A DNA stretch of 64,000 nt from Oscillospiraceae bacterium. Lineage in GTDB: Bacteria; Bacillota; Clostridia; Oscillospirales; Oscillospiraceae. The stretch's first letter is position 1; each line of letters starts with the position of its first letter. The position numbers and the translations under genes were made by a program. The DNA lies in contig CADARY010000003.1 in NCBI GenBank assembly GCA_902790375.1, positions 30,227 to 94,226 on the forward strand, in the 5' to 3' direction. Under the pieces are notes generated by a model that had not been told where the DNA came from, did no database searches, and saw only the letters and a list, made by a program, of their open reading frames with translations. Positions 1 to 64,000 of this stretch are shown piece by piece.

Positions 1-1
1 C

Positions 2-1624
2 GTCCTGTTCCTGCGCACCTATGCCTCCTTTATCACGGACGATCTGATCTCCGACCTGACCGAATACGCCCGCGACTTGATTCTCTCCATCGACATGATC
101 CCCGTCCCGACCGATGAAGCGGTCAAGGAAGTGGAGAGCATTATCCTCGGCGTGGAGACGGACATCACGCGCTGGCAGCAGCGCCAGAACAGCCGGAACA
201 ACTTCACCGCTGAGGTTCCCCGGTCGATGGAGCAGAAGCGCGAAAACTCGCGCGGCTACATGGACGATCTGACGCAGAACGACCAGCGCATGATTTTTTC
301 CCTCATTACGCTTGTCCATACGGCGGACAGTCTGGATCAGCTTGACGCCGACACGGAGAGCCTGGTCGCCATCGGCAAAGAGCATCTTTGCGACATCTCC
401 TCCGCCCGCTACCAGCAGGAGGACGGGCTGAACACCGCCTTGCCCTATGGCCTGAGAAGGCTCCACGCCCTGCATACCCTAACGACCGAGAGCTGCGCCG
501 TGGCGATCCCATTCCGGGCGCAGGAGATTCAAGACCCCGGCGGCTTGTCCTACGGCATCAATGAAGTGTCCAAGAATCCCCTGATCTGCGACCGTAAGAA
601 GCTCGTCTCGCCCCACGCTTTCTATCTCGGCATCTCCGGCTCCGGCAAGTCTATGGGCATGAAGAATACGATCATGAACGTCGTCCTCGGCACGGATGAC
701 GATGTGATCATCGTGGACGCGGAAAGAGAATACGGCACGCTGGCCCGCGCGTTCGGCGGCGAGGTCGTGGAGATCAGCCCGCACAGCACCCACCATCTGA
801 ATCCGCTGGAGATCGTTTTCGGCTATGAGGACGAAAACCCCATCGCCCGAAAATCCGAGCTGATCACGTCCATTCTGGAGCAGCAAATGGCAAACGGCGC
901 GATCAAGGGCAGCTACAAGTCGATCATTGACCGCTGCACCGCCAACATCTACAAGCCCTATCTGAAAGGCAAGGCCCCGGCTCCGCTGCTCACCGATTGG
1001 AGAAATGAAGTCATGCGGCAGAAGGAGCCGGAGGCGCGGGAGATCGCCCTGACCGCCGAGCTGATCACCGAGGGCAGCTTGAACGTGTTCGCCCATGCTT
1101 CCGACGTGGACATGAGCAACCGCGTCGTCGTGCTTGACCTTTATGAAATGGGCGAATCCCTGCGCCCGACCGCCCTTGTTGTCACGCTGGAGGCGATCCA
1201 GAACCGCGTCATGGAAAACCGCAAGCGCGGGAAATACACCTGGGTCTTTCTGGACGAGGTGTATCTTTATTTCAAGTACCACTATTCGGCAGAGGTGCTT
1301 TACCGGGCATGGAAGCGTTTCCGCAAGTACGGCGGCATTATGACGGCAGCGACACAGAACGTGGAGGAATGTCTGCGTTCCGATACCGCCCGCCTCATGT
1401 TCGCAAACTCCGAGTTTCTTATGCTGTTCAATCAGGCGGCGACTGACCGCACGGAGCTGTCCAGCCTGCTCCATATCTCCGACACACAGATGGGCTATGT
1501 GACCGACGTGGAGCCGGGTCACGGTCTGCTCCGCGTGGCCGGCGCGGTGATCCCGTTCGACTGCACGATCCCGCAGGAGAGCGAGCTTTACCGTCTGATG
1601 AACACCACGCCGGGGCGCGGATGA
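2..1624 (+). CDS. VirB4/TraE-type conjugation ATPase (5' truncated by window)
   Basis: This is a cytoplasmic ATPase that powers the type IV secretion channel during ICE conjugation. The frame is open from base 2, so the start lies outside the window and only the C-terminal ~540 residues are seen. A Walker A motif GISGSGKS is encoded at about 629-652. A Walker B-like segment VFLDEVYLYF lies at about 1234-1263, followed by the ATQNVEE sensor region, all typical of VirB4 homologues of Gram-positive ICEs. The gene ends at TGA 1622-1624. The cell-wall hydrolase gene begins one base later, so the two are surely co-transcribed and belong to the same transfer module. Family assignment is firm. The exact ICE subfamily is inferred from the neighbours. 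Confidence 0.93.
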   Translation, partial: VLFLRTYASFITDDLISDLTEYARDLILSIDMIPVPTDEAVKEVESIILGVETDITRWQQRQNSRNNFTAEVPRSMEQKRENSRGYMDDLTQNDQRMIFSLITLVHTADSLDQLDADTESLVAIGKEHLCDISSARYQQEDGLNTALPYGLRRLHALHTLTTESCAVAIPFRAQEIQDPGGLSYGINEVSKNPLICDRKKLVSPHAFYLGISGSGKSMGMKNTIMNVVLGTDDDVIIVDAEREYGTLARAFGGEVVEISPHSTHHLNPLEIVFGYEDENPIARKSELITSILEQQMANGAIKGSYKSIIDRCTANIYKPYLKGKAPAPLLTDWRNEVMRQKEPEAREIALTAELITEGSLNVFAHASDVDMSNRVVVLDLYEMGESLRPTALVVTLEAIQNRVMENRKRGKYTWVFLDEVYLYFKYHYSAEVLYRAWKRFRKYGGIMTAATQNVEECLRSDTARLMFANSEFLMLFNQAATDRTELSSLLHISDTQMGYVTDVEPGHGLLRVAGAVIPFDCTIPQESELYRLMNTTPGRG

Positions 1625-1625
1625 T

Positions 1626-3857
1626 ATGGAAAAGAGCAGAGCAAAAGACGCGGGCCGCAGAAAAGCTGTCCGGGAGAAAGCCCGTGCGCTGAAGGACAGG
1701 AAGCCTCGGAAATCCCCGGCCAGCGCGGTCATGAAGCAGGCCGGGCGATACCGTGCCATAGACACCGCCCGGAAACAGCTCAACGAGGCAAGACAGGCCA
1801 TTGTTCCGAATCAGGAGCAGGAATCCTATACCGCCACGGACAAGGTGGAAACCTACGCCGCAAACGCCGCCCATGATGTTCTGAGAATCCCGACGCACAA
1901 GGCTCCCACAGCTCAAGACCGTATGCGCCTGGAGGCCGTCAAGGAGTACCAGCACGCCAAGGCCGAGCCGGAGAAAAATACGTTTCACCGTGAAACGGAT
2001 TACGGAGAGACGCCGACGCACAAGGCTCCCACAGCTCAAGAGCGTATGCGCCGGGAGGCCGTCAAGGAGTACCAACATGCCAAGGCCGAGCAGGGCGGAA
2101 ATGCGTATCACCGTGAAACGAATTACGGAGAGACGCCAGCTCCCAAGGCTACCACAGCTCAAGAGCGTATGCGCCGGGAGACGGTCAAAGAATACCGGAG
2201 AGCCAAGGCTGAGCTGGACAGAAATACGTTTCACCGTGAAACGAATTACGGAGAAACACCGACACCCAAAACTCCCACAGCTCAAGAGCGTATGCGCCGG
2301 GAGGCCGTCAAGGAGTGCCAACAGGCCAAAACCGCGCAGAGCGAAAATGCGTTTCACCGTGAAACGGATTACGGGAGTATCTCTGAACCAAAGCCGCTGC
2401 CATCCAAGGATCGTATGCGTCTGGAAATGGTCGAGAAATACAGCAAGGGCGTGGCTCCGACACTCCGAGAGCGTATGCGCCGGGGTATCAGGAAAACACA
2501 TACTCTCATTTCTTCGGAACAGTCAGCCACAGAGGTAAAAGAAAACATCAGTACAATCGAAGAAGGAGGCGGGAAACCCGGCCTCCTTCAAAACCTGTTC
2601 GATTCAAAAGAAAACGTAAAGCCTACCAAAAAGCTCCAGGGGCAGCGTCAGACGGCGCTGCCCCGCGTTACTTCCTCCGGTCAGTCTGTGAAAAAGAAGC
2701 TCGTCAGGGAGCAGGGGCGAAAAGCCGCACGGAATCAGGCGATCAAGGAGATAAAGACCATCTCTGTCAAGACAGGCAGCGCCTTTGTCAAGGCTTTCGG
2801 CGCGGCATTGACAAAGGCGCTCACACCGAGCAGCAAAACGCTCCTTTACGGTGCCGGTGTACTTGTGCTGATCCTGATTCCCTTTGTTGTGATTATGGGC
2901 GTCGCCTCGATCCTGACCAGCAGCGGCAAGGGCAAAGATACCTATGTCCCGGTCAGTGAGGACGTGGAGGGCTACAGGCCACTGATCCGGCAGTACGCCG
3001 CTGAGTTTGGCATCCCCGAATATGAGGACTTGATTGCTGCTGTAATGATGCAGGAAAGCGGAGGCCAGACCAGCGACCCCATGCAATGCTCAGAGAGCGG
3101 ATACAACACCGAGTATCCCCGTGAACCGGGAGGCATCACCGATCCCGAATACTCCATCAAGGTCGGTGTTCAGACACTTGCCGAGGTGCTGGACATGGCA
3201 GGCGTGGAAAGCCCTGTCGATCTGGACGGTATCTCATTGGCTCTGCAAGGCTATAACTACGGTTCCGGCTATATCTCCTGGGCGCTGTCCAATTATGGCG
3301 GCTATTCCGAGCTTAACGCGATTGAGTATTCCGACATGATGGCCGAGCAGTACGGATGGTCGGGCTACGGCGACAAAGCCTATGTGTCCCATGTTCTCCG
3401 TTATTACCCCATCGGGCGCTCCTTTATGAGCGAGGGGGACGCCGCCATTGTTGCCGTGGCACAAACGCAGATCGGCAACGAGGGCGGGCTGAAATACTGT
3501 GAGTGGTACGGTTATTCTTACCGCGTGGAATGGTGCGCGATCTTTGTAAGCTGGTGCGCCGACCAATGCGGCTACCTGGATGCGGGCATACTGCCGAAGG
3601 AGCTGAACGTGATCCCGTATGTGGAATGGTTCCGGGAGCGCAACCAATGGCAGTACATGGACTATGAGCCGAGTCCCGGCGACCTGATCTTTTACGATTG
3701 GGAGAGTGACGGCCTGGCAGATCACGTCGGAATCGTTGAGCGCGTGGAGGACGGCGTAATCTATTCCATAGAGGGGAACGCCGGTGATCTGTGTATTGAG
3801 AACAGTCATTCCCTCGGCGCGGCTCCTGTATACGGTTTTGGCCTACCCGCATATTGA
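1626..3857 (+). CDS. ICE cell-wall hydrolase: repeat region + TM + lysozyme-like domain + CHAP
   Basis: This bifunctional peptidoglycan hydrolase would open the wall for the conjugation channel (CD1108/CwlT-like role). Residues 1-85 are basic. Residues about 90-253 are four 41-aa repeats, each containing TAQERMRREAVKEY and ending F/Y-HRET-D/N-YG. A membrane segment lies at about 407-432. A lysozyme-like transglycosylase domain follows (EFGIPEYEDLIAAVMMQESGG, about 459-480, with the catalytic Glu in MQESGG). A C-terminal CHAP amidase domain contains WCAIFVSWC (Cys about 637) and ADHVGIVE (His about 700). It starts at ATG 1626, one base after the VirB4 stop, so translational coupling is likely. 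The repeats are odd because each carries a DNA palindrome that also occurs outside genes nearby. Confidence 0.9.
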   Translation: MEKSRAKDAGRRKAVREKARALKDRKPRKSPASAVMKQAGRYRAIDTARKQLNEARQAIVPNQEQESYTATDKVETYAANAAHDVLRIPTHKAPTAQDRMRLEAVKEYQHAKAEPEKNTFHRETDYGETPTHKAPTAQERMRREAVKEYQHAKAEQGGNAYHRETNYGETPAPKATTAQERMRRETVKEYRRAKAELDRNTFHRETNYGETPTPKTPTAQERMRREAVKECQQAKTAQSENAFHRETDYGSISEPKPLPSKDRMRLEMVEKYSKGVAPTLRERMRRGIRKTHTLISSEQSATEVKENISTIEEGGGKPGLLQNLFDSKENVKPTKKLQGQRQTALPRVTSSGQSVKKKLVREQGRKAARNQAIKEIKTISVKTGSAFVKAFGAALTKALTPSSKTLLYGAGVLVLILIPFVVIMGVASILTSSGKGKDTYVPVSEDVEGYRPLIRQYAAEFGIPEYEDLIAAVMMQESGGQTSDPMQCSESGYNTEYPREPGGITDPEYSIKVGVQTLAEVLDMAGVESPVDLDGISLALQGYNYGSGYISWALSNYGGYSELNAIEYSDMMAEQYGWSGYGDKAYVSHVLRYYPIGRSFMSEGDAAIVAVAQTQIGNEGGLKYCEWYGYSYRVEWCAIFVSWCADQCGYLDAGILPKELNVIPYVEWFRERNQWQYMDYEPSPGDLIFYDWESDGLADHVGIVERVEDGVIYSIEGNAGDLCIENSHSLGAAPVYGFGLPAY
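1981..1997. repeat. parS-like palindrome, copy 1
   Basis: CGTTTCACCGTGAAACG is a perfect inverted repeat with one central base. Its half-site GTTTCAC equals the half-site of bacterial parS, but the centre has one extra base. Confidence 0.85.
2104..2120. repeat. parS-like palindrome, copy 2 (one mismatch)
   Basis: CGTATCACCGTGAAACG lies 123 bp from copy 1. One base differs in the left half, changing Phe to Tyr in the protein. Confidence 0.75.
2227..2243. repeat. parS-like palindrome, copy 3
   Basis: A perfect copy of CGTTTCACCGTGAAACG, 123 bp after copy 2. Confidence 0.85.
2350..2366. repeat. parS-like palindrome, copy 4
   Basis: A perfect copy of CGTTTCACCGTGAAACG, 123 bp after copy 3. Confidence 0.85.
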
Positions 3858-3861
3858 CAAA

Positions 3862-3896
3862 GGGGAAATGCGTTTCGCGATGAAACACATTTCCCC
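3862..3896 (+). terminator. Long stem-loop after the hydrolase gene
   Basis: The 9-bp outer stem is GGGGAAATG/CATTTCCCC. After one mismatch an inner GTTTC/GAAAC stem closes on a 5-nt loop. It lies five bases after the hydrolase stop. There is no T tract, so termination is only probable. The inner part resembles a decayed copy of the parS-like palindrome. Confidence 0.55.
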
Positions 3897-3924
3897 AATC
3901 GTATTCCTGATTCGGCTTAAACAT

Positions 3925-3952
3925 TTGCAATCTCTAATAGAACTGCTATAAT
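3925..3952 (+). promoter_or_regulatory. Sigma-A-type promoter for the ECF sigma operon
   Basis: TTGCAA (3925-3930) and TATAAT (3947-3952) are separated by 16 bp, about 100 bp upstream of the sigma-factor start. Confidence 0.65.
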
Positions 3953-4055
3953 TTGCAATAAGAAAACAAAATGTCGAACCGAGCGAAAATATATATTCTT
4001 TTTCGTGCAATCTTTTTTCTGGGTTTACGACATTAGGGGCGAAGGAGGTTGGAAC

Positions 4056-4613
4056 ATGACAGACACCTCAATTATAGAGTTATATTTCAATCGGTCGGAA
4101 CTAGCCATAGAGGAAAGCCAGGTAACATACGGCAGCTATTGCTATCGTGTGGCGAATGGTATCCTCAACGATCCCGCTGATTCTGAGGAAAGTGTCAACG
4201 ATACATGGTTTGCAGCATGGAACGCTATACCGCCGACGCGCCCCAATAGTCTAAAGACTTTTTTTGGCGCATTAACAAGGCACATCTCTATTGACCGGCT
4301 ACGGAAGCGCTTTGCCGATAAACGCGGAAAAGGTGAAGCTCTGATTGCCATTGATGAATTAGCAGAATGTATTCCTTCAGGCTGGAGCATGGAGAAATCC
4401 ATCGAAAACAGAGAGCTTATCCGAGCTTTTAACTCTTTTTTAGAGAGTCAGCCTGTCTTAGATCGGAATCTGTTCGTTGCACGATACTGGTATGGCCTAC
4501 CCATTGCTGAAATAACTGTAAAGTTCGGAATAAAAAAGAACACCGCAGTTTCAAAGCTGCGTCGTACACGAATCCGTCTCCTTGCCTATCTTGAAAAGGA
4601 GGACTTACAGTGA
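4056..4613 (+). CDS. ECF-type RNA polymerase sigma factor
   Basis: This 185-aa sigma-70 family protein of ECF type would direct RNA polymerase to a small regulon. Region 2 contains the segment NDTWFAAWNAIPPTRPNSLK and a region 2.4-like RHISIDRLRKR. Region 4 ends with the helix-turn-helix PIAEITVKFGIKKNTAVSKL. The frame is open from 4005, but ATG 4056 is preceded by AAGGAGG at 4042-4048 with good spacing, so this start is chosen. It overlaps the next gene by four bases (GTGA), the usual arrangement for a sigma factor and its membrane partner. Base composition is visibly more AT-rich than the flanking transfer genes, suggesting cargo acquired by the ICE. Confidence 0.88.
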   Translation: MTDTSIIELYFNRSELAIEESQVTYGSYCYRVANGILNDPADSEESVNDTWFAAWNAIPPTRPNSLKTFFGALTRHISIDRLRKRFADKRGKGEALIAIDELAECIPSGWSMEKSIENRELIRAFNSFLESQPVLDRNLFVARYWYGLPIAEITVKFGIKKNTAVSKLRRTRIRLLAYLEKEDLQ

Positions 4614-5620
4614 CTAAGGATCAGTTCTTTGACTTATTTGGCCAGATCGATGCTACATATATTCTAGCAGTCGAAGATGTCCTAAGCGGAAATAGCAAAG
4701 ATATTCATCTCCCCCGAAAAAGAATTGTTCGCACGCTTTTGATTGCCGCAGTGATTGTGAGTCTAATGACGATAACCGCATATGCTACCGGTTTATTGGG
4801 GATCGTTAGTAGGATAATCAAAGATCCCGGAAGCGAAAATCAGAGCAGCACTCTTCCCAGCGAAGCCGCCGAAGTGTTGGACTCGCTCAACTCTGTTCAC
4901 CACCGTGACTATATTTCCCTCAGTGGTGTTACAGGCTCTCCGGAGTATCAGGCAGCAGCCGAATGGCTGGCTTTTAAGGGGAGCTATGCTGACCAAATGA
5001 CTGCTGAACAGATTACAGAAGGCAAAACCTACTATGAATGGCGTGATCTGGAGCGCAGCTTCGCGCCGGATGAGAAGACGAAAGAGATTTGCCGTCTTTA
5101 CCAAGTCTGGGATGCTACCATGTGGGAAAAACTCCAGGAAATTGCCGATAACTATAATCTTTCCCTACACTGGGAGAGAACGCCTATTTTAGGTGACTGG
5201 GACCAGCAACGTGAGCGGGGCAAATATGAGGATGGTTCCTTTACTGTAACCGTAGCACATCAGTTCGGTATCTATAGTCTCTACTTGGAACGTGCTGGGT
5301 CTCTGCCCTGCGATGATATGACGGCAGGCAGCACCGATGAATATGAAGAATGGGAATACACCAATGCGCACGGCCAGAGTGTCAGCATTGCCATGCGCGA
5401 CGTGAGCACAAATGTGTCATGGTCACAGTTTGATTATTTGATCTTCTATTCTGACAATGACGCAACAATGACGATCAAGACGACATACGGTCATTCGTTG
5501 AACGACAACAACTCGGATGATAAGGCGTATGCGGAGCGACTGGCAGACAGCATAGATTTTGCTTCCCTGAGTTCCGTAAAGTTGCCGGAAGATGCCCTCG
5601 TAATACTGAAAGGAGACTGA
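4610..5620 (+). CDS. Single-pass membrane protein, probable anti-sigma partner
   Basis: This 336-aa protein begins at GTG 4610, overlapping the sigma-factor stop, with AAAGGAGG just upstream. About 42 cytoplasmic residues are followed by one membrane segment (TLLIAAVIVSLMTITAYATG, about 43-62) and a roughly 270-residue outside domain. The topology, N-terminal FFDLFGQIDATYI segment and genetic coupling fit an anti-sigma factor that holds the ECF sigma until an external signal arrives. I do not recognise the extracellular domain, and no zinc-binding anti-sigma motif is visible. The function is inferred mainly from position. Confidence 0.62.
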   Translation: MTKDQFFDLFGQIDATYILAVEDVLSGNSKDIHLPRKRIVRTLLIAAVIVSLMTITAYATGLLGIVSRIIKDPGSENQSSTLPSEAAEVLDSLNSVHHRDYISLSGVTGSPEYQAAAEWLAFKGSYADQMTAEQITEGKTYYEWRDLERSFAPDEKTKEICRLYQVWDATMWEKLQEIADNYNLSLHWERTPILGDWDQQRERGKYEDGSFTVTVAHQFGIYSLYLERAGSLPCDDMTAGSTDEYEEWEYTNAHGQSVSIAMRDVSTNVSWSQFDYLIFYSDNDATMTIKTTYGHSLNDNNSDDKAYAERLADSIDFASLSSVKLPEDALVILKGD

Positions 5621-5621
5621 A

Positions 5622-7130
5622 ATGATGAAAACAGTATCATTACTTCTTTGCGTTGTAGTTCTGTTCGGCTTGTGCGCCTGCGGCGCTACAAGTCGGTCTG
5701 CTGTAGTTGAACAGATGGAAGAAGAAAGCGGGAAACCGCTTTCCACCCAAGCAACCACTGTACAAGAAAAGATAGTATATCCTGTAAATATGCAGCTTGT
5801 CTCTGATGACGGGCTCATTCACTTCAGCGTCCACGATGATAATGCAGCTCCCATCCCTTCAACCATGCCTGTTCTGCGCGTACGTCCTCAAATAATTACA
5901 TCGGATATGGCTCGGCAAATGGTCAAAGCGGTGTTCGGGGATGCAGAACTATTTGAGTTCTCAGAGGAACTGAGTAAATCTGAGGTCGCGGAAATGATCG
6001 CTGTTTGGGAAAATGCCGTAACCGATGATAAAATCCGAGCAGACCACGGAGCAGACGCGCCACAGAGTTGGATCGATAGCGTGCGAGATGGTCGTCTCGA
6101 AATCCTTGAGTTCTATCGGAACGCTTATGCATATGCGCGTGATGAAGTAACTCCCGTTCCTTGCCAGTGGAAATTCTGGCCTATGGAACACTACGCCATT
6201 CACGGACACGATTACGCAGGAAGGGACGCATCCTATACCGATAAGATTCCCGCCGGTATTTCGGTCGATATGAGAGCTGTGACCAAAGTTGATGGAATTC
6301 CCTATGAACTATGGGTCAACAACAACGAAAGAGCGGATTTCCGCAACCATAGTCTTTCGATTTTCGTGTTAGAACCTAATGAACTTTTTGCCGGGGGGCA
6401 GAGCTATGATGAAACAGAAGCCCACAGGCAGAATTGGAATAAAAGTATCGGTGCCTATTCTTATGCGCCTGCCACAAATGACGAGCTTGCAAGTGCCGGC
6501 AAGCGTGCAGAACAATTAGCTTATAATATGGGACTCGGCAAATGGATATTTGATGCCTCTGTAGTGGATATGGCATCGATTTCTGGCGGCGGCTGCTGGC
6601 AAATCGAACTGGACGGTCAACCGATCTATGAAGGCTTCCCGGTCAGTTGGCAGAACCCTTCTGATTCACCGGATTTCTATCCTGAAGCAATGACGATCCA
6701 CATGAAAAATGATGGAACTGTCATTGATCTAAAGTATAGTTCGCCACTGGAAATTGTTGAAACTGTTGAACAGAGCGCACAGTTAAAACAATGGGATGAA
6801 ATGAGCCAAATCGTATCGCAGACTATGCAGAGCTTGAGTTGTGATACTGTGATTCCCAATTATGTATCAGAAAAATCATTGTTGGATGCTGTAGGCGCAC
6901 AGGTTTCTGAAACGAAGGTCGATATTGATTCTGTCAGCGTGGGTTATACGCGTGTACCGCATAATTCTACGGACTTCCTTCTTATCCCGACTGTTTCCTT
7001 TACTGGAAACCTGGAAGTACTCGGCAGTATCCCCGGCGTACATGAAAGCACAATGAATCTGCTATTTGGAAGAGAAAACGGTTATCGCATTTCATTAGCA
7101 TGGGATTTGCGGGATGGAGCTTTAGTTTGA
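5622..7130 (+). CDS. Lipoprotein of unknown function in the ECF sigma operon
   Basis: This 502-aa exported protein starts one base after the preceding stop. The N-terminus is a lipoprotein signal peptide with lipobox LCAC, giving Cys20 as the lipidated residue. The mature part has no motif I can name. It resembles the uncharacterised large lipoproteins (DUF6034-like) common in Clostridia, but this is not verified. As the third gene of the sigma / membrane partner / lipoprotein operon it may be the sensor, the regulated product, or a second ligand-binding part of the pathway. The gene ends 115 bp before a strong terminator. Confidence 0.68.
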   Translation: MMKTVSLLLCVVVLFGLCACGATSRSAVVEQMEEESGKPLSTQATTVQEKIVYPVNMQLVSDDGLIHFSVHDDNAAPIPSTMPVLRVRPQIITSDMARQMVKAVFGDAELFEFSEELSKSEVAEMIAVWENAVTDDKIRADHGADAPQSWIDSVRDGRLEILEFYRNAYAYARDEVTPVPCQWKFWPMEHYAIHGHDYAGRDASYTDKIPAGISVDMRAVTKVDGIPYELWVNNNERADFRNHSLSIFVLEPNELFAGGQSYDETEAHRQNWNKSIGAYSYAPATNDELASAGKRAEQLAYNMGLGKWIFDASVVDMASISGGGCWQIELDGQPIYEGFPVSWQNPSDSPDFYPEAMTIHMKNDGTVIDLKYSSPLEIVETVEQSAQLKQWDEMSQIVSQTMQSLSCDTVIPNYVSEKSLLDAVGAQVSETKVDIDSVSVGYTRVPHNSTDFLLIPTVSFTGNLEVLGSIPGVHESTMNLLFGRENGYRISLAWDLRDGALV

Positions 7131-7245
7131 AAGCAAAGAAAAAAGATATGAATAACGAACAAGAGAAAACGTCCTTTTGGCTCCCATGCCCGAAAACACT
7201 CCACCTCCGCTCAACACAGTAAAAAAACATTTTACGGTTTAAAAG

Positions 7246-7271
7246 AGCGCTTCATCGTGAAGCGCTTTTTT
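7246..7271 (+). terminator. Rho-independent terminator of the ECF sigma operon
   Basis: A 9-bp perfect stem AGCGCTTCA/TGAAGCGCT with a 3-nt loop is followed by six T. Confidence 0.87.
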
Positions 7272-7399
7272 AATTCTCATTTGCGCGAAAGCTGTTGAAA
7301 ACAATTTTGTTTTAAAAAGTTTTCCCGTATTTTGCGAATATCCGCCATTTGAGACGTTCGGCTGTCTGTTAGAAAGCAGAGAACAAAGGAGAGCCAACG

Positions 7400-7828
7400 A
7401 TGAACACAAGATACGAACGCTTTAACGAAATTACCTTTAACGCCTACTGCATCGTCTCCATTGATCGGGCCATTGCCCGCGGGCTGCGCAGAAAAAAGCG
7501 CCGCGCCATGGTTGAAATACCACTCTCGGAGATCGAGGATCGGGCCGAAGCTGCCTATGAACAGAAATACCTCGGCCTGTCCGTGCGTGAAACAGCCGCC
7601 GATACCTTTGAAGTCGGCGGAATGGAGATTCCCATTGAGGACGAGAACCTGGCCAAAGCGCTCCGAAGCCTGCCTCCGCAAAAACGCAGCATTGTCCTGC
7701 TCGCGCTGTTTTTGGGAAAGACTGACAAGGAGATCGGGCAGGAGCTGAGCTTACCCAGGACAACGGTGCGCGACCGGAGGCATGAGGCGCTCAAGCGCCT
7801 GCGGGAAATGTTGGGAGATGAACCATGA
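7400..7828 (+). CDS. Sigma-70 region 4-like regulator of conjugative elements (Tn916 Orf7-like)
   Basis: This 142-aa protein is related to small sigma-factor-like regulators of Tn916-type and related ICEs. The N-terminal part FNAYCIVSIDRAIARGLRRK is typical. The C-terminal region-4 helix-turn-helix is LPPQKRSIVLLALFLGKTDKEIGQELSLPRTTVRDRRHEA (last ~50 residues, split here only as description). AAGGAG precedes ATG 7400. It overlaps the next gene by four bases (ATGA), matching the Tn916 orf7/orf8 pair, where the module controls transfer gene expression. It probably acts on ICE promoters; the direct target is not visible. Confidence 0.83.
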   Translation: MNTRYERFNEITFNAYCIVSIDRAIARGLRRKKRRAMVEIPLSEIEDRAEAAYEQKYLGLSVRETAADTFEVGGMEIPIEDENLAKALRSLPPQKRSIVLLALFLGKTDKEIGQELSLPRTTVRDRRHEALKRLREMLGDEP

Positions 7829-8067
7829 AGCTGATTCCATTTTCCGTTATCAAAGCCGCCAAAGAAAACGATTTGGAAGCCGCCGAGAAGATCAGGAAGC
7901 ACTATGACAGTTATATCGGGAGCCGCTGTCTCCAAAGCTATACGGATGAGAACGGAACGCGCCATACATACGTTGACGAAGATCTCCGCTACCTTGCCGA
8001 AATTGCTTTGTATGCGGCAATCTTCCGCTTTCAATTTACTGACCCACCGGATGATTTTGAGCCTTGA
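7825..8067 (+). CDS. Helix-turn-helix protein of conjugative elements (Tn916 Orf8-like)
   Basis: This 80-aa protein overlaps the sigma-like gene by four bases. The sequence IPFSVIKAAKENDLEAAEKI followed by HYDSYIGSRC and a C-terminal RYLAEIALYAAIFRFQF matches the small HTH_16 family encoded next to Orf7-type regulators in ICEs. Members are thought to modulate ICE transfer genes. It is the last gene before a 480-bp region with no clear gene. Confidence 0.83.
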   Translation: MKLIPFSVIKAAKENDLEAAEKIRKHYDSYIGSRCLQSYTDENGTRHTYVDEDLRYLAEIALYAAIFRFQFTDPPDDFEP

Positions 8068-8134
8068 GTTTCCCATCCGGCAGAAGCGCACCCGGCGAGG
8101 TGTGCTTCTGCGGGCTGGAAAACCGCCCGTAATG

Positions 8135-8151
8135 CGTTTCACCGTGAAACG
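8135..8151. repeat. parS-like palindrome, copy 5 (non-coding)
   Basis: A perfect CGTTTCACCGTGAAACG, 67 bp after the Orf8-like gene and outside any supported gene. Confidence 0.85.
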
Positions 8152-8467
8152 TATTTCCGACAAATGAATAGGGCAAGCAGATACATTCCGTTTGCGGGAA
8201 GCCAGGCAGCGGGTGCGCCGGGATCGTCAGTCGGTAAGGAGGTGAAAAGACCGACGGCAGAGCGAACAACACCGCGCTGTATGCAGCCAATGGCAAGGCT
8301 GCCGGTCATGATCCGCAAACGGGCATAATGATACCTACGTTGGTGACACGTCACAGAGTCAAACGTCCCGCCATAAGCATGGAGGGAGGCACGAAAAACA
8401 TATCCTACGGTGCGGCCCGCCCCGCCGCCGTCTGTTTCCGCCTTTGAAAAAAATCGTGATACCCCTG

Positions 8468-8495
8468 ATCCGCACTACATGAAAGTGCGGATTTT
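8468..8495 (+). terminator. Terminator-like hairpin
   Basis: ATCCGCACT pairs with AGTGCGGAT around a 7-nt loop, followed by TTTT and, four bases on, a further T run. Confidence 0.65.
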
Positions 8496-8504
8496 GTCGT
8501 TTTT

Positions 8505-8527
8505 ATACGTTTCACCGTGAAACGTAT
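8505..8527. repeat. parS-like palindrome, copy 6 (extended to 23 bp)
   Basis: The core at 8508-8524 is identical to the other copies. Here three more flanking bases on each side also pair (ATA/TAT), giving a 23-bp perfect palindrome. It sits 20 bp upstream of the DUF3789 gene, where a bound protein could repress it. Confidence 0.87.
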
Positions 8528-8547
8528 TTCTGAAAGTGAGGATCATC

Positions 8548-8643
8548 ATGCTCTACTTTATTATTGGCCTCTTTGTAGGCAGCTTTATCGGCGTTTTCTA
8601 TATGTGCCTTCTGCAAGCATCCCGAAGCAATACGGACGAATAA
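8548..8643 (+). CDS. DUF3789-type micro-membrane protein
   Basis: This 31-aa protein begins MLYFIIGLFVGSFIGVFYMC and ends in LLQASRSNTDE. It is essentially one membrane helix with a glycine zipper followed by a short polar tail. This matches the DUF3789 micro-proteins found beside recombinase genes in Clostridia ICEs. Their function is unknown. It starts at ATG 8548, just after the extended palindrome. Confidence 0.78.
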   Translation: MLYFIIGLFVGSFIGVFYMCLLQASRSNTDE

Positions 8644-8676
8644 TCAACAACCTCAGATACAGGAGTGATTATAAGG

Positions 8677-8892
8677 ATGAAAAGGCGTCCTCGGACGCTG
8701 CCGGAGAAAGAGAGAACAGACAGCTCAGAAAACCGAATAAGCATAACCGGCGTGGATAAAGCCGCGCATACCATATATGCACAATTCAACGGGTACAAAA
8801 TTACCGCGGTCTGCCGTGAGCGATCTGACCCGGAAATATACGATCGGATAAAGGATATTTTGCTCAGCAGCGTTTTGGAAAAGCTGGCGTAA
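8677..8892 (+). CDS. Small ICE protein of unknown function
   Basis: This 71-aa protein has a basic N-terminus (MKRRPRTLPEKERTD) and a C-terminal part NRISITGVDKAAHTIYAQFN leading to a helical end. The beta-rich middle weakly recalls TnpW-like small transposon proteins, but I do not claim the family. ATG 8677 is preceded by AGGAG at 8661-8665; GTG 8665 is possible but would overlap that site. It lies between DUF3789 and the recombinase, a usual place for small ICE accessory genes. Confidence 0.6.
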   Translation: MKRRPRTLPEKERTDSSENRISITGVDKAAHTIYAQFNGYKITAVCRERSDPEIYDRIKDILLSSVLEKLA

Positions 8893-8906
8893 ATCAGGGC
8901 TAAAAT

Positions 8907-8935
8907 TTGACATAAAGTGACATATATGAGATAAT
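8907..8935 (+). promoter_or_regulatory. Promoter of the serine recombinase gene
   Basis: TTGACA (8907-8912) and GATAAT (8930-8935) are spaced by 17 bp, 90 bp before the start. The heptamer TGACATA is repeated across the spacer, a possible operator. Confidence 0.68.
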
Positions 8936-9025
8936 ATGAATAGGTAGGTTCCACTATGTACCTTGAAAAGTTCATAGAACACTTGTGGAAGTGCCAATAT
9001 CGTCCCGCGAAAGGATGGTATTGAA

Positions 9026-10696
9026 ATGAGAAATACAAGCACTGTCCCAAGTTATAGTTTTGATAAAGAAACGGGCTGGCGTTTGGATTTGCCGCTTTAT
9101 ATCGCGCCGGGTACGCGCGTCCTATGCCTCTATCGTGTTTCCACCGCAAAGCAGCTCTACCATAACTCAAACGACGAGGCAGACATCCCCATGCAAAGGC
9201 TGCGCTGCCGGGAGTTCGCCGCTGAAAAAGGCTGGACGATTGTTTGTGAGCTTCAAGAGGAAGGTATCTCCGGCCATAAAGTCAGAGCAGAAAACCGCGA
9301 CAAGATTCAGATGATCAAAGAATATGCCGTCAAGCAGAAGTTTGATATTCTCCTTGTCTTTATGTTTGACCGCATAGGTCGTATAGCCGACGAGACGCCT
9401 TTTGTCGTTGAATGGCTCGTAAGTCACGGCATACGGGTATGGGCCTCTCAGGAGGGAGAACAGCGCATCGACAACCATACCGACAGACTGATGAATTATA
9501 TCCGATTCTGGCAAGCAGACGGCGAAAGCCAAAAGACCTCCATCCGAACGGCAAACAGTATGCACATTCTCACGGAGCAGGGTTACTATACCGGCGGCTC
9601 CCGCCCCTATGGATATGATCTTGTGAAGTCCGGGCGCGTAAACAAGAAAAAGCAGGAGGTTCACGACCTGGCAATCAACGAGGAAGAAGCAGCGCAAATC
9701 CGCCTCATGTTTCATCTGGCCTATACATACGGTTACGGCGCTCAGTGTATTGCAAACCACTTGAACGCGAACGGATATAAAAACCGGGCCGGAAGCAACT
9801 GGCATCCCTCAACGATCCAGTCTATCCTGCGCAACGCGACATACACGGGCATCTTGAAAAGTGGGAAAACGCTTTCTCCTGTCCAGTCGAATCTCTGTAT
9901 TATAGACAGGAAGGTCTTTGACAGCGTTCAGGACATGCTGGAGACACGATCCCGGAAATACCAGGAAACGCGATCCGCACCGCTTAATACGCGGGGCAAT
10001 TCCCTTATGGCCGGAAACATCTTCTGCGGCCATTGCGGGGCTCGCCTCTGCATTACGACCAGCGGCAAGGGCAGACGCAGGTCGGACGGCTCAGACGTTG
10101 TGCGTACCCGCTACTGTTGCCAAACGAAAACCCGCACACACGGAGAGTGTAGCGGGCAGAGCGGCTATACAGTTCATAAGGTGGACGAAATCATTGACGC
10201 TTTTGTGCGGAGCATTTTGGAAAAGGTACGGGCTGTTGACCGTTCGGAGATCATTCAAGCGCAGAACAAGGCGGATATGGCCGCAAAGCGGCGGCACGTC
10301 AGCGAGCTGCAGCGTGAGGTGGTCAAGGCCGAGGACGAGCTGAGAAAGCTCCAGAATGAGATTATCAGGTCTCTGACCGGCGAGAGCGCCTTTACCCCGC
10401 AAATGCTCCGCCCCGTCATTGACGCGCAGGAGAGCAAATTAGCCGATCTGATGCAGACCTTGAAAGCCGCCGAAGAAGATATGCGCGACAGCGAAAACAA
10501 TCTTCTGAACCTTGCAGAGCGGTTTGACGATGTACTGCAATGGGCGGCTATGTATGACAAAGCTGATATGCCAGCGAAGAAAATGATCGTCTCCCGGATT
10601 ATTGAGCGAGTGGATATGTTTCGGGACTACGAGATCAAGATCACGCTGAATATCAGCATCGAGCAATTCTTGAACACCATCGAAATGGTCGCATAA
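9026..10696 (+). CDS. Large serine recombinase (ICE integrase/excisionase)
   Basis: This 556-aa site-specific recombinase would integrate and excise the ICE through a 5'-phosphoserine intermediate. The N-terminal resolvase domain has YRVSTAKQ with the catalytic Ser, then EEGISG and FMFDRIGR. The Recombinase domain contains RPYGYDLVKSG. A zinc ribbon follows (CGHCG at ~332-336 and a CC pair after RTRY). A coiled-coil region (about 395-490) precedes the end, as in the family. Length is normal for the group. It is the last gene of the ICE, and a disrupted tRNA-Ala gene starts 170 bp downstream, so that junction is likely its attachment site. Confidence 0.94.
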   Translation: MRNTSTVPSYSFDKETGWRLDLPLYIAPGTRVLCLYRVSTAKQLYHNSNDEADIPMQRLRCREFAAEKGWTIVCELQEEGISGHKVRAENRDKIQMIKEYAVKQKFDILLVFMFDRIGRIADETPFVVEWLVSHGIRVWASQEGEQRIDNHTDRLMNYIRFWQADGESQKTSIRTANSMHILTEQGYYTGGSRPYGYDLVKSGRVNKKKQEVHDLAINEEEAAQIRLMFHLAYTYGYGAQCIANHLNANGYKNRAGSNWHPSTIQSILRNATYTGILKSGKTLSPVQSNLCIIDRKVFDSVQDMLETRSRKYQETRSAPLNTRGNSLMAGNIFCGHCGARLCITTSGKGRRRSDGSDVVRTRYCCQTKTRTHGECSGQSGYTVHKVDEIIDAFVRSILEKVRAVDRSEIIQAQNKADMAAKRRHVSELQREVVKAEDELRKLQNEIIRSLTGESAFTPQMLRPVIDAQESKLADLMQTLKAAEEDMRDSENNLLNLAERFDDVLQWAAMYDKADMPAKKMIVSRIIERVDMFRDYEIKITLNISIEQFLNTIEMVA

Positions 10697-10865
10697 GCCT
10701 GTTTCTTGCCATTGATGGAAAGCAAAAGCTGTTTTATAATAGCTGACAAGAGAATAATATGAAGTGTCCGTCAAATGCCGTGGATGCTTTGAAAAGTACA
10801 GGCTTTTTTGCTTATGGTGGCGTTTCGACCTCATTTGACACAAATGGGGGCATATAAACTACGAC

Positions 10866-10926
<61 letters not shown>

Positions 10927-10950
10927 CAAAACAAGATACATTGTTTGGAA

Positions 10951-10983
10951 AAGTCCTGAAGTCGAAAGATTTCAGGACTTTTT
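10951..10983 (+). terminator. Terminator downstream of the tRNA-Ala remnant
   Basis: A perfect 10-bp stem AAGTCCTGAA/TTCAGGACTT with a 10-nt loop is followed by five T. Confidence 0.85.
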
Positions 10984-11005
10984 CTTCACATTCAAAATTC
11001 TGACT

Positions 11006-11149
11006 TTAGGCACTGACTGGAATTTGACTGGAACGGGGTTTTTCTGCAAAAAACGCCTGATCGAATGCCTCCACCGCTTTTTGCTTGACCGGAGACTGCA
11101 CATGCAGATAATGCTGTGTCATATCCAGATCCGCATGACCAACCATACC
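11006..11149 (-). pseudogene. C-terminal remnant of a tyrosine recombinase (integrase)
   Basis: On the minus strand a 47-residue stretch reads MVGHADLDMTQHYLHVQSPV, then continues to IPVSA and a stop at 11006. The GHADLDMTQHYLHV block is the end of a phage-type integrase: the box-II His followed by the catalytic Tyr in HYLHV. The frame is closed by a stop codon just before this block (11150-11152), and the rest of the ~380-residue protein is missing. It lies directly inside the left 42-bp repeat, the usual place for an integrase gene, and indicates an island that can no longer excise by itself. Confidence 0.78.
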
Positions 11150-11170
11150 TTATATCAGCGAAACTCTTTT

Positions 11171-11214
11171 CATGTAAAAGGGTGGCCTGTTTCAAAGAGC
11201 CGCCCTTTTACATG
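11171..11214 (-). terminator. 16-bp bidirectional hairpin after the BspA-like gene
   Basis: CATGTAAAAGGGTGGC pairs with GCCGCCCTTTTACATG (one G-T wobble). It follows the minus-strand LRR gene stop by 11 bases and has TTTT within the 3' arm on either strand. Confidence 0.7.
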
Positions 11215-11225
11215 CAAGATACCGT

Positions 11226-13913
11226 TTATTTACTTGCGCTCTCTTCGACAAATGTGCAGTTTATATGCGCGTCGCAGAAAGATTTTGCGGTGCTGGGAGA
11301 AGTGCCGTAAATGAACACATCTGCGCAGTCGTCAAAAGCCAGATCGTCGATATTGGTAACGCTGGCTGGAATGCGAATCTGCGTTAAACCGGTGCAATCT
11401 TTGAAGGCCCACTTGCCTATGCTTGCGCATCCGTTTGGAATCTCCACGACCGTGATGTTGGTCACCCCCGCAAAGGCTTCCTCCTCGATCTGCTTGATTG
11501 CTGCGGGGAGCCCGAAGTCCGGTGCGCCAAAGACCGGCGCCCATATTGCCTTAAGCGTGAGATCGTTTGCAGGCATCGAGGCCGGAAGTGCGGGCTCCCA
11601 ACGGAGGAAGACCGCATTGGCTTTTGTCGGATTTGCTGGAGGTATGACGGCTTGACCATAGGCCAGAGCAATCGGTTCGATCACGCTGCCGCCGTCCGTA
11701 TCAAAAGTGATATCAAAGCGGCCAAAGTGGAGCGCCGCGCCGGACAGCGCCGTGTTGTCGGCTCCGATGGTGATCGCGTTCCATTGATTCCTTGAGCCGG
11801 GGTAATACACATCCGCGAGGAGACTGCCGTCAAAGGAATGATTGCTGATCGTTGTTACACTAAGCGGGATAGTCACGCTCGTCAGACCTGTATTTTGGAA
11901 AGCGGAGACGCCGAGCGTTTTCAGCGCATCCGGCAGCGAAATCTCTTGCAGAGAGGTACAGCCGGAAAAGGCGTTCTGCTGGATATTGGAAAGCGTTGCG
12001 GGCAGGGTCACTGTGGAAAGCACGGGGCAATTTGCGGCGGCGGAAGCCATCACGCGCGTCACGCCCTCAGGGATTACCAATGTTTCCAGATAGTCAGCGC
12101 CGTTGAAGGCATTGGCGGGAATCGCTCTGTTCCAGCCAAATTCGATCGCTGCGCCGCTGCCGATCGGCCCTGCGCTCGTCAGGAGCGCGCAGCCGGAAAA
12201 AGCATTCTGACCGACGCTTGTCACCGCAGCGGGCAATGTGAGCGCGCTAAGTGCCGTGCAGTCCTTAAATGCGCCCTCGCCGACACCGGTCACGCTGCTC
12301 ATGCCCGAAACCGCGGTCACATTCTCCAAACCGGAGAACGTATAGTTGCCGAGATATTTAACCTTTTCTTTTATGTCGATTGCAATAATCTGCCCACGAT
12401 ATGCATACCATGGCGCTGCTCCCTCGATGTAGTCGGCCATACGGCCATTGCCAGAGATTCGCAGGGTCCCGCTTTCCGATAAGCTCCAGCGGCAGTCACC
12501 TGTTTCACCTGCAGCCTGCGCGCAATGTATGGCAGCATAATTAAGACCATCGTTCTGATCTCCGATCGTAATCTCATCCCACATCGCCGCTGTTCCTGTA
12601 TAGTAAACATTCTGCAAAGAATAGCAGCCGTAAAACACACCGTACGGTATGTTGGTCACGCTATCTGGGATCGTCACGTTCGTTAAGCTGGTGCAACTGG
12701 AAAATGCATAGGATCCGATGCTGGTCACACTATCCGGGATCGTCACTTTTGTGAGCCCGCTAAGGAAAAATACCCCACCCCCGATGCTGGTCACGCTATC
12801 CGGGATCGTCACGCTCGTCAATTCGTAGCAATATTGAAATGCCCCGCCCCCGATGCTGGTCACGCCGTTCCCAATCGTTACGTTCGTCAGTCTTATGCAA
12901 CCGTCAAACGTATTGTCACCGATACTGGTCACACTGCCCGGAATTATCACGCTCGTCAGGCCTCTGCAAGCGGAAAACGCCTGGGACCCGATGCTGGTCA
13001 CACCTTCCGGGATCGTCACACTCTTCAGCCCATCACAGTTTGCAAAAGCACCGCTCCCGATACTCGTCACACTGTCCGGGATCGTCACGCTCGCCAAGCT
13101 AGCGCAGAGTTGAAACGCACGTTCCCCAATGCTGGTGACGCCCTCCGGGATCGTCACACTCGTCAGGCCGCAGCAGTGGGAAAACGCATCGTTTCCGATG
13201 CCGGTGACGCTGTCCGGGATCGTCACGCTCGTCAGACTGCTGCAGCCATAGAAGGCACCGTCCCCGATTCTAGTCACGCTATCCGGGATCGTCACGCTCG
13301 TCATGTTAGTCAGGCGACCATAACCGTCACTATCATAATACCAACCGCACGCACATGTCCCGATCTCCGTCACGCCGACGAACACGACCTCGAAAACATA
13401 GTCGTTGTATTCATGCCTAAAGTCACTCGGCAGTGCGGAAACCGAACTTGTCACGACGCCCTTTGCCAGAGAGAAGCCATCGCCCTGGTAGGTCACGTCC
13501 TTGTCGCAGACGATTACATTCGTCAGCACATCGTTGCCGCTGTCCAAGGTGACATTTTCCCGCCACTGCTTCAGATTCCCTGCAAAGTGGGCTTCCGTCA
13601 CAGCGGCGCCGCTGAAGGCATTGTCGCCGATGCTCTCCAGGCTTTCAGGGAGAAGCACATTATCCAGAAACAGCCCGCTGAAGGCATAGCTCCCCACATG
13701 GGTCACGCCCTCCTCCACCGTGACGGCGTAGATGTCCTCGCTCGCCCACGGCACAGCGGATGCTGAGGCGTAGTCCGTCATTGCGCCGGTGCCGGCGATC
13801 GTAAGCATACCTTCCGCATCAACAGACCAGCTGAAATCGTCTGCCGAAGCCGATACCGTGGTGAAGCACAAAAGCTTGAACACCATCATCAGAAATACAA
13901 AGAGTTTCTTCAT
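11226..13913 (-). CDS. BspA-like secreted leucine-rich-repeat protein with InlB-type repeat
   Basis: This 895-aa secreted or surface protein is of the BspA/LRR_5 type, often linked to host or microbe adhesion. A signal peptide (MKKLFVFLMMVFKLLCFTTV, cleavage near SASA-DD) is followed by LRR_5 repeats of about 23 residues with the core SVTIPDSVTSIGxxAF. An interruption at about 460-510 contains YYTGTAAMWDEITIG. A Flg_new/InlB-type unit (ITFDTDGGSVIEP) lies near residue 745, and a last LRR_5 block closes the protein. There is no LPXTG motif. AGGAGG overlaps the stop of the upstream HEPN gene 13 bp away, so the two form one operon. The repeats are highly similar at DNA level, so copy number may vary between strains. 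Confidence 0.9.
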   Translation of the reverse strand: MKKLFVFLMMVFKLLCFTTVSASADDFSWSVDAEGMLTIAGTGAMTDYASASAVPWASEDIYAVTVEEGVTHVGSYAFSGLFLDNVLLPESLESIGDNAFSGAAVTEAHFAGNLKQWRENVTLDSGNDVLTNVIVCDKDVTYQGDGFSLAKGVVTSSVSALPSDFRHEYNDYVFEVVFVGVTEIGTCACGWYYDSDGYGRLTNMTSVTIPDSVTRIGDGAFYGCSSLTSVTIPDSVTGIGNDAFSHCCGLTSVTIPEGVTSIGERAFQLCASLASVTIPDSVTSIGSGAFANCDGLKSVTIPEGVTSIGSQAFSACRGLTSVIIPGSVTSIGDNTFDGCIRLTNVTIGNGVTSIGGGAFQYCYELTSVTIPDSVTSIGGGVFFLSGLTKVTIPDSVTSIGSYAFSSCTSLTNVTIPDSVTNIPYGVFYGCYSLQNVYYTGTAAMWDEITIGDQNDGLNYAAIHCAQAAGETGDCRWSLSESGTLRISGNGRMADYIEGAAPWYAYRGQIIAIDIKEKVKYLGNYTFSGLENVTAVSGMSSVTGVGEGAFKDCTALSALTLPAAVTSVGQNAFSGCALLTSAGPIGSGAAIEFGWNRAIPANAFNGADYLETLVIPEGVTRVMASAAANCPVLSTVTLPATLSNIQQNAFSGCTSLQEISLPDALKTLGVSAFQNTGLTSVTIPLSVTTISNHSFDGSLLADVYYPGSRNQWNAITIGADNTALSGAALHFGRFDITFDTDGGSVIEPIALAYGQAVIPPANPTKANAVFLRWEPALPASMPANDLTLKAIWAPVFGAPDFGLPAAIKQIEEEAFAGVTNITVVEIPNGCASIGKWAFKDCTGLTQIRIPASVTNIDDLAFDDCADVFIYGTSPSTAKSFCDAHINCTFVEESASK

Positions 13914-13926
13914 TCTACAGTTCCTC

Positions 13927-14931
13927 CTAAAACACTGGAAGCGGACTTGGTTCTGTTCCGTCTGCCCGCGGTTTTATTTCCTTTTCCACGAATGTACTGT
14001 CAAACCATTTTGTAAGGTTTCTGTCAAGAAAACTCTCTATAACATTACTGAGTGCGCGAAGAACGACAATTTCGGATTCTTCCGCCTTGCTCAGTAGCTT
14101 AAGCTGATAATTGGCGTGAAAAATCCTGCACCGATAGCTGTAGCTTTGCCGGATCAGGTAATACCAGTAAGGGTCTATATTTTCCGCATCCGTACCGAGA
14201 AAGTGAATAAAGTCCTCTGTAAGCTCCGCTTTGTTCATGCGAAGTGACTCCGCGAAGCATTCCTGATTCCTGTAAATCACCTTGTCGGCCTTGCTCCTGA
14301 GTCTGTCTGCAACAGCGCTGTCAGGAAAATGCTCAAAACCGTAGAGCTTGACAAAGATGTTTTGCATGTGCGCATCATTGTTGCCCTTGCAAGCCTTGAA
14401 GGTTACAGCATAATGTCCATATAGCCCGTTCATTGCCATCCATAGATACAGGAACCGTTCCGTCACATTTGTTTTGCTTTTTGACATCAGGTAGGCGCTC
14501 AGCGAAGCGATAAGCCGACTGCTTTCACAAGCCGCTATGCCTTGCAGCACGGGAGCACAATTCCAGCCTTCTCCGGTGCCTCGCAGCAGCTTGTTGGTAA
14601 TAAGGCTGTAAATATAAGGGGATTCCTGAGATTCTGCCCTGATGACCGTGTTTTCTCCGGAGGTCAAATAATAGGAATGTACCTTTATTGGCTTTGAATA
14701 CATTACAAGGTGCAGCAGCATCGCCTGTTTCAGCGCTTTCGGGAAAACTCTGGACTTGGCTAAAATATCTTCGGGCGCAAGCCTCTTGGATAATTCAGCT
14801 GCGATCTTTATGCTGTCTTTTGCGATTTGTAGTTCAATCTGTTTTGTTTGTTCAATATCAATCCGGAAGATTACTGTTTTTTTCTTCGGCTCATTCACAC
14901 GAAGCTCATATCTGTATTTGCCCATCTGCAT
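13927..14931 (-). CDS. HEPN-domain protein, ApeA-like
   Basis: I read this 334-aa protein as a HEPN-family protein because its C-terminal helical part has an R-x4-H motif: YRCRIFHANY, Arg267 to His272. HEPN proteins with this motif are often metal-independent RNases acting in defence or toxin systems. Upstream, RFLYLWMAMNGLYGHY (about 154-169) also resembles Apea-like HEPN proteins, which commonly have an N-terminal domain of unknown fold. It begins at ATG 14931 with AAAGGAG upstream and ends 13 bp before the BspA-like gene start. Its place in a tRNA-borne island beside an MNT/HEPN pair supports an accessory or defence role, which remains an inference. Confidence 0.62.
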   Translation of the reverse strand: MQMGKYRYELRVNEPKKKTVIFRIDIEQTKQIELQIAKDSIKIAAELSKRLAPEDILAKSRVFPKALKQAMLLHLVMYSKPIKVHSYYLTSGENTVIRAESQESPYIYSLITNKLLRGTGEGWNCAPVLQGIAACESSRLIASLSAYLMSKSKTNVTERFLYLWMAMNGLYGHYAVTFKACKGNNDAHMQNIFVKLYGFEHFPDSAVADRLRSKADKVIYRNQECFAESLRMNKAELTEDFIHFLGTDAENIDPYWYYLIRQSYSYRCRIFHANYQLKLLSKAEESEIVVLRALSNVIESFLDRNLTKWFDSTFVEKEIKPRADGTEPSPLPVF

Positions 14932-15182
14932 CTCCTTTGATCGTCAGATTATTATGCAGTGCTGTTACGCCATATAAATAAGCCCTAAAGTCTTATAGGT
15001 TATAGGCGTCATTTTAAAGAATACCAAACAAGGGAGAAGCAAAAATGAAAATCCCACAAAATAATTTATCACAGAAACATGCATTTATCAATGGTTTTTT
15101 AGCATTTTTTCAGATCTTTTTCATAACCGAAGCATTCCAGAATTACGCCAGTTCTGCTTACGCTCGCATACCATCTTTGTCG

Positions 15183-15211
15183 TTGTATTTCTCGCCTTAT
15201 TATGTTACAAT
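15183..15211 (+). promoter_or_regulatory. Promoter of the MNT/HEPN operon
   Basis: TTGTAT (15183-15188) and TACAAT (15206-15211) are spaced by 17 bp. The position places translation start after 15220, arguing against an in-frame ATG at 15045. Confidence 0.65.
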
Positions 15212-15230
15212 AAGCACAGAACAGAAAGGA

Positions 15231-15581
15231 GTGGTCACCATACGTACCCAGCAGGAAGTTAATGCAATCATTCGTCAGCTTTGTTCCGGTCTAAAGCCGC
15301 TGTTCCCGCTGGGCTCCATGGAGGCCATTCTGTTCGGCTCCTATGCGCGTGGAGAGGCGGACGCCGAATCGGATATCGACGTGATGGTGCTGGTGGATTC
15401 CTCCCGTCAGGACATCTCGGAAAAAACCTGGGAAATCAGTAGCGTGGCCGCTGATCTGCTTCTGGATCGCGGTGTGATGGTTTCCCCAATCGTGGAGAAT
15501 CGTCGCTATTTCCAGGATAACATTGGATTTCTGCCTTTCTATCAGAATATCGCGCGGGAAGGAGTGCGTTACAGTGCTTGA
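15231..15581 (+). CDS. MNT-type nucleotidyltransferase (antitoxin-like partner)
   Basis: This minimal nucleotidyltransferase has LFGSYARGEADAESDIDVMV, the GSx(n)DxD signature of the MntA/KNTase fold. In MNT/HEPN modules it neutralises the HEPN partner, in studied cases by AMPylating it. The start is unclear. GTG 15231 is in frame, but AGGAG (15227-15231) overlaps it. ATA 15240 would have ideal spacing of eight bases. I list the GTG. The frame extends to ATG 15045, but a promoter at 15183-15211 lies inside that extension. The stop overlaps the HEPN start. Confidence 0.83.
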   Translation: MVTIRTQQEVNAIIRQLCSGLKPLFPLGSMEAILFGSYARGEADAESDIDVMVLVDSSRQDISEKTWEISSVAADLLLDRGVMVSPIVENRRYFQDNIGFLPFYQNIAREGVRYSA

Positions 15582-15978
15582 CGCTGCAAGAATCGGCCTG
15601 TCGAAATATCGACTGGAGCGAGCAGGAGAGATGCTCAAAACCGCCCGCCGTGATCTCGACGCGGGGGACTATGCCTCCGCGAACAATCGCGCTTACTATT
15701 GCATTTTTCACGCTATGCGTGCCACGCTGGCGCTGACCGGCGAGGATTACAAAAAGCATTCCGGCGTAATCTCCCGGTTTTCGGAGCAATATTTGAAAAC
15801 CAAACTTCTTTCGCCGGAGTTGAGCAAGATTATCTCTATGGCGTCCATCATTCGCAATCGCAGCGATTATGAGGATTTTTATATCTGCTCAGTTTCAGAT
15901 ACCAAAAAGCTCGTTTCGGATGCGTCATTGTTTCTGGATGCGGTGACAGCATTTCTGGAAACGAAATACAGCGAATAA
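15574..15978 (+). CDS. HEPN-domain protein of the MNT/HEPN pair
   Basis: This 134-aa all-helical HEPN protein (PF05168 type) is the likely toxin half of the pair. It contains YASANNRAYYCIFHAMRATL in the first half and IIRNRSDYEDFY in the second. The usual R-x4-6-H motif here ends in Tyr rather than His (RNRSDY), a form common in this HEPN subfamily, so RNase activity cannot be assumed. GTG 15574 is chosen because GGAAGGAG stands nine bases upstream; it overlaps the nucleotidyltransferase stop by eight bases. A terminator follows at 15977-16025. Confidence 0.83.
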   Translation: MLDAARIGLSKYRLERAGEMLKTARRDLDAGDYASANNRAYYCIFHAMRATLALTGEDYKKHSGVISRFSEQYLKTKLLSPELSKIISMASIIRNRSDYEDFYICSVSDTKKLVSDASLFLDAVTAFLETKYSE

Positions 15979-16025
15979 AAAAACAAGGCCAGGATTGACG
16001 GAGTACCCGCCAGTCCCGGCCTTGC
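15977..16025 (-). terminator. Terminator between the convergent HEPN and DUF6809-like genes
   Basis: CAAGGCC and GGCCTTG pair around a longer loop. On the minus strand the stem is followed by seven T, so it mainly ends the minus-strand operon. Confidence 0.75.
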
Positions 16026-16032
16026 TATAGTG

Positions 16033-16314
16033 TCAGATTTCTTTCATTTTTCCCTCGGTAAGCACATCCATCATGATCTTTGCACCAAGGCGGAAAGCAT
16101 ATATAAATGACTCACAGTCTGTCAGCACATTGACCTCGTGCTGCGCGGTCATGTAGGCTTCAAACTGCTCCTTCTGCTTTTCTGTCAGGGTATCGAGCAG
16201 GGCATTTCCAGCCTTCACGACCTCATTGAGCGCCTTGGAATACTGGCTATCCTTTTTGAAGCTACGCTCGCTGGGGTGAATATCTCCCAAATAAAGATCT
16301 TCAAGAACTTGCAT
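16033..16314 (-). CDS. Small mobile-element protein, DUF6809-like
   Basis: This 93-aa helical protein (LYLGDIHPSERSFKKDSQYS, then a long helix ending in FIYAFRLGAKIMMDVL) resembles the DUF6809 family found beside tnpV in Clostridia mobile elements. Function is unknown. It begins 12 bp after the tnpV stop with a GAGGGGG-type site upstream, so the two are co-transcribed. It ends just before a shared terminator. Confidence 0.75.
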   Translation of the reverse strand: MQVLEDLYLGDIHPSERSFKKDSQYSKALNEVVKAGNALLDTLTEKQKEQFEAYMTAQHEVNVLTDCESFIYAFRLGAKIMMDVLTEGKMKEI

Positions 16315-16326
16315 TTCGGCACCCCC

Positions 16327-16677
16327 TCAGAAGTAAACGAGCTCATGCAGCACGAGCTCTTCCGCACAGTTCTGGATGCTGTTCATGCGCGCGACCCACT
16401 CCATTTGATCAGAGGCTTTGAGGGCCTCGGTCACACCTTCCTGCTCAGCCATTTGCCGGGTGAGAAGCTCCATCCGATCCATGCAGGATTGATTGATCTC
16501 CGACAGGTGATGATACAGCTTTTCAGAGAGAAGCAGACTGGAAAAAAGAATAGGTCTATGTTCTTTCAGATAGTGCTTTCGCATCCTGCCATATTTGCCG
16601 ATAGGTTTCTGTTCACTTTCTTTAAGTGCAAGATTTGGGAGAAGATAGTCTCCGCATCTATGGTATTGTATTATCAT
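16327..16677 (-). CDS. tnpV: TnpV-type transposon-encoded protein
   Basis: This 116-aa protein contains KPIGKYGRMRKHYLKEHRPI and EALKASDQMEWVARMNSIQN with HELVYF at the end, the signature of TnpV proteins carried by clostridial mobilisable transposons. Its exact role in transposition is not established. The frame is open to 16731, but ATG 16677 has AAAGGAGAG six bases upstream. It marks this segment as mobile DNA. No complete recombinase remains in the island. Confidence 0.86.
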   Translation of the reverse strand: MIIQYHRCGDYLLPNLALKESEQKPIGKYGRMRKHYLKEHRPILFSSLLLSEKLYHHLSEINQSCMDRMELLTRQMAEQEGVTEALKASDQMEWVARMNSIQNCAEELVLHELVYF

Positions 16678-16982
16678 TTGTGCTCTCCTTTCACAGTTGT
16701 TCATGCAGCAAGAATTGATCTCATGAAGCATAAATGATGGATTCCATGGGCATTCCAGTCGACCTCTTGAATCAGTGTTTGAGATTCAATTCCCATTTTC
16801 TGGCTTTCTTTGATCTTCTCAAAGCATTGAAAAGGTAAAAAAGCTGGCTGGAATATTGACTGGAATAAAGACGAAACACAATGTACTGAACATAAATTAA
16901 TGTACTAAAAGTGATTGGATTTCCAAGGGAATTTGCGTATTCGTGAACTTATTTCCTGTGTTGAGTGCTGACTGGAACCATA
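16678..16982. other. Island right arm with GACTGGAA repeats
   Basis: There is no gene in these 305 bp. The octamer GACTGGAA occurs at about 16862 and 16971, with a near copy at 16850 and its complement at 16752-16759. A 12-bp inverted copy of the att core (GACCTCTTGAAT) lies at 16761-16772. The same octamer occurs twice in the integrase remnant at 11015-11034, so these may be integrase arm sites. Confidence 0.5.
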
Positions 16983-17024
16983 GCATTCAAGAGGTCAGCG
17001 GTTCGATCCCGCTTATCTCCACCA
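16983..17024 (+). repeat. Right 42-bp direct repeat (tRNA-Ala 3' end)
   Basis: An exact copy of 10885-10926 from the anticodon to CCA, without the tRNA 5' half. It marks the right boundary of the nested island. Confidence 0.88.
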
Positions 17025-17081
17025 AAGCAAGATAATCCGAACCACATCTTCTCAATCGGAGATGGGTTCGGATTTTGCTTT
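17024..17081 (+). terminator. Terminator after the right tRNA fragment
   Basis: AATCCGAACC (17034-17043) pairs with GGTTCGGATT (17065-17074). An outer AAAGCA/TGCTTT stem adds to it. This was probably the terminator of the original intact tRNA gene. Confidence 0.7.
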
Positions 17082-17261
17082 ATCATCGATGATTTCCAAG
17101 CCAGCCGCAAACAATGCAGGGGATTCCAGCGCATACGCCACCCTCGCCGTCAGCTCTTTTCTCACGTCCGAACAGCAAAGCAGGGAATACCACCGGAGCG
17201 GTATTCCCTGCAAAGCCGATGGACTGTTTCACAGATGCTTTCGATCTGAATATCCATCCCG

Positions 17262-17283
17262 GCGGGGCGACAGACGCCCCGCC
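17262..17283 (-). terminator. GC-rich hairpin ending the adhesin operon
   Basis: GGCGGGGC/GCCCCGCC lies directly after the stop of the small secreted protein. A second hairpin (AGGGAATACC/GGTATTCCCT) follows at 17183-17210. Confidence 0.65.
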
Positions 17284-17625
17284 TTATTTTTTCACAAAGG
17301 GCAGGACGACAGGCGCTTCCATCTGCCCGGCAGGCTGGTCGCCGGGCACTTCGCCTGCGTTCAAGTCAACGAAATCGAAGCCGACGGCTGCGGCAAAGCG
17401 CGCGGCGTCGATGCCCGCGAAGGCTTCTTCCCCGATGGCGACGAGGGCGGCGGGGAGCGTGAAGCCCGCGCCCGCGTCAAAGGCGTTGCTCTCCCCTGCC
17501 GTGAGGCCTGGGGATTCCACCACGACGGGGATGCCGTCCATGTAGATAAGCTCCACGCTGCTATCCGCAAAGGCGGAAGCGCCCAGGCTCAGCAACAGCG
17601 CAAGGATCAGAAGAAAACAAAGCAT
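17284..17625 (-). CDS. Small secreted protein with BspA-like end motif
   Basis: This 113-aa protein begins with a signal peptide (MLCFLLILALLLSLGASAFA). The mature part includes FTLPAALVAIGEEAFAGIDA, the short LRR_5-like cap motif seen in BspA proteins of this genome (compare LTLPAALEVIEEEAFCGDES in the gene at 54384). No other domain is visible. It is the third gene of the operon that begins with the large adhesin. It may be a truncated member or a companion of BspA proteins; its role is unknown. Confidence 0.66.
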   Translation of the reverse strand: MLCFLLILALLLSLGASAFADSSVELIYMDGIPVVVESPGLTAGESNAFDAGAGFTLPAALVAIGEEAFAGIDAARFAAAVGFDFVDLNAGEVPGDQPAGQMEAPVVLPFVKK

Positions 17626-17651
17626 TTTTTATAATCTATTGCCGCCCTGTT

Positions 17652-17762
17652 TTAACCCTGCGGTTTCTCCTCGACAGGCAGACCGTCCAGTATGCTGGTT
17701 GTGATGATGTCCTCGGTCTCGAAACGGATGACCTCAAGGGTGAGCGCTTCGTACTTTTCCAT
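17652..17762 (-). CDS. 36-aa acidic peptide between surface-protein genes
   Basis: This short frame encodes a peptide starting MEKYEALTLEVIRFETEDII and ending in GLPVEEKPQG. It is well placed: AAAGGAGGAAAG lies 6-8 bases before ATG 17762, and it sits 15 bp after the stop of the large adhesin. The pattern MEKYE-x-E-V-I-x-F-x-x-E-D-I-I-x-TS resembles short frames I have seen near surface or peptide genes in Clostridia, but I cannot name a family. No signal peptide or cysteine is present. Coding is supported by the ribosome binding site and spacing only. Confidence 0.55.
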   Translation of the reverse strand: MEKYEALTLEVIRFETEDIITTSILDGLPVEEKPQG

Positions 17763-17777
17763 GATATCTTTCCTCCT

Positions 17778-20700
17778 TTAGTTGCTGCCGTAAGCTTCCG
17801 CCGCGACGTAGTAGTTGTAGAACGCGGTGAGGGCCGCCTTTTCGTCCGCCTGGTCGCGGCTTGCCAGCACGGCGCGGACATAGGTCAGGGCCGAAACGTC
17901 AATATCGCAGATCACGGCTCCGTTCGCGGAGAACGCCACCCTGTAAGACTTGTCCAGGTTGTTGGCCGCAATGTCGGGGATCTCGACGCTGTACTGTCTG
18001 CCGCCGAGACTGGTAACCTTACAGGCTGTGCCGTCCACCGTCGCGGTGACGGTTTTCGCGCTCTTGAGCCTGACAAGCACATGCAGCGTGGTACGCTCGG
18101 CGAAGGTGTCATAGTAGCTCACGGAATCCACAAGGCTTGCGTCATATTTGTTCCACACGGTCTGGTAATCCTTCAGCGCCTGCGCGGTCGTGGGCGTGAG
18201 GCTCTCGGTGGCGGCAGGCATTTCAGCATAACCGCCCGCGCCGACAGTGAAGCCATGGAGTCTTGCGAGGTAGGGCTGGATATAACGGCCGTAGTCTCTC
18301 ACGGCGGCGATCATGGCTTGAAGCTTTGTATCCGTCTGATAGGTTTTCTGCGCTATATCCAGATACTCCTTGACAGAGGTGGTGAGCGTCGCGGTTTTGG
18401 TCTGGCTGTCCTTCGTGTAATGGAAGACAGCCGCAACAGGCTCCGCCATTTCGATGGAGTACACCGGGCAATTAAAGGTTCTCTTGTCCTCGTCGATTCC
18501 GGCATCGGTGAAGGGAATGTCATAGCTTCTGCCGTGGATGGTGAAGACCATGTGCGCGCCGCTTGCGTCAAAGTTTTCGGGCAGGGCCACATAGAAGCGG
18601 AAGTTCAGCGTGCCGTCGAGCACCAGCGCCGCGCCGATGATCTTCGGCTCCGTCAGGACGGCAATCGTCACCGTGACGCAGACGGGAGCCGTATTGTTGT
18701 GGTCTGCATCGCCCACGACCTCGTACCAGACATAGTAGGTTCCGGCGTCGGTTTTTGCAGGGATGGATGTGGTATAAGTTTGTGTGGCTTCGGTTGCGGT
18801 GCCGAGGGCGTACTGCATTTCGCCGCCGGTGGCTTCGCCTGCTGTCACAAGCTCCTGCGCCTGCCCGTTGTAGATCAGGTTTTTTGCTTTTGGTGCTTTA
18901 GTAACTGTTGCGTTGGGCTTGACTTCAACTTCAACAATAGTTACATCACTTGCGTTCTTGTCTGCCGTCTCCGCATAGCGAACCTTGTAGGTTCCTGCAG
19001 TCAGGCCGGTGATCTCTGTCTGATTCTCTCCAACTGCGATCCATGAAGTTTCTCCATCTTTCTGATACTCCATGGCATCCGTTACGTTGCTGATCTTGCC
19101 ATCTGCTGCGGTGCTGCTGGATGCCTTGGTCGCGGTGAGCCCTGTCGGCGCTTCCTGATTTTCCTTAACACCGACCACGACAGTTGCTTCCGTACTTGCG
19201 TTCTTGTCTGCCGTCTCCGCATAGCGGACTTTGTAGGTTCCCGCAGTCAGGCCGGTGATCTCTGTCTGATTCTCTCCAACTGCGTTCCATGAAGTTTCTC
19301 CATTTTTCTGGTACTCCATGGCATCTGTCACACCGCTGATCGTTCCGTCTGCTGCGGTGCTGCTGGACGCCTTGGTCGCCGTGAGATCTGTCGGAGTTGC
19401 CTGAGTTGCTTTAGCAGTCGGCGCCGTAAGTGTGATCTCAGCATTTGCAGTCGGTGTTCCGGAGACCGTGATTTGTGTGTCGCTGTTGCGGGTCACGGAG
19501 ATTCCGTTTGAACCGGCAACGCTGTAATCCGTCGGGAAGTAATAGCCAGCGTTTGCGGTGTAGACCACGGGGGTCATGGCTCCGCTCAGCTCCGTCTGGG
19601 TGTCCGCGCCGGAATCTTCGTTCCTGGTCATGTTCCCGCCCGCAGTGACGGTCACTTTGTAAACGATGGTGTAAGCAGCGGAGGCGATTTTGCTGTTCTC
19701 CATACCGGATTTGACCGCTATGGCCTTGATGGTAACGGATTTGCTGACCGAAATCGCGTCAGTATATTTTGAGCTTTCCGTTGTCGGATCAGTGCCGTCA
19801 GTTGTGTAGTAAATCGTCGCGTTTTCCGTCTCGCAGGCAATCGTTACGCTTTGTGCGACGGAATATTTGCCCGCAGCAGGTGTGAAGGACGGCGCAGCCA
19901 CTGGCGCCGGCTTGAACGCCGCATACACGGTCACGTTGCCCGCAGGCATCGAGAAGGTATAGTCGGTTTTCGGAATGTTTACGGGTTCGTCGCTGCCCAC
20001 CTGATAGGTCAGTGTGTCAAGCACATAGTTCGTTTCCGGGGAAACCTTGAGGGTGATTGGAGTGCCCTCCTGCGACCTACTGACAGGTGAGGTGACTGTG
20101 CCTCCTGTCCCGGTGACGTTCACGGTGATGGTACAAATAGTGCCACACTTCACCAGCGTTTTGTTTTTTACAGCCGTCAAATCATCAGCGGTCAGTGTGC
20201 CCGTATAGAACCCATCCTCGCTATCCGTAAGAGCTTTGCCCTCCTTCACAGTCAGCGCAGTATAGCTGTCGGCCTTGAGAGAATCGTCGTTGTCTGAAAA
20301 GTCCACCGTCAGGGTGGTGCCACTGCTGGTTTTACCGGAACCGCCGCCAATACCCATGGCGTTGGAACCGCCGGTGGCTTCCACCTTACCGCCGTTAATA
20401 TTTATCGTGCCGCCCGCGCCATAATATCCGCCGCCGATACCCGCGCCGGAGCTGCCGCCGGTGGCTTCCACCTTACCGCCGTTAATATTTATCGTGCCGC
20501 CGCCGCCATAATATCCGCCGCCGATACCCGCGCCGTTGCTGCCGCCGGTGGCTTCCACCTTATCGCCGTTAATATTTATCGTGCCGCCGCCGCCATAATA
20601 TCCGCCGCCGATACCCGCGCCGTAGCTGCCGCCGGTGGCCGTGACAATGCCGCCGTTGACGGTGATAGTGCCGCCGCCGCCATAATGTCCGCCGCCGCCG

Positions 20701-23393
20701 ATACCCGCGCCGTTGCTGCCGCCGGTGGCCGTGACAATGCCGCCGTTGATGGTGGTCTTGCCGCCGCCATAATATCCGCCGCCGATACCCGCGCTGGAGT
20801 AGCCCCCCTTGGTGGAGATCTTACCGCCATAGATAGTGATTGTACCAGCAGTTTTGTTAGTGCCGCCAATACCGGCGTTATTACTATCCGGACTGGTAAT
20901 GACCAACGAACCCATCTCGTCTGCTTCAGTACTGTAGGCACAAATGTTGAGGGTTGCTCCGCTATTTACCTCTATGCCCTTGGGGATGGTCAGCGTTGCG
21001 CCGTCCGTGAGAACCAGGGTTACTTGGTTGCTGACCGTGACGCGGGTGTTGATCGTAACATTGCCGAGCACGGCAACCACGGGCGTCTTGGAACCAGTCC
21101 ACTTCTCAAGCTCAGAAGAAATCGGTGTATAATTGGTAGTGTTCGATACAGTATTTCCGGTCGGGTCTATATAGGTAATCGGTATCTTTTCAAATTTGGC
21201 GCTGAGGGTCACGTTGTCGGCCGGCATTATAAATTTATTATTATTCACATCCACAGTGCCGCCGCCGTCCTTCGTCACGCTCACCGAGTTCTCCACATAG
21301 CGATACCCCGCGCCGTTCGTCACTATAATATCAACACTGTCGTTCTCAACCGGATTGTTGTAGGGGAAACCATCTTTCCATGCGGTGACCATGCCATCTT
21401 TATCTGTGTAATTCTTGATCCGATATCTGGTTTTGCCGCCGAGGATCAACTTGCTGGGCCCGTCCGGAGCACTGGTCACCTGTTCATTGTTTTCCGTGTT
21501 CAGCAGGGAACTACCTTCAGCAATTATAAAATTGCCATAATAATTTCCCTCGTTGATGATCGCGTCGGTCTTGTTTTTGAGGTCTATGGTGATCGTCGGC
21601 GAGGCGGTACTCGTCTCATAATTGCCTATACCATATTCTTTTGCCGTTATGTAACCACCATTGAGGTTTATGCAGCTTTCCGAAGCATTCTCGTCAGAAG
21701 CTCCAAGGCCAATGGACGCTGAGTATTTATAAGCACTGCTGGATTCGCCATTTCGGGATCCTTCTGCTGTCACTGTGCCACCCTCGATCGTGATCTTTGT
21801 GGCATTTTTACCATTATAGCCGCTTCCGATGCCTGCGCCGCCATAGCTGCCGGTGGCCGTCACGGTACCGCCGCTGATATTGATCGTGCCGCCCCTGCTG
21901 AACTGGCCGCCGCCGATGCCTGCGCCCCCTCCGGTGGAGGAGTTATATTTAGTGCCCGTAGTCGTAACCCTGGCGTTGCCGCTGATCGTGATATCATATT
22001 CACCTCCGGCATTGTTCCAGCCACGTCCCGAACCGATTCCGGCGGCGCCGCCACCAACACCGAAATCGCCGTCGATGACCGTGACATTCGCATTTTTTCC
22101 GATCTCGATCGTGCATTTGCTGTCCAAACCTGATACATTTGCCGTTGCACCACAACCGATTCCGGCGCCACCGTCGTTGTTCGTGGCCGTGACGCTGCCG
22201 CCATAGATTTTGACATCTGCTTCTAATGCGCAACTGCCGGAGCCGATTCCTGCTCCACCGGAAGAGCCGGTGGCATTTATCGTACCGCCATAAATGGTTA
22301 TGGTGCCGCTATTGCCGCCTTTTTGGGAGCTTTGGCTTTGGCCTGGGATATGGCGTTTACCGCCGCCGCCGATACCCGCGCCGCCATTATCACCAGTAGC
22401 CGTTACATCACCGCCATAAATGGTGATGGTGCCGCCCGACCCACGAGAGTCGCTGTTAGTGTCTGTCGTTGAGTCCGCGCCGCGAGAGCCGCCGCCAATG
22501 CCTGCTGCGTACTTGCCGGTGGCTGTGATAATGCCGCCATAGATCGTTACTGTGCCGCCTTCGCCATGATAACCACTGCCGATGCCTGCGCCGCCCACGT
22601 ACACCCCACCACTTCCCGAATAACTGCCCTTGGCCGTTATCGTGCCGCCGTAGATGTTTATTGTGCCGCAAGAGGCGCCGCCACCGATACCCGCGGTACC
22701 AGTGGCAGGATAACTAGCTATGTTCAATATACCGCTATCTCCCGACTGGCCGTAGATGTTCAATGTGTTATTTTTTAGGACTGTAATACCTTGTGCGATT
22801 CTTTTATCATATAAATATTTATTGAAAGTCATGGTACAGCCGTCGCAGAGAATCAGATTCACCGTGCCCTTGACCGTGACACGATTGGACATCTCGACGT
22901 CGGAATTGACGACATACCATGTGGTTTCTCCGTCCGTACCCCATGTGATGCTCGTGCTTGTGACGGGCGTGGCTGACGCCGTCTCTGTACGCTCTGTCAC
23001 CGTGTAGCTGCTCTCATCCCAGTCCCGCCGGATGTATGTTACGGATACGAGTTCGGCATCCGTCACGACGATTTCATAGGTCACGCCGCCCACGGTGACC
23101 TTCATCCACTCCGTGGTGGAGAACGTCCGGTGCGCGGTGACGACCCATTCGCCGGTGGCGTTGGAGGCAGAGAACAGGCCGGGATTGCTGACCTCCACTG
23201 TCTCAACTTCGCCGGGCAGGCCAAGGGCGGACAGGATTTCGGACATGGCGACGGACGTGTCGCCGGGCAGCACGTATTCCAGCCCGTCGCGGGTAAATTC
23301 CACGGTGTACCCGCTCTCCGCGTGCGCGGGAGTGAACAGCCCGAAGACAAGCGCCAGATATACCAGCGCCGACAAGATCAATCTCTTTCTCAT
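17778..23393 (-). CDS. Large secreted repetitive surface protein (adhesin-like)
   Basis: This 1871-aa protein has a signal peptide (ending TPAHA-ES). Two long beta-solenoid-like regions carry repeats of type GGTITIYGGTITATGSSGGA with GAGIGGG turns, as in carbohydrate-binding Cthe_2159-like proteins. A chitobiase C-terminal-type unit follows (YYTDGTDPT near residue 1200), then two near-identical 75-residue units beginning APTGLTATKASSSTAADG. A final region has FRFYVALPENFDASG, found in several Clostridia surface proteins. There is no LPXTG or S-layer motif, so the mode of wall attachment is unclear. It likely binds glycans or mediates adhesion. It heads an operon with the 36-aa peptide and the small secreted protein. 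Confidence 0.85.
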   Translation of the reverse strand: MRKRLILSALVYLALVFGLFTPAHAESGYTVEFTRDGLEYVLPGDTSVAMSEILSALGLPGEVETVEVSNPGLFSASNATGEWVVTAHRTFSTTEWMKVTVGGVTYEIVVTDAELVSVTYIRRDWDESSYTVTERTETASATPVTSTSITWGTDGETTWYVVNSDVEMSNRVTVKGTVNLILCDGCTMTFNKYLYDKRIAQGITVLKNNTLNIYGQSGDSGILNIASYPATGTAGIGGGASCGTINIYGGTITAKGSYSGSGGVYVGGAGIGSGYHGEGGTVTIYGGIITATGKYAAGIGGGSRGADSTTDTNSDSRGSGGTITIYGGDVTATGDNGGAGIGGGGKRHIPGQSQSSQKGGNSGTITIYGGTINATGSSGGAGIGSGSCALEADVKIYGGSVTATNNDGGAGIGCGATANVSGLDSKCTIEIGKNANVTVIDGDFGVGGGAAGIGSGRGWNNAGGEYDITISGNARVTTTGTKYNSSTGGGAGIGGGQFSRGGTINISGGTVTATGSYGGAGIGSGYNGKNATKITIEGGTVTAEGSRNGESSSAYKYSASIGLGASDENASESCINLNGGYITAKEYGIGNYETSTASPTITIDLKNKTDAIINEGNYYGNFIIAEGSSLLNTENNEQVTSAPDGPSKLILGGKTRYRIKNYTDKDGMVTAWKDGFPYNNPVENDSVDIIVTNGAGYRYVENSVSVTKDGGGTVDVNNNKFIMPADNVTLSAKFEKIPITYIDPTGNTVSNTTNYTPISSELEKWTGSKTPVVAVLGNVTINTRVTVSNQVTLVLTDGATLTIPKGIEVNSGATLNICAYSTEADEMGSLVITSPDSNNAGIGGTNKTAGTITIYGGKISTKGGYSSAGIGGGYYGGGKTTINGGIVTATGGSNGAGIGGGGHYGGGGTITVNGGIVTATGGSYGAGIGGGYYGGGGTININGDKVEATGGSNGAGIGGGYYGGGGTININGGKVEATGGSSGAGIGGGYYGAGGTININGGKVEATGGSNAMGIGGGSGKTSSGTTLTVDFSDNDDSLKADSYTALTVKEGKALTDSEDGFYTGTLTADDLTAVKNKTLVKCGTICTITVNVTGTGGTVTSPVSRSQEGTPITLKVSPETNYVLDTLTYQVGSDEPVNIPKTDYTFSMPAGNVTVYAAFKPAPVAAPSFTPAAGKYSVAQSVTIACETENATIYYTTDGTDPTTESSKYTDAISVSKSVTIKAIAVKSGMENSKIASAAYTIVYKVTVTAGGNMTRNEDSGADTQTELSGAMTPVVYTANAGYYFPTDYSVAGSNGISVTRNSDTQITVSGTPTANAEITLTAPTAKATQATPTDLTATKASSSTAADGTISGVTDAMEYQKNGETSWNAVGENQTEITGLTAGTYKVRYAETADKNASTEATVVVGVKENQEAPTGLTATKASSSTAADGKISNVTDAMEYQKDGETSWIAVGENQTEITGLTAGTYKVRYAETADKNASDVTIVEVEVKPNATVTKAPKAKNLIYNGQAQELVTAGEATGGEMQYALGTATEATQTYTTSIPAKTDAGTYYVWYEVVGDADHNNTAPVCVTVTIAVLTEPKIIGAALVLDGTLNFRFYVALPENFDASGAHMVFTIHGRSYDIPFTDAGIDEDKRTFNCPVYSIEMAEPVAAVFHYTKDSQTKTATLTTSVKEYLDIAQKTYQTDTKLQAMIAAVRDYGRYIQPYLARLHGFTVGAGGYAEMPAATESLTPTTAQALKDYQTVWNKYDASLVDSVSYYDTFAERTTLHVLVRLKSAKTVTATVDGTACKVTSLGGRQYSVEIPDIAANNLDKSYRVAFSANGAVICDIDVSALTYVRAVLASRDQADEKAALTAFYNYYVAAEAYGSN
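20350..20790 (-). repeat. Tandem 87-bp repeats in the adhesin gene
   Basis: Units begin at about 20391, 20478 and 20565, exactly 87 bp (29 codons) apart, with further diverged copies to about 20790. The encoded unit is GGTININGGKVEATGG followed by S-N-G-A-G-I-G-G-G-Y-Y-G-G. Near identity suggests recent expansion and possible length variation. Confidence 0.82.
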
Positions 23394-23586
23394 ATAATCA
23401 TCCTCCTCGCCATGCTTTCAAACGCGAAAAGCCAGACTGCAGGGTATGACGATCCCTTGTCTGACCTGTTCATCATATTTGAAGCCGAAAAAGAGAGCAG
23501 TCATCCTCTGCTCTGCTCTCAGGGGCGCAGGTCTATACGTCATCGGCTGTCATGCCCCCTGCGCGCGAGCATGAAGATATATCCAT
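23394..23586 (-). other. Structured 5' leader of the adhesin operon
   Basis: About 190 nt separate the promoter from the start codon. Two hairpins can form: GAGAGCAG/CTGCTCTC (23493-23520) and a CAGGGG/CCCCTG-based stem (about 23519-23562). They overlap by one or two bases and could be alternative folds. I do not recognise a known riboswitch. Confidence 0.45.
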
Positions 23587-23615
23587 ATTATAACAAAACC
23601 CGGGGCTGATTTCAA
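23587..23615 (-). promoter_or_regulatory. Promoter of the adhesin operon
   Basis: On the minus strand TTGAAA (23615-23610) and TATAAT (23592-23587) are spaced by 17 bp. Confidence 0.76.
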
Positions 23616-23696
23616 CGGTTTATCATATTTTGCGGCGCGGAATGATCCGCTTCCCACTCAGACGCGAGGTAAGCGTCAGCGGATTGCGGCTGAAAA

Positions 23697-23766
23697 GGAA
23701 AAAAACAAGGTCGCCGGTCGATGTGGCGGTGTTCATGCCGCCACATGACCTTGCGGCCTTGTTTTG
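23697..23766 (-). terminator. Terminator of the NRPS / partner-switching operon
   Basis: An outer AACAAGGTCGC/GCGGCCTTGTT stem and an inner GTGGCGG/CCGCCAC stem are followed on the minus strand by seven T. It lies 160 bp after the phosphatase gene. The rest of 23616-23929 shows no gene. Confidence 0.8.
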
Positions 23767-23929
23767 ACGCGGCGCGCCACGTCAAAATGGGGGTATCGAG
23801 CCTGTTATGAATACTCGAAAATGCTCCATCGGCATTGCTTGAAGCTGCTCCGTTTGTTTCTCATACAGGGCAGCGAACCCAGGTATTGCATTCAGCGCCG
23901 GAGGGTTGATGCAAATCTCGAAATGCGCG

Positions 23930-25747
23930 TCAAGTGTTTTGCCCGCGGTAGTGCAGGCACAGCATGGTGATGTCGTCCGCCTGGGGCGCACCGGCGGCAA
24001 AGGCATCCACAGAGGCCTTCACACGGCCGCAGACCAATTCGCAGATATTGTCTTCCTCCGGGACAATACCGCTAAGCGCCTCCAGCAGCCGTTTCTCGCC
24101 GTAAAACTCCTTCGCCTCGTTGGCCGCCTCCGTTACGCCGTCCGTATAGAGCAGAAGCAGATCATGCGGCTCCAGCTGAAGCGTCTGAGAACTGTACTCC
24201 GCGTCATCCATAATGGCAAGAATCAAGTCGCTCTGCATTTCCAGAAATCTGGCCTGCCCGTCGCGGATCAGCACGGGCGGATTGTGGCCGGCATTGGCAA
24301 AGCGCACAAGGCCGGTATTAAGGTCGAGCAGGCCGATCCATGCCGTGACGAACATGTCCGCTTCGTTTCCCTCGCACAGGCGCTTGTTGGCATAGGCCAT
24401 GGCGCTGCCGATATCATCCGTGCGCTCAACACAGTCGCGGAGAACGGTTTTGCCCGTCATCATAAACATGGCTGCGGGAATTCCCTTGCCGGACACATCC
24501 GCAATCAGAAAGGCCACAGTGCCCTTGTCCGTTTTATAGAAGTCGTAGAAGTCGCCGCCCACCTCTCTGGCGGTTTCCATAAAAGCATAGAGACGGAATG
24601 CCGGATCGTCTGTGAAAGCGGCGGTCAGCAGCGGCAGCGCCGAAGTCTGGATACGGCTGGCATAGGCCAGCTCCTCGTCGATGCGGGCGGCTTCCCTGGC
24701 GATGTACCCTTTCAGCGCATCCACCGTTTTGTTGATCCCGTCGGAGATACGCGCAAATTCTCTGGAGGTTTGAATGTTCAGCCGCCGGTCAAGGTTTCCG
24801 CCCGTAATGGCAGCCAGTGCCTCATCCACTTCATCCACAGGGCACAGCACAAAGACCTTTACCACATACGAAATACTCAGATAAATGATGATAATCAGCA
24901 CCACACTGGACACCGCCAGTCTGACAGCAGAGTCGCGGACCGTTGCCAGCGCCTCCTCCTGCGGTACGATCGCCACGATGCGGTAGCCCTCAAGTATGTC
25001 GTACATCCAGTATTCCGACTTTCCACCGTCGGTGATCAGCGTCAGCTCTTTGGGCCCGCCCAGTCTGTCGCCCTCCGAAAAGATTCGCCTGAGCCTTTCG
25101 CCCGGCAGATCCGTGCGCTGAGTGACAAGCTCCAGCTCGGCATCCAGGATGTACACCATGCCCGTTTCCATGACATGCCGGTTCCCGGTTATGCCCCAGA
25201 TGTTGTCGCCGAGATTTGTCTGAAATTGCTTCTCGCTGCAGCCGACCTGCATGATGCCGCCCTTGTTCAGCCTGATCCCGGCATACTTCCGCAGGGTTTT
25301 CTCGTCATGCGCGACATGCCGCAGGGGCTGCACCAGCTCCTCCGTCTTCTCCATGAGCTTCATAAATTCCGCGGAACGCTCATGACTGTACATGTCAAAG
25401 CCAGGAAGCTGCGGCACTGTGCTCTCCACGACGATCCCGCTGCTGTTGATCACATTGATTTCGCTGACTTCATACAGTTCCGCCAGCTCGTCCAGATTCC
25501 GGTTTCCGTTGGAATCGTAGGTCTCTGCGATCTGACGCGCTGTCACTATCAGGTCCTCATCCGCGGCCCTTTGAATGTCGTGGGACACATCGCGCAGCGT
25601 GATCGTCAGCAGACGATCGATATCCCGGATCTCGGTGCGATACTGTAAAAAGAACATCACCAGCCTGGTCAGTACAAAAACCGTCAGTGTTCCCAGAAGC
25701 AGCCATTTGCGCAGAATGGAGGACATGGTCGGCAGGTTCTGCTTCAT
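23930..25747 (-). CDS. Membrane PP2C-type (SpoIIE-family) phosphatase with external sensor and HAMP
   Basis: This 605-aa protein should dephosphorylate a STAS anti-anti-sigma-type protein in response to an external signal. It has an N-terminal membrane helix (about 12-33), a roughly 240-residue extracytoplasmic sensor region (Cache-like by layout), a second helix (about 275-298) and a HAMP segment (CPVDEVDEALAAITGGNLDR). A linker helix precedes the SpoIIE/PP2C domain with metal-binding motifs GGDFYD, DVSGKG, DGVTEA and ADDIT, all intact. It overlaps the upstream HATPase gene by four bases (ATGA), so it is the last gene of the operon that starts with the MATE transporter and NRPS. The domain order matches RsbU/RsbP-like stress regulators. 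Confidence 0.9.
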   Translation of the reverse strand: MKQNLPTMSSILRKWLLLGTLTVFVLTRLVMFFLQYRTEIRDIDRLLTITLRDVSHDIQRAADEDLIVTARQIAETYDSNGNRNLDELAELYEVSEINVINSSGIVVESTVPQLPGFDMYSHERSAEFMKLMEKTEELVQPLRHVAHDEKTLRKYAGIRLNKGGIMQVGCSEKQFQTNLGDNIWGITGNRHVMETGMVYILDAELELVTQRTDLPGERLRRIFSEGDRLGGPKELTLITDGGKSEYWMYDILEGYRIVAIVPQEEALATVRDSAVRLAVSSVVLIIIIYLSISYVVKVFVLCPVDEVDEALAAITGGNLDRRLNIQTSREFARISDGINKTVDALKGYIAREAARIDEELAYASRIQTSALPLLTAAFTDDPAFRLYAFMETAREVGGDFYDFYKTDKGTVAFLIADVSGKGIPAAMFMMTGKTVLRDCVERTDDIGSAMAYANKRLCEGNEADMFVTAWIGLLDLNTGLVRFANAGHNPPVLIRDGQARFLEMQSDLILAIMDDAEYSSQTLQLEPHDLLLLYTDGVTEAANEAKEFYGEKRLLEALSGIVPEEDNICELVCGRVKASVDAFAAGAPQADDITMLCLHYRGQNT

Positions 25748-26199
25748 GTCACTGTGTCCTCCTTCTTCCGTTTATGCGAAGCATTGAATTCAAAATACAG
25801 GGTCAGGATGTTGTAGTTGCCCTCGCGCACATACGTCATTTTTTTTGCACTTTGCCGGATGAGCTCAATCCCCATGCCGCCGAGGTCAAGGTCTTCAAAT
25901 TCCGCCGTTGTACCTGCGCTCTGCGTCGGGTCGAACGGAATGCCGTTGTCCGAAAAGCTGATGCAGAAAGCTTCGCCGTCGCTGCGGCAGATGAAAGAAA
26001 AATCATCTGCTCCGGAATAGTTTACAACATTTGCGATCCACTCGTCGCAGGCAAGCAGAGCCTGTCGGACCTCCTCCGTGTTTCCCGCCTCGGCGATCAG
26101 CGTTTCCCTGACGATGTCGAAGGCCTCCAAAGCGACGGGCAGCTTTTGCTGTCCGTCGCTTTTCATCTGCCTGGGGGTCGCGTTCCCGTTTTCTTTCAT
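25744..26199 (-). CDS. RsbW/SpoIIAB-like ATP-binding anti-sigma kinase
   Basis: This 151-aa HATPase_c-type protein is the likely kinase and switch component of the partner-switching set. It has an N box (CDEWIANVVNYS), the G1 box (FSDNGIPFDP) and GGMGIELI at the ATP lid, as in RsbW and SpoIIAB. It would bind a sigma factor or other target when the STAS partner is phosphorylated. No sigma-factor gene lies in this operon, so its target must be encoded elsewhere or be a non-sigma protein. It overlaps both neighbours by four bases, which fits 1:1 stoichiometry by translational coupling. Confidence 0.88.
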   Translation of the reverse strand: MKENGNATPRQMKSDGQQKLPVALEAFDIVRETLIAEAGNTEEVRQALLACDEWIANVVNYSGADDFSFICRSDGEAFCISFSDNGIPFDPTQSAGTTAEFEDLDLGGMGIELIRQSAKKMTYVREGNYNILTLYFEFNASHKRKKEDTVT

Positions 26200-26489
26200 T
26201 CCTCGATTTTCAGTCGTTTGTCAAGGCCTGTCATTTTCAGCACGTTCCGAATCTCGCCGGAAGCATGACAAATGGTCAATGCGCCTTTCATGTACTTAAA
26301 GGCGGCAACGATCTGCCTCAGGCCCGCCGAAGAGATATACTCCAGATGCTCCATGTCCAGCACCAGGGCATTGATGCCCGGTCCCAATTCGTTGAGCGCG
26401 GCCTCCAGCTCAGGCACCGTCTTGGTATCCAGCCATCCGGAGAGTTTAAGCTCGGCAGTGTTTCCGCTTATGGTTTTTTCGATAGTCAT
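26196..26489 (-). CDS. STAS-domain anti-anti-sigma-like protein (RsbV/SpoIIAA type)
   Basis: This 97-aa STAS protein contains LDMEHLEYISSAGLRQIVAA, in which the conserved Ser-Ser-Ala-Gly holds the phosphorylation site of RsbV/SpoIIAA. It is expected to be phosphorylated by the HATPase encoded next and dephosphorylated by the SpoIIE-type phosphatase after it. AGGAGG precedes ATG 26489. Only 15 bp separate it from the NRPS stop, so it is read from the same message. Length is typical of the family. Confidence 0.9.
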   Translation of the reverse strand: MTIEKTISGNTAELKLSGWLDTKTVPELEAALNELGPGINALVLDMEHLEYISSAGLRQIVAAFKYMKGALTICHASGEIRNVLKMTGLDKRLKIEE

Positions 26490-26504
26490 GGCTTCCTCCT
26501 GTTA

Positions 26505-29500
26505 TTATTCAAACATGATGAGTTCGTCCAGTGCCTTGATCATGCTCATGATATACTTTTCACCGGATACGGGCCACTTGAAGCCCAGGCGGTAAAGCGC
26601 GTTGGTGGTAAAGCTGGAGTCCTGATCCAGCGGGTAGCGGCGTTCATACCCTTCGTGGCTCTGATAGGCGATCAGCGCGCCGGAAGCGCTTTCCGCATCC
26701 GCCATGCGCTGTGCAAAATCCTCATCCTCCACCGCTTCCATCTGGAAGCCATATTCCCGCATGGAGTAGATGATGTCGGCAAAGGTCACGGTGTGGTTGT
26801 TGACCGCGTGAAACACAGTGAATTTAGGGTCTGTGCCGGCAAGCAGAAGAATCGCCCGGGCTGTCATATCAATCTCGGAAAAGTCTGTTACCGTGTTCAT
26901 CAGGGAATAAGGGACTGCGCCGATGGACTTGTAGCTTGCCAGAGAACGGATGAACGCATTGGTGTTGAAGTTTACCTGGAACTCGCCATCGGAATGGCGT
27001 CCCATGAGATTTCCAAGGCGCATGATCTTTGCGTCAAGTCCCGTTCCGCAAGCTTCCAGAACCGCTCTTTCCGCCTTGAACTTGCTGAGGGTATAGGCGT
27101 TATCCAAATGCTGACCATTGTAGAGCCGGTTCTCGGTGATCTTCCAGTCTCTGGGCGGCTGACCGTCCAGCCCTTCGCCGGCAACAGACACGGTAGAGGT
27201 CTGGATAAGCCTCCTGTGGGTACGGCGGCACAGCTCGATGAGATTCTCAACGCCCTTGACGTTGATGCGCTCCAGGCTGTCGTCCTTCACGAAGTGCTTC
27301 ACCAGCGCCGCACAGTTGACCAGCGTGTCGAAGGGCAGCGCGTCACAGGCTTTAAGAGACTCCGCATCGGTGATGTCGCCTCTCACGATCTTTACGCGGC
27401 CCGCGTCGAAGAAGGGTTCGATTGGTTCGTCAAAGTAGTAGAAATACAGCTCCTTGAGGTGCTTTTCGGGAGCCTCGCCGCGCAGAAGGCAGAAGACGGT
27501 TCCGTCATCGTTTTGCAGGTACTCCCTCAAGACATGGATGCCCAGAAAACCCGTCGCGCCGGAGAGCATCAGATTGCCGATGGGACCGCGCGCGATCTCG
27601 CGCAGCTTGTCCGCACAGTTGTTGTCAAGGGGCAGCTTTGTGTAATCGTAATTCTGAAGCTGCGCAAGCTCCGGCGTTTTTTCCGCTTCCGCGCCGCCGG
27701 TGGCCAGCGCCGCCAGAGCGCGCGGCGTCTGGGCCTTGAACACGTCCGCATACACGACGCCATAGCCTTTTTCCGCTGCGTTGATGGCAATGATGGAAGC
27801 GGAAAGCGATGTGCCGCCCAGCTCAAAGAAGTTCCCTTCCGCGCTGACCTTTTCCATGTTCAGCACTTGCGCAAACCAGCCGCAGAAATTCTCCTCCACA
27901 GCGTTTGCGGGAGCGACATATTCTCCCGCATCGGGGGTATACTCCACCTTCGGCAGCTTCTTTTTGTCGATCTTGTTGTTCGCCGTCAGCGGCATGGTCT
28001 CCAGCTGCATCAGCACGCCGGGCACCATATACGCAGTAAGGGTCTTGCGGATTTCCGCCCGCAATTCTTCCGCGGGAATCTCACGGTTTGCGGTGTAGTA
28101 GCCCGCAAGGAATTTGTTGTTTTCCTCTCCGGTCATAATGACGATGGAGGTCAGCACCCCGGGCACGGCATTGATGGCGTTCTCGATTTCGCCCAGCTCT
28201 ACGCGCAGGCCGCGCAGTTTGACCTGATTGTCGGCTCTGCCATGGAAGCGCAGCCGCCCGTCCGAGGTCCATGCGGCAAGGTCGCCGGTGCGGTAGGCGG
28301 GGCGGCCCTCCATGGTGAAGAACTTCTCCGCCGTCAAATCCGGTCTTCCGATATAGCCTTTGCCGACACCCTCGCCGGCAATGATCAGCTCTCCTGGCAT
28401 CAGCGGCGGCAGGACATTGCCCTTTTCGTCCACAATATAAGCCCGCACATTGGAGGCGGGGCGGCCGATGGTGATGAGACCGGGGTCTGTCACCGCGTCC
28501 ATGGTGCAGCTGATGGTTGCTTCGGTGGGGCCGTAGCCGTTCATGATATAGGAATCGCTTCGGATGGCGCGCATCTTTTCAAACAGAGCAGCAGGGTATG
28601 CCTCGGCGCCCACATCGTAGGACACGACCGCTTCCAGCACCTTCTTCATCATCGGCAGCCCGATGATGTTCGTGAGGAAGGAGGGAGTACAGGTCATCAA
28701 GTCCACATGATTTTCCGTCATCAGTTTTGCCAGCGCCGCGGGGTTGTGGATTTCCTCTTCCGTGGTCATGCAGATCGTCAGGCCATGGGAAAGGGGAATA
28801 AACTCTTCCATGATGGACACATCGAAGGTGATTGCCGCCAGCGCGAGGGAAACGTGACCCCGTTCGGTATAGCCCAGGATCTCGGGGTTCTTTGCGTTGG
28901 CATCGACGAAGTTCACAAGGTTCCCCTGTGTCAGCATCACGCCCTTGGGCTTGCCGGTGGAGCCGGAGGTGAAGATGCAGTAGGCAAGGTCGTCCTTTTC
29001 GCGCGGGATATCCGGGTTCTCCGTTCTGCCGTCGCGCAGCAGCTCTTCCACCGCCACCACGGGGCAGCGGAGACCTGCGAGAAAGTCGCCGCGCTCGCTG
29101 CGAAGCTGATCGGTCACCACCAGCACCGCAGATTCGGAATCCTCCACCATCACCCGTACCCTGTCATCGGGATAATCCGGCGCGATGGACAGGAACGCGC
29201 CTCCGGCCTTCAAAATGCCCTGGCGCACCATGTACACCCGCTCGTCCCGCGGCAGCATCAGGGATACGATGCGGCCGACGGCGTTGAGATCCATCAGCGC
29301 ATGGGCGATGCGGTTGGCGCTTTCGTTGAGTTCTTTGTAGGTGAAGCTCCCGGTCGGGGTAATAACAGCCAGGCGGTCAGGGTACTGCGCCGCGCTCTCC
29401 TCCATCAGGCAGTGGGCCGGACGGAAGGGCACGGGCACGTCTGTGTCGTTGACAGCGTTCAGGAACGAGGCGGCCTCATCGGACAGCATCGGGATCTCGC

Positions 29501-32500
29501 CCAGCGTCTCCTGCGACAGCAGGCCGCGCAGGATCATGCCGTAGGCGTCGGCCATCCAGCGCATCTGCGCGTCGTTATACATGTCTCTGCGGTATTCGAA
29601 GCTGACGGTATACTTGCCGTCCTTCTTGAAAACATCCACGCTCAGAGGCTCTTTGGCGTCCTCCAGCGGCCGGGTGATCTCTGCCGCTTTCTGCCCCGCC
29701 AGGGTAAAGCCGGTGAAGGTATCGCCCTGGTAGGCAAACAGCACATCGGCGTTCACGTCAAAGTCCCGTACCGCTTCCGCGAAGGAGTAAAGATCGTTTG
29801 CGGTCAGGTCCTGAATCCGCTTCTGTACGCCGAGCAGGAAATCCTTTGTGTTCGCGCCCCTGTCGCATCTTACATAGATGGGATAGGTTTTCACCAGCAT
29901 GCCCATGATGCGCATGGTCTCCAGCCGTGTTCTGCCGTTGTAGATGGAGGCAAAGAGCGCCTCGTCGCTGCCGTCTGTCCGGGCAAGCAGCAGTCCGAAG
30001 GCTGCCGTGAAGAGGGCGTTTTCCGTAATCTGATTTGCCTTGCAGAAGGCCGCGGCTTTTTCCGGCGCAACAGCCGGCAGCACGTATTCGGCCGATGCCG
30101 CCTTGCCGGGGCTTTCCTTGTCGGCGGCCTTTTCCGCTGCGGGCAGGCAGTTCAGGCTGACGCCGCCGAAGATTCCCTCGTATACCGCTTTGGCTTTGGC
30201 GAGGGCGTCGGTCTTGCGGAGCTTGTTTTCATCAAGCCCCAGCTGCAGGGAATCGTAGCTCTCCTTTTGCAGCTTTTCCCCCTGATAGGCCCGCTCAATA
30301 TCTTCCAGCAGCACGGCGGCGGATGTGCCGTCCATCAGGATATGGTGGAAGACCATCGAAAGATAGAGCGAGCTTTTGTTCTTGACGATCCGGAAGCGGA
30401 ACAGCGGCGCGCGCGAAAGCTTGAAGATGATTTTCTCCTGTGAGAGCTCTTTTTCCAGCGCACTGTCTTCCAGCGGCGAAGTCTCCACCGCAACATCCCA
30501 TGCGAGATCAGGATGGGCGATCATTTCGGCCCCGCCGTTTTTGCTCGGCTCGATGGAGCTCTTCATGGCAGGGTGAGCTTCCACGGCGCTGCGGATGGCG
30601 TCGGCAAGGCGTTTTTCGTCGGTATCAGGCCCCACCTTGAGCAGGAAGGGGATGTTGTATTTGTCGCTGGTTTCGTCCATCCGGCATTCCAGATAAATGC
30701 CGAGCTGCGTCTGGGTCAGCGGCGCGGAGAGGACCGTCTCGGTTTCCGCCGGCTGCGTTTGCGCCGTACTTCCCTTACGCCAGCGCTCTACCAGCGCGTT
30801 TTCAATGTCCAGAATACGCATGCCGCCCAGAAGCTGCGACACGTTCGGACTATAGCCGAATCTCTTCTCCAGCGCGACCATGAGCTGAACGCTGGAAATG
30901 GAGGTGAGCCCCATTTCGGTCAGCGGCGTTGCCGCGCCGAAATCGCGGCTTCCCACGAATTGCGCGCACACATCCATGAGCTCCTGCTCCAGAGCAGTCA
31001 TCTCCCGGGCCGTTTCCTGCTCCTCGGCGCTCTTGCGCTCGGGCATGGGGAGCTTGCGGCGGTCAACCTTTTGGTTCTGGTTATAGGGGATGGCGTCGAG
31101 CTGCATCGTCACTGCGGGGACCATATAGGGCGGCTTCTCCGCCATGATGAAGGCATTGAGGGCCTTTACGTCGATCTGCCTGTCGGATACCACGTAGGCC
31201 GCGATATACTTGCCGCCGGACGGCGCGTCATACGCGGCCACGGTCGCGTCCCGGATGCCGTCAAAGCGGCGGATAACCTCCTCGACCTCGGTCAGCTCGA
31301 TGCGGAAGCCGCGCACCTTCACCTGGGCGTCGCGGCGGCCGATGAACTGCACGTTTCCGTCGGGCATGAAGCGCACAATGTCGCCCGTATGGTAGACACG
31401 GCTGTACCCGGGATCATCAGAGAAGGGGTTGGACGTGAAGGCTGCTGCAGTCTGCTCGGGGCGGTTCAGGTAGCCCCGGCCTACCTGGGGGCCTGAGATC
31501 CAAAGCTCGCCCGCCGCGCCGACGGGCAGGCGCTTGCCGGTCTTGTCAACCACATACAGCTTCATGTTGTCCAGCGCTTTTCCGATGGGCACGTCCCGCT
31601 CAAGACGCTTCATCTCGTAAAACGTGGAGAAGATCGTGCACTCGGTCGGACCGTACACATTCCCTGTCCGGATGTCCTTCGGCGCAAAGGGCACCATCTT
31701 CTCACCGCCCGCCGTGAGCAGACGCAGCTTGCCGGGGTTTTCCATCTGGGCAAACTGTCGGCCGATCTGGGTGGTCATGAAGGCGTGGGTGATGCCGTTT
31801 TCGGCAAAGTACCGGTGCAGCGCCGGCAGATTCAGGCGCAGCTCCTCGGAGATGATATAGATGGCGCTGCCCGCCGTGAGCGCCGGGTACATGTCGTGCA
31901 TGCAGGCGTCGAAGCCGTAGCTTGCGTATGCCGTGATGCGCGCGTTTTCATCCATGCCGTAGGTCTTTCTGTGCCAGGCGCAGAAGGCGCTGAGGTTTCC
32001 GTGCTCGAGCATGACGCCCTTGGGTACGCCGGTGGAGCCGGAGGTATAGAGCATGATGAAGAGGTCCGACGGCTTCGGCGCTTCGAGCGCTTCGCCGCTG
32101 TCTTTCATCTGCGGGATCTCGTCGAGCATGATGCGTCTGCCGGTGAAGTCCGCCGAAATGATGCCGCTGAGCTCCGGCGTCGTAATGAGCAGCATGGCCC
32201 CCGCGTCCTTGACCATCAGGTTCAGGCGCTCGGGCGGATAAGACGGGTCCAGCGGCAGATACCCGCCGCCCGCCTTCAGCACGCCGAGAGAAGCGATGAC
32301 CATATACTCACACCGCGGGATCAGAACGGCCACGACCTTTTCTCTGCCGACGCCGCAGGCGCGCAGCTTCCTCGCCAGCGTATCGGTCAGCGCATCCAGC
32401 TCCCGGTAGCTGCATTTATTGTCCTCATACACCACCGCGATGTTGTCCGGTGTTTTTTTCGCCTGCTCCCGAAACAGATCCACCACCGTCCGGTCCGCAT

Positions 32501-35453
32501 CATAGGGCGCCTCATTGCGGTTAAACCCGTCCAGCGCCGCCGCAGCCTCACGGGACAGAAGCTCGATATCGCCGATTCTGGCAGCGGTCAGCATCTCCGA
32601 GGTTACCTTTGCCAGCATGTCCGTGAAGCTTTCCATCAGGCCGCGGGAATAGAGCTCGGTGCGGTAATCCACCGACAGCTCATAGCCGTGCGCGGTTTTC
32701 AGCACCATCACGGTCAGGTCAAACTGGGTATTGCCGGTTTCCAGGGGGCGTACCTCAAAAGCGCCGTCCTTCGTACCGGCGCCGTTTAAAAGCCCCGCCT
32801 GATAGACAAAGCTGATGTTTGCGCTGACACCGTAGTTCTGCGCAAGCTCCCCGAAGGAGATGCAGTCATGCCCGATCTCTTCAAACAGCATCTCCTGCGT
32901 CCGTTTGAGGAAGGCGGGCACGGCTTCCTCGTCGGCAAACCGCAGATACACGGGCAGCGTTTTGACAAACATGCCCACGGAAGCGGCAAGGCGCGGGTCA
33001 TGGCGCCCGTTGTTCACGGTGCACAACAGCACGTCGTCCGCTCCGTTGAACTTTGCCAGGGTGTACGCAAACGCGCCGAGGAAGAGCGTGTTTTCCGTGA
33101 TGCCGTGCTCACGCACGAAGCCCTCGGCCTGGACGCTGCTCACGAGTTCCCCAAGGGGCAGCAGGATACGGCCCGCGCCCTTTTCGGGGTTGGGGTCCGT
33201 CACGTCGCTGACGGGGCGGGAATCCGTGTCCACGCCGTCCAGGAGCTTTTGGAAATACGCCTGCGCAGCCTTGTAGCGCCCGCTCTCCTTCAATGTCTTT
33301 TCCCATATGGAGACATCGAACAGCGACAGCGCCTCATGCTGCAGCTGCTCGCCGTTGTAGGCGGCGGCAATGTCGTCGACCAGGGCCTTGACAGAGCTTC
33401 CGTCAAACGCGATGTGATGCACGTCAAAGAGGAAGTAATTCCTCCCCTGCACGGTCACAAGCTCTGTGCGGAAAAGGCGGTCACGCTCCAGGTCAAAGGG
33501 CCTTATAAAGGCAGCGGCCGCTTCTTCCAGGCTATCGGCGGCCGCGCGCTCCGGCTCCGCCGTGAAGTCCTCCGGGATCATGCAGGGCAAGCCGTCGGAG
33601 GTCTTGCCGATCTTTACGCCCAGCGCTTTGTGCGTTTCAAAGGCGGTCTTCACGGCGGCGGCAAAGCGGTCAAGGTCAACGGCCGCCGGCAGCTCGCAGC
33701 ACATGGGAAGATTATACATCATGGATTCCGGCTCCCGCACACATTCGAGATAGACGCCCATCTGCGCCTCTGTGAGCGGGTAACTGCTTTCAAGCCCGGT
33801 GTGATGCTCTATCGTATCTGTCTTCTCCGCGCCGTCAAGCAGCGCGGAAATGCCCCGCGCCGTTCTTCCGCGCAGGATCAGCTCCGGCGTGAGCGTTTCC
33901 AGCTTCGCCGCCTCAATGAGCGCGAGCACCTTGATGGAGTCGCCGCCGAGGCTGAAAAAGTCGTCATCAATGCCGACACGTCCGCAGCCGAGCAGCTCCT
34001 CCATGTTCCGGCAGAGGATCGTCTGCGTCTCGTTCTCCGGGGCCGCGTATTCACACTTGTAATCGCTGATATCCGGCGGCAGGAGCGCCTTGCGGTCAAG
34101 CTTGCCGTTTACGTTGAGCGGCATTGCGTCAAGCTGCTTGTAATAGCGCGGGATCATATAATCGGGCAGCAGGCGCTTCAGGGCCGCTGTGAGCGCGGCT
34201 GCGGAGACGGGCATCGAAGCGGTATAGAATGCCGCCAGATACTTCTGGCCCATGCGGTCGTCGAAGGCCTGGACGGCGGCGTTTGTCACGCCGTCGTTTT
34301 TCTTCAGCAGATTTTCGATCTCCTGTGTCTCGACGCGCTGACCGTTAATCTTGACCATCCAGTCCTTGCGGTTGAGATAGACGAGCTTGCCGTTTTCGTC
34401 AAGAACTCCGATATCGCCGGTGTGGAAAAGAACACTGCCGTCCGGCTGCTTGATAAAGGCAGCGGCGGTCGCTTCCGGCATGTTCAGATACCCGTCGGCA
34501 AAATGCCCCAGCAGGCAGATTTCGCCCTCCGTGCCCTGCGGGACCGCATTTCCGGCCTCATCCAGCAGACGCATCTCCACCCCCTCCAGGGGCTTGCCGA
34601 TGGGGGTGTTGTCGTACTTCCTGTCAACGAGGAAGGAGCACACGCCGCCCAGCGTCTCGCTCAGGCCGTAGGCGTTGCAGATTTCAAAATCCTCGCTGTA
34701 AACACCGCTGAGCCTCTCGCTGCCGACAAGCGCGCGCTTCATGCCCCGGCTTCCTTTGTAGAGCCTGAACATCTGGGGCGTAATGAAAGCGGCGCTGATC
34801 TCCTGCGCATCAAAGTATTCCGTCAGGCGACGGATGTCCCGGCGCTTCGCGTCACTGAGGATATGGACGCATCCGCCGCGGCTGAACACGCTGAGATATT
34901 CGAGGACAAAGGCCACAAAGGACATGGGCGCGCTTGCTCCGAAGCGCACATCGCCGATCCCGGCAAGCAGTCCGGCGTTTCGCTCAACCGCCGCTTCCAG
35001 CGCGCCGCGGGCATGCAGGATGCCCTTGGGCCTGCCTGTGGAGCCGGAGGTGTAGATCACCAGTGCCGGAGCAGAATCCGGCACAGATACGGGCTCCATC
35101 GGCGCATACTGCTCTATGTCCGTCAAAAACGCCTCATCCAGCAGCAGTGCCGCGCCGCAGTCCTGCCGGATGTATGCGATGCGCTCGGGCGGATAGCTCC
35201 GGATGACGGGAACCGCGGCGCAGCCCGCCTTCAGTACGCCGAGATAGGCCGCGACGTATTCCATGGAGCGCTCCAGCCCCAGAACGACAAAGCTGCCCTC
35301 CCCGAGGCCGCATGCCGCAAGCTTTGCGGCGATGCTTCCGCTGAGCGCATCCAGCTCTCCATAGGATGCAGCGCGCTCACCGTCCCGGTCGACAAGCGCT
35401 GTCTTCTGTGCGTTTTCTTTTGCATAGTATTTGATTTGATCGAGAAATCTCAT
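26505..35453 (-). CDS. Trimodular NRPS with terminal thioester reductase (A-T-C-A-T-C-A-T-R)
   Basis: This 2982-aa cytoplasmic assembly line should build an acyl or peptide chain and release it as an aldehyde. Domains: A1 ~1-465, T1 ~480-545 (GGDS, Ser506), C1 ~555-985 (HHIAFDG 679-685), A2 ~990-1475, T2 ~1485-1555 (MGLTSISS, Ser1518), C2 ~1575-2000 (HHILMDG 1703-1709), A3 ~2010-2500, T3 ~2510-2590 (GGTS, Ser2549), and reductase ~2625-2982 (GATGFLG 2632-2638; YTLSK with Tyr2787 and Lys2791). A10 lysines are present in all A domains (451, 1462, 2494). A2 and A3 have the Asp that binds the alpha-amino group (FDAC, Asp1182; FDVS, Asp2211). A1 has Val180 there and YGLSET instead of YGPTE, so A1 probably activates a non-amino carboxylic acid. 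It overlaps the MATE gene by four bases. Confidence 0.93.
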   Translation of the reverse strand: MRFLDQIKYYAKENAQKTALVDRDGERAASYGELDALSGSIAAKLAACGLGEGSFVVLGLERSMEYVAAYLGVLKAGCAAVPVIRSYPPERIAYIRQDCGAALLLDEAFLTDIEQYAPMEPVSVPDSAPALVIYTSGSTGRPKGILHARGALEAAVERNAGLLAGIGDVRFGASAPMSFVAFVLEYLSVFSRGGCVHILSDAKRRDIRRLTEYFDAQEISAAFITPQMFRLYKGSRGMKRALVGSERLSGVYSEDFEICNAYGLSETLGGVCSFLVDRKYDNTPIGKPLEGVEMRLLDEAGNAVPQGTEGEICLLGHFADGYLNMPEATAAAFIKQPDGSVLFHTGDIGVLDENGKLVYLNRKDWMVKINGQRVETQEIENLLKKNDGVTNAAVQAFDDRMGQKYLAAFYTASMPVSAAALTAALKRLLPDYMIPRYYKQLDAMPLNVNGKLDRKALLPPDISDYKCEYAAPENETQTILCRNMEELLGCGRVGIDDDFFSLGGDSIKVLALIEAAKLETLTPELILRGRTARGISALLDGAEKTDTIEHHTGLESSYPLTEAQMGVYLECVREPESMMYNLPMCCELPAAVDLDRFAAAVKTAFETHKALGVKIGKTSDGLPCMIPEDFTAEPERAAADSLEEAAAAFIRPFDLERDRLFRTELVTVQGRNYFLFDVHHIAFDGSSVKALVDDIAAAYNGEQLQHEALSLFDVSIWEKTLKESGRYKAAQAYFQKLLDGVDTDSRPVSDVTDPNPEKGAGRILLPLGELVSSVQAEGFVREHGITENTLFLGAFAYTLAKFNGADDVLLCTVNNGRHDPRLAASVGMFVKTLPVYLRFADEEAVPAFLKRTQEMLFEEIGHDCISFGELAQNYGVSANISFVYQAGLLNGAGTKDGAFEVRPLETGNTQFDLTVMVLKTAHGYELSVDYRTELYSRGLMESFTDMLAKVTSEMLTAARIGDIELLSREAAAALDGFNRNEAPYDADRTVVDLFREQAKKTPDNIAVVYEDNKCSYRELDALTDTLARKLRACGVGREKVVAVLIPRCEYMVIASLGVLKAGGGYLPLDPSYPPERLNLMVKDAGAMLLITTPELSGIISADFTGRRIMLDEIPQMKDSGEALEAPKPSDLFIMLYTSGSTGVPKGVMLEHGNLSAFCAWHRKTYGMDENARITAYASYGFDACMHDMYPALTAGSAIYIISEELRLNLPALHRYFAENGITHAFMTTQIGRQFAQMENPGKLRLLTAGGEKMVPFAPKDIRTGNVYGPTECTIFSTFYEMKRLERDVPIGKALDNMKLYVVDKTGKRLPVGAAGELWISGPQVGRGYLNRPEQTAAAFTSNPFSDDPGYSRVYHTGDIVRFMPDGNVQFIGRRDAQVKVRGFRIELTEVEEVIRRFDGIRDATVAAYDAPSGGKYIAAYVVSDRQIDVKALNAFIMAEKPPYMVPAVTMQLDAIPYNQNQKVDRRKLPMPERKSAEEQETAREMTALEQELMDVCAQFVGSRDFGAATPLTEMGLTSISSVQLMVALEKRFGYSPNVSQLLGGMRILDIENALVERWRKGSTAQTQPAETETVLSAPLTQTQLGIYLECRMDETSDKYNIPFLLKVGPDTDEKRLADAIRSAVEAHPAMKSSIEPSKNGGAEMIAHPDLAWDVAVETSPLEDSALEKELSQEKIIFKLSRAPLFRFRIVKNKSSLYLSMVFHHILMDGTSAAVLLEDIERAYQGEKLQKESYDSLQLGLDENKLRKTDALAKAKAVYEGIFGGVSLNCLPAAEKAADKESPGKAASAEYVLPAVAPEKAAAFCKANQITENALFTAAFGLLLARTDGSDEALFASIYNGRTRLETMRIMGMLVKTYPIYVRCDRGANTKDFLLGVQKRIQDLTANDLYSFAEAVRDFDVNADVLFAYQGDTFTGFTLAGQKAAEITRPLEDAKEPLSVDVFKKDGKYTVSFEYRRDMYNDAQMRWMADAYGMILRGLLSQETLGEIPMLSDEAASFLNAVNDTDVPVPFRPAHCLMEESAAQYPDRLAVITPTGSFTYKELNESANRIAHALMDLNAVGRIVSLMLPRDERVYMVRQGILKAGGAFLSIAPDYPDDRVRVMVEDSESAVLVVTDQLRSERGDFLAGLRCPVVAVEELLRDGRTENPDIPREKDDLAYCIFTSGSTGKPKGVMLTQGNLVNFVDANAKNPEILGYTERGHVSLALAAITFDVSIMEEFIPLSHGLTICMTTEEEIHNPAALAKLMTENHVDLMTCTPSFLTNIIGLPMMKKVLEAVVSYDVGAEAYPAALFEKMRAIRSDSYIMNGYGPTEATISCTMDAVTDPGLITIGRPASNVRAYIVDEKGNVLPPLMPGELIIAGEGVGKGYIGRPDLTAEKFFTMEGRPAYRTGDLAAWTSDGRLRFHGRADNQVKLRGLRVELGEIENAINAVPGVLTSIVIMTGEENNKFLAGYYTANREIPAEELRAEIRKTLTAYMVPGVLMQLETMPLTANNKIDKKKLPKVEYTPDAGEYVAPANAVEENFCGWFAQVLNMEKVSAEGNFFELGGTSLSASIIAINAAEKGYGVVYADVFKAQTPRALAALATGGAEAEKTPELAQLQNYDYTKLPLDNNCADKLREIARGPIGNLMLSGATGFLGIHVLREYLQNDDGTVFCLLRGEAPEKHLKELYFYYFDEPIEPFFDAGRVKIVRGDITDAESLKACDALPFDTLVNCAALVKHFVKDDSLERINVKGVENLIELCRRTHRRLIQTSTVSVAGEGLDGQPPRDWKITENRLYNGQHLDNAYTLSKFKAERAVLEACGTGLDAKIMRLGNLMGRHSDGEFQVNFNTNAFIRSLASYKSIGAVPYSLMNTVTDFSEIDMTARAILLLAGTDPKFTVFHAVNNHTVTFADIIYSMREYGFQMEAVEDEDFAQRMADAESASGALIAYQSHEGYERRYPLDQDSSFTTNALYRLGFKWPVSGEKYIMSMIKALDELIMFE

Positions 35454-36805
35454 TTTTTCAAGCCCCCCTGTTCTTTACGAAATAAGGCTATGCTGATCAT
35501 GAGTGTCAGCGACTGAGCCGCAAGCCAGCTGAACCAGACGCCCTGTACGCCAAACAGCGCTGTCAGCGTGAGCAGAGCTGCAATCAGCAGCACCGAGCTG
35601 CTCAGCAGCGAGATCGCAAGGCCCCTGCCGGCCTTTTCCTGGGCCTGGAAATAATACATGATGATGCTGTTCAGGCCCGTCAGCGGGATGGACAGCGCAT
35701 AGATGCGGATGCCGGTCAGCGCGAGGGACAGCAGTTCCCCTTCACGGATGGAGAACAGGGCGGCAATCGGTCCGGCAAGGACAATGTACGCAAGCGCCAG
35801 CGCCGTGGTACCGATGAGCTCCAGCATAACGGCACGGCGGAATACGCATTGTATTCTGTCTTTCAGCCCCGCTCCGGACGCTGCCGCAAGGATGGGCTGC
35901 GCACTCTGGCCGATGCCGTCATAAACTGCCATGGCCGTCATGGAAAGCTGCGTGATCACCGCGTATACGGCCACATAGTTTTCATTGCCGACCCGAATGA
36001 TCACATTGTTGAACACATTGGTCGATACCGTCATGCCAAGCTGGGAAGCGGCCAGCGGCAGACCCGTTCGCCACATCCGAAGCCCCCTGCCCTTCAGGCA
36101 GTTTTTCACAAGCTTCAGGGTATTTCTTTTGCTGAAAAAATGCGTAAGATTCACCGCTATCCCCACGGTGTAGGCAAGGCATGTGGCCAGCGCCGCTCCC
36201 TTGGGGCCCCATCCCAGCGGGCCGACAAAGAGGATGTCCAGCACAAGGTTGGTAAAGGCACAGACAGAGGTCGCGGCCAGAACCCTGTTCGGATCGTCGT
36301 CAATGCGCACGAAGAACACAAGCTGCACATATATGATCAGCGGAATCATGAAGAAAAACAGCACGCGGGCATACTCCACGGTCGGCTCCATGATCGCATC
36401 ATTTGCTCCCAGCAGGCGCACCACCGGCCCGGTGAACAGCAAGCCTGCCAGCATCAGCACGCCGCCGCAGACGAGCATGTGAATCGTGGAGGCAGAGAAC
36501 CAGCGGAGCGCCTCCTCCCGGTCCCCTTCACCCAGAGAATGGGCGTACAGCGTAGCTGCGCCGGAGGAAATGAGCATGGCCAGCGTATTGACCAGCATGT
36601 ATACCGGCATGCACAGCTCCACCACCGCCAGCATGGACGGCCCAAGGAAGTAGCTGAGTATGACGACATCAATGAGCGACGCCACCGTGGCGGTCAGAAG
36701 CGAACCGATGGCCGACGGCAGCAGGCGGCGAAAAAGCTTTCCGACAGGGTCGATGACATAGTTGATTTCTCTGTTTTCTGTCCTGGCGTCCCCCAAGGCA
36801 TCCAT
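35450..36805 (-). CDS. MATE-family exporter
   Basis: This 451-aa protein has about 12 membrane helices and the MATE pattern (LPSAIGSLLTATVASLIDVV near the start, then repeated LGPSMLAVVELCMPVYMLVN-type segments in the N half). It likely exports the NRPS product or protects the cell from it by Na+- or H+-driven efflux. It is the first gene of the operon; its stop overlaps the NRPS start (ATGA). ATG 36805 stands directly after AAGGAG with no spacing, so TTG 36796, nine bases from that site, is an alternative start. Confidence 0.9.
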   Translation of the reverse strand: MDALGDARTENREINYVIDPVGKLFRRLLPSAIGSLLTATVASLIDVVILSYFLGPSMLAVVELCMPVYMLVNTLAMLISSGAATLYAHSLGEGDREEALRWFSASTIHMLVCGGVLMLAGLLFTGPVVRLLGANDAIMEPTVEYARVLFFFMIPLIIYVQLVFFVRIDDDPNRVLAATSVCAFTNLVLDILFVGPLGWGPKGAALATCLAYTVGIAVNLTHFFSKRNTLKLVKNCLKGRGLRMWRTGLPLAASQLGMTVSTNVFNNVIIRVGNENYVAVYAVITQLSMTAMAVYDGIGQSAQPILAAASGAGLKDRIQCVFRRAVMLELIGTTALALAYIVLAGPIAALFSIREGELLSLALTGIRIYALSIPLTGLNSIIMYYFQAQEKAGRGLAISLLSSSVLLIAALLTLTALFGVQGVWFSWLAAQSLTLMISIALFRKEQGGLKK

Positions 36806-36840
36806 CTCCTTCTATTTGATTTCATATTATTATTTTCTAA

Positions 36841-36869
36841 ATTATATATCGTTTAGAAACATTTGACAA
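36841..36869 (-). promoter_or_regulatory. Promoter of the MATE-NRPS-switch operon
   Basis: On the minus strand TTGTCA (36869-36864) and TATAAT (36846-36841) are spaced by 17 bp, 35 bp before the MATE start. Confidence 0.78.
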
Positions 36870-36939
36870 GTTAATCTGTGCGGTAGTTTTATGGCGGCGG
36901 GGACCTGGCAAAACGCGGCAGCATTTGCGCGGATTGTGC

Positions 36940-36968
36940 TTGAAATGCCCGGCATAATCATGTATACT
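36940..36968 (+). promoter_or_regulatory. Divergent promoter of the sensor-channel operon
   Basis: TTGAAA (36940-36945) and TATACT (36963-36968) are spaced by 17 bp. It lies about 70 bp from the opposite promoter, so shared regulation is possible. Confidence 0.68.
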
Positions 36969-37020
36969 GTCTCCAATTGATTCCCAGGGCGACCATTTTT
37001 TGACAAGGATAAAGACAAAT

Positions 37021-39912
37021 ATGAAGAGGAAAAATGCTGCCGCGACCCCCGAAGCACAGGAATCCGGTAAAATGACCAGGCGGGAAAAAGCTTTCTCCAG
37101 ATTCTTTGCGATCCTGCTGATCCTGACCCTCGTTCTCACCATGGGCTTTTTCACCTATAAGCAGTATGTGATCGAACGGGATTCCGCTTACGCGTCTCTG
37201 CGCAACTCCATGTACTCGCTGCGAAGCCTCATCACCTTTGAGGGCAGTCTGGGCGATGCCTTTGTAAAGCTCAGGGACATGGAAACCGTCATGTACGCGG
37301 AGCTGACGCAGCCGTTTTTCGACTATCTCGGGGTATCCGTGGAGACACTCGAAGCCTGCAAATACAACTGGGAGGCCGACGATCTCTACTACTTCCCCGA
37401 CGAGGGCGATGTCATCACCACAGAAAAGGCCGAGCCGTTTTCCCTGAACAAGAGCCAGACGCGCATGCTCAAAACGCTCGGAATGCTGTCTGATGGCGAG
37501 TTGGTCTATAATGCAACCCGTCTGAAGGATGGATGGTTGTTCATCAAGTGGACAGAATACCCCAACATTTACAGCGTGGACTTTCCGCGTATTGCGGATG
37601 CTGTTCCGAGCGCTCTGTACATTGTTGAGAACACCACGGGCGAGGTCATGATCTCGTCCTCCGGGACTCCGTACAATTTTCTGGATGAAAGCCGGATCAC
37701 CTATGACGAGGAGCTCAACAGCAAGGCGACGGACGGCATCCAGGCGGGCTTTCTCCGGGGACGCGGTCTGCTCTCCGGCGTCTATTTTATGAAGAGCCGG
37801 CTGCTGGATCGCTATTCGGTATTCGTATATGTACCGTTCAGTACCGTTTTCAATGACACGCTGGATAAAACAACCCCGATCCATCTCCTGATCATTATCA
37901 TCTTTTCCTTTATCTGGTTTCGTTCGCGGAGCCTCCGGAAAAAAGTCCTGGCCATGCTGGAGCCGAAAGCGTGCCTGCGGCTCGGGAAGAAGCACTGTAT
38001 CCATCTTCCCATGATGCGGCAGATCCAGCCGCTGCTGCTGACGGGCATCCTGGCCGCCCTGCTGTTTACCTCCTATCTTCCCCTTCTGACGAACTATATC
38101 AACCATAATGTCAGGATGGAGAAAAAGCTCAGCGCCTTTGTCAAAGAGCTGGAGCTCAATGACGAGGAATGGGCGAAGATGGAGTCCTTGTACAAGCAGG
38201 TCCTCATGGGCCATATCTATATGATCGACATGTTTGCCGATTATATGGGGACAGACTTCACGCAGGAGGTCCTCATGGACCTTGCGCAGCGCATGAATCT
38301 GAGCAGCGTGACGATCTATGACGCCGACGGCGTCTCCACCATGTCGACGGACTTATACGTCGGGTATAAGATCAGTGAAAATCCGGAAGACGAGGAATAC
38401 ATTCTTTGGAATCTTCTCCGGCAGGCGGACACCGCCATGATGGGAGAATTACCGGACATGAGCGGATTCTACGCGGCGTCGCGCCGCATGTTCCATAAAC
38501 CCGGCCTGATTTACGTCACCTTGCCGGACGACAGCCTGGTTGCCATGAAAGAGCAGGCGGACATCAATACCGCGCTTCTCAGGATCAACACCGAAACCTA
38601 TGCGAAAATGCATACCTATACCTCGACGCCCGAGACACTTCTCTGGGCCACCGAGACCTCCCAGGCTACGCGGCCCATCGCGAACACCCTGCCTCAAACC
38701 GTGCTGATGAACCGCTACTGCGGCTTGCAGACCATCAGCGGTTATTCCTACTACCTGAACACCATGACGGATGACAATCACATCCTCATCAGTGCCGAAC
38801 AGCCTGAGGTTTTCACGGAGCCCATCAAGAACGACCTTCGTGTAATCATTCCGGAAATCCTTTTCTGCACGTTTCTGATTTTCTGTGCCACGTGCATCTA
38901 TCCGTACGATGGCACACCGGCAGAAAAGGAGACTGCGAAAGCGCCCTCCCGGTTCTCCCTGATCCGGGCGTTCTCGCGGGATAAGGAGCTCCCGTCCCCC
39001 GAAGAGCAGGAGCTTCGCCTGGAGGTAAGAAAGCACAGCTCGGATCTGGTGTGGTCTCTGTGTACGCTGCTGGTCGTCTTCTACTTCGGCGATGCGCTCT
39101 TCTCTCCGCACCCGATGGCGGATTATCTGTTCTCTCACCAGTGGCAGCGGGAGCCCAGCATTTTCTCGTTCACAACCATTCTTCTGAGCGTCCTGTTCCT
39201 GGCCATCAGCATGCGGATCCTGAAGTCGATTATGAAGACGCTGTCTTCCAAAATGGACTCACGCGCCGAAACCTTCAGCGATCTGGTTATCAGCATTTTC
39301 CAATTCCTTTTGACGGTTGTCGTCGTGATTTATTCGCTCCATGAGCTGGGCGTGAACACGAGTGTGATCCTTACATCCGCCGGTGTTGTTTCCCTGATCA
39401 TAGGCTATGGATCGCAGAGCATCGTCAGCGATCTTGTCAGCGGCGTCTTTCTGATTATGGAGGATCAGGTACGCATCGGAGAGTACATTGAAATCGACGG
39501 ATTTCTGGGAAAGGTAGAGCATATCGGCCTGCGCACAACACGGGCCAGCTATGATAACCGTTCAAAGGTCATCAGCAACTCCAACATGGTCGGCTTCTAC
39601 AATCTCAGCCGCGAAACCACACAGGCCAAATGGACGATCGGTCTGCCGCAGTATGTGGACGCGGAGAAGGCTAAGTCTCTGATTGTGGGCAGCGGCAGCC
39701 GCTTCCGGGAAGAGCTCGGCGACAAGCTGCTCCAGGGCCCCGTATGTCTTGGAATAAACAAGATCCGGTGGGGCCAGTATGAGCTGTTGTTTGCCTCGTT
39801 CTGCGATGTCAGAGATTGGGAAGTGGTTCGGCTCAAGTCCATATCGCTCAGCTATAAGATTCTCTCGGAAAACGACATCAAGCCGATCAGCGGAGATCAA
39901 CTTCCCCTGTAA
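37021..39912 (+). CDS. MscS-type channel with two extracytoplasmic sensor-like domains
   Basis: This 963-aa membrane protein has helix 1 (about 20-42), an outside domain of about 230 residues, helices near 282 and 342, a second outside domain of about 240 residues, a helix near 618, a polar cytoplasmic stretch, then several helices and a C-terminal MscS pore domain. The MscS part includes LTSAGVVSLIIGYGSQSIVS and FLIMEDQVRIGEYIEIDGF. The two outside domains resemble Cache-like sensors by layout. Such a sensor-gated channel is an unusual fusion. ATG 37021 is chosen over TTG 37000 because AAGGA stands about 12 bases before it. It is divergent from the MATE/NRPS operon. Confidence 0.8.
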   Translation: MKRKNAAATPEAQESGKMTRREKAFSRFFAILLILTLVLTMGFFTYKQYVIERDSAYASLRNSMYSLRSLITFEGSLGDAFVKLRDMETVMYAELTQPFFDYLGVSVETLEACKYNWEADDLYYFPDEGDVITTEKAEPFSLNKSQTRMLKTLGMLSDGELVYNATRLKDGWLFIKWTEYPNIYSVDFPRIADAVPSALYIVENTTGEVMISSSGTPYNFLDESRITYDEELNSKATDGIQAGFLRGRGLLSGVYFMKSRLLDRYSVFVYVPFSTVFNDTLDKTTPIHLLIIIIFSFIWFRSRSLRKKVLAMLEPKACLRLGKKHCIHLPMMRQIQPLLLTGILAALLFTSYLPLLTNYINHNVRMEKKLSAFVKELELNDEEWAKMESLYKQVLMGHIYMIDMFADYMGTDFTQEVLMDLAQRMNLSSVTIYDADGVSTMSTDLYVGYKISENPEDEEYILWNLLRQADTAMMGELPDMSGFYAASRRMFHKPGLIYVTLPDDSLVAMKEQADINTALLRINTETYAKMHTYTSTPETLLWATETSQATRPIANTLPQTVLMNRYCGLQTISGYSYYLNTMTDDNHILISAEQPEVFTEPIKNDLRVIIPEILFCTFLIFCATCIYPYDGTPAEKETAKAPSRFSLIRAFSRDKELPSPEEQELRLEVRKHSSDLVWSLCTLLVVFYFGDALFSPHPMADYLFSHQWQREPSIFSFTTILLSVLFLAISMRILKSIMKTLSSKMDSRAETFSDLVISIFQFLLTVVVVIYSLHELGVNTSVILTSAGVVSLIIGYGSQSIVSDLVSGVFLIMEDQVRIGEYIEIDGFLGKVEHIGLRTTRASYDNRSKVISNSNMVGFYNLSRETTQAKWTIGLPQYVDAEKAKSLIVGSGSRFREELGDKLLQGPVCLGINKIRWGQYELLFASFCDVRDWEVVRLKSISLSYKILSENDIKPISGDQLPL

Positions 39913-39966
39913 CGGCAGGCCTGCTCACACAACCTGAACGACGCACGAGAAAAGGATGAGATAAAA

Positions 39967-40962
39967 ATGAAAAAAAAGCTGAATGCCGGTTTCGGGGTGC
40001 TTTGCGTAGTCCTTATGATCGCGGCTCTGTGCTTTGGCGGGAACGCCTTTGCCGATGAAGAAGCCGCTCCCGCGGCGCAGACGGCGGTTGCTGACGCACC
40101 GCAGGCAGCTGACGAGGACGAGCGCATGCAGCTTCAGCTGGGCTCCTCCAGCTATGCCATCAGCGTGCCGCACTCCTACCGCAACGGCGAGGTCACCATT
40201 GAGGAGGTGCAGGCCAATCAGGTTGCCTATTTCTTCAGCCCCAACTCCAAAATGGATTTTGACATCTATCAGTTCTCCAGACCTCACCCGGAATTGACTT
40301 TCGAGGAATACGTGGAAAAGACCGCCGCTGACTTTAATGGCGGCAGTGTGCGCACGCGGAAAATCAACGGCATTGAAGTCGGAACCTATAAATCCCGGGA
40401 GGTTTACGACGGGATCGAGTACGATGTGATGGCGGCGCTGATGGAGGAGGGCAGCGAGTGTATCGAGATCGTGTTCTGGCTCGACGGTGAAAATGCCGAG
40501 CAGGAGGCGACAGCGATTCTCAAAACCCTGTCTGCGGTGGAAAGCTATGAGCTGCGGCTCGGCAGCTCGCCGTTCTTCCTGTCGGTTCCCGTCGGCTACA
40601 AGGCCGGGGAACTGACTGAGGAGGATATCGAGGAAAGCGCGGTCGGCTACTATTACAGCGATAGCAATCCGCTCGATTTCGATGTGTACCAGTGGGACAG
40701 AGAAGGCCACACGCTGGAGGAATACGCGATCGGGGAAGCCCGGCTTTACGAGGCCGAGCGTGTGGAATACCGCACGGTCAACGACATTCTCCTGGCGTCC
40801 TACGTTTCTTACGAGGAATATGAGGGTCAGATGTATTCGGTCGCCAACTACCTCTTTGAAAACGGCAGTGATTTGATGGAGATCTCGTTCTGGCTCGACG
40901 GTGAGATCGCCGTAAAGCAGGCCGACCGCATCCTGTCCACCCTGCATCGTGCGGCGGACTGA
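39967..40962 (+). CDS. Secreted protein with two copies of one unknown domain
   Basis: This 331-aa protein has a signal peptide (ending GGNAFADEE) and then two homologous units of about 135 residues. Each begins with a LGSS-x-Y/F-x-x-SVP segment (QLGSSSYAISVPHSYRNGE and RLGSSPFFLSVPVGYKAGE), contains a DFD-Y-Q block, and ends near FWLDGE. No family is recognised. It lies 54 bp after the channel gene with AAAAGGATGAG upstream, so it is likely co-transcribed. It could act outside the cell with the channel's sensor domains, but that is speculation. Confidence 0.72.
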   Translation: MKKKLNAGFGVLCVVLMIAALCFGGNAFADEEAAPAAQTAVADAPQAADEDERMQLQLGSSSYAISVPHSYRNGEVTIEEVQANQVAYFFSPNSKMDFDIYQFSRPHPELTFEEYVEKTAADFNGGSVRTRKINGIEVGTYKSREVYDGIEYDVMAALMEEGSECIEIVFWLDGENAEQEATAILKTLSAVESYELRLGSSPFFLSVPVGYKAGELTEEDIEESAVGYYYSDSNPLDFDVYQWDREGHTLEEYAIGEARLYEAERVEYRTVNDILLASYVSYEEYEGQMYSVANYLFENGSDLMEISFWLDGEIAVKQADRILSTLHRAAD

Positions 40963-41059
40963 GGAAGCGAGACGCGCTCCCCTGCTGTTCACAGCTTCCA
41001 AATTATTTTTTGAAACGCCGGGAAAGATTGTATAATAATCCAAAATCGTATCATACGGA

Positions 41060-41088
41060 TTGACAAAGCGCCGCTTCGACCGTATAAT
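41060..41088 (+). promoter_or_regulatory. Promoter of the riboswitch-AGCS operon
   Basis: TTGACA (41060-41065) and TATAAT (41083-41088) are spaced by 17 bp, a consensus sigma-A promoter about 15 bp before the riboswitch. Confidence 0.85.
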
Positions 41089-41105
41089 GCAGCCAACTTA
41101 ATCAG

Positions 41106-41275
41106 CAATAGAGGCGCGAAGCTTATCAGTACTTCTGTCCGAGACCGTGCGGTCGCCTGAGGGCAGGGAGAAAGGAATCTTCGCCGAAACCATGATTTCC
41201 CGCACAGAGATCATGAGTTGGGATGCAGTCGAACAGGCTGCAGACTCCTGCATCCAGGATGTAGAGGAGCTATTG
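41106..41275 (+). ncRNA. Lysine riboswitch (L box)
   Basis: The leader matches the lysine aptamer. P1 is CAATAG (41106-41111) with CTATTG (41270-41275), flanked by the typical AGAGGCGCGAAG and AGAGGAG internal-loop strands. P2 is GGCG-C-GAAG with CTTCGCC, followed by GAA. A CATGAT/ATCATG arm is followed by AGTTGGG. A last arm is GGATGCAG/CTGCATCC. It should sense lysine and control the downstream transporter by termination or translation. Support comes from both conserved bases and pairing. Confidence 0.84.
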
Positions 41276-41292
41276 ACTCAAAGGGTGTTTTG

Positions 41293-41320
41293 AGGGCAGT
41301 GGTTCCGACCACTGCCCTTT
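41293..41320 (+). terminator. First hairpin of the riboswitch expression platform
   Basis: AGGGCAGTGGT and ACCACTGCCCT form an 11-bp stem with a TCCG loop and three T. The T tract is weak. Confidence 0.65.
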
Positions 41321-41337
41321 ACATCTGCCCGAAGGCG

Positions 41338-41383
41338 ACATCCCTCTCTTGTGCTGATAAATACAAGAGAGGGATGTGTTTTT
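41338..41383 (+). terminator. Second hairpin: terminator that also contains the ribosome binding site
   Basis: A 15-bp perfect stem ACATCCCTCTCTTGT / ACAAGAGAGGGATGT is followed by GTTTTT and then ATG 41384. The GAGAGGG ribosome binding site lies in the 3' arm, so the structure could block both transcription and translation. Confidence 0.75.
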
Positions 41384-42880
41384 ATGATCAATTTTCTCAA
41401 CTGGCTCGACGGCGTCCTGTGGGGTCTGCCCCTGATTGTCCTGATGGTTGTCACCGGACTGTACTTCACCATTCGCTCCGGCTTCTTCCAATTCCGCTAC
41501 TTTGGCCGCATCTGGCGGCACACGGTCGGTACCCTGTTTCACCGCAATCCGGACGCGGACAGCGGTGACCGCGAGGGCATGCTGACTCCGTTCCAGGCCA
41601 TCGCCACCGCCGTCGGCGGTACAGTCGGCTTCGGCAACATCGCAGGCGTGGCTACAGCCGTAGCTGCCGGCGGCCCCGGCGCCGTGTTCTGGATGTGGGC
41701 CACGGCAGCCCTCGGCATGATCCTCAAGCAGGTGGAGGTCACGCTCGGCCTCTACTACCGTCGGCACAAGGCAAACGGCGACACCTACGGCGGCCCCACC
41801 TACTACATGGAGCTGGGCCTCGGCGAGAAGCGGCACTGGGGCAGGCTGTGGCTGATCCCCGGCATCATCTTCGCCATCGGCATTTTCTCCACCTTCTTCG
41901 TGACCTCCTCCACCCTGACTGCCTCGCAGGTGGTGGCCGGCGCGCTGAACCTGACGGAGGTGCATCTGGGCAGCTTCACCGTTGACGGCATCATCCTGGT
42001 CGGCGTCGGCGTGACGGTGCTGGCCTACCTCATCACCAGCGGCGGCACCCGCGGCGTTGCCAATATCTTTTCCCGCCTTGTCCCGATCATGAGCGTCATC
42101 TACATCCTCATGGGCATCGTGATGATCCTGGTGAACATCACCCGCGTCCCCGCTGCCATCGGCTCCATCTTCTCCAATGCCTTCACCGGCACGGCAGCCA
42201 TCGGCGGCTTCGCCGGGTGCGCGGTGAGCCAGATGATCCGCATCGGCATGGCCCGCGCCGTGTACTCCAACGAGGCCGGCTGGGGCACCTCCCCCATGAT
42301 CCACTCCTCCGCCAAGACCATCCACCCGGTGGAGCAGGGTCTCTGGGGCTCCTTCGAGGTCTTCTTCGACACCTTTATCATTTGCTCCATCACCGCTTTG
42401 TCTGTCATCCTCAGCGGCGCCTGGACCGATGGCAGCACCGGCGGCACCCTGGCCCTGACCTCCTTTGCCCAGGGCTTCGGCCGCATCGGCGCCTACCTGC
42501 TGGCGATCGTCATGATCATCTTCACCGTGACCACCTCCGGCGGCTGGTTCACCTATTACCTTGCGATCCTTGAGCATCTCGGTCAGGACGACACCACCTG
42601 GAAGAAGGTCCTCATGAAGGTCTTCTACGCCTGCCGCGCGCTGCCCGGTCTGCTCTGGACCATTTACCTCGTCAAGACCAACAACCAGGGCTTCATCTGG
42701 ACCGTGGTGGACATCACCTCCGCCATCCCGACCTTTGTCAACGTGGCTGTCATCCTGATCCTCTCCGGCGACTACTTCCGCCTGCTGCGGGATTACAAGG
42801 CCCGTTACCTCGGCATCGGCAAGGTGGACGAGAGCATGGAGCTTTTCTATGAGGACGAGGTGGACGCAGCAGTATTATGA
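41384..42880 (+). CDS. AGCS-family sodium:amino-acid symporter
   Basis: This 498-aa membrane transporter has the alanine-or-glycine:cation symporter pattern: WGLPLIVLMVVTGLYFTIRS near the N-terminus, QAIATAVGGTVGFGNIAGVA (about 70-89), the SNEAGWGTSPMIHSSAKT block near residue 300, and about ten helices. Family members import Ala or Gly with Na+. Control by a lysine riboswitch suggests that lysine or a lysine-containing compound may be a substrate here. ATG 41384 is the first codon after the terminator-like hairpin. The next gene overlaps by four bases (ATGA). Confidence 0.9.
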   Translation: MINFLNWLDGVLWGLPLIVLMVVTGLYFTIRSGFFQFRYFGRIWRHTVGTLFHRNPDADSGDREGMLTPFQAIATAVGGTVGFGNIAGVATAVAAGGPGAVFWMWATAALGMILKQVEVTLGLYYRRHKANGDTYGGPTYYMELGLGEKRHWGRLWLIPGIIFAIGIFSTFFVTSSTLTASQVVAGALNLTEVHLGSFTVDGIILVGVGVTVLAYLITSGGTRGVANIFSRLVPIMSVIYILMGIVMILVNITRVPAAIGSIFSNAFTGTAAIGGFAGCAVSQMIRIGMARAVYSNEAGWGTSPMIHSSAKTIHPVEQGLWGSFEVFFDTFIICSITALSVILSGAWTDGSTGGTLALTSFAQGFGRIGAYLLAIVMIIFTVTTSGGWFTYYLAILEHLGQDDTTWKKVLMKVFYACRALPGLLWTIYLVKTNNQGFIWTVVDITSAIPTFVNVAVILILSGDYFRLLRDYKARYLGIGKVDESMELFYEDEVDAAVL

Positions 42881-44487
42881 GAAACATCTTCTATCATGGC
42901 CGGGTCTATACCGGCGCGCTGCCGATTTGCAGCGCCTTCGCCGTGGAAAACGGACGCTTTACCCTGGTCGGAGACGATGAGACCCTCCTCGCCTCCGCCC
43001 GGGAGGGCGACAGTCTTACCGATCTGCAGGGCCGCTTTGTCTGTGCGGGCTTCAATGACTCCCACATGCATCTTCTGAACTTCGGTCAGGCCCTGGCCGC
43101 GGCTCAGCTTGCCCCGCTCACCGGGAGCCTCGCGGGCATGCTCGATTATCTGCGCGGCTTTCTCGCCGCGCACCCGCCCCGGGAAGGGCAGTGGCTCACC
43201 GGCCGGGGCTGGAATCAGGACTACTTCACCGACGTGTCCCGCATGCCGGACCGCTGGGATCTGGACGCCGTCTCCGCGGACGTGCCCATCATGATCACCC
43301 GGGCCTGCGGACACTGCTGTGTGGTCAACAGCCGCGTGCTGGCACTCGCCGGCATAACGGCGGACACCCCCTCTCCCGAGGGCGGCAGCATCGGCATCAC
43401 GGACGGGCAGCCGGACGGCCGCCTCTACGATAACGCCATGGAGCTGCTGTACGGCGTACTGCCTCTGCCGGACAAGGAGGCGCTCAAGCAGATGATCCGC
43501 CTGGCCTGTGCGAGCCTGAACCGATACGGCATCACAAGCTCCCAGACCGACGACTACTGCGTCTTCCGCGCCATCCCCTTTGAGACCGTCAACGCGGCAT
43601 ATCGGGAGCTGGAGGAGAGCGGAGAGCTGACCGTGCGTGTGTATGAGCAAAGCAACTTCACCGAGCTTACGGAGCTGCAGCGCTTTGTGGAGGCCGGGAA
43701 CGTGACCGGCGCCGGCACGGAGCTTTTCCGCATCGGCCCTCTGAAGCTGCTGGGTGACGGCGCTCTCGGCAGCCGCACCGCTCATCTGAGCGCCCCCTAC
43801 CCCGGCGGCGACAGCTGCGGCTTCAATCTCTTCTCTGATGCGCACATGAACGCCATGGTCTCCTATGCCCACCGGAACGGCATGCAGGTCGCCATTCACG
43901 CCATCGGGGACGCCTGCCTCGATCAGGTCCTGAACGCGGTGGAGCTGGCCCTGCGGGAGACGCCGCGGGCCGACCACCGCCACGGCGTGGTTCACTGCCA
44001 GGTCACCCGGCCCGATCAGCTCCGGCGCATTGCGGAGCTCAACATGCATGTCTATGCCCAGTCCATCTTCCTCGATTACGACAATCACATTGTCCCAAAG
44101 CTGTTGTCTCCGGAGCTTGCCGCGAGCAGCTATAACTGGAAGACCCTGCTCCGGGCGGGCGTCTCCGTCTCCAACGGCTCCGACTGCCCGGTGGAGCTGC
44201 CGGATGTGATGGAGGGCATCGAGTGCGCCGTGACCCGCTGCTCGCTGGACGGCACCGGCCCCTATCTGCCGCAGGAGGCCTTTACCGTACAGGAAGCCCT
44301 CGACAGCTTTACGATCCGCAGCGCGGAGGCAAGCTTCGAGGAGACCGTCAAGGGCCGCATTGCAGAAGGGTATCTGGCTGACTTTGTGATCCTCGGGGCC
44401 GATCCCTTTGAGGCAGAGCCCGCACAAATCCACAGCATCCCCGTCCTCGCCACGTATCTCGGCGGTCGCTGCGTCTACAGCGTATAA
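42877..44487 (+). CDS. Amidohydrolase, YtcJ-like
   Basis: This 536-aa protein belongs to the Amidohydro_3 group of metal-dependent hydrolases. It shows FVCAGFNDSHMHL (HxH metal ligands, about 59-67), HAIGDACLD in the middle, and SNGSDCPVE near the end, which holds the usual catalytic Asp. These enzymes cleave C-N bonds of amides or N-acyl compounds; the substrate is unknown. It overlaps the AGCS gene by four bases and shares its lysine-riboswitch control, so it may process an imported N-acyl or amide derivative of an amino acid. Confidence 0.88.
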   Translation: MRNIFYHGRVYTGALPICSAFAVENGRFTLVGDDETLLASAREGDSLTDLQGRFVCAGFNDSHMHLLNFGQALAAAQLAPLTGSLAGMLDYLRGFLAAHPPREGQWLTGRGWNQDYFTDVSRMPDRWDLDAVSADVPIMITRACGHCCVVNSRVLALAGITADTPSPEGGSIGITDGQPDGRLYDNAMELLYGVLPLPDKEALKQMIRLACASLNRYGITSSQTDDYCVFRAIPFETVNAAYRELEESGELTVRVYEQSNFTELTELQRFVEAGNVTGAGTELFRIGPLKLLGDGALGSRTAHLSAPYPGGDSCGFNLFSDAHMNAMVSYAHRNGMQVAIHAIGDACLDQVLNAVELALRETPRADHRHGVVHCQVTRPDQLRRIAELNMHVYAQSIFLDYDNHIVPKLLSPELAASSYNWKTLLRAGVSVSNGSDCPVELPDVMEGIECAVTRCSLDGTGPYLPQEAFTVQEALDSFTIRSAEASFEETVKGRIAEGYLADFVILGADPFEAEPAQIHSIPVLATYLGGRCVYSV

Positions 44488-44576
44488 TACCGATAATGCG
44501 CCATTGCCTGTGAGCCGGTATGCTTGCAGGAAGCAAAGCGATTTCTGATCGTTTTGTGGAAGAACAGGTTCATTTG

Positions 44577-44606
44577 ACAGGGGCCGATCTTCGGATCGGC
44601 CCCTGT
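44577..44606. terminator. Bidirectional hairpin with TTCG loop
   Basis: ACAGGGGCCGATC pairs perfectly with GATCGGCCCCTGT (13 bp) around TTCG. It lies between the convergent amidohydrolase and CCA-transferase genes. Confidence 0.75.
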
Positions 44607-44614
44607 GATTTCTA

Positions 44615-46003
44615 TTATGCTCTTGTTTCGTCCTTTGCTTTTTGCAGGATCGCGAGGGCATACTTCATTTGCTCGTTCTTCGGCCTGCCCGCAAGGCGCA
44701 GCTTGTGGGTCTCACGCAGCACCGCGGCAAACTGCGGCCCCGGCGCAAAGCCCGCCTCGATCAGGTCCCGGCCCATGAGGTACGGCTCTCTCATGCGCGC
44801 CTCATAGAGGGCAAGCATCTCCCGCAGGCTATTTCGTGTCGGGGCATAGGCGCGCTTCATCGCTTCCCTGTCCTCCTCCGGCCCCCGGCAGCCCATATGA
44901 TCCGCCTCGGCCAGCAGGAGCAGATCCCCCGGGCAGACGGAGAGATCAAACATCTTCATATAGCTCTTCACACCGGCGCTGCTGCCCGCGAGTGAATTTG
45001 GGCGCATGTGCAGTTGCGTCATGTTCAGCACATATTCCGTCAGCCCTGTTTCTCTCGTCAGGCGCCGCAGGAAGGTCTGCGCCAGCGGAAGGCCCAGCTT
45101 CTCATGGTTGTAAGCATGCAGGACGCCGTTGTACTCCTCCGTTGCGACCGCCTTGCCCAGATCGTGACAGAGGGCGGCGAGCAGAAACCATATTGGCCGT
45201 TGCGTCTTCGCGCGGAGCTTTGCCGCCTCGTCCAGCGTCTGCATGGTGTGTCGCCAGACGTCCCCCTCCGGGTGAAAGGCGGGATTCTGCCGCACGTCAA
45301 TGAGCGCCTCCAGCTCCGGAAACCACTGGGAAAGCTGTCCCATCTGCCGCAGCAGCTCAAAAAAAACCGAGGGCGTCTCCGCCTTCGAAAGCGCCTTTTC
45401 CAGCTCCCCCATGACGCGCTCTCCCGGCAGGGCGGCAAGATCCATCTTCGCCGAGAGGGCGCGCGTCTGCTCGGCCAAACGCAGGCCGAAGCGCGCGGCA
45501 AACTGCGCCGCCCGCAGCGCACGCAGCGGATCCTCGCCGAAGCTGTTCGCGTCCACATGGCGGAGGATCCCGCGCCGCATGTCCTCCCGTCCGCCGAAAA
45601 AGTCCAGGATCTCCCCTGTCAGCACGTCCTCCATCAGGGCGTTCATGGTGAAATCCCGCCGCCGCGCGGCCTTCTCCGGGCCGAGGAAGGGATCGACATA
45701 TACCGCAAAGTCCTTGTGTCCGCGCCCTGTCGCCGTCTCGGAGCGCGGCATGGCGATGTCCAGAGCATAGTGCCTGAGGCCCATGATGCCGAAGCTTGCC
45801 CCCATGCTCAGGCGCTCGCCGAGGCTGTCCAGGATCCTCTCCAGGCTCTCGACTGGAATCCCGTGCACCTCGATATCAATATCCTTGTTGTCAAGGCCGA
45901 GCAGCCGATCCCGGACATAGCCGCCCACATAGTAGCTGCGGCCGCCCTCAGCCGCCACTGCCTCCGCAAGCGCGCGGGCCATGCGGATGTTTTTGTCCTC
46001 CAT
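44615..46003 (-). CDS. cca: CCA tRNA nucleotidyltransferase
   Basis: This 462-aa enzyme adds or repairs the 3' CCA of tRNAs. The class II nucleotidyltransferase head has GGYVRD (27-32) and the metal-binding DxD at 41-43 (KDIDIEV), then RRRDFTMNAL, RRGILRHVD and EDPLRALRAAQFAARF. The C-terminal part has an HD domain (HDLGKA), typical of Firmicute versions that also act as phosphatase or phosphodiesterase. All motifs are intact. It stands alone between a shared terminator and the ferredoxin gene, and no regulation is visible. Confidence 0.92.
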   Translation of the reverse strand: MEDKNIRMARALAEAVAAEGGRSYYVGGYVRDRLLGLDNKDIDIEVHGIPVESLERILDSLGERLSMGASFGIMGLRHYALDIAMPRSETATGRGHKDFAVYVDPFLGPEKAARRRDFTMNALMEDVLTGEILDFFGGREDMRRGILRHVDANSFGEDPLRALRAAQFAARFGLRLAEQTRALSAKMDLAALPGERVMGELEKALSKAETPSVFFELLRQMGQLSQWFPELEALIDVRQNPAFHPEGDVWRHTMQTLDEAAKLRAKTQRPIWFLLAALCHDLGKAVATEEYNGVLHAYNHEKLGLPLAQTFLRRLTRETGLTEYVLNMTQLHMRPNSLAGSSAGVKSYMKMFDLSVCPGDLLLLAEADHMGCRGPEEDREAMKRAYAPTRNSLREMLALYEARMREPYLMGRDLIEAGFAPGPQFAAVLRETHKLRLAGRPKNEQMKYALAILQKAKDETRA

Positions 46004-46129
46004 GCCTCTCCCTCCGATCCAAAACGCGCAGGGCCGACAAGGGCGGAAGGCCTATTGCGGCAAAGGGCCATCGAGCTGTAAAGCCCGGTGGCCTTTTGCT
46101 GCGGGAGCGCGGCCCCTGCGGCCTGATTT

Positions 46130-47683
46130 TTACTTTTCAGCCGCCTGCTGGTACAGGGTCTCCAGGATCTCCGCCGTCACGGAGCCGCGCTGGTTGTAGA
46201 TGACCTCGCCATGGCGGTTGAGGACGATGGTCTGCGGCATGGCGGTCGTGCCGCCCACAGCGTCCCAGATCTTTTCATCCTCATTTTCAACGGCGAAGGG
46301 CATCACCCAGTCCTTGCCGTGCTCGTTCAGGTATTCCTTCGGATCGTCGTCCACGATGTCCGAGTGCAGGGCCAGCATGGCGATATCGCCCTCGTGCGCC
46401 TTGTAGAGCTCGCTGAAGAACGGCAGCTCCTTCACGCAGGGGCCGCAGTAGGTGGCCCAGAGGTTGATGAACACGGGCTTGCCGCGCAGATCGGCCAGGT
46501 GGAACTCACTGCCGTCAAGGCAGGTGATGGTGAAGTCGGGAAGCTGCTGTCCGACCTCGTGTCCCTCGGGCGCGTTGCTTGTCCAGTCCGCTGCCGCTGC
46601 GGGAGCTGCCGCTTCGGAAGCGGGCGCATCCGTACCGGAATCCGCACTCTGCCTGATATTGGGATCGAGAAAGTTATAGTACAGCAGCGCCGCGCAGAGG
46701 ACAGCCAGCGCTGTGCCCCAGGCGATTTTGCCGAGCTTTTTGCGCTTTGCCTCGGAATCGGGCTTGTCATCGGCGCAGCCGCCCGCCGGCGCCTTGAGCG
46801 TAAAGCTGCCGGCCTTGAGGCTGATGGCCTTCTGATTGCACACATCCATACACTTGGCGCAGTGGATGCACTCATGGTCGCCCACATGGCGCACATCCAT
46901 GCCGCAGCTGCGCACGCAGGCGCCGCAGTGGTTGCAGCGGGTCGCGTCCACCTTCACGCCGACGACGGCGAGCTTGCTGAAAAAGCCGTAGATCGCGCCG
47001 AGCGGGCACAGGAAGCGGCAGAAGCTGCGATAACAGAACACGCAGGCCAGGCCGATCACCAGCATGATGACGAACTTGCGCGTAAAGAGGATGTTCAGCA
47101 TGGAGAAATCCCCCGCCCGCGCGGGATTGGACAGCAGGAAAATCGCGCCCTCAAAGGTGCCGGCCGGGCAGATATACTTGCAGAAGCCGGGCACCGCCAC
47201 GCCGTGGGCAATGCCGTACCAGGCCGTGATGCCGACGGCGAAGACGGCCAGGATGATGTACTTGAGCCAGCTCAGCGCGCGGGTGACGCGGTTCTTTTTC
47301 AGCTTCGGCGTGGGCAGCTTGTGCAGCAGCTCCTGGATCAGGCCGAGCGGGCAGAGCCAGCCGCAGATCGTGCGGCCCAGGATCAGCCCGTAGAGCATGA
47401 GGATGCCGTAGACGTAGAAGCCGATCTGCTTGCCGGAGGTGCCGATGGCGTTCTGCAGGGAGCCCAGCGGGCAGGCCCCGACCGCGCCGGGACAGGAGTA
47501 GCAGTTGAAGCCCGGCACGCAGATCCCCTTTGTGGTGGGGGACTTGCTCTTGTAGATCTCTCCCTCGAGAAAGCCCTTCACATGGGCGTTATACAGCAGG
47601 GCGCAATAGAGCTGAACGAGCCGTCTCTTGGACGGGCGGTGGGTATCCCACCAGGAGCTTTTTACATTATCCAAGGCCAACAC
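46130..47683 (-). CDS. NapH-like 4Fe-4S membrane protein fused to a TlpA-type thioredoxin domain
   Basis: This 517-aa protein has several membrane helices with CxxxCP motifs facing the cytoplasm (CPLGSLQ, CGWLCPLGL, CKYICPAGT, CRFLCPLGA). Two 4Fe-4S ferredoxin motifs follow (CNHCGACVRSC and CIHCAKCMDVC). After another helix comes a thioredoxin-like TlpA/ResA domain with YCGPC. The layout suggests electron transfer across the membrane from ferredoxin-type donors to an extracytoplasmic thiol. It overlaps the CXXC membrane gene by 17 bases, so both act together. Fusion of the reductase and thioredoxin in one chain is a known clostridial arrangement. Confidence 0.88.
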   Translation of the reverse strand: MLALDNVKSSWWDTHRPSKRRLVQLYCALLYNAHVKGFLEGEIYKSKSPTTKGICVPGFNCYSCPGAVGACPLGSLQNAIGTSGKQIGFYVYGILMLYGLILGRTICGWLCPLGLIQELLHKLPTPKLKKNRVTRALSWLKYIILAVFAVGITAWYGIAHGVAVPGFCKYICPAGTFEGAIFLLSNPARAGDFSMLNILFTRKFVIMLVIGLACVFCYRSFCRFLCPLGAIYGFFSKLAVVGVKVDATRCNHCGACVRSCGMDVRHVGDHECIHCAKCMDVCNQKAISLKAGSFTLKAPAGGCADDKPDSEAKRKKLGKIAWGTALAVLCAALLYYNFLDPNIRQSADSGTDAPASEAAAPAAAADWTSNAPEGHEVGQQLPDFTITCLDGSEFHLADLRGKPVFINLWATYCGPCVKELPFFSELYKAHEGDIAMLALHSDIVDDDPKEYLNEHGKDWVMPFAVENEDEKIWDAVGGTTAMPQTIVLNRHGEVIYNQRGSVTAEILETLYQQAAEK

Positions 47684-48437
47684 ACTCCGTACAAATTCTG
47701 ATCGCCTTGTTGACGACCGCCGTCATGCTGCCGTTGCGAATGCCGATGATGATGAACGCCACCGCCACTGCCAGCAGCACCCAACGCAGCACATCGAGAC
47801 TGCGTGCGGGCTCTTCGCTCTTCGGTGCGGCCTGGATCCCGGCCGCCTTCTCTTCCCTGATGCGCGCCATGATGGCCTCATACTCCCGCCGGATGCTCTT
47901 CTCCTGCAGGACGGTGGAGACCATGAGGCAGGCCAGGGCCAGGATGATCCAGGGGAACACATGCGCGGCCATCGCGCCGATCACCTGCTCCAGGTCGCCG
48001 TTCGGAAAATGCTCCGCATTTGTCATGTAGAGCAGCACGGGGAGCAGGCACAGGGCAAAGCCGCCCCAGCCGCCGTACAGGAGCTTTTTCTGCAGGGCCT
48101 GTTCCTTTCGCATGGCCTCGCTCGGCTCGGCTGCGCGGGCGCGCATCAGGTCGCGGCTGAGCTCGATATCCTGGACGGGCTTATTCTCGTTCTCATCCCG
48201 GACGTTCAGCACCGCGCAGGCCACTGTCACGCCCACGGCCAGGAGGAAGACCGGCAGGATCGGCTTGAGTGCGGCCGCCGCCTTCTCCCGCGTGTATACC
48301 CAGGCCAGGGGATTTTCCTGTTTTTCGGCGATCCCGTCCCGGTAGATCCCGATCGCCGAAACAGCCAGCATCACAACCAGCGCCACACACAGAAGCGACT
48401 GGGCGATCAGCAGGATTTTGTTTCTTGTCACTTGCAT
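47667..48437 (-). CDS. Membrane protein with C-terminal CTEC motif (CD1871A-like end)
   Basis: This 256-aa protein has about five membrane helices and ends IRNGSMTAVVNKAIRICTEC followed by VGLG, matching the end of the small CD1871A-type CXXC membrane proteins that accompany ferredoxin/TlpA proteins. The CXXC pair probably exchanges electrons with the protein encoded next. ATG 48437 has GGGAG five bases upstream. The frame is open further, but a promoter lies inside that part. The extra N-terminal region (about 200 residues) is larger than in the usual ~50-residue CD1871A proteins. Confidence 0.76.
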   Translation of the reverse strand: MQVTRNKILLIAQSLLCVALVVMLAVSAIGIYRDGIAEKQENPLAWVYTREKAAAALKPILPVFLLAVGVTVACAVLNVRDENENKPVQDIELSRDLMRARAAEPSEAMRKEQALQKKLLYGGWGGFALCLLPVLLYMTNAEHFPNGDLEQVIGAMAAHVFPWIILALACLMVSTVLQEKSIRREYEAIMARIREEKAAGIQAAPKSEEPARSLDVLRWVLLAVAVAFIIIGIRNGSMTAVVNKAIRICTECVGLG

Positions 48438-48515
48438 CACGCTCCCTACGACAGGCGGGCATGCGCATCCCCATACGGGGCTGCGGACAAAGACCCGCTT
48501 TTCCAAGATAGTCTC

Positions 48516-48544
48516 AGTATAAACGTCCGGCCTGGTTTTTTCAA
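48516..48544 (-). promoter_or_regulatory. Promoter of the CXXC / ferredoxin-TlpA operon
   Basis: On the minus strand TTGAAA (48544-48539) and TATACT (48521-48516) are spaced by 17 bp. Confidence 0.72.
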
Positions 48545-48686
48545 GCGCTTTATCCGGGTATTGCCAAAACGAGAGGGCATGAAGGCCGTGCCCGGCGAAG
48601 GGCTCCCCCTCCCGACGGAGGATGCTCATGCCGCCATATAACACGCAGGGCGCCGTTTTGACAGCGGCGCCCTCGACTAATTGAAT

Positions 48687-48822
48687 TAAGGCAACACCGC
48701 ACAATCCGCCTTCGGCATCTCCTGGAAAATTTGTGCCCTGATTTCGTCACTTTTTCTTGAGGTACACAAAGTACATCTGCGAATCAGGATCTGCTCTTGC
48801 CGAATTATGCGGTATTGCCTTA
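48687..48822. mobile_element. MITE-like 136-bp element, complete copy
   Basis: The ends form 19-bp terminal inverted repeats: TAAGGCAACACCGCACAAT and, inverted, TAAGGCAATACCGCATAAT (two mismatches). The insert is flanked by TTAA-type bases. No coding frame is present; the interior can fold (CCTGATTTCG with CGAATCAGG). At least 95 bp are repeated at the right end of the window without a visible difference. It lies just downstream of the gltS-like gene. Confidence 0.78.
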
Positions 48823-48869
48823 AATGTAGCGATAGAATAACCGTAAGATCTGTTGTGATTGTCTTCGTT

Positions 48870-50240
48870 TTACTTTTTCCCGAAGCACAGCCGCCTTAGC
48901 AGCATCAGCAGCGCCCCGAGATAGGCTGCAGCGATCAGGCACACGATGATCGCCATCCGGTCGGATTTTGCCGCGAGGCTCACCAGCACCAGCACCGGCG
49001 CGCCGAGGATGATGCCGACGCTGCTGCCGCTGACCAGATTGTTGGCCGCCGGGGTGTGAAAGTCGTTGTCGATCTCCCGCAGCAGGAGGATGCCGGAGGA
49101 AATGGTGCCGGTCATCATGCCGTACATGGAGATCAGCCCCTCATAATAATACCCCGGGTAGGCCCATCTGCACACGCGCCTGAGATGCAGCCAGGTGAAC
49201 ACGCCGCCCGCCGCGGCAAGCAGGAGGAAGCAGAGCCACAGGCCGCTCAGATCCTCAACATTGATCGAGGAGATGCCGGCTACGATCATGATGTCGAAGA
49301 AGAAGCCGGAGAGGCGGTTGAGCAGATAGTTGTTCTGATACTGCCGCTCGATCAGTCCCCTTTTCCGCCCGGCCTCCAGGAGCCTGCGCAGGAGGACCGC
49401 AATGCCGGAGCCGATGATGAAGTTAAAGCCCCACAGGAGGGTGTTGACCGTGCCGGCAAGACCCGCGGAGACCGCCGCAATGCCCGCGGTGAGGCCGCGG
49501 GTGACAAGGTAGGTGGCAAGATAGGCCACAAAAACCATCGCAAGCTGCACGGAAAGGCGGTCGACAGAGTCCGCCACAGGCAGCTCGTTGCGATCCTGGA
49601 AGAAGCCGACGGCAAGATCATCGTCGTTGTTCCTCCTCGCCGGGCTTACATGGCCGCGCTTTGCCAATACGTTCAGGAGGATGACGCCCACGACGCAGGC
49701 GCACAGATACCCCGCCGCCGCAATCGCCAGGCCGAAGCTGCGCCCGCCGGCAAAGCCCAGGCTCTGATAGCTGCTGCCCACGTTGTTGGCCTGTCCAGGC
49801 CCCTGGCCGTAGCCCATCGGCAGCAGCAGGCCGGAGGCCTTGAAGAGCCCCGGCATCAGCGTATAGCCGAGCAGAATGCTGATCACAAGGCCAACCACGC
49901 CCTGTACCAGATAGGTGCTCACAATGATGACGCCGGATTTGAGGGCCGCGCGGTCAGCGCTGTCCGCCGCACGGTCGGTCACGCGCAGGCTCATGGCGAT
50001 AAAGCCGAGGGCGATGCCGTGATAAACCAGAATCTCCATGACGCTTGCGTCGATGGCGATCAGCCCCGTAAGCTTGAGCAGCAGCAGAAGAAAGCCCGCC
50101 ATGACCGAGACCGGCATCATGGCATTGCGGATGGCGCGCACGCGGTTTCGCAGCATATTGCACAGCAGGATCACCCCGGCAATGAGGCCGAGCTGAATGA
50201 TGATGTCCCACAGGGCTGTGTTTGCGGCTGAATAGTCCAT
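48870..50240 (-). CDS. GltS-like sodium:glutamate symporter
   Basis: This 456-aa protein has about 12 membrane helices and the GltS pattern, beginning ALWDIIIQLGLIAGVILLCN with RNAMMPVSVMAGFLLLLL and a central GYGQGPGQANNVGSSYQSLG segment that holds the re-entrant signature. GltS proteins take up glutamate with Na+. The GQGP segment is clear; the substrate of this divergent, longer member is not certain. It starts five bases after the acyltransferase gene stop and ends the rsmI operon. Confidence 0.82.
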   Translation of the reverse strand: MDYSAANTALWDIIIQLGLIAGVILLCNMLRNRVRAIRNAMMPVSVMAGFLLLLLKLTGLIAIDASVMEILVYHGIALGFIAMSLRVTDRAADSADRAALKSGVIIVSTYLVQGVVGLVISILLGYTLMPGLFKASGLLLPMGYGQGPGQANNVGSSYQSLGFAGGRSFGLAIAAAGYLCACVVGVILLNVLAKRGHVSPARRNNDDDLAVGFFQDRNELPVADSVDRLSVQLAMVFVAYLATYLVTRGLTAGIAAVSAGLAGTVNTLLWGFNFIIGSGIAVLLRRLLEAGRKRGLIERQYQNNYLLNRLSGFFFDIMIVAGISSINVEDLSGLWLCFLLLAAAGGVFTWLHLRRVCRWAYPGYYYEGLISMYGMMTGTISSGILLLREIDNDFHTPAANNLVSGSSVGIILGAPVLVLVSLAAKSDRMAIIVCLIAAAYLGALLMLLRRLCFGKK

Positions 50241-50245
50241 GTGCG

Positions 50246-51385
50246 TTACTCCTTCGCGTTCTCTGCCCTGCTCTCCCAGATCAGCAGATATTTGCGCAGG
50301 CAGCAGGGCGCCGCCGCGCGGATCTCGTAATATGCATCCCCCACGGAAAAAAGCAGGGTGTCGGTCTTGACCATCGCCATGCTGTCAATGTCCCGGAGAG
50401 GAAAAAACCGCCCCGCAATTTCAAGCGCGTCCGGGTGCTGGACCAGAATCCCGGCGCCCAGCGCCTTCTCCCGGTGCCCGTCCCCCACACGCTTCAGGCG
50501 CAGGCCCCCGTCGGAGAAAAGGACGCCGTCGGCCCGCTTGAGCATTTCCCGGAGCGCCGCCCGCTGGTATTGCTCCCAGACGGCGACCGTCGCCACCGGC
50601 TCCGGCGGGTCAAAAAAGCCCTCCTCTGTATACAGAAGGTCCAGGCCGCAGGCGCAGCGCACCCGGTTCCCGATCCCCCGGACAGTGCCGAGGGCGCCGC
50701 AGCGGGGGCAGACGAAGAAGCCGCGCTCGATTCCCTCGGCGCGCCGCTCCCCCCGAAAGCGGACGTGTTCCTTTTCCTGGCGGGCGAAGGCGTCCTCGAA
50801 GAGATCCCGATTGATGAGGGCGTTGACCGCCCCGCCCTGCATGCCCTTGAGCTCCTCCGGTGCATAGCAGCCGACGATCCCGCCGTGCATCATCCCGCGC
50901 CGCAGCGTATTTGACCAGCGGGGCATACTGAGATAGCCCCCCTCCAGCCGGTAGGTCACAAGCGGTACGCCTGCCATGCGCGCAAGCTTGCCCGTAGCCG
51001 GGAAGACCGGGTGCGTGCGTCCGTCCCAGGTGGTGTCCCCCTCGGCAAAGATGCAGACCGTGTCCCCCGCCTGCACGGCGCGCAGCACGCTCTTCACCGT
51101 GTCTGTCCCCGAGGCGGCCTTGCGCCGCGGGATCGGGGCCACGGCCCATTGGATCACCTCGGAGATGAATCCGTGACGGAAGAGATGCTCGCTCGCCACA
51201 AAGCGGATGGGGGTGTCGGGAAAGCTCACCGCCAACAGCAGCGGGTCCCAGTTCGTCACATGGTTTGCGACAATGAGGCAGGGGCCCTGTATCTCAGCGC
51301 GCGCCGCCGTCACGGCAAAGCGCTCCCTGGCATATCCGCACAGAAGCCGCTGCAAAAGCTGCCAGCGTTTTTTGCGATCTGACAT
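50246..51385 (-). CDS. PlsC-like acyltransferase with zinc ribbon and C-terminal extension
   Basis: This 379-aa protein starts with a PlsC-type acyltransferase domain. IVANHVTNWDPLL gives the catalytic HX4D (H and D around 38-43) and FAEGDTTWDGRTHP fits the glycerol-phosphate-binding EGxxxxxG region. The family transfers acyl groups to lysophosphatidic acid or related lipids. After about residue 200, a CPRCG and CACG pair form a zinc ribbon, followed by an unassigned region of ~150 residues. GGAGG precedes ATG 51385. The fusion of an acyltransferase and a zinc ribbon is unusual, and its substrate may not be a lipid. Confidence 0.8.
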   Translation of the reverse strand: MSDRKKRWQLLQRLLCGYARERFAVTAARAEIQGPCLIVANHVTNWDPLLLAVSFPDTPIRFVASEHLFRHGFISEVIQWAVAPIPRRKAASGTDTVKSVLRAVQAGDTVCIFAEGDTTWDGRTHPVFPATGKLARMAGVPLVTYRLEGGYLSMPRWSNTLRRGMMHGGIVGCYAPEELKGMQGGAVNALINRDLFEDAFARQEKEHVRFRGERRAEGIERGFFVCPRCGALGTVRGIGNRVRCACGLDLLYTEEGFFDPPEPVATVAVWEQYQRAALREMLKRADGVLFSDGGLRLKRVGDGHREKALGAGILVQHPDALEIAGRFFPLRDIDSMAMVKTDTLLFSVGDAYYEIRAAAPCCLRKYLLIWESRAENAKE

Positions 51386-51432
51386 GTGAACACCTCCCCC
51401 TCCGCAGGGCCGCTCCCCTTTGGCAGGAGAGG

Positions 51433-52589
51433 CTACCCGTTCTCGATCAGCTTCAGAAGGCTCTGCTGAAAGCCGTACTGCTCCCGCAGAGCTTCGGCCC
51501 GCGCGCGCCCGGCACTTTTGCGCCTGCCGGTGTATCGGGCGCGGAGCATCAGGTTTTTGGGCGAGTGCTCAAAGTCGATAAACTCGATCACGTCCACAGC
51601 GTAGCCCGCATCCTCCAGCACGGCGGCGCGGACGGCATCGGTCAGCAGTGCCGAGACGCGCTCCCTGATGATGCCGTGCTCCAGCAGCAGATCCAGCTCG
51701 CCCCCTCTGCGGATGCTGAGATTGACCTCATGCTGGCAGCAGGGGACGGAGAAAATGTGCTTCACCCCATGCCGTATCGCATAGGCCAGGGCGTAGTCCG
51801 TGGCCGTGTCGCAGGCGTGGAGCGTGACGATCATATCGATCTTCGTGTCGGCAAGTCTGTCGCGCGTCACGTCCGCCACCTCAAAGCGCAGGCCGTCATA
51901 GCCGTAGCGCGCGGCGATCTCGCTGCAGCGCCGCACCACATCCGCCTTGAGATCATAGCCGATAATCTCTGTTTTCATGCCGCGCCGGACGGCAAAATAA
52001 TAATAGAGGATAAAGGTCAGATAGGACTTGCCGCAGCCGAAATCCAGGATGCGGATGGTCTCCGCCCGCTCGTCCCTGAGGCTCTGATCCACAAGCTCCA
52101 CAAAGCGGTTGATCTGTTTGAATTTATCATATTTCGATCGGACGATCTTGAAATCCTTCGTAAAGACGCCGAGATCCACCAGAGCCGGGATGTTCTCTCC
52201 CTCGCGCAGGATATAGTCCTTCTCCCGGTTGTGGCCCTGCGCGCCGACCGGGCGCGGGACTGCCGCCGCCCCGCCGGTTTTTTATAGCTGCCGTCGCGCT
52301 TCAGGATATACTGGCGGCTCTCCGTATCGGTCAAAAGCATCACCTGGCGGTAGCGCCCCTCGAGATTCTCCGCCGCCCAGGCACAGAGAAGCTCCCCGGT
52401 AAAGTTCTGATGAAAGGCCTTGCTGTCCTGAAAGCGCTCCGCCTGGTAGCGCCGCTCTCCCTTCAGAAGCAGGGGGCGGATCTCCACCTTCTGTGCCTGG
52501 TCCTTCTCCGTGGGCTGGGAGAAGACCGCCTTGCTGAGCGTCGGCAGGGCAAGGGCCAGCTCCTGTGTGATCCTGGCCATTTCAGCCAC
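51433..52589 (-). pseudogene. SAM-dependent methyltransferase, split by a frameshift
   Basis: Two frames make one protein of about 385 residues. The first (52589 to about 52278) runs to RQYILKRDGSYKK. The second begins TGGAAAVPRPVGAQGHNREK and leads to the methyltransferase part (ILDFGCGKSYLTFILYYYFA, then HACDTATDYALAYAI and PCCQHEVN), as in the PF13679-type family. The break is at a run of six T on the plus strand (52278-52283); one extra base, or a -1 ribosome slip, restores the frame. A sequencing error, a real mutation or programmed slippage are all possible. It overlaps rsmI by eight bases. Confidence 0.8.
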
Positions 52590-53463
52590 CGAAGAGGCGC
52601 TTGAGATTCAGCGCCGCCGCCTTGAGCTCGTTTTTGCTGTAGGAGTTGTTTTCATCGGCCAGCACCGCCGCCACGGCCTCCTTTGCCGTGCAGCCGCCCG
52701 CGACCATCGCGTCCACCAGCATGGCCTCGGCGGACACGGTGTGCTCCACCTTGTTGAAGATATAGTCCTCGTCGATCTCCACCACGACGGCGTACTCCCC
52801 CTTGTCGTAGCTGCCCTTGGCGAGAAGCTGCTCCTTCACCTCGGCGGGCGTGCCGCGAAAGCTCATCTCGTGCAGCTTCGTCAGATCGTTGCACAGGCAC
52901 ATCCGGCATTTGGCCCCGCTCTCGATAAAGAAGTCCACCAGCTCCATAATGCGCTTCGGGGACTCATAGAGGGCAAAGGTGCGGGTGTCGCCGCGGCGCA
53001 GCTTCTCAAGGAGCCTGCGCCGCTCCGCGTTTTCCCGGGGAAAGAAGCCGTAGAAGAGGAAGCTTGAGAGGTCAAAGCCGGACACGGACAGGGCCGTCAC
53101 CGCGGCGCAGCAGCCCGGCACCCCGATCACGGGGATACCCGCCTCCACGGCGGCCTTGATAAGCTCGTTGCCGGGGTCGGAGATGCAGGGCGTGCCGGCG
53201 TCAGTGATGACCGCGACGCTCTTGCCCGCAAGCATTTCGCCGATAAAATACTTTGCCTTGCCGTATTCGTTGAACTTGTGGTTCGACACCAGCTTGTTGC
53301 GGATCTCAAGCTTGCCCAGCAGCACCATGGAGCGGCGCGTATCCTCGGCCGCGATGATGTCCACATCCTGCAGGATCTGCCGGCCTCTCGGCGACATGTC
53401 CCGGGAGTTGCCGATGGGCGTTGCGACGATATAGAGCTTGCCTGTCTGTACAGTTTCGTTCAT
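52582..53463 (-). CDS. rsmI: 16S rRNA C1402 2'-O-ribose methyltransferase RsmI
   Basis: This 293-aa enzyme methylates C1402 of 16S rRNA with SAM. It shows the family start KLYIVATPIGNSRDMSPRG, AAEDTRRSMVLL, VITDAGTPCISDPGNELI and FYGFFPREN in the right order; length is normal. It is the first gene of a minus-strand run with the methyltransferase, acyltransferase and GltS-like genes. The start at ATG 53463 agrees with the family N-terminus. Confidence 0.94.
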   Translation of the reverse strand: MNETVQTGKLYIVATPIGNSRDMSPRGRQILQDVDIIAAEDTRRSMVLLGKLEIRNKLVSNHKFNEYGKAKYFIGEMLAGKSVAVITDAGTPCISDPGNELIKAAVEAGIPVIGVPGCCAAVTALSVSGFDLSSFLFYGFFPRENAERRRLLEKLRRGDTRTFALYESPKRIMELVDFFIESGAKCRMCLCNDLTKLHEMSFRGTPAEVKEQLLAKGSYDKGEYAVVVEIDEDYIFNKVEHTVSAEAMLVDAMVAGGCTAKEAVAAVLADENNSYSKNELKAAALNLKRLFGG

Positions 53464-53532
53464 GTTGTGTACCCTGCTTCGTAATAGTTTCTTTTTTTGT
53501 ATTATACCTTACCCCATGCGCTGTGGCAAGGC

Positions 53533-53561
53533 AAAAAAACACCGGGGACATGCCCCGGTGT
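53533..53561 (-). terminator. Terminator of hpf
   Basis: ACACCGGGG/CCCCGGTGT (9 bp, 5-nt loop) is followed on the minus strand by seven T, directly after the hpf stop. Confidence 0.9.
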
Positions 53562-53573
53562 GAAATGCCTTGC

Positions 53574-54125
53574 TCAGTCGCGGTTCAGCCCGTCGTCGCA
53601 GATCAGACCGTAACCGCCCTGCTGGCGCTTATAGACCACGGAGAAGGCCTCGTCCGCGTCCATGTTCTTGAACACGAAGAACTCATGGCCCAGCAGATTC
53701 ATCTGCAGGATAGCCTCCTCGGGAGACATGGGCTTGATGGAGAAGCGCTTCGAGCGCACGATCTTGAAGTCCTCCGGCTCCTCCTCGGCGGCCGGCTCAT
53801 AGACGGGCCGGGCTTCCTTATCCAGCGCGCCCTCTCTGAGCTTTTTCTCCAGGCGGGTCTTGTTGCGGCGGATCTGCCGTTCGATGGCGGCGACGCCGGA
53901 GTCGACAGAGGCGTACATATCGTTGGTGACTTCGCTTGCGCGGTAGAACATACCGTTGTTGTGGATGGTGATCTCAGCCTTGTGGCGGCCGCGCTCGATG
54001 CTGAAGGTGACGTAAGCCTCGCCCTCGTTCTTGAACAGGCGGTCGAGCTTACCGATCTTCTTCATCGCGTAGGCGCGCAGTTCCTCAGAGGAGTCCATCT
54101 TCTTCTCGGTAAACGTAAACTTCAT
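53574..54125 (-). CDS. hpf: Long ribosome hibernation promoting factor
   Basis: This 183-aa protein dimerises 70S ribosomes into 100S particles in slow growth. The N-terminal S30AE domain begins MKFTFTEKKMDSSEELRAYA; the C-terminal dimerisation domain has IVRSKRFSIKPMSPEEAILQ and GHEFFVFKN. Two-domain length is typical of Firmicute long HPF. ATG 54125 is chosen over the upstream TTG because GGAG lies nine bases before it. An extended -10 promoter stands about 60 bp upstream. Confidence 0.93.
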   Translation of the reverse strand: MKFTFTEKKMDSSEELRAYAMKKIGKLDRLFKNEGEAYVTFSIERGRHKAEITIHNNGMFYRASEVTNDMYASVDSGVAAIERQIRRNKTRLEKKLREGALDKEARPVYEPAAEEEPEDFKIVRSKRFSIKPMSPEEAILQMNLLGHEFFVFKNMDADEAFSVVYKRQQGGYGLICDDGLNRD

Positions 54126-54185
54126 TGGTGACAACTCCTTTCCTATATGCCGTCAAAAAACGGAAAGCCGTTTTCTGTCAGTGGA

Positions 54186-54194
54186 ATTATACCA
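54186..54194 (-). promoter_or_regulatory. Extended -10 promoter of hpf
   Basis: On the minus strand TGGTATAAT (54194-54186) is a good extended -10 element. No strong -35 is seen. Confidence 0.6.
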
Positions 54195-54383
54195 CAAATT
54201 GAAGCAAAAAAGAAGAAGGATTTGTCTGCTTTCCAACAATCGGTATTTTTGCCGATTTTTGGCCGACAGATTTGTACAGGTTTCCAAATTTTCAGCTTCA
54301 GCTTGCTTTTCCTACTATATCTGTTAAACTCAGATTTACAGCATATTTATCCCCTATTTTCTAAAAAAAGTGAGGTGCGCAAC

Positions 54384-57300
54384 ATGCATTCCTTCCGCAA
54401 ACTCATTTCCCTGCTGCTGGTTGCGGCGATGCTGTTCTCCCTGAGCTGCGAGAGCTTCGCCACATACGCTGAAAGCACGTGGGGCGATATCGACGACGAG
54501 GACGATCCCGCGCCCGCTGAAAGCGGTAATGTCCTGACCCTCCCCGCCGCGCTGGAGGTCATCGAAGAGGAGGCCTTCTGCGGGGACGAGTCCCTGGAGG
54601 AGGTCGTGATCCCCTACGGCGCAACGACGATCGGCCCGCGGGCTTTTGCGTACAGCGGGCTCCGTCGCATTACCATTCCCGACACCGTCACGGAGATCGC
54701 CGACGACGCATTCGAGGGGACGGACGGGCTGACGATTGTCGCGCCTGCGGACAGCTACGCATGGGAATATGCCCAAAGATTTGGCTTCACCCAGGTGGAC
54801 AAAGCTGCGTTTGAATACGCCGAGGCATCTGAAGAGCTTGAGCACATTTCAGAGGTTCCCGGGCTTATCAAAAGTTTTTCTGAGTTGGACTGTTCATTTT
54901 CGGAAATAGACAGCGTCGGAATTTCTGACCCGGAGACGCTGTCACTCATCAGCGAATACAATAATTGTGTTCGTACCGTCAGTGCTGAGGTCGAGAACGT
55001 GAACAATGCCATCCACGAAATGCAGGATGCTTACACCGAACTGGAGCGCTTCACTGCAAATGTTGAATATAGCGTTTCTGCTTCCGGGTATTCTATCCAG
55101 GGTGAAGGTTTTTCCCTTACTTTCGGCGGAGACGCCTACAATAGTCTCAACAGCAGGTGTGAACTCTTGTCTGCTGCACCGCTGGGAGATGGTTCATATG
55201 AATACACTTTGAAAAATGAGGTCGGCGAAATCATTTATTTAACCGCATCAGAAAACAGCTTTGAAGCCAGTTTTCAGCCTCACGTTCTTGCATCTTCGGA
55301 CACTACCAGATTCGCTGCTCCGAAAGACACTGCGCAAAACTCCAGTACCGCCCAAAGCTGGCATGAAACGCTTGTAAATATTGCGTCACCTATCAGCGAT
55401 AGCGCGTCGGTAGTATTTGACGGAGGCTCTATCATAAGAAATAATCTTAGATGGCTCCAGGATCTAATGGGCTCTTTGTTTGAACATGGGGTTATTAGTG
55501 CGGAGCAGGCAATTAATCTCCACAATGAAGTCATTCCTCGTAATGTCCAAAAGATAGGAAAATTTCTGGATGCCACCAAACCTATCCAGAAAGTCTTCTC
55601 GGTTGTCGGTGCAGCCACCAGCACATACGGGTATGTTAACTCCATGGTACGGCAAAATGCTCTTAATGATATGCTGCATCACCACGGTCACCCAACTGAT
55701 GCTGAGAAGAACTATAAGGAGAGCCGTGATCTGGTTGATGAACTGCTCAAGGAAGCAGACTCCGGTCACAAAGGTTATTTATCTGTGATGCTCCTGCAAG
55801 GTGCCTCTGTTGCGGCTATTCCGGCAAGTATCGCATGGCCTCCTGTCGGCCTTACCGTTTCCATTGTAAATCTTACCGTAGTCAACGCGCTTGAGGGGAA
55901 AGCCCGCAAGGCATACGAGAAAGCTTCCGCGATTGACAAAATAATGCACTATAAAGTCAGTGGCGTTGTTTTAGATGAGAAGACAATCGGTGCAGTAGAA
56001 AATGTAACTGTCACGTGTGAGTGTGCGGGACACGAGCCGATGGAGGTAGTGACAGACAAAAACGGCAGTTTTTTGTTCGAACCGCTTGGACCAAGCGTGA
56101 AACTGACCTTTCAAAAACCGGGCTATAATAGAAACACGATCGAATTCCCTGCAAACGGCGGTTCTCTCCGTCGGGATTATAATGAATACGATCTTTTCTA
56201 CATAACGCCTGATCCAGATGCCTCCTTTGTAAGTATTACCGGTGTTGTCACAGACTCCAAAACCGGCGCGGCGCTTGCAGGTGTCAAGGTAACGCTGGAT
56301 GGCAGCTCTACTGACTACACGGGCGCAGACGGAGCCTATATCTTTAAAAATGTTCCTCTTGGCACGCACAAACTTAGCTTTAAAAAAGCATACTATAATA
56401 CACTGTCTGCCAATGTCACCGTGTCTTCGACCAACAGTTTTAAATACAATGCGCGCATGGTTCCGCAGGCAGACGATGAACCAATCTCCTCAGACGACTT
56501 TGATCCGGAGTTCTGGGCATGGTGTGTAAAGCATTATGATCAAAACAAGGACAGTACACTTAGTCGGGAGGAATTTCTCGCAGTCACAAAAATTTATCTT
56601 GATGGTTATCGGTTCTCGTCGCTAAATGGTATTCGGAATTTTTCAAATTTGACTTTTCTGAATTGCGACCGCAACCAGCTGACCAGCCTCGACCTCTCTG
56701 GCTGCTCTGCGCTGACTTACCTGAATTGCGATAATAACCAGCTGACCAGCCTCAACCTCTCTGGCTGCTCTGCGCTGACTTCCCTGGATTGCGGCCACAA
56801 CGAGCTCACCAGCCTCAACCTCTCTGGCTGCTCTGCGCTGACTTCCCTGCATTGCAGCGGCAACCAGCTCACCAGCCTCAACCTCTCTGGCTGCTCTGCG
56901 CTGACTATCCTGTGGTGCAATAATAACCAGCTCACCAGCCTCAACCTCTCTGGCTGCTCTGCGCTGGCTGTCCTGGATTGCACGCAAAACCAGCTGACCA
57001 GCCTCAACCTCTCTGGCTACTCTGAGCTGACTGACCTGGTTTGCTTCTTCAACAAGCTCACCAGTCTCAACCTCTCTGGCTGCTCTGCGCTGACTGACCT
57101 GGTTTGCGAACATAACAAGCTCACCAGCCTCGACCTCTCTGGCTGCTCTGCGCTGACTGAGCTGAATTGCTATAAGAACCAGCTCACCAGCCTCAACCTC
57201 TCCGGCTGCTCTGCGCTGACTGAACTGTCGTGCATGGAGTGCCAGCTCACCAGCCTCGACCTCTCTGGCTGCTCTGCGCTGACTTCTCTGTCTTGCCGCG

Positions 57301-57650
57301 ACAACCAGTTGACCAGTCTTGATCTCTCTGGCTGCTCTGCGCTGCATTACCTGGGTTGCGATAATAACCAGCTCACCAGTCTCAACCTCTCTGGCTGCTC
57401 TGCGCTGACTACGCTGTATTGCCGCCACAACGAGCTCACCAGCCTCAACCTCTCTGGCTACTCTGCGCTGACTACGCTGAGGTGCGCTAATAACCAGCTC
57501 ACCAGTCTCAACCTCTCTGGCTGCTCTGCGCTGAATGACCTGGATTGCCGCTACAACCAGCTCACCACTCTCGACCTCTCCAGTTGTCCGAGGGTGTACT
57601 TGTACAACAGTTATTTAAGCTACGACTCTGGCGTCAAAATCATCCGCTGA
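54384..57650 (+). CDS. Secreted LRR protein with LRR_5 cap, Cna-B-like domains and 21-aa repeats
   Basis: This 1088-aa protein has a signal peptide (MHSFRKLISLLLVAAMLFSL, cut near ATYA-ES) and a BspA-like cap (LTLPAALEVIEEEAFCGDES). A middle region of about 350 residues is unassigned. Two carboxypeptidase-regulatory or Cna-B-like folds follow (ISGVVLDEKTIGAVENVTV and ITGVVTDSKTGAALAGVKVT). An EF-hand-like DQNKDSTLSREEF (near residue 719) precedes about 15 LRRs of 21 residues, LTSLNLSGCSALTxLxCxxNQ. ATG 54384 is chosen by its ribosome binding site and signal peptide. It is probably a surface or secreted binding protein; no wall anchor is visible. Confidence 0.86.
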   Translation: MHSFRKLISLLLVAAMLFSLSCESFATYAESTWGDIDDEDDPAPAESGNVLTLPAALEVIEEEAFCGDESLEEVVIPYGATTIGPRAFAYSGLRRITIPDTVTEIADDAFEGTDGLTIVAPADSYAWEYAQRFGFTQVDKAAFEYAEASEELEHISEVPGLIKSFSELDCSFSEIDSVGISDPETLSLISEYNNCVRTVSAEVENVNNAIHEMQDAYTELERFTANVEYSVSASGYSIQGEGFSLTFGGDAYNSLNSRCELLSAAPLGDGSYEYTLKNEVGEIIYLTASENSFEASFQPHVLASSDTTRFAAPKDTAQNSSTAQSWHETLVNIASPISDSASVVFDGGSIIRNNLRWLQDLMGSLFEHGVISAEQAINLHNEVIPRNVQKIGKFLDATKPIQKVFSVVGAATSTYGYVNSMVRQNALNDMLHHHGHPTDAEKNYKESRDLVDELLKEADSGHKGYLSVMLLQGASVAAIPASIAWPPVGLTVSIVNLTVVNALEGKARKAYEKASAIDKIMHYKVSGVVLDEKTIGAVENVTVTCECAGHEPMEVVTDKNGSFLFEPLGPSVKLTFQKPGYNRNTIEFPANGGSLRRDYNEYDLFYITPDPDASFVSITGVVTDSKTGAALAGVKVTLDGSSTDYTGADGAYIFKNVPLGTHKLSFKKAYYNTLSANVTVSSTNSFKYNARMVPQADDEPISSDDFDPEFWAWCVKHYDQNKDSTLSREEFLAVTKIYLDGYRFSSLNGIRNFSNLTFLNCDRNQLTSLDLSGCSALTYLNCDNNQLTSLNLSGCSALTSLDCGHNELTSLNLSGCSALTSLHCSGNQLTSLNLSGCSALTILWCNNNQLTSLNLSGCSALAVLDCTQNQLTSLNLSGYSELTDLVCFFNKLTSLNLSGCSALTDLVCEHNKLTSLDLSGCSALTELNCYKNQLTSLNLSGCSALTELSCMECQLTSLDLSGCSALTSLSCRDNQLTSLDLSGCSALHYLGCDNNQLTSLNLSGCSALTTLYCRHNELTSLNLSGYSALTTLRCANNQLTSLNLSGCSALNDLDCRYNQLTTLDLSSCPRVYLYNSYLSYDSGVKIIR
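56650..57590 (+). repeat. About 15 tandem 63-bp LRR repeats
   Basis: The DNA core CCAGCCTCAACCTCTCTGGC recurs every 63 bp with very little change, while the CxxNQ positions vary. This suggests expansion by recombination with selection on the variable face. Confidence 0.88.
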
Positions 57651-57675
57651 CGCGATCTCTCCTAACACGACAGCA

Positions 57676-57706
57676 AGGCAGGCCCGGATCAACCGGGTCT
57701 GCCTTG
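57676..57706 (+). terminator. Terminator of the LRR gene
   Basis: AAGGCAGGCCCGG pairs with CCGGGTCTGCCTT (one G-T) around five bases. Confidence 0.75.
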
Positions 57707-57725
57707 TTCGTACAATATTACGTTG

Positions 57726-57806
57726 TAGGGGCCGATGCCCTCATCGGCCCAAAGCCTTGTGCCTGTACCATGTACTGGGGGTTACGGGTCGATCTGGGGA
57801 TCGACC
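57726..57806. repeat. Intergenic palindromes between convergent LRR genes
   Basis: Two hairpins occur: GGGCCGATG/CATCGGCCC (about 57729-57750) and GGGTCGATC/GATCGACCC (about 57785-57806). The first shares the GGGGCCGAT motif with the hairpins at 44577 and 60906. Confidence 0.6.
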
Positions 57807-57849
57807 CACGATTTTGCAACCATAAACATTTTAAGACAGCCCCTTTTCC

Positions 57850-59622
57850 TCAGAACACGACTTCGCAGTTCGGCAGGGCGTAGGCCAGGGCGTTGATTTC
57901 CATGACGCTGAGGGGATTGCCCGACAGGCGCAGAGAGCGCAGATTTGTCAGGTTCATGAGCGGCTGGAGGGAGCTGATCTGGTTGAAGGAGAGATCCAGC
58001 TCCTGCAGGTTCGGCATCATCGACAGCGGCGTCAGATCCGAGAGATTGTTGTAGCTCAGATTCAGGCTCGTCACCGTATAGCGGCAGTCGGCAAAAATGA
58101 AGGGGTAGATGTTCGAGATCATGTTGACGCTCAGATCCACGTACTTGAGTTCATTGAGCTGCTGCACGCCGCTGATGTCCGTGATGTTCTGGCCCACGAG
58201 GCGCAGCTCCGTGCTGTCGTTCGCCACAAGATGCCCGTCAAAGTCGATGTTCACGGTCAGCGCCGAGTGCGACACCGTGCAGGCGGGCAGGAAGCTGCGG
58301 AGCTGATCGACGCCGTAGCCCGTGAGGAGCGGGTTATCCGTCACCGTAAGGGAGGACAGGGACTGGAGCCCCTGCAGATAGCTCACGTCCTGATCGGCAA
58401 GGCCGGTCTGCGAAAGGCCCAGCACCGTGAGGTTTTTGAGCTTTCTGAGGCCGGAGAAATCCCGGATGGGATTGCCGTCGAGATACAGACTGCTCAGCCC
58501 CGTCATCATCGTCAGGGCGGAGGTGGAGCTGATGCTGTTGCCGGAGGCGTTCAGAAAATACAGGGAGGATATGCCCATCAGCGGGCGCAGGTCGCTCACG
58601 CTGTTGTAGGAGATATCCAGCCACTGGAGATAGGGCATGTTCATCAGCGGGCTCAGGTCGCTGACGTTGTTGCCGCTGAGATTGAGCTTTGTGATGTACT
58701 GGCAGTTTGCGAGAGCCGAAATGTCCCAGATGCCCATGTCGCTCAGATCCAGGTCCGTAACGTCGGCGGAGAAGGTCACGCCGCCGAAGCTGATATCCTG
58801 CATCTCCTGCTGGGCCTTTTCGCTGTGCACCGCGCAGGACGGCAGGGCCCGCGAGAGCTCGGAGAGCTGGGTCTCGGTCAGCTCGATACCCTTGATGCTG
58901 AGGCTTTTGAGATTTGTGAGGCTGTAGAGGGGGCTGAAATCCCGGATGGGATTGTTGTCCAGATACAGTGTGCGCAGATTGGTGAGCCCGGAGAGCGGCG
59001 TGAGATCCATGATCTCGTTTCCGCTGAGATTCAGCGTCACAAGGCCGCCCAGCACGGAAAGCTGCGACACGTCCCGCAGGACATTATCCGCCATGGAGAG
59101 GCTGTCGATGGCGTAGAGCTGCGTGATCTCATACAGCACCGCGTCCCCCAGCTCCATCTTGTCGAGCACGAGGCGCGTGGTGTCGACGGGGTAGTCCTTG
59201 CCTGCGATGCGCACCGTCTCCGTGGCGCCCTGGTTTTTGCGCAGGCTCTCCACCTCGCTGATGCGCGCGGACACGGTGGGCTTGTTCATGTCCATCATGC
59301 GCAGCACCTCCAGGGTCTTGGTATAGTTGCCCTGAAGCTGATAGCAGTCGGCCATGAGCAGCAGGCATTCCTCCGTCTTTTCGATGGAGGAGGCCTTGCG
59401 CAGGACCGCCAGCGCCCCGTCGTAATCCTTGTTGTAATAGAGCTCCTGCGCCTGGTTCATATAATCGTTGTAGCTGCGGTTATCCGACACGCCCATGAGC
59501 ACGACCGCCATGGCAAAGGCGAATACTGCCGCGAGCACCGTACACACCACGACCGCGCGCCGCCTGTTCGGCCTTCGCCTGACAGCCGTCTGGCCGGAGG
59601 GACCGGAGCGCTGATTACGCAT
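57850..59622 (-). CDS. Membrane-anchored protein with TPR-like region and internalin-type LRRs
   Basis: This 590-aa protein has a basic N-terminus, one membrane helix (about 24-44), a TPR-like helical part (YMNQAQELYYNKDYDGALAV) and about 17 LRR_4 repeats (LTPLSGLTNLRTLYLDNNPI pattern), in two blocks each closed by an ALPSC/ALPNC-like turn (CAVHSE, CTVSHS, CEVVF). The LRR part is probably outside. It may bind proteins at the cell surface. It overlaps the preceding membrane gene by eight bases, so both likely act together. Confidence 0.84.
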   Translation of the reverse strand: MRNQRSGPSGQTAVRRRPNRRRAVVVCTVLAAVFAFAMAVVLMGVSDNRSYNDYMNQAQELYYNKDYDGALAVLRKASSIEKTEECLLLMADCYQLQGNYTKTLEVLRMMDMNKPTVSARISEVESLRKNQGATETVRIAGKDYPVDTTRLVLDKMELGDAVLYEITQLYAIDSLSMADNVLRDVSQLSVLGGLVTLNLSGNEIMDLTPLSGLTNLRTLYLDNNPIRDFSPLYSLTNLKSLSIKGIELTETQLSELSRALPSCAVHSEKAQQEMQDISFGGVTFSADVTDLDLSDMGIWDISALANCQYITKLNLSGNNVSDLSPLMNMPYLQWLDISYNSVSDLRPLMGISSLYFLNASGNSISSTSALTMMTGLSSLYLDGNPIRDFSGLRKLKNLTVLGLSQTGLADQDVSYLQGLQSLSSLTVTDNPLLTGYGVDQLRSFLPACTVSHSALTVNIDFDGHLVANDSTELRLVGQNITDISGVQQLNELKYVDLSVNMISNIYPFIFADCRYTVTSLNLSYNNLSDLTPLSMMPNLQELDLSFNQISSLQPLMNLTNLRSLRLSGNPLSVMEINALAYALPNCEVVF

Positions 59623-60376
59623 TTCCGCCCTCTTCCGTGTTCTTCTGCTCCGGCTGCCAGGGCTCGGGGTTCAGCGTGAGCACCGGGGTATAGGGCTCAT
59701 CCGAGAAGACGGGCGTCTCGTCAGGCTTCGCCGGGGCCTCAGGCGCTTCCGGGGCGGGCGCCGGGGTCGGCTCCTTCTCCGGCGCGGGAGCCGGGGCAGG
59801 CTCCTCATTCTTTCCGAGCGCGCGCTCACGCTTTTTCAGAGCCATCGACACGCAGAAGAGCGCCAGCATGATGCCGAGGAAGCTCATTTCCTTCATCCCG
59901 TCGGCAAGGGTGATGGGCACGGACGAATTGCTCAGCGCGGGGATATCCACCATGATGACATGATAGAGGAAGGGCAGGGCAAACAGCGGCGGCAGCAGCC
60001 ACTTGGTACGAATCCAGCCGAACACCGTCGCCGTATACACGACCGCCGTCACAAGGCACAGAAGCACGCTCAGCACGATGGGCACCCAGGTGTCATAGCT
60101 GCTCAGGGCGCTGTAGACAAAAAAGACCACGCCCAGCAGCACCGGGATGACGGACAGGAAGAAGCCCTTTCTCCCCAGCAGGATGACGCACAGGGCCATC
60201 AGCACACAGCAGAACACCGGCAGCACGAGCATCATGATGCCCTCCACCCGGTCGTTCCACATGCCCCAGCAGCCGATGATGCGAAACACCGAGGCCAGCG
60301 CCAGCATGATCAGGGCGCAGTGGGCAAAAAAGCCCTTATTATCCAGATAGTATTTCACTCTTGAGCTCTCTTTCAT
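59615..60376 (-). CDS. Polytopic membrane protein with proline-rich tail
   Basis: This 253-aa protein has about six membrane helices (FFAHCALIMLALASVFRIIG through SFLGIMLALFCVSMAL), then a basic hinge and a C-terminal tail rich in PAPAPE repeats. The function is unknown. ATG 60376 is preceded by AAAGGCGG and is preferred over an open frame to 60421. It is the first gene of the operon with the LRR protein; the tail could cross the wall or bind that partner. Confidence 0.72.
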   Translation of the reverse strand: MKESSRVKYYLDNKGFFAHCALIMLALASVFRIIGCWGMWNDRVEGIMMLVLPVFCCVLMALCVILLGRKGFFLSVIPVLLGVVFFVYSALSSYDTWVPIVLSVLLCLVTAVVYTATVFGWIRTKWLLPPLFALPFLYHVIMVDIPALSNSSVPITLADGMKEMSFLGIMLALFCVSMALKKRERALGKNEEPAPAPAPEKEPTPAPAPEAPEAPAKPDETPVFSDEPYTPVLTLNPEPWQPEQKNTEEGGNA

Positions 60377-60442
60377 AAGGGAACCGCCTTTCCGTTGACA
60401 GGGATGAAGAGCACCCGGCAACGCAGTTTGATACAGTTTATA

Positions 60443-60471
60443 ATTCTATCACAGTTTTTCCCGTTTCGCAA
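60443..60471 (-). promoter_or_regulatory. Promoter of the membrane protein / LRR operon
   Basis: On the minus strand TTGCGA (60471-60466) and TAGAAT (60448-60443) are spaced by 17 bp. Confidence 0.6.
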
Positions 60472-60485
60472 GCCCGGGGACACGC

Positions 60486-60514
60486 TTGCAAAGCGCGCCC
60501 GGCACCGCTATAAT
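60486..60514 (+). promoter_or_regulatory. Promoter of the 108-aa protein gene
   Basis: TTGCAA (60486-60491) and TATAAT (60509-60514) are spaced by 17 bp. Confidence 0.73.
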
Positions 60515-60575
60515 GACGGTATGGCGTTGTGCGCAACAGGGTCTCCATATCTTATATTGCCGGGAGAAATGAATC

Positions 60576-60902
60576 ATGTCAGAAAATGTGAGCCGTTTTT
60601 TTGAGCGCTGTGCGTCCGACAGCGCTCTGCGTTCGCGCATTGAGGAGGCGGTGGCCTGCTACCCCGGGAGCCTTGAGGTCCGCGAGTCGCTGGTCAAGGC
60701 GGTGCTGCTGCCCGTCGCCGAAGAGCTGGGCCTGCCCTTCACGGTGGAGGAGCTGCGGGCCTATGAGACGAGAAAAAAGCTCAGCCGCATCAAGCCCGAT
60801 GTGCCCATCGAAGAGGGCGAAGAGGACGAGGACGCGGATTTTGAGGGCTACTGGCTTCTGGACCGGGGCTGGGAAAACGACGTGTCGATCTTTCAAGGGT
60901 GA
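60576..60902 (+). CDS. Small acidic protein, faintly Nif11-like
   Basis: This 108-aa protein has a helical N-terminal part (FFERCASDSALRSRIEEAVA, then VAEELGLPFTVEELRAYE) whose pattern recalls Nif11-type leader domains, and an acidic tail (EEGEEDEDADFEGYW) ending in an aromatic stretch LLDRGWENDVSIFQG. The segment between the helices is longer than in Nif11, and no modification enzyme gene is near, so a RiPP role is not supported. Own promoter and terminator make it a single-gene unit. Function unknown. Confidence 0.68.
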   Translation: MSENVSRFFERCASDSALRSRIEEAVACYPGSLEVRESLVKAVLLPVAEELGLPFTVEELRAYETRKKLSRIKPDVPIEEGEEDEDADFEGYWLLDRGWENDVSIFQG

Positions 60903-60905
60903 GCA

Positions 60906-60938
60906 AACGGGGGCCGATGCACAATCGGTCCCCGTTTT
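60906..60938 (+). terminator. Terminator of the 108-aa protein gene
   Basis: AACGGGGGCCGAT pairs with ATCGGTCCCCGTT (one wobble) around GCACA, ending in TTTT. Confidence 0.84.
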
Positions 60939-60945
60939 GCGCCGC

Positions 60946-61671
60946 TCATTTCGGGATGCCGAAGCGATAATCCCGGATATAGCTGTCGTTTGCGGACACA
61001 TGCTTCACCAGGCGATAGGCGGTCACGAACATGATCACCACGAAGACCAGGAACACGATGTTCATGGTCTCGTTCTCTGAGCTGGCAGCGAAGTCATAGA
61101 AGCCGTGCAGAAGGGCCGGGACCAGCAGCGCGCGCGTGCGCATGCGTTTGGAGCCCGCTTCATCCCCTGCCGCTGCACGGCGCCTGGCCATGCCGTACCA
61201 GGTGCCCATGAAGACGCCGAAGCAGGCGTGGCCGGGGATCGCCGTCACCGCGCGGATCAGCGCGCCCGAAAGGCCGAGCGAGAGGACATAGTTGATATTC
61301 TCCCACAAAGCAAAGCCCAGCGAGACGAACACGCCGTAGACCACGCCGTCATACTGGCAGTTGAACTCCGGCTCCTTCCAGGTGCGCTTCTTGAGCAGGA
61401 CGTACTTGGCCCCCTCCTCCGAAAAGGCGACCACGCCGAAGAAGAGCAGGATGCTGTACAGTGTGCCGCCTTCGGGAAGGAGCTTGTTGAGAAGGCTGAT
61501 GCCGGCCATCTCCCCCAGGAAAGCGACGGCTGTCGCCACAATGCCGAACAGCACCAGAGACAGCAGCAGCCGCGGACTCTCTTTTTCCAGGCGGTCGGCC
61601 TTTTCGACCTTTACGAGCAGAAAGATCGCCGGGATCACTGCCGCGGCAATCAGGACGGGATCGAATGTCAT
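60946..61671 (-). CDS. PrsW-family intramembrane metalloprotease
   Basis: This 241-aa protein with about eight membrane helices shows the PrsW motifs FSEEGAKYVLLK (EExxK), HACFGVFMG and LLHGFYDFAA, which hold the likely metal ligands. In Bacillus subtilis PrsW cleaves an anti-sigma factor; other members have unknown targets. ATG 61671 has GGAG eight bases upstream; the frame is open to 61755. There is no sigma or anti-sigma pair beside it, so the substrate cannot be named. Confidence 0.88.
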   Translation of the reverse strand: MTFDPVLIAAAVIPAIFLLVKVEKADRLEKESPRLLLSLVLFGIVATAVAFLGEMAGISLLNKLLPEGGTLYSILLFFGVVAFSEEGAKYVLLKKRTWKEPEFNCQYDGVVYGVFVSLGFALWENINYVLSLGLSGALIRAVTAIPGHACFGVFMGTWYGMARRRAAAGDEAGSKRMRTRALLVPALLHGFYDFAASSENETMNIVFLVFVVIMFVTAYRLVKHVSANDSYIRDYRFGIPK

Positions 61672-61853
61672 ATGGACGCTCCTTTTTCTCTCTTGAGCGG
61701 CACCGCAGTATTCGCCAGGCGTGTATCCTGAGGGTATCCTTTTCTCAGGAAGCACTGATGAAGGCTCGTGCCGTGCTGCCCTTATGCTGTGAACAGAATA
61801 GCATTTTATGCATCTTTTCGCAAGACGGATTTGAAAAAAAGCGTGCCGCTCGC

Positions 61854-61882
61854 TTGCGCACGTCAGGGCCCTGTGATACTAT
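61854..61882 (+). promoter_or_regulatory. Promoter of the XRE/H1-like gene
   Basis: TTGCGC (61854-61859) and TACTAT (61877-61882) are spaced by 17 bp, 45 bp before the start. Confidence 0.58.
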
Positions 61883-61927
61883 AAACATACGCAGCAACGA
61901 ATATAAAAAACGAAGGGGGAAACAGAC

Positions 61928-62482
61928 ATGGCAAACACCGTCGGCCCGCTGATCAGGGAAGCGCGGGGAAAGAAAAATCTCAGCCAGGAGGCGCTTGCAG
62001 GACAGATCGAAGGCCTGAGCGCCACGGATCTCGGGAAGGCAGAGCGCGGGGAAAAGGAGCTTCCTCAGAGCGTCCTGCGTCAGATCGCAAAGCTCACGGG
62101 CGTGACGCAGAGCTCGCTGCTCAACGCCGCCAGGGAGAGCAGCTACGGCCCGGCCGTTAAAAAGCCCGCCGCAAAGAAAACCACCGCGAAAAAAGCCGCG
62201 GAGGAAGTGAAGAAGCCTGCCGCCAAAAAGGCCGCAGGCGAGACGAAAAAGCCAGCCGCCGCCAAAAACACGGTCGAGCTCAGCGCCGCGGAAAAAAAGC
62301 TTCTGGAGCTTTACCGCGCCGCGGACAGCGAGACGAAGAAAAAGGCCGTCGCCATACTCAAGGGAGAACAGACGGATGCCGGCAATCTCCTGGGCAGCCT
62401 TCTGGGAGGCGACCAGGCCGGCGGCGGTGACATCCTCGGCAGCATTCTCGATACCGCCATTGGGATGCTGGGCAAGAAATAA
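61928..62482 (+). CDS. XRE-type HTH protein with histone H1-like Lys/Ala/Pro tail
   Basis: This 184-aa protein has an N-terminal Cro/C1-type HTH (PLIREARGKKNLSQEALAGQ, about 6-60). A linker of about 45 residues follows with repeated KKPAAKK motifs like bacterial histone H1-like proteins. A helical segment (SAAEKKLLELYRAADSETKK) and a glycine-rich end (GNLLGSLLGG, GGGDILGSIL) complete it. The basic tail should bind DNA non-specifically, so it may act as a nucleoid-associated regulator. The ribosome binding site GAAGGGGG precedes ATG 61928. The fusion is uncommon; function is inferred. Confidence 0.84.
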   Translation: MANTVGPLIREARGKKNLSQEALAGQIEGLSATDLGKAERGEKELPQSVLRQIAKLTGVTQSSLLNAARESSYGPAVKKPAAKKTTAKKAAEEVKKPAAKKAAGETKKPAAAKNTVELSAAEKKLLELYRAADSETKKKAVAILKGEQTDAGNLLGSLLGGDQAGGGDILGSILDTAIGMLGKK

Positions 62483-62491
62483 GCGGAAGAA

Positions 62492-62530
62492 ATACTGTCC
62501 GCAGGCATGTTTCACGCCTGCGGACAGTAT
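62492..62530. terminator. 15-bp perfect bidirectional hairpin
   Basis: ATACTGTCCGCAGGC pairs exactly with GCCTGCGGACAGTAT around nine bases, between the convergent XRE and SprT-like genes. Confidence 0.78.
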
Positions 62531-62532
62531 GC

Positions 62533-63057
62533 TTATGCAAGGTCCTCCCGCACCAGCAGCACAAAGCTGCTCTGCCCGCACTTTCGGCAGCGCAGGCTTC
62601 TGCCCCGGCCGCGCAGCATCAGCTCCACGGCCTTGCCCCGGCGGATATAGCGGCTCTCCGCGCCGCAGGTCCTGCAGCGGATGATGAACCTCGCCTGCGC
62701 CTGGCGAAGCTCCGCCGCCCTCCCCTTCTCCGGGGCGAGACGTTTGGGGCTGCAGCCCACCAGGCGGCACATGTCCCGCCAGACCCGGTCGTGCCCGTGC
62801 TTTTCACCGGGATGCAGAAGGTAGACCGCCGCATGGGCGTACTCATGGCGCACCGTGTCCCAGAACTGCTCGTCATCGTCCAGGATCAGGGCCGAGAGGG
62901 TGATGCGCAGCTTTCCCGTCCCCCGGCTCGGGGAGCGGAAGGAGCCGAGCTGCCGCACGGCCCGCTTTGAAATCTTCAGCTCGATCTTCGAGGTATCCAC
63001 GCCCACGAGTCTGTCAAGCCGGTCATACTCCCGGCGCACTTCTTCCAGCGTGTGCAT
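62533..63057 (-). CDS. SprT-like zinc metalloprotease-fold protein
   Basis: This 174-aa protein has HEYAHAAVYL (HExxH-type zinc site) and GEKHGHDRVW with the third His, then a zinc ribbon with CRTCG and CRKCG. This is the SprT/Spartan pattern in bacteria, whose members may cut proteins on DNA or have unknown substrates. It ends just beyond a shared terminator and starts three bases after the thiamine pyrophosphokinase gene stop (minus strand), so they form one operon. Confidence 0.88.
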   Translation of the reverse strand: MHTLEEVRREYDRLDRLVGVDTSKIELKISKRAVRQLGSFRSPSRGTGKLRITLSALILDDDEQFWDTVRHEYAHAAVYLLHPGEKHGHDRVWRDMCRLVGCSPKRLAPEKGRAAELRQAQARFIIRCRTCGAESRYIRRGKAVELMLRGRGRSLRCRKCGQSSFVLLVREDLA

Positions 63058-63060
63058 GCT

Positions 63061-63678
63061 TCACTCCTCCAGGCGGCAGCAGACCATGGCCAGCACGCCG
63101 CTTTCAAAGCGGATCTCCGCATCCCCGCGGAAGGCGTTCGACTGCCCGAGGGTGGTGGGATTGCGGAGGGTGATCCCCTCCGCCTCATACTTTGTCCCGC
63201 GGATCGTGAGGCCTTCGACCTTCTCCGTCAGCGCGAGCAGCGACAGACTCTGTCCCTCCCGCCGGGGGATACGGTACACGCCGGGGCGCAGGACGCGCAG
63301 GAAGGTGCATCCGTCCCCGGCCTCGGCCTCCATGCCGAGCGTCACGGCGTAGTGCAGCGTCTGGACATTCGACAGCAGGTGATCCAGCCGCCCGCCGAAG
63401 GCACAGCGCAGCGCCACGGCGTCAAAGCCGTTTTCCTTCGCCCAGCGCACGGCCAGCATGGTGTCCGTGTCGTCCTTCTCCACCGGGTAGCGCAGCACGG
63501 AAACCCCGTCCGGCAGCGCCGCCGTATAGGAATCGAAATCCCCCAGGATCAGATCCGGGACGATCCCCTCCCGCAGGCAGTGGGCATAGCCCCGGTCGCA
63601 GGCGAGGACGAACTCCCCCTCCCCCACCGGGCCGATGGGCGCGTAATCCCCGCCGGCAACAATCAGACAGCGTTTCAT
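63061..63678 (-). CDS. thiN: Thiamine pyrophosphokinase
   Basis: This 205-aa enzyme converts thiamine and ATP to thiamine diphosphate. The N-terminal part has LILGDFDSY and VEKDDTDTMLA; the middle has FGGRLDHLLSNV; the C-terminal part TTLGQSNAF matches the thiamine-binding domain. ATG 63678 has GGAGG nine bases upstream and agrees with the family start; the frame is open to 63717. No TPP riboswitch is seen upstream. Confidence 0.92.
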   Translation of the reverse strand: MKRCLIVAGGDYAPIGPVGEGEFVLACDRGYAHCLREGIVPDLILGDFDSYTAALPDGVSVLRYPVEKDDTDTMLAVRWAKENGFDAVALRCAFGGRLDHLLSNVQTLHYAVTLGMEAEAGDGCTFLRVLRPGVYRIPRREGQSLSLLALTEKVEGLTIRGTKYEAEGITLRNPTTLGQSNAFRGDAEIRFESGVLAMVCCRLEE

Positions 63679-63704
63679 GTTCACAGGCCTCCGTTTTTTT
63701 CTTT

Positions 63705-63737
63705 GGCAGCACCGCACAATCCGCCTGCGGCATTGCC
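63705..63737. repeat. Short derivative of the MITE-like repeat
   Basis: The 33 bases from GGCAGCACCGCACAATCCGC to CATTGCC match the left end of the MITE with few changes and end in the right-terminal pattern TTGCC. It looks like an internal-deletion copy. Confidence 0.6.
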
Positions 63738-63875
63738 CTTTCCATTATCTATAGAAAACTACCACAGGCTTCCGGAATTTGCAAGACACGGACACTTGTT
63801 TTTGTATCAATTTAACAGATTAAAGGCGTGAAGTACGAGGCAAGTCCATCACTTCGCCGATTTCTCGAAAAAGCC

Positions 63876-63904
63876 TTGCGCAATCAGGAATTGAACGCTA
63901 TAAT
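63876..63904 (+). promoter_or_regulatory. Promoter directly abutting a MITE copy
   Basis: TTGCGC (63876-63881) and TATAAT (63899-63904) are spaced by 17 bp. The MITE begins one or two bases after the -10 box. The rest of 63738-63875 shows no gene. Confidence 0.62.
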
Positions 63905-63905
63905 A

Positions 63906-64000
63906 AAGGCAACACCGCACAATCCGCCTTCGGCATCTCCTGGAAAATTTGTGCCCTGATTTCGTCACTTTTTCTTGAGGTACACAAAGTACATCTGCGA
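63906..64000. mobile_element. MITE-like element, second copy (cut by window end)
   Basis: These 95 bases match 48688-48782 without a visible difference. The right end lies outside the window. Confidence 0.78.

Follow-up and report, generated by a model that had tools for sequence, protein, structure and literature searches.

Gene organization of the locus

The window, i.e., the whole 64,000-nucleotide stretch of DNA analysed here, from a gut bacterium of the Oscillospiraceae, contains on its minus strand genes for an exporter, a nonribosomal peptide synthetase (NRPS) and three partner-switch proteins, preceded by a promoter-like site:

36841-36869, minus strand: promoter-like site TTGTCA-17-TATAAT, 11 of 12 consensus positions, assigned by consensus match alone
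36805-35450, minus strand: MATE exporter gene, ORF of 451 aa, Pfam MatE 9e-36
35453-26505, minus strand: NRPS gene, ORF of 2982 aa, Pfam AMP-binding in three stretches, Condensation twice and NAD_binding_4 (reductase)
26489-26196, minus strand: STAS gene of the anti-sigma-antagonist type, ORF of 97 aa, Pfam STAS 3e-13
26199-25744, minus strand: HATPase gene, RsbW/SpoIIAB-like, ORF of 151 aa, Pfam HATPase_c_2 4e-12
25747-23930, minus strand: sensor phosphatase gene, ORF of 605 aa, Pfam SpoIIE 1.7e-50

About 35 bp separate the end of the promoter-like site from the MATE start downstream. ATGA overlaps of 4 bp each join MATE to NRPS (35450-35453), STAS to HATPase (26196-26199) and HATPase to phosphatase (25744-25747), and 15 bp (26490-26504) separate NRPS and STAS. 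The single operon MATE-NRPS-STAS-HATPase-phosphatase claimed in the first-pass annotation (minus strand, 36805-23930) is borne out by these three overlaps and one short gap. Its further claim, a complete partner-switching set within an NRPS-exporter operon, agrees with the presence of STAS, HATPase and SpoIIE-type phosphatase among the five genes.

Synthetase and exporter

Profiles built for this analysis gave the domain order A-C-A-C-A-R, with carrier domains, for the window NRPS. Judging from this architecture, its predicted product is a short peptide released reductively as an aldehyde or alcohol. The best matches of the NRPS among the fetched loci are NRPS genes of clusters with MATE exporters carrying a C-terminal RsbW-like domain (fused MATEs), at 40-41% identity over the full length. 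In the window, the reductase-terminated NRPS gene and the MATE gene adjoin on one strand, one of the features that characterize the NRPS-MATE-switch clusters, along with a STAS of the NRPS-linked clade and an RsbW-like domain on the MATE.

Unlike its counterparts in related clusters, the window MATE ends at residue 451 and has no C-terminal RsbW-like domain. Its best matches include both the fused L157 (29%) and the plain L179/L180 (28-30%). In the full MATE tree, it stands among the fused rows. After removal of 7 rows and near-relatives, which kept 51 of the 119 rows, the plain rows grouped with support 99 and the window again fell with the fused ones; keeping it with the plain rows gave p 0.52 in the AU test. 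As this grouping is not rejected, the idea that the window MATE lost its tail was dropped. A first AU test, with all fused rows as one clade excluding the window, gave p 0.007, a value confounded by two other rows labelled unfused. One of these, L220_435, is a 588-aa frame with an ambiguous tail.

Switch proteins

The window STAS protein has a conserved Ser54 in the motif ISSAGL, which aligns with a serine in the SpoIIAA-like protein encoded elsewhere in this genome. We take this position, in a DSxG-type loop, to be the phosphorylated serine. The closest matches are L164/L199 (61%) and L282 (59%). In a tree from which identical rows had been removed, the protein belongs to a clade of 13 NRPS-linked STAS proteins with support 100/99, a count that includes the window row, labelled NRPS-linked by hand.

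The HATPase is a likely STAS kinase, since its N box, G1 (D-G) and GGMG motifs are intact; the conserved E is present as well. A sequence search of the PDB with this protein returned no useful match, and a search of plasmids gave two matches, both weak and uninformative.

The phosphatase consists of an N-terminal hydrophobic segment, a putative outside domain, a HAMP-like segment (HAMP below the Pfam cut-off, 20 vs 25 bits) and a SpoIIE-type PP2C part, for which the predicted model and PDB matches point to RssB, SiaA and SpoIIE domains. The model has a pLDDT below 50 at residues 46-264, the sensor region; the L282 counterpart has a weak dCache_1 match, below the cut-off. Identity to the L170 phosphatase, which has no MATE or NRPS in view, is 45% (511 bits), and to that of L282 43% (523 bits). 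A search of viral contigs with this phosphatase revealed no relative. As the first-pass annotation suggested, the outside domain may read the exported peptide.

MATE exporters with an RsbW-like tail

The window's own genome encodes three MATE proteins that have a HATPase_c_2 domain at the C terminus, and relatives encode such proteins too; most of the related NRPS clusters examined have a MATE with such a domain of its own. An hhalign comparison (99.2%, E 3e-19) shows the fused domain and the solo ATPases to be homologous. RsbW and SpoIIAB appeared in a PDB search with the fused-domain profile as weak matches among others (E 0.08-0.14). With the model of a fused MATE, the best 50 of 351 Foldseek matches were all MATE, MurJ or Wzx-type chains, so it is Pfam, hhalign and predicted secondary structure that identify the tail. 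Similar C-terminal domains are found on ABC ATPases of relatives, and the window's own genome has a STAS domain fused to an AMP-ligase.

Near the C terminus, 74 of 76 solo, phosphatase-fused or APH-fused ATPases have the lid motif GGxG, vs a single one of 86 MATE-fused domains; these counts depend on the alignment, an aligned GG pair occurring in 74/76 vs 0/86 and any GG in the last 65 residues in 21/86 fused domains. In stretches with an NRPS, the fused domains keep the N box Asn (49/51) and the G1 Asp and Gly (51/51). In stretches without one, the N box Asn is absent in 16 of 35, L147 being assigned to this class by hand because it has only a cut A-domain piece at the far end. An early view of all MATE-fused domains as dead kinases, drawn from nine rows, was dropped, as the NRPS-linked ones keep N box and G1. 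Going by the aligned motifs, the altered ATP lid alone is claimed as the change common to these domains.

Gene neighbourhoods in relatives

STAS, PP2C or ATPase genes lie near 18 of 28 fused MATEs vs none of 20 hand-picked plain MATEs (Fisher p 2e-6; L166, having no MATE, left out), and near 14 of 21 fused MATEs after clustering at 60% identity (Fisher p 4e-6). Of the 8 proteins used to build the fused-domain profile A1, 6 come from switch-gene loci, and the profile may favour these. Among the 18 switch-linked fused-MATE loci in this set, 17 have no NRPS in view. Among the 52 named fused-MATE loci, collected from an NRPS-biased seed, an NRPS gene adjoins in 49; a switch gene is in view in 35 and none in 17. 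This count excludes L253-L275 (23 of 77, partial MATE matches) as well as L249 and L252, where no fused MATE was detected; it retains near-copies such as L207-L209 and replaces L218 by the longer L282 from the same contig.

The association of NRPS and switch genes recurs across several families and phyla. L282, from a named MAG (contig G589:C11), has fused MATE, NRPS, STAS, ATPase and phosphatase in the window order and an NRPS of the same architecture, with a phosphopantetheinyl transferase gene after the phosphatase. In L075 and L076, switch genes stand beside A-T-C NRPS genes, and the MATEs are unfused. Among the carriers, locus L204 bears the name Ruminococcus sp. zg-924, a bacterium that can be cultured.

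The first-pass annotation had regarded a trio unlinked to NRPS genes in close relatives as evidence against its reading. Such unlinked genes do occur when switch genes are taken generally: the 26 family loci read for a HATPase match (the window, C15 of its own genome and G129:C139, which has an NRPS, being set aside) include 8 with a fused MATE and none with an NRPS in the stretch. This does not extend to the subfamily of the window STAS, which lies in the NRPS-linked clade. Within the family, 14 of 19 NRPS contexts, a subset of the NRPS loci, have no switch gene in view. That the window genes are chance neighbours in one genome is hardly credible even so, given the order shared with L282. The association in the window exceeds chance, because it recurs in relatives and because the window STAS belongs to a clade of NRPS-linked proteins. 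In our estimate, chances are about even that the five genes together form a unit for making and exporting a peptide under a partner switch of their own.

Sigma factors and the archaeal carrier

Sigma factors are the textbook targets of partner switches. ORFs and Pfam revealed no sigma gene within the operon (23930-36805), as the first-pass annotation had stated; across the whole window, sigma-70 region 2 is matched by one ECF-type gene alone, at 4005-4613, about 19 kb away. No such match is listed on the L282 contig. A Methanobrevibacter genome (L244) has a fused MATE beside an NRPS and also one STAS and two HATPase-phosphatase pairs, and it gave no sigma-70 region 2 match. The possibility that the archaeal set forms one cluster was rejected: neither the STAS nor either pair shares a contig with the NRPS and MATE. 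The suggestion that the output is not a sigma factor in cis is made probable by this archaeal genome and by the RsbW-like domain on the exporter in relatives.

Proposed control of export and alternatives

In the mechanism considered here, to which we give an about even chance, the switch would gate export and not a sigma factor. The NRPS would make a short peptide, released by the terminal reductase and exported by the MATE protein. The membrane phosphatase with its outside sensor would dephosphorylate the STAS protein and the RsbW-like ATPase would phosphorylate it, and the phosphorylation state would set which partner STAS binds. The key partner would be the exporter, with the RsbW-like domain of the MATE as a natural STAS docking site. 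As the MATE of most related NRPS clusters carries this putative docking domain, export could be turned up or down post-translationally, in a presumed direction of control and with no sigma factor needed. In the window, where the MATE has no such tail, control would have to come from the separate ATPase, acting in trans on the MATE or the synthetase.

Gene content and order, recurrence, fusion, motif changes and one archaeal carrier without a sigma-70 region 2 match are the observations behind this reading. A wider version is put forward more tentatively: the partner switch may have been rewired from sigma factors to membrane transport. A lid-altered RsbW-like domain would then serve as a regulatory MATE tail, and a dedicated sensor phosphatase, kinase and STAS would gate nonribosomal peptide release in a methanogen and in bacteria from gut and rumen that belong to several phyla; the window, with its unfused exporter, would represent the trans version. 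Counting against export gating are the unfused window MATE, which the AU test assigns neither to the fused nor to the plain MATEs, the L170 phosphatase, which with no MATE or NRPS in view matches about as well as that of L282, the 17/52 fused-MATE loci and 14/19 NRPS contexts without a switch gene in view, the separate contigs of the archaeal parts, and the 12 sigma-70 region 2 matches in the window's own genome.

These 12 matches, which include the ECF-type gene in the window, leave room for a sigma target in trans. In such an ordinary partner switch, the HATPase would be an anti-sigma factor for one of the genome's sigma factors, or control another regulator, and the factor so controlled would drive this operon or others. 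The motifs of all three canonical parts are intact, and canonical switches act on sigma factors according to a review (PMC8256260). This transcriptional output is nevertheless somewhat unlikely: the genome has its classical STAS-ATPase-sigma set, of the SpoIIAA-AB-SigF type, at a separate locus on contig C8; the operon holds no sigma gene, and the L282 contig no listed sigma-70 region 2 match; sigma-70 region 2 is likewise unmatched in the Methanobrevibacter genome that carries these parts; and the MATE-ATPase fusions would be left unexplained.

The exporter could also be the input, its fused ATPase domain sensing transport or substrate load and signalling to STAS, with the output elsewhere. 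Some NRPS-linked fused domains may bind ATP, as the retained N box and G1 residues suggest. The loss of GGxG in 85 of 86 fused domains and of the N box Asn in 16 of the 35 without an NRPS argues against an active kinase in the MATE-fused domains, and the phosphatase already supplies a sensor, which makes this arrangement quite improbable. Action of the switch on the synthetase would fit the unfused MATE of the window, L075 and L076, and the STAS-AMP-ligase fusion of the same genome. It is very doubtful, considering that the most frequent fusion here is to MATE and that 17 of 18 switch-linked fused-MATE loci have no NRPS in view.

If export gating is correct, a classic bacterial switch would have a new use, the same chemistry controlling transport directly, including in an archaeon whose genome gave no match to sigma-70 region 2. 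It would provide a handle on when gut and rumen microbes release NRPS products, the sensor phosphatase being the entry point of the outside signal. Because of the MATE-domain fusion, a small set of proteins would suffice to address the question: the STAS, the solo ATPase, the phosphatase domain and the MATE tail.

Comparison with known systems

The RsbU-RsbV-RsbW/sigma B and SpoIIE-SpoIIAA-SpoIIAB/sigma F switches share with the window a PP2C phosphatase, a STAS protein and a GHKL ATPase with conserved motifs. The window operon differs in having no sigma gene, and its relatives in carrying the RsbW-like domain on the MATE. SypE-SypA of Vibrio fischeri resembles the proposed switch in that the STAS output acts on an unknown target (PMC8256260); there, SypE alone combines the kinase and phosphatase roles, the regulated trait is biofilm, and the available text names no NRPS or MATE fusion. 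A precedent for a STAS protein acting on a transporter is MlaB of Escherichia coli, which binds the transporter subunit MlaF and is a proposed regulator (PMC7367683). The transporter in this case is an ABC lipid transporter, and control by MlaB phosphorylation is raised in that source as a mere possibility.

The opinion that no described system has this order was too strong. Apart from L282, Leahy et al. (2010; PMC2812497) described the cluster mru0066-mru0071 of Methanobrevibacter ruminantium M1, in which an NRPS and a MatE exporter are accompanied by an anti-sigma factor antagonist and a pair of serine phosphatases; these authors suggested roles in sensing, in controlling NRPS expression and in export. 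These genes are neighbours as in the window. Compared by published description, they differ in having two NRPS modules and another gene order, and the available text mentions no ATPase domain for the MatE protein. L244 is a Methanobrevibacter other than M. ruminantium M1.

Operon and switch proteins

The operon under study comprises, on the minus strand (36805-23930), genes for a MATE exporter, an NRPS, a STAS protein, a HATPase and a SpoIIE-type sensor phosphatase. Reading of the ORFs and sequence bears out the first-pass annotation: there are five genes in the stated order, joined by three ATGA overlaps and one gap of 15 bp, and the operon holds no sigma gene. The NRPS has the architecture A-C-A-C-A-reductase; two of its carrier-domain stretches clear the Pfam cut-off independently. 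Just upstream of the MATE gene lies a sequence that matches a sigma-70-type promoter well. An MscS-like gene lies divergently upstream of the operon; downstream, a region of about 0.5 kb that contains no long ORF lies between the phosphatase gene and a large surface-protein gene.

In the STAS protein, the SpoIIAA-loop Ser is conserved. The N box, G1 and GGMG motifs are all present in the HATPase. The phosphatase combines a PP2C domain of the SpoIIE type with a HAMP-like segment, and its N-terminal region has low model confidence. The partner-switching set is therefore complete, as had been proposed, at the level of sequence motifs. The phosphatase counterpart in L282, a locus with the same gene order, matches dCache_1 with E 7e-5, under the curated cut-off. 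Further features of the window are as follows:

4005-4613, ECF-type sigma factor gene, about 19 kb from the operon, overlapping the next gene
4610-5620, no Pfam match; perhaps the anti-sigma factor of this ECF-type sigma
9026-10696, serine recombinase with Resolvase and Recombinase domains, which may indicate a mobile element
11226-13913, 17778-23393 and 54147-57650, each encoding a very large repeat protein (BspA-type or other leucine-rich repeats, or beta-helix repeats)

Exporters fused to an RsbW-like domain

A HATPase family search of the window's own genome picked up long frames encoding MATE proteins that end in an ATPase domain. This genome has three of these fused MATEs (PF13581, E 2e-9, 6e-9 and 2e-7), and others occur in relatives. 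By hhalign (99.2%), the fused domain is a homologue of the solo ATPases. When one fused protein from a named locus was modelled, it showed a MATE fold and, set apart from it, a beta-alpha-alpha-beta tail. In the solo, phosphatase-fused or APH-fused ATPases (n=76), the N box Asn was found in 76, the G1 Gly in 75 and a GGxG motif near the C-terminus in 74; GGxG was found in only 1 of 86 MATE-fused domains. Where the stretch includes an NRPS, the Asn is kept in 49/51 and the Gly in 51/51 fused domains, vs 19/35 and 9/35 where it does not. The ATP lid is thus altered in both fused groups, and degeneration of the rest of the ATP site is seen chiefly in domains outside NRPS clusters.

The profile of the fused domain (A1) matched 76 of the 341 genomes of the class at 1e-3. 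A1 was built from 8 proteins, of which 6 came from switch-gene loci. Among the 28 fused-MATE loci from its best hits, one or more switch genes were present in 18, two or more in 13 and an NRPS in 5, compared with 0/20 for switch genes and 0/20 for NRPS in plain-MATE loci hand-picked from a list for the same genome set (Fisher p 2e-6 for switch genes, 0.07 for NRPS alone). After clustering at 60% identity, a switch gene was present in 14 of 21 fused-MATE clusters.

The reverse view was taken from 26 loci of the window's family read for their HATPase match (L094-L108, L168-L178; the window, own locus C15 with a fused MATE and G129:C139 with an NRPS were kept apart). Eight had a fused MATE, 18 did not, and NRPS genes were found in 0/26 stretches; thus, many partner switches in the family serve something else.

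GH3-type amide ligases adjoin fused MATE genes in two loci (L158, 6077-7681; L165, 4283-5845), so these exporters may serve amino-acid conjugates other than NRPS products.

Association with NRPS genes

A condensation domain was found in 24 of 250 genomes of the window's family. STAS, PP2C or ATPase genes occur within about 8 kb in 5 (L073, L075, L076, L079, L089) of 19 contexts, a subset of the family's NRPS loci outside the window that includes three contigs below 3.5 kb, and are absent from the rest. The 20 kb of L071, which like the window has a three-module reductase NRPS, contain no switch gene. The link is therefore recurrent, not universal. L075, a second locus of the window's own genome, encodes an A-T-C NRPS, MATE, STAS, phosphatase and clostripain; its counterpart in a congener, L076, has an ATPase as well. 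The clostripain-family protease lies directly 3' of the phosphatase in both (14716-17226 and 3277-5772, respectively). The switch part of L079 is a STAS-APH fusion (1896-3056). STAS domains joined to a phosphotransferase of the APH type, in some cases along with an additional HATPase domain, are a recurrent companion of switch cassettes (also L019, 241-1860; L103; L143; L144).

A contig scan with seven NRPS-linked MATE proteins (A3), biased towards NRPS loci because of these queries, returned 77 loci. In the 52 fused-MATE loci counted from this NRPS-biased scan, an NRPS gene or piece adjoins on the same strand in 49, a switch gene is in view in 35 and all three switch parts in 25. Fused-MATE records include, among others, Lachnospiraceae, Ruminococcus, Monoglobus, Erysipelotrichaceae, Selenomonadaceae, Riflebacteria, Synergistaceae, Raoultibacter and Methanobrevibacter.

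L282, which covers the complete contig of L218 from an uncultured Clostridia bacterium, encodes a fused MATE, NRPS (3007 aa), STAS, ATPase (140 aa) and phosphatase (603 aa) in the window's gene order and with its NRPS architecture, and then a phosphopantetheinyl transferase. The window STAS is 61% identical to that of L164/L199 and 59% to that of L282; the HATPase and NRPS likewise have their best matches in NRPS-linked loci. For the phosphatase, L282 and the unlinked L170 are similarly good matches; the MATE exceeds 30% identity with no locus. The window STAS belongs to a clade of 13 rows (itself included), all NRPS-linked, with support 100/99; the tree was computed from few columns, and its bootstrap had not settled completely. 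Taken together, the NRPS-linked STAS rows do not form one clade (7 changes).

An archaeal case

In a Methanobrevibacter MAG (L244), a fused MATE comes after an NRPS that extends beyond the stretch (3329 aa visible); the tail of this MATE was matched by an own-made profile at 5e-18, not by Pfam. The genome gives a single STAS match. Each of its two solo ATPase genes overlaps a gene for a SpoIIE-type phosphatase, and a third ATPase match falls below the cut-off. A search of this genome for sigma-70 region 2 gave no match, while all seven bacterial genomes in the same search matched. It is well established that bacterial sigma factors are absent from Archaea. Hence a sigma-70 factor cannot be the target of a partner switch here, and the fused MATE is a visible candidate. 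The parts lie on separate contigs, so the wiring of the switch to the exporter is one that we infer.

Exporter as the likely output

The suggestion of a self-contained system with a non-sigma output is partly supported, and the comparative evidence, from which the whole reading is drawn, sharpens it: the exporter is the likely output of the window's switch. RsbV moves between partners. In the most economical reading, STAS would bind either the kinase or the MATE tail depending on its phosphorylation, which the sensor phosphatase would set; the exporter would thus take the place of the sigma factor in an RsbV-like exchange. The weak point is the window itself, whose MATE has no C-terminal tail; the trees fit an original absence of the tail as well as its loss.

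A precedent is the STAS protein MlaB, described in a passage of PMC7367683 as bound to a transporter; SypA appears in a section of PMC8256260 as a STAS output with unknown target. The only description found of such an NRPS-switch neighbourhood, among open-licence PMC papers, is a passage in Leahy et al. 2010 (PMC2812497). The main text of a rumen BGC survey (PMC8241843) gave no hit for the terms transporter, anti-sigma and phosphatase. A MATE exporter joined to an RsbW-like domain was not found in the open-licence PMC literature, which is not proof of absence.

Two other kinds of fusion lead in the same direction. ABC transporter ATPases in L101 (6010-7107) and L151 (3320-4399) have, at the C-terminus, an RsbW-like domain that own-made profiles match and Pfam does not; both stretches also hold switch genes. 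On contig C8 of the window's own genome (L295, 5002-6924), a STAS domain forms a fusion with an AMP-binding ligase, with a lone STAS and a C39-peptidase ABC exporter nearby. Here a further switch component is linked to a biosynthetic enzyme.
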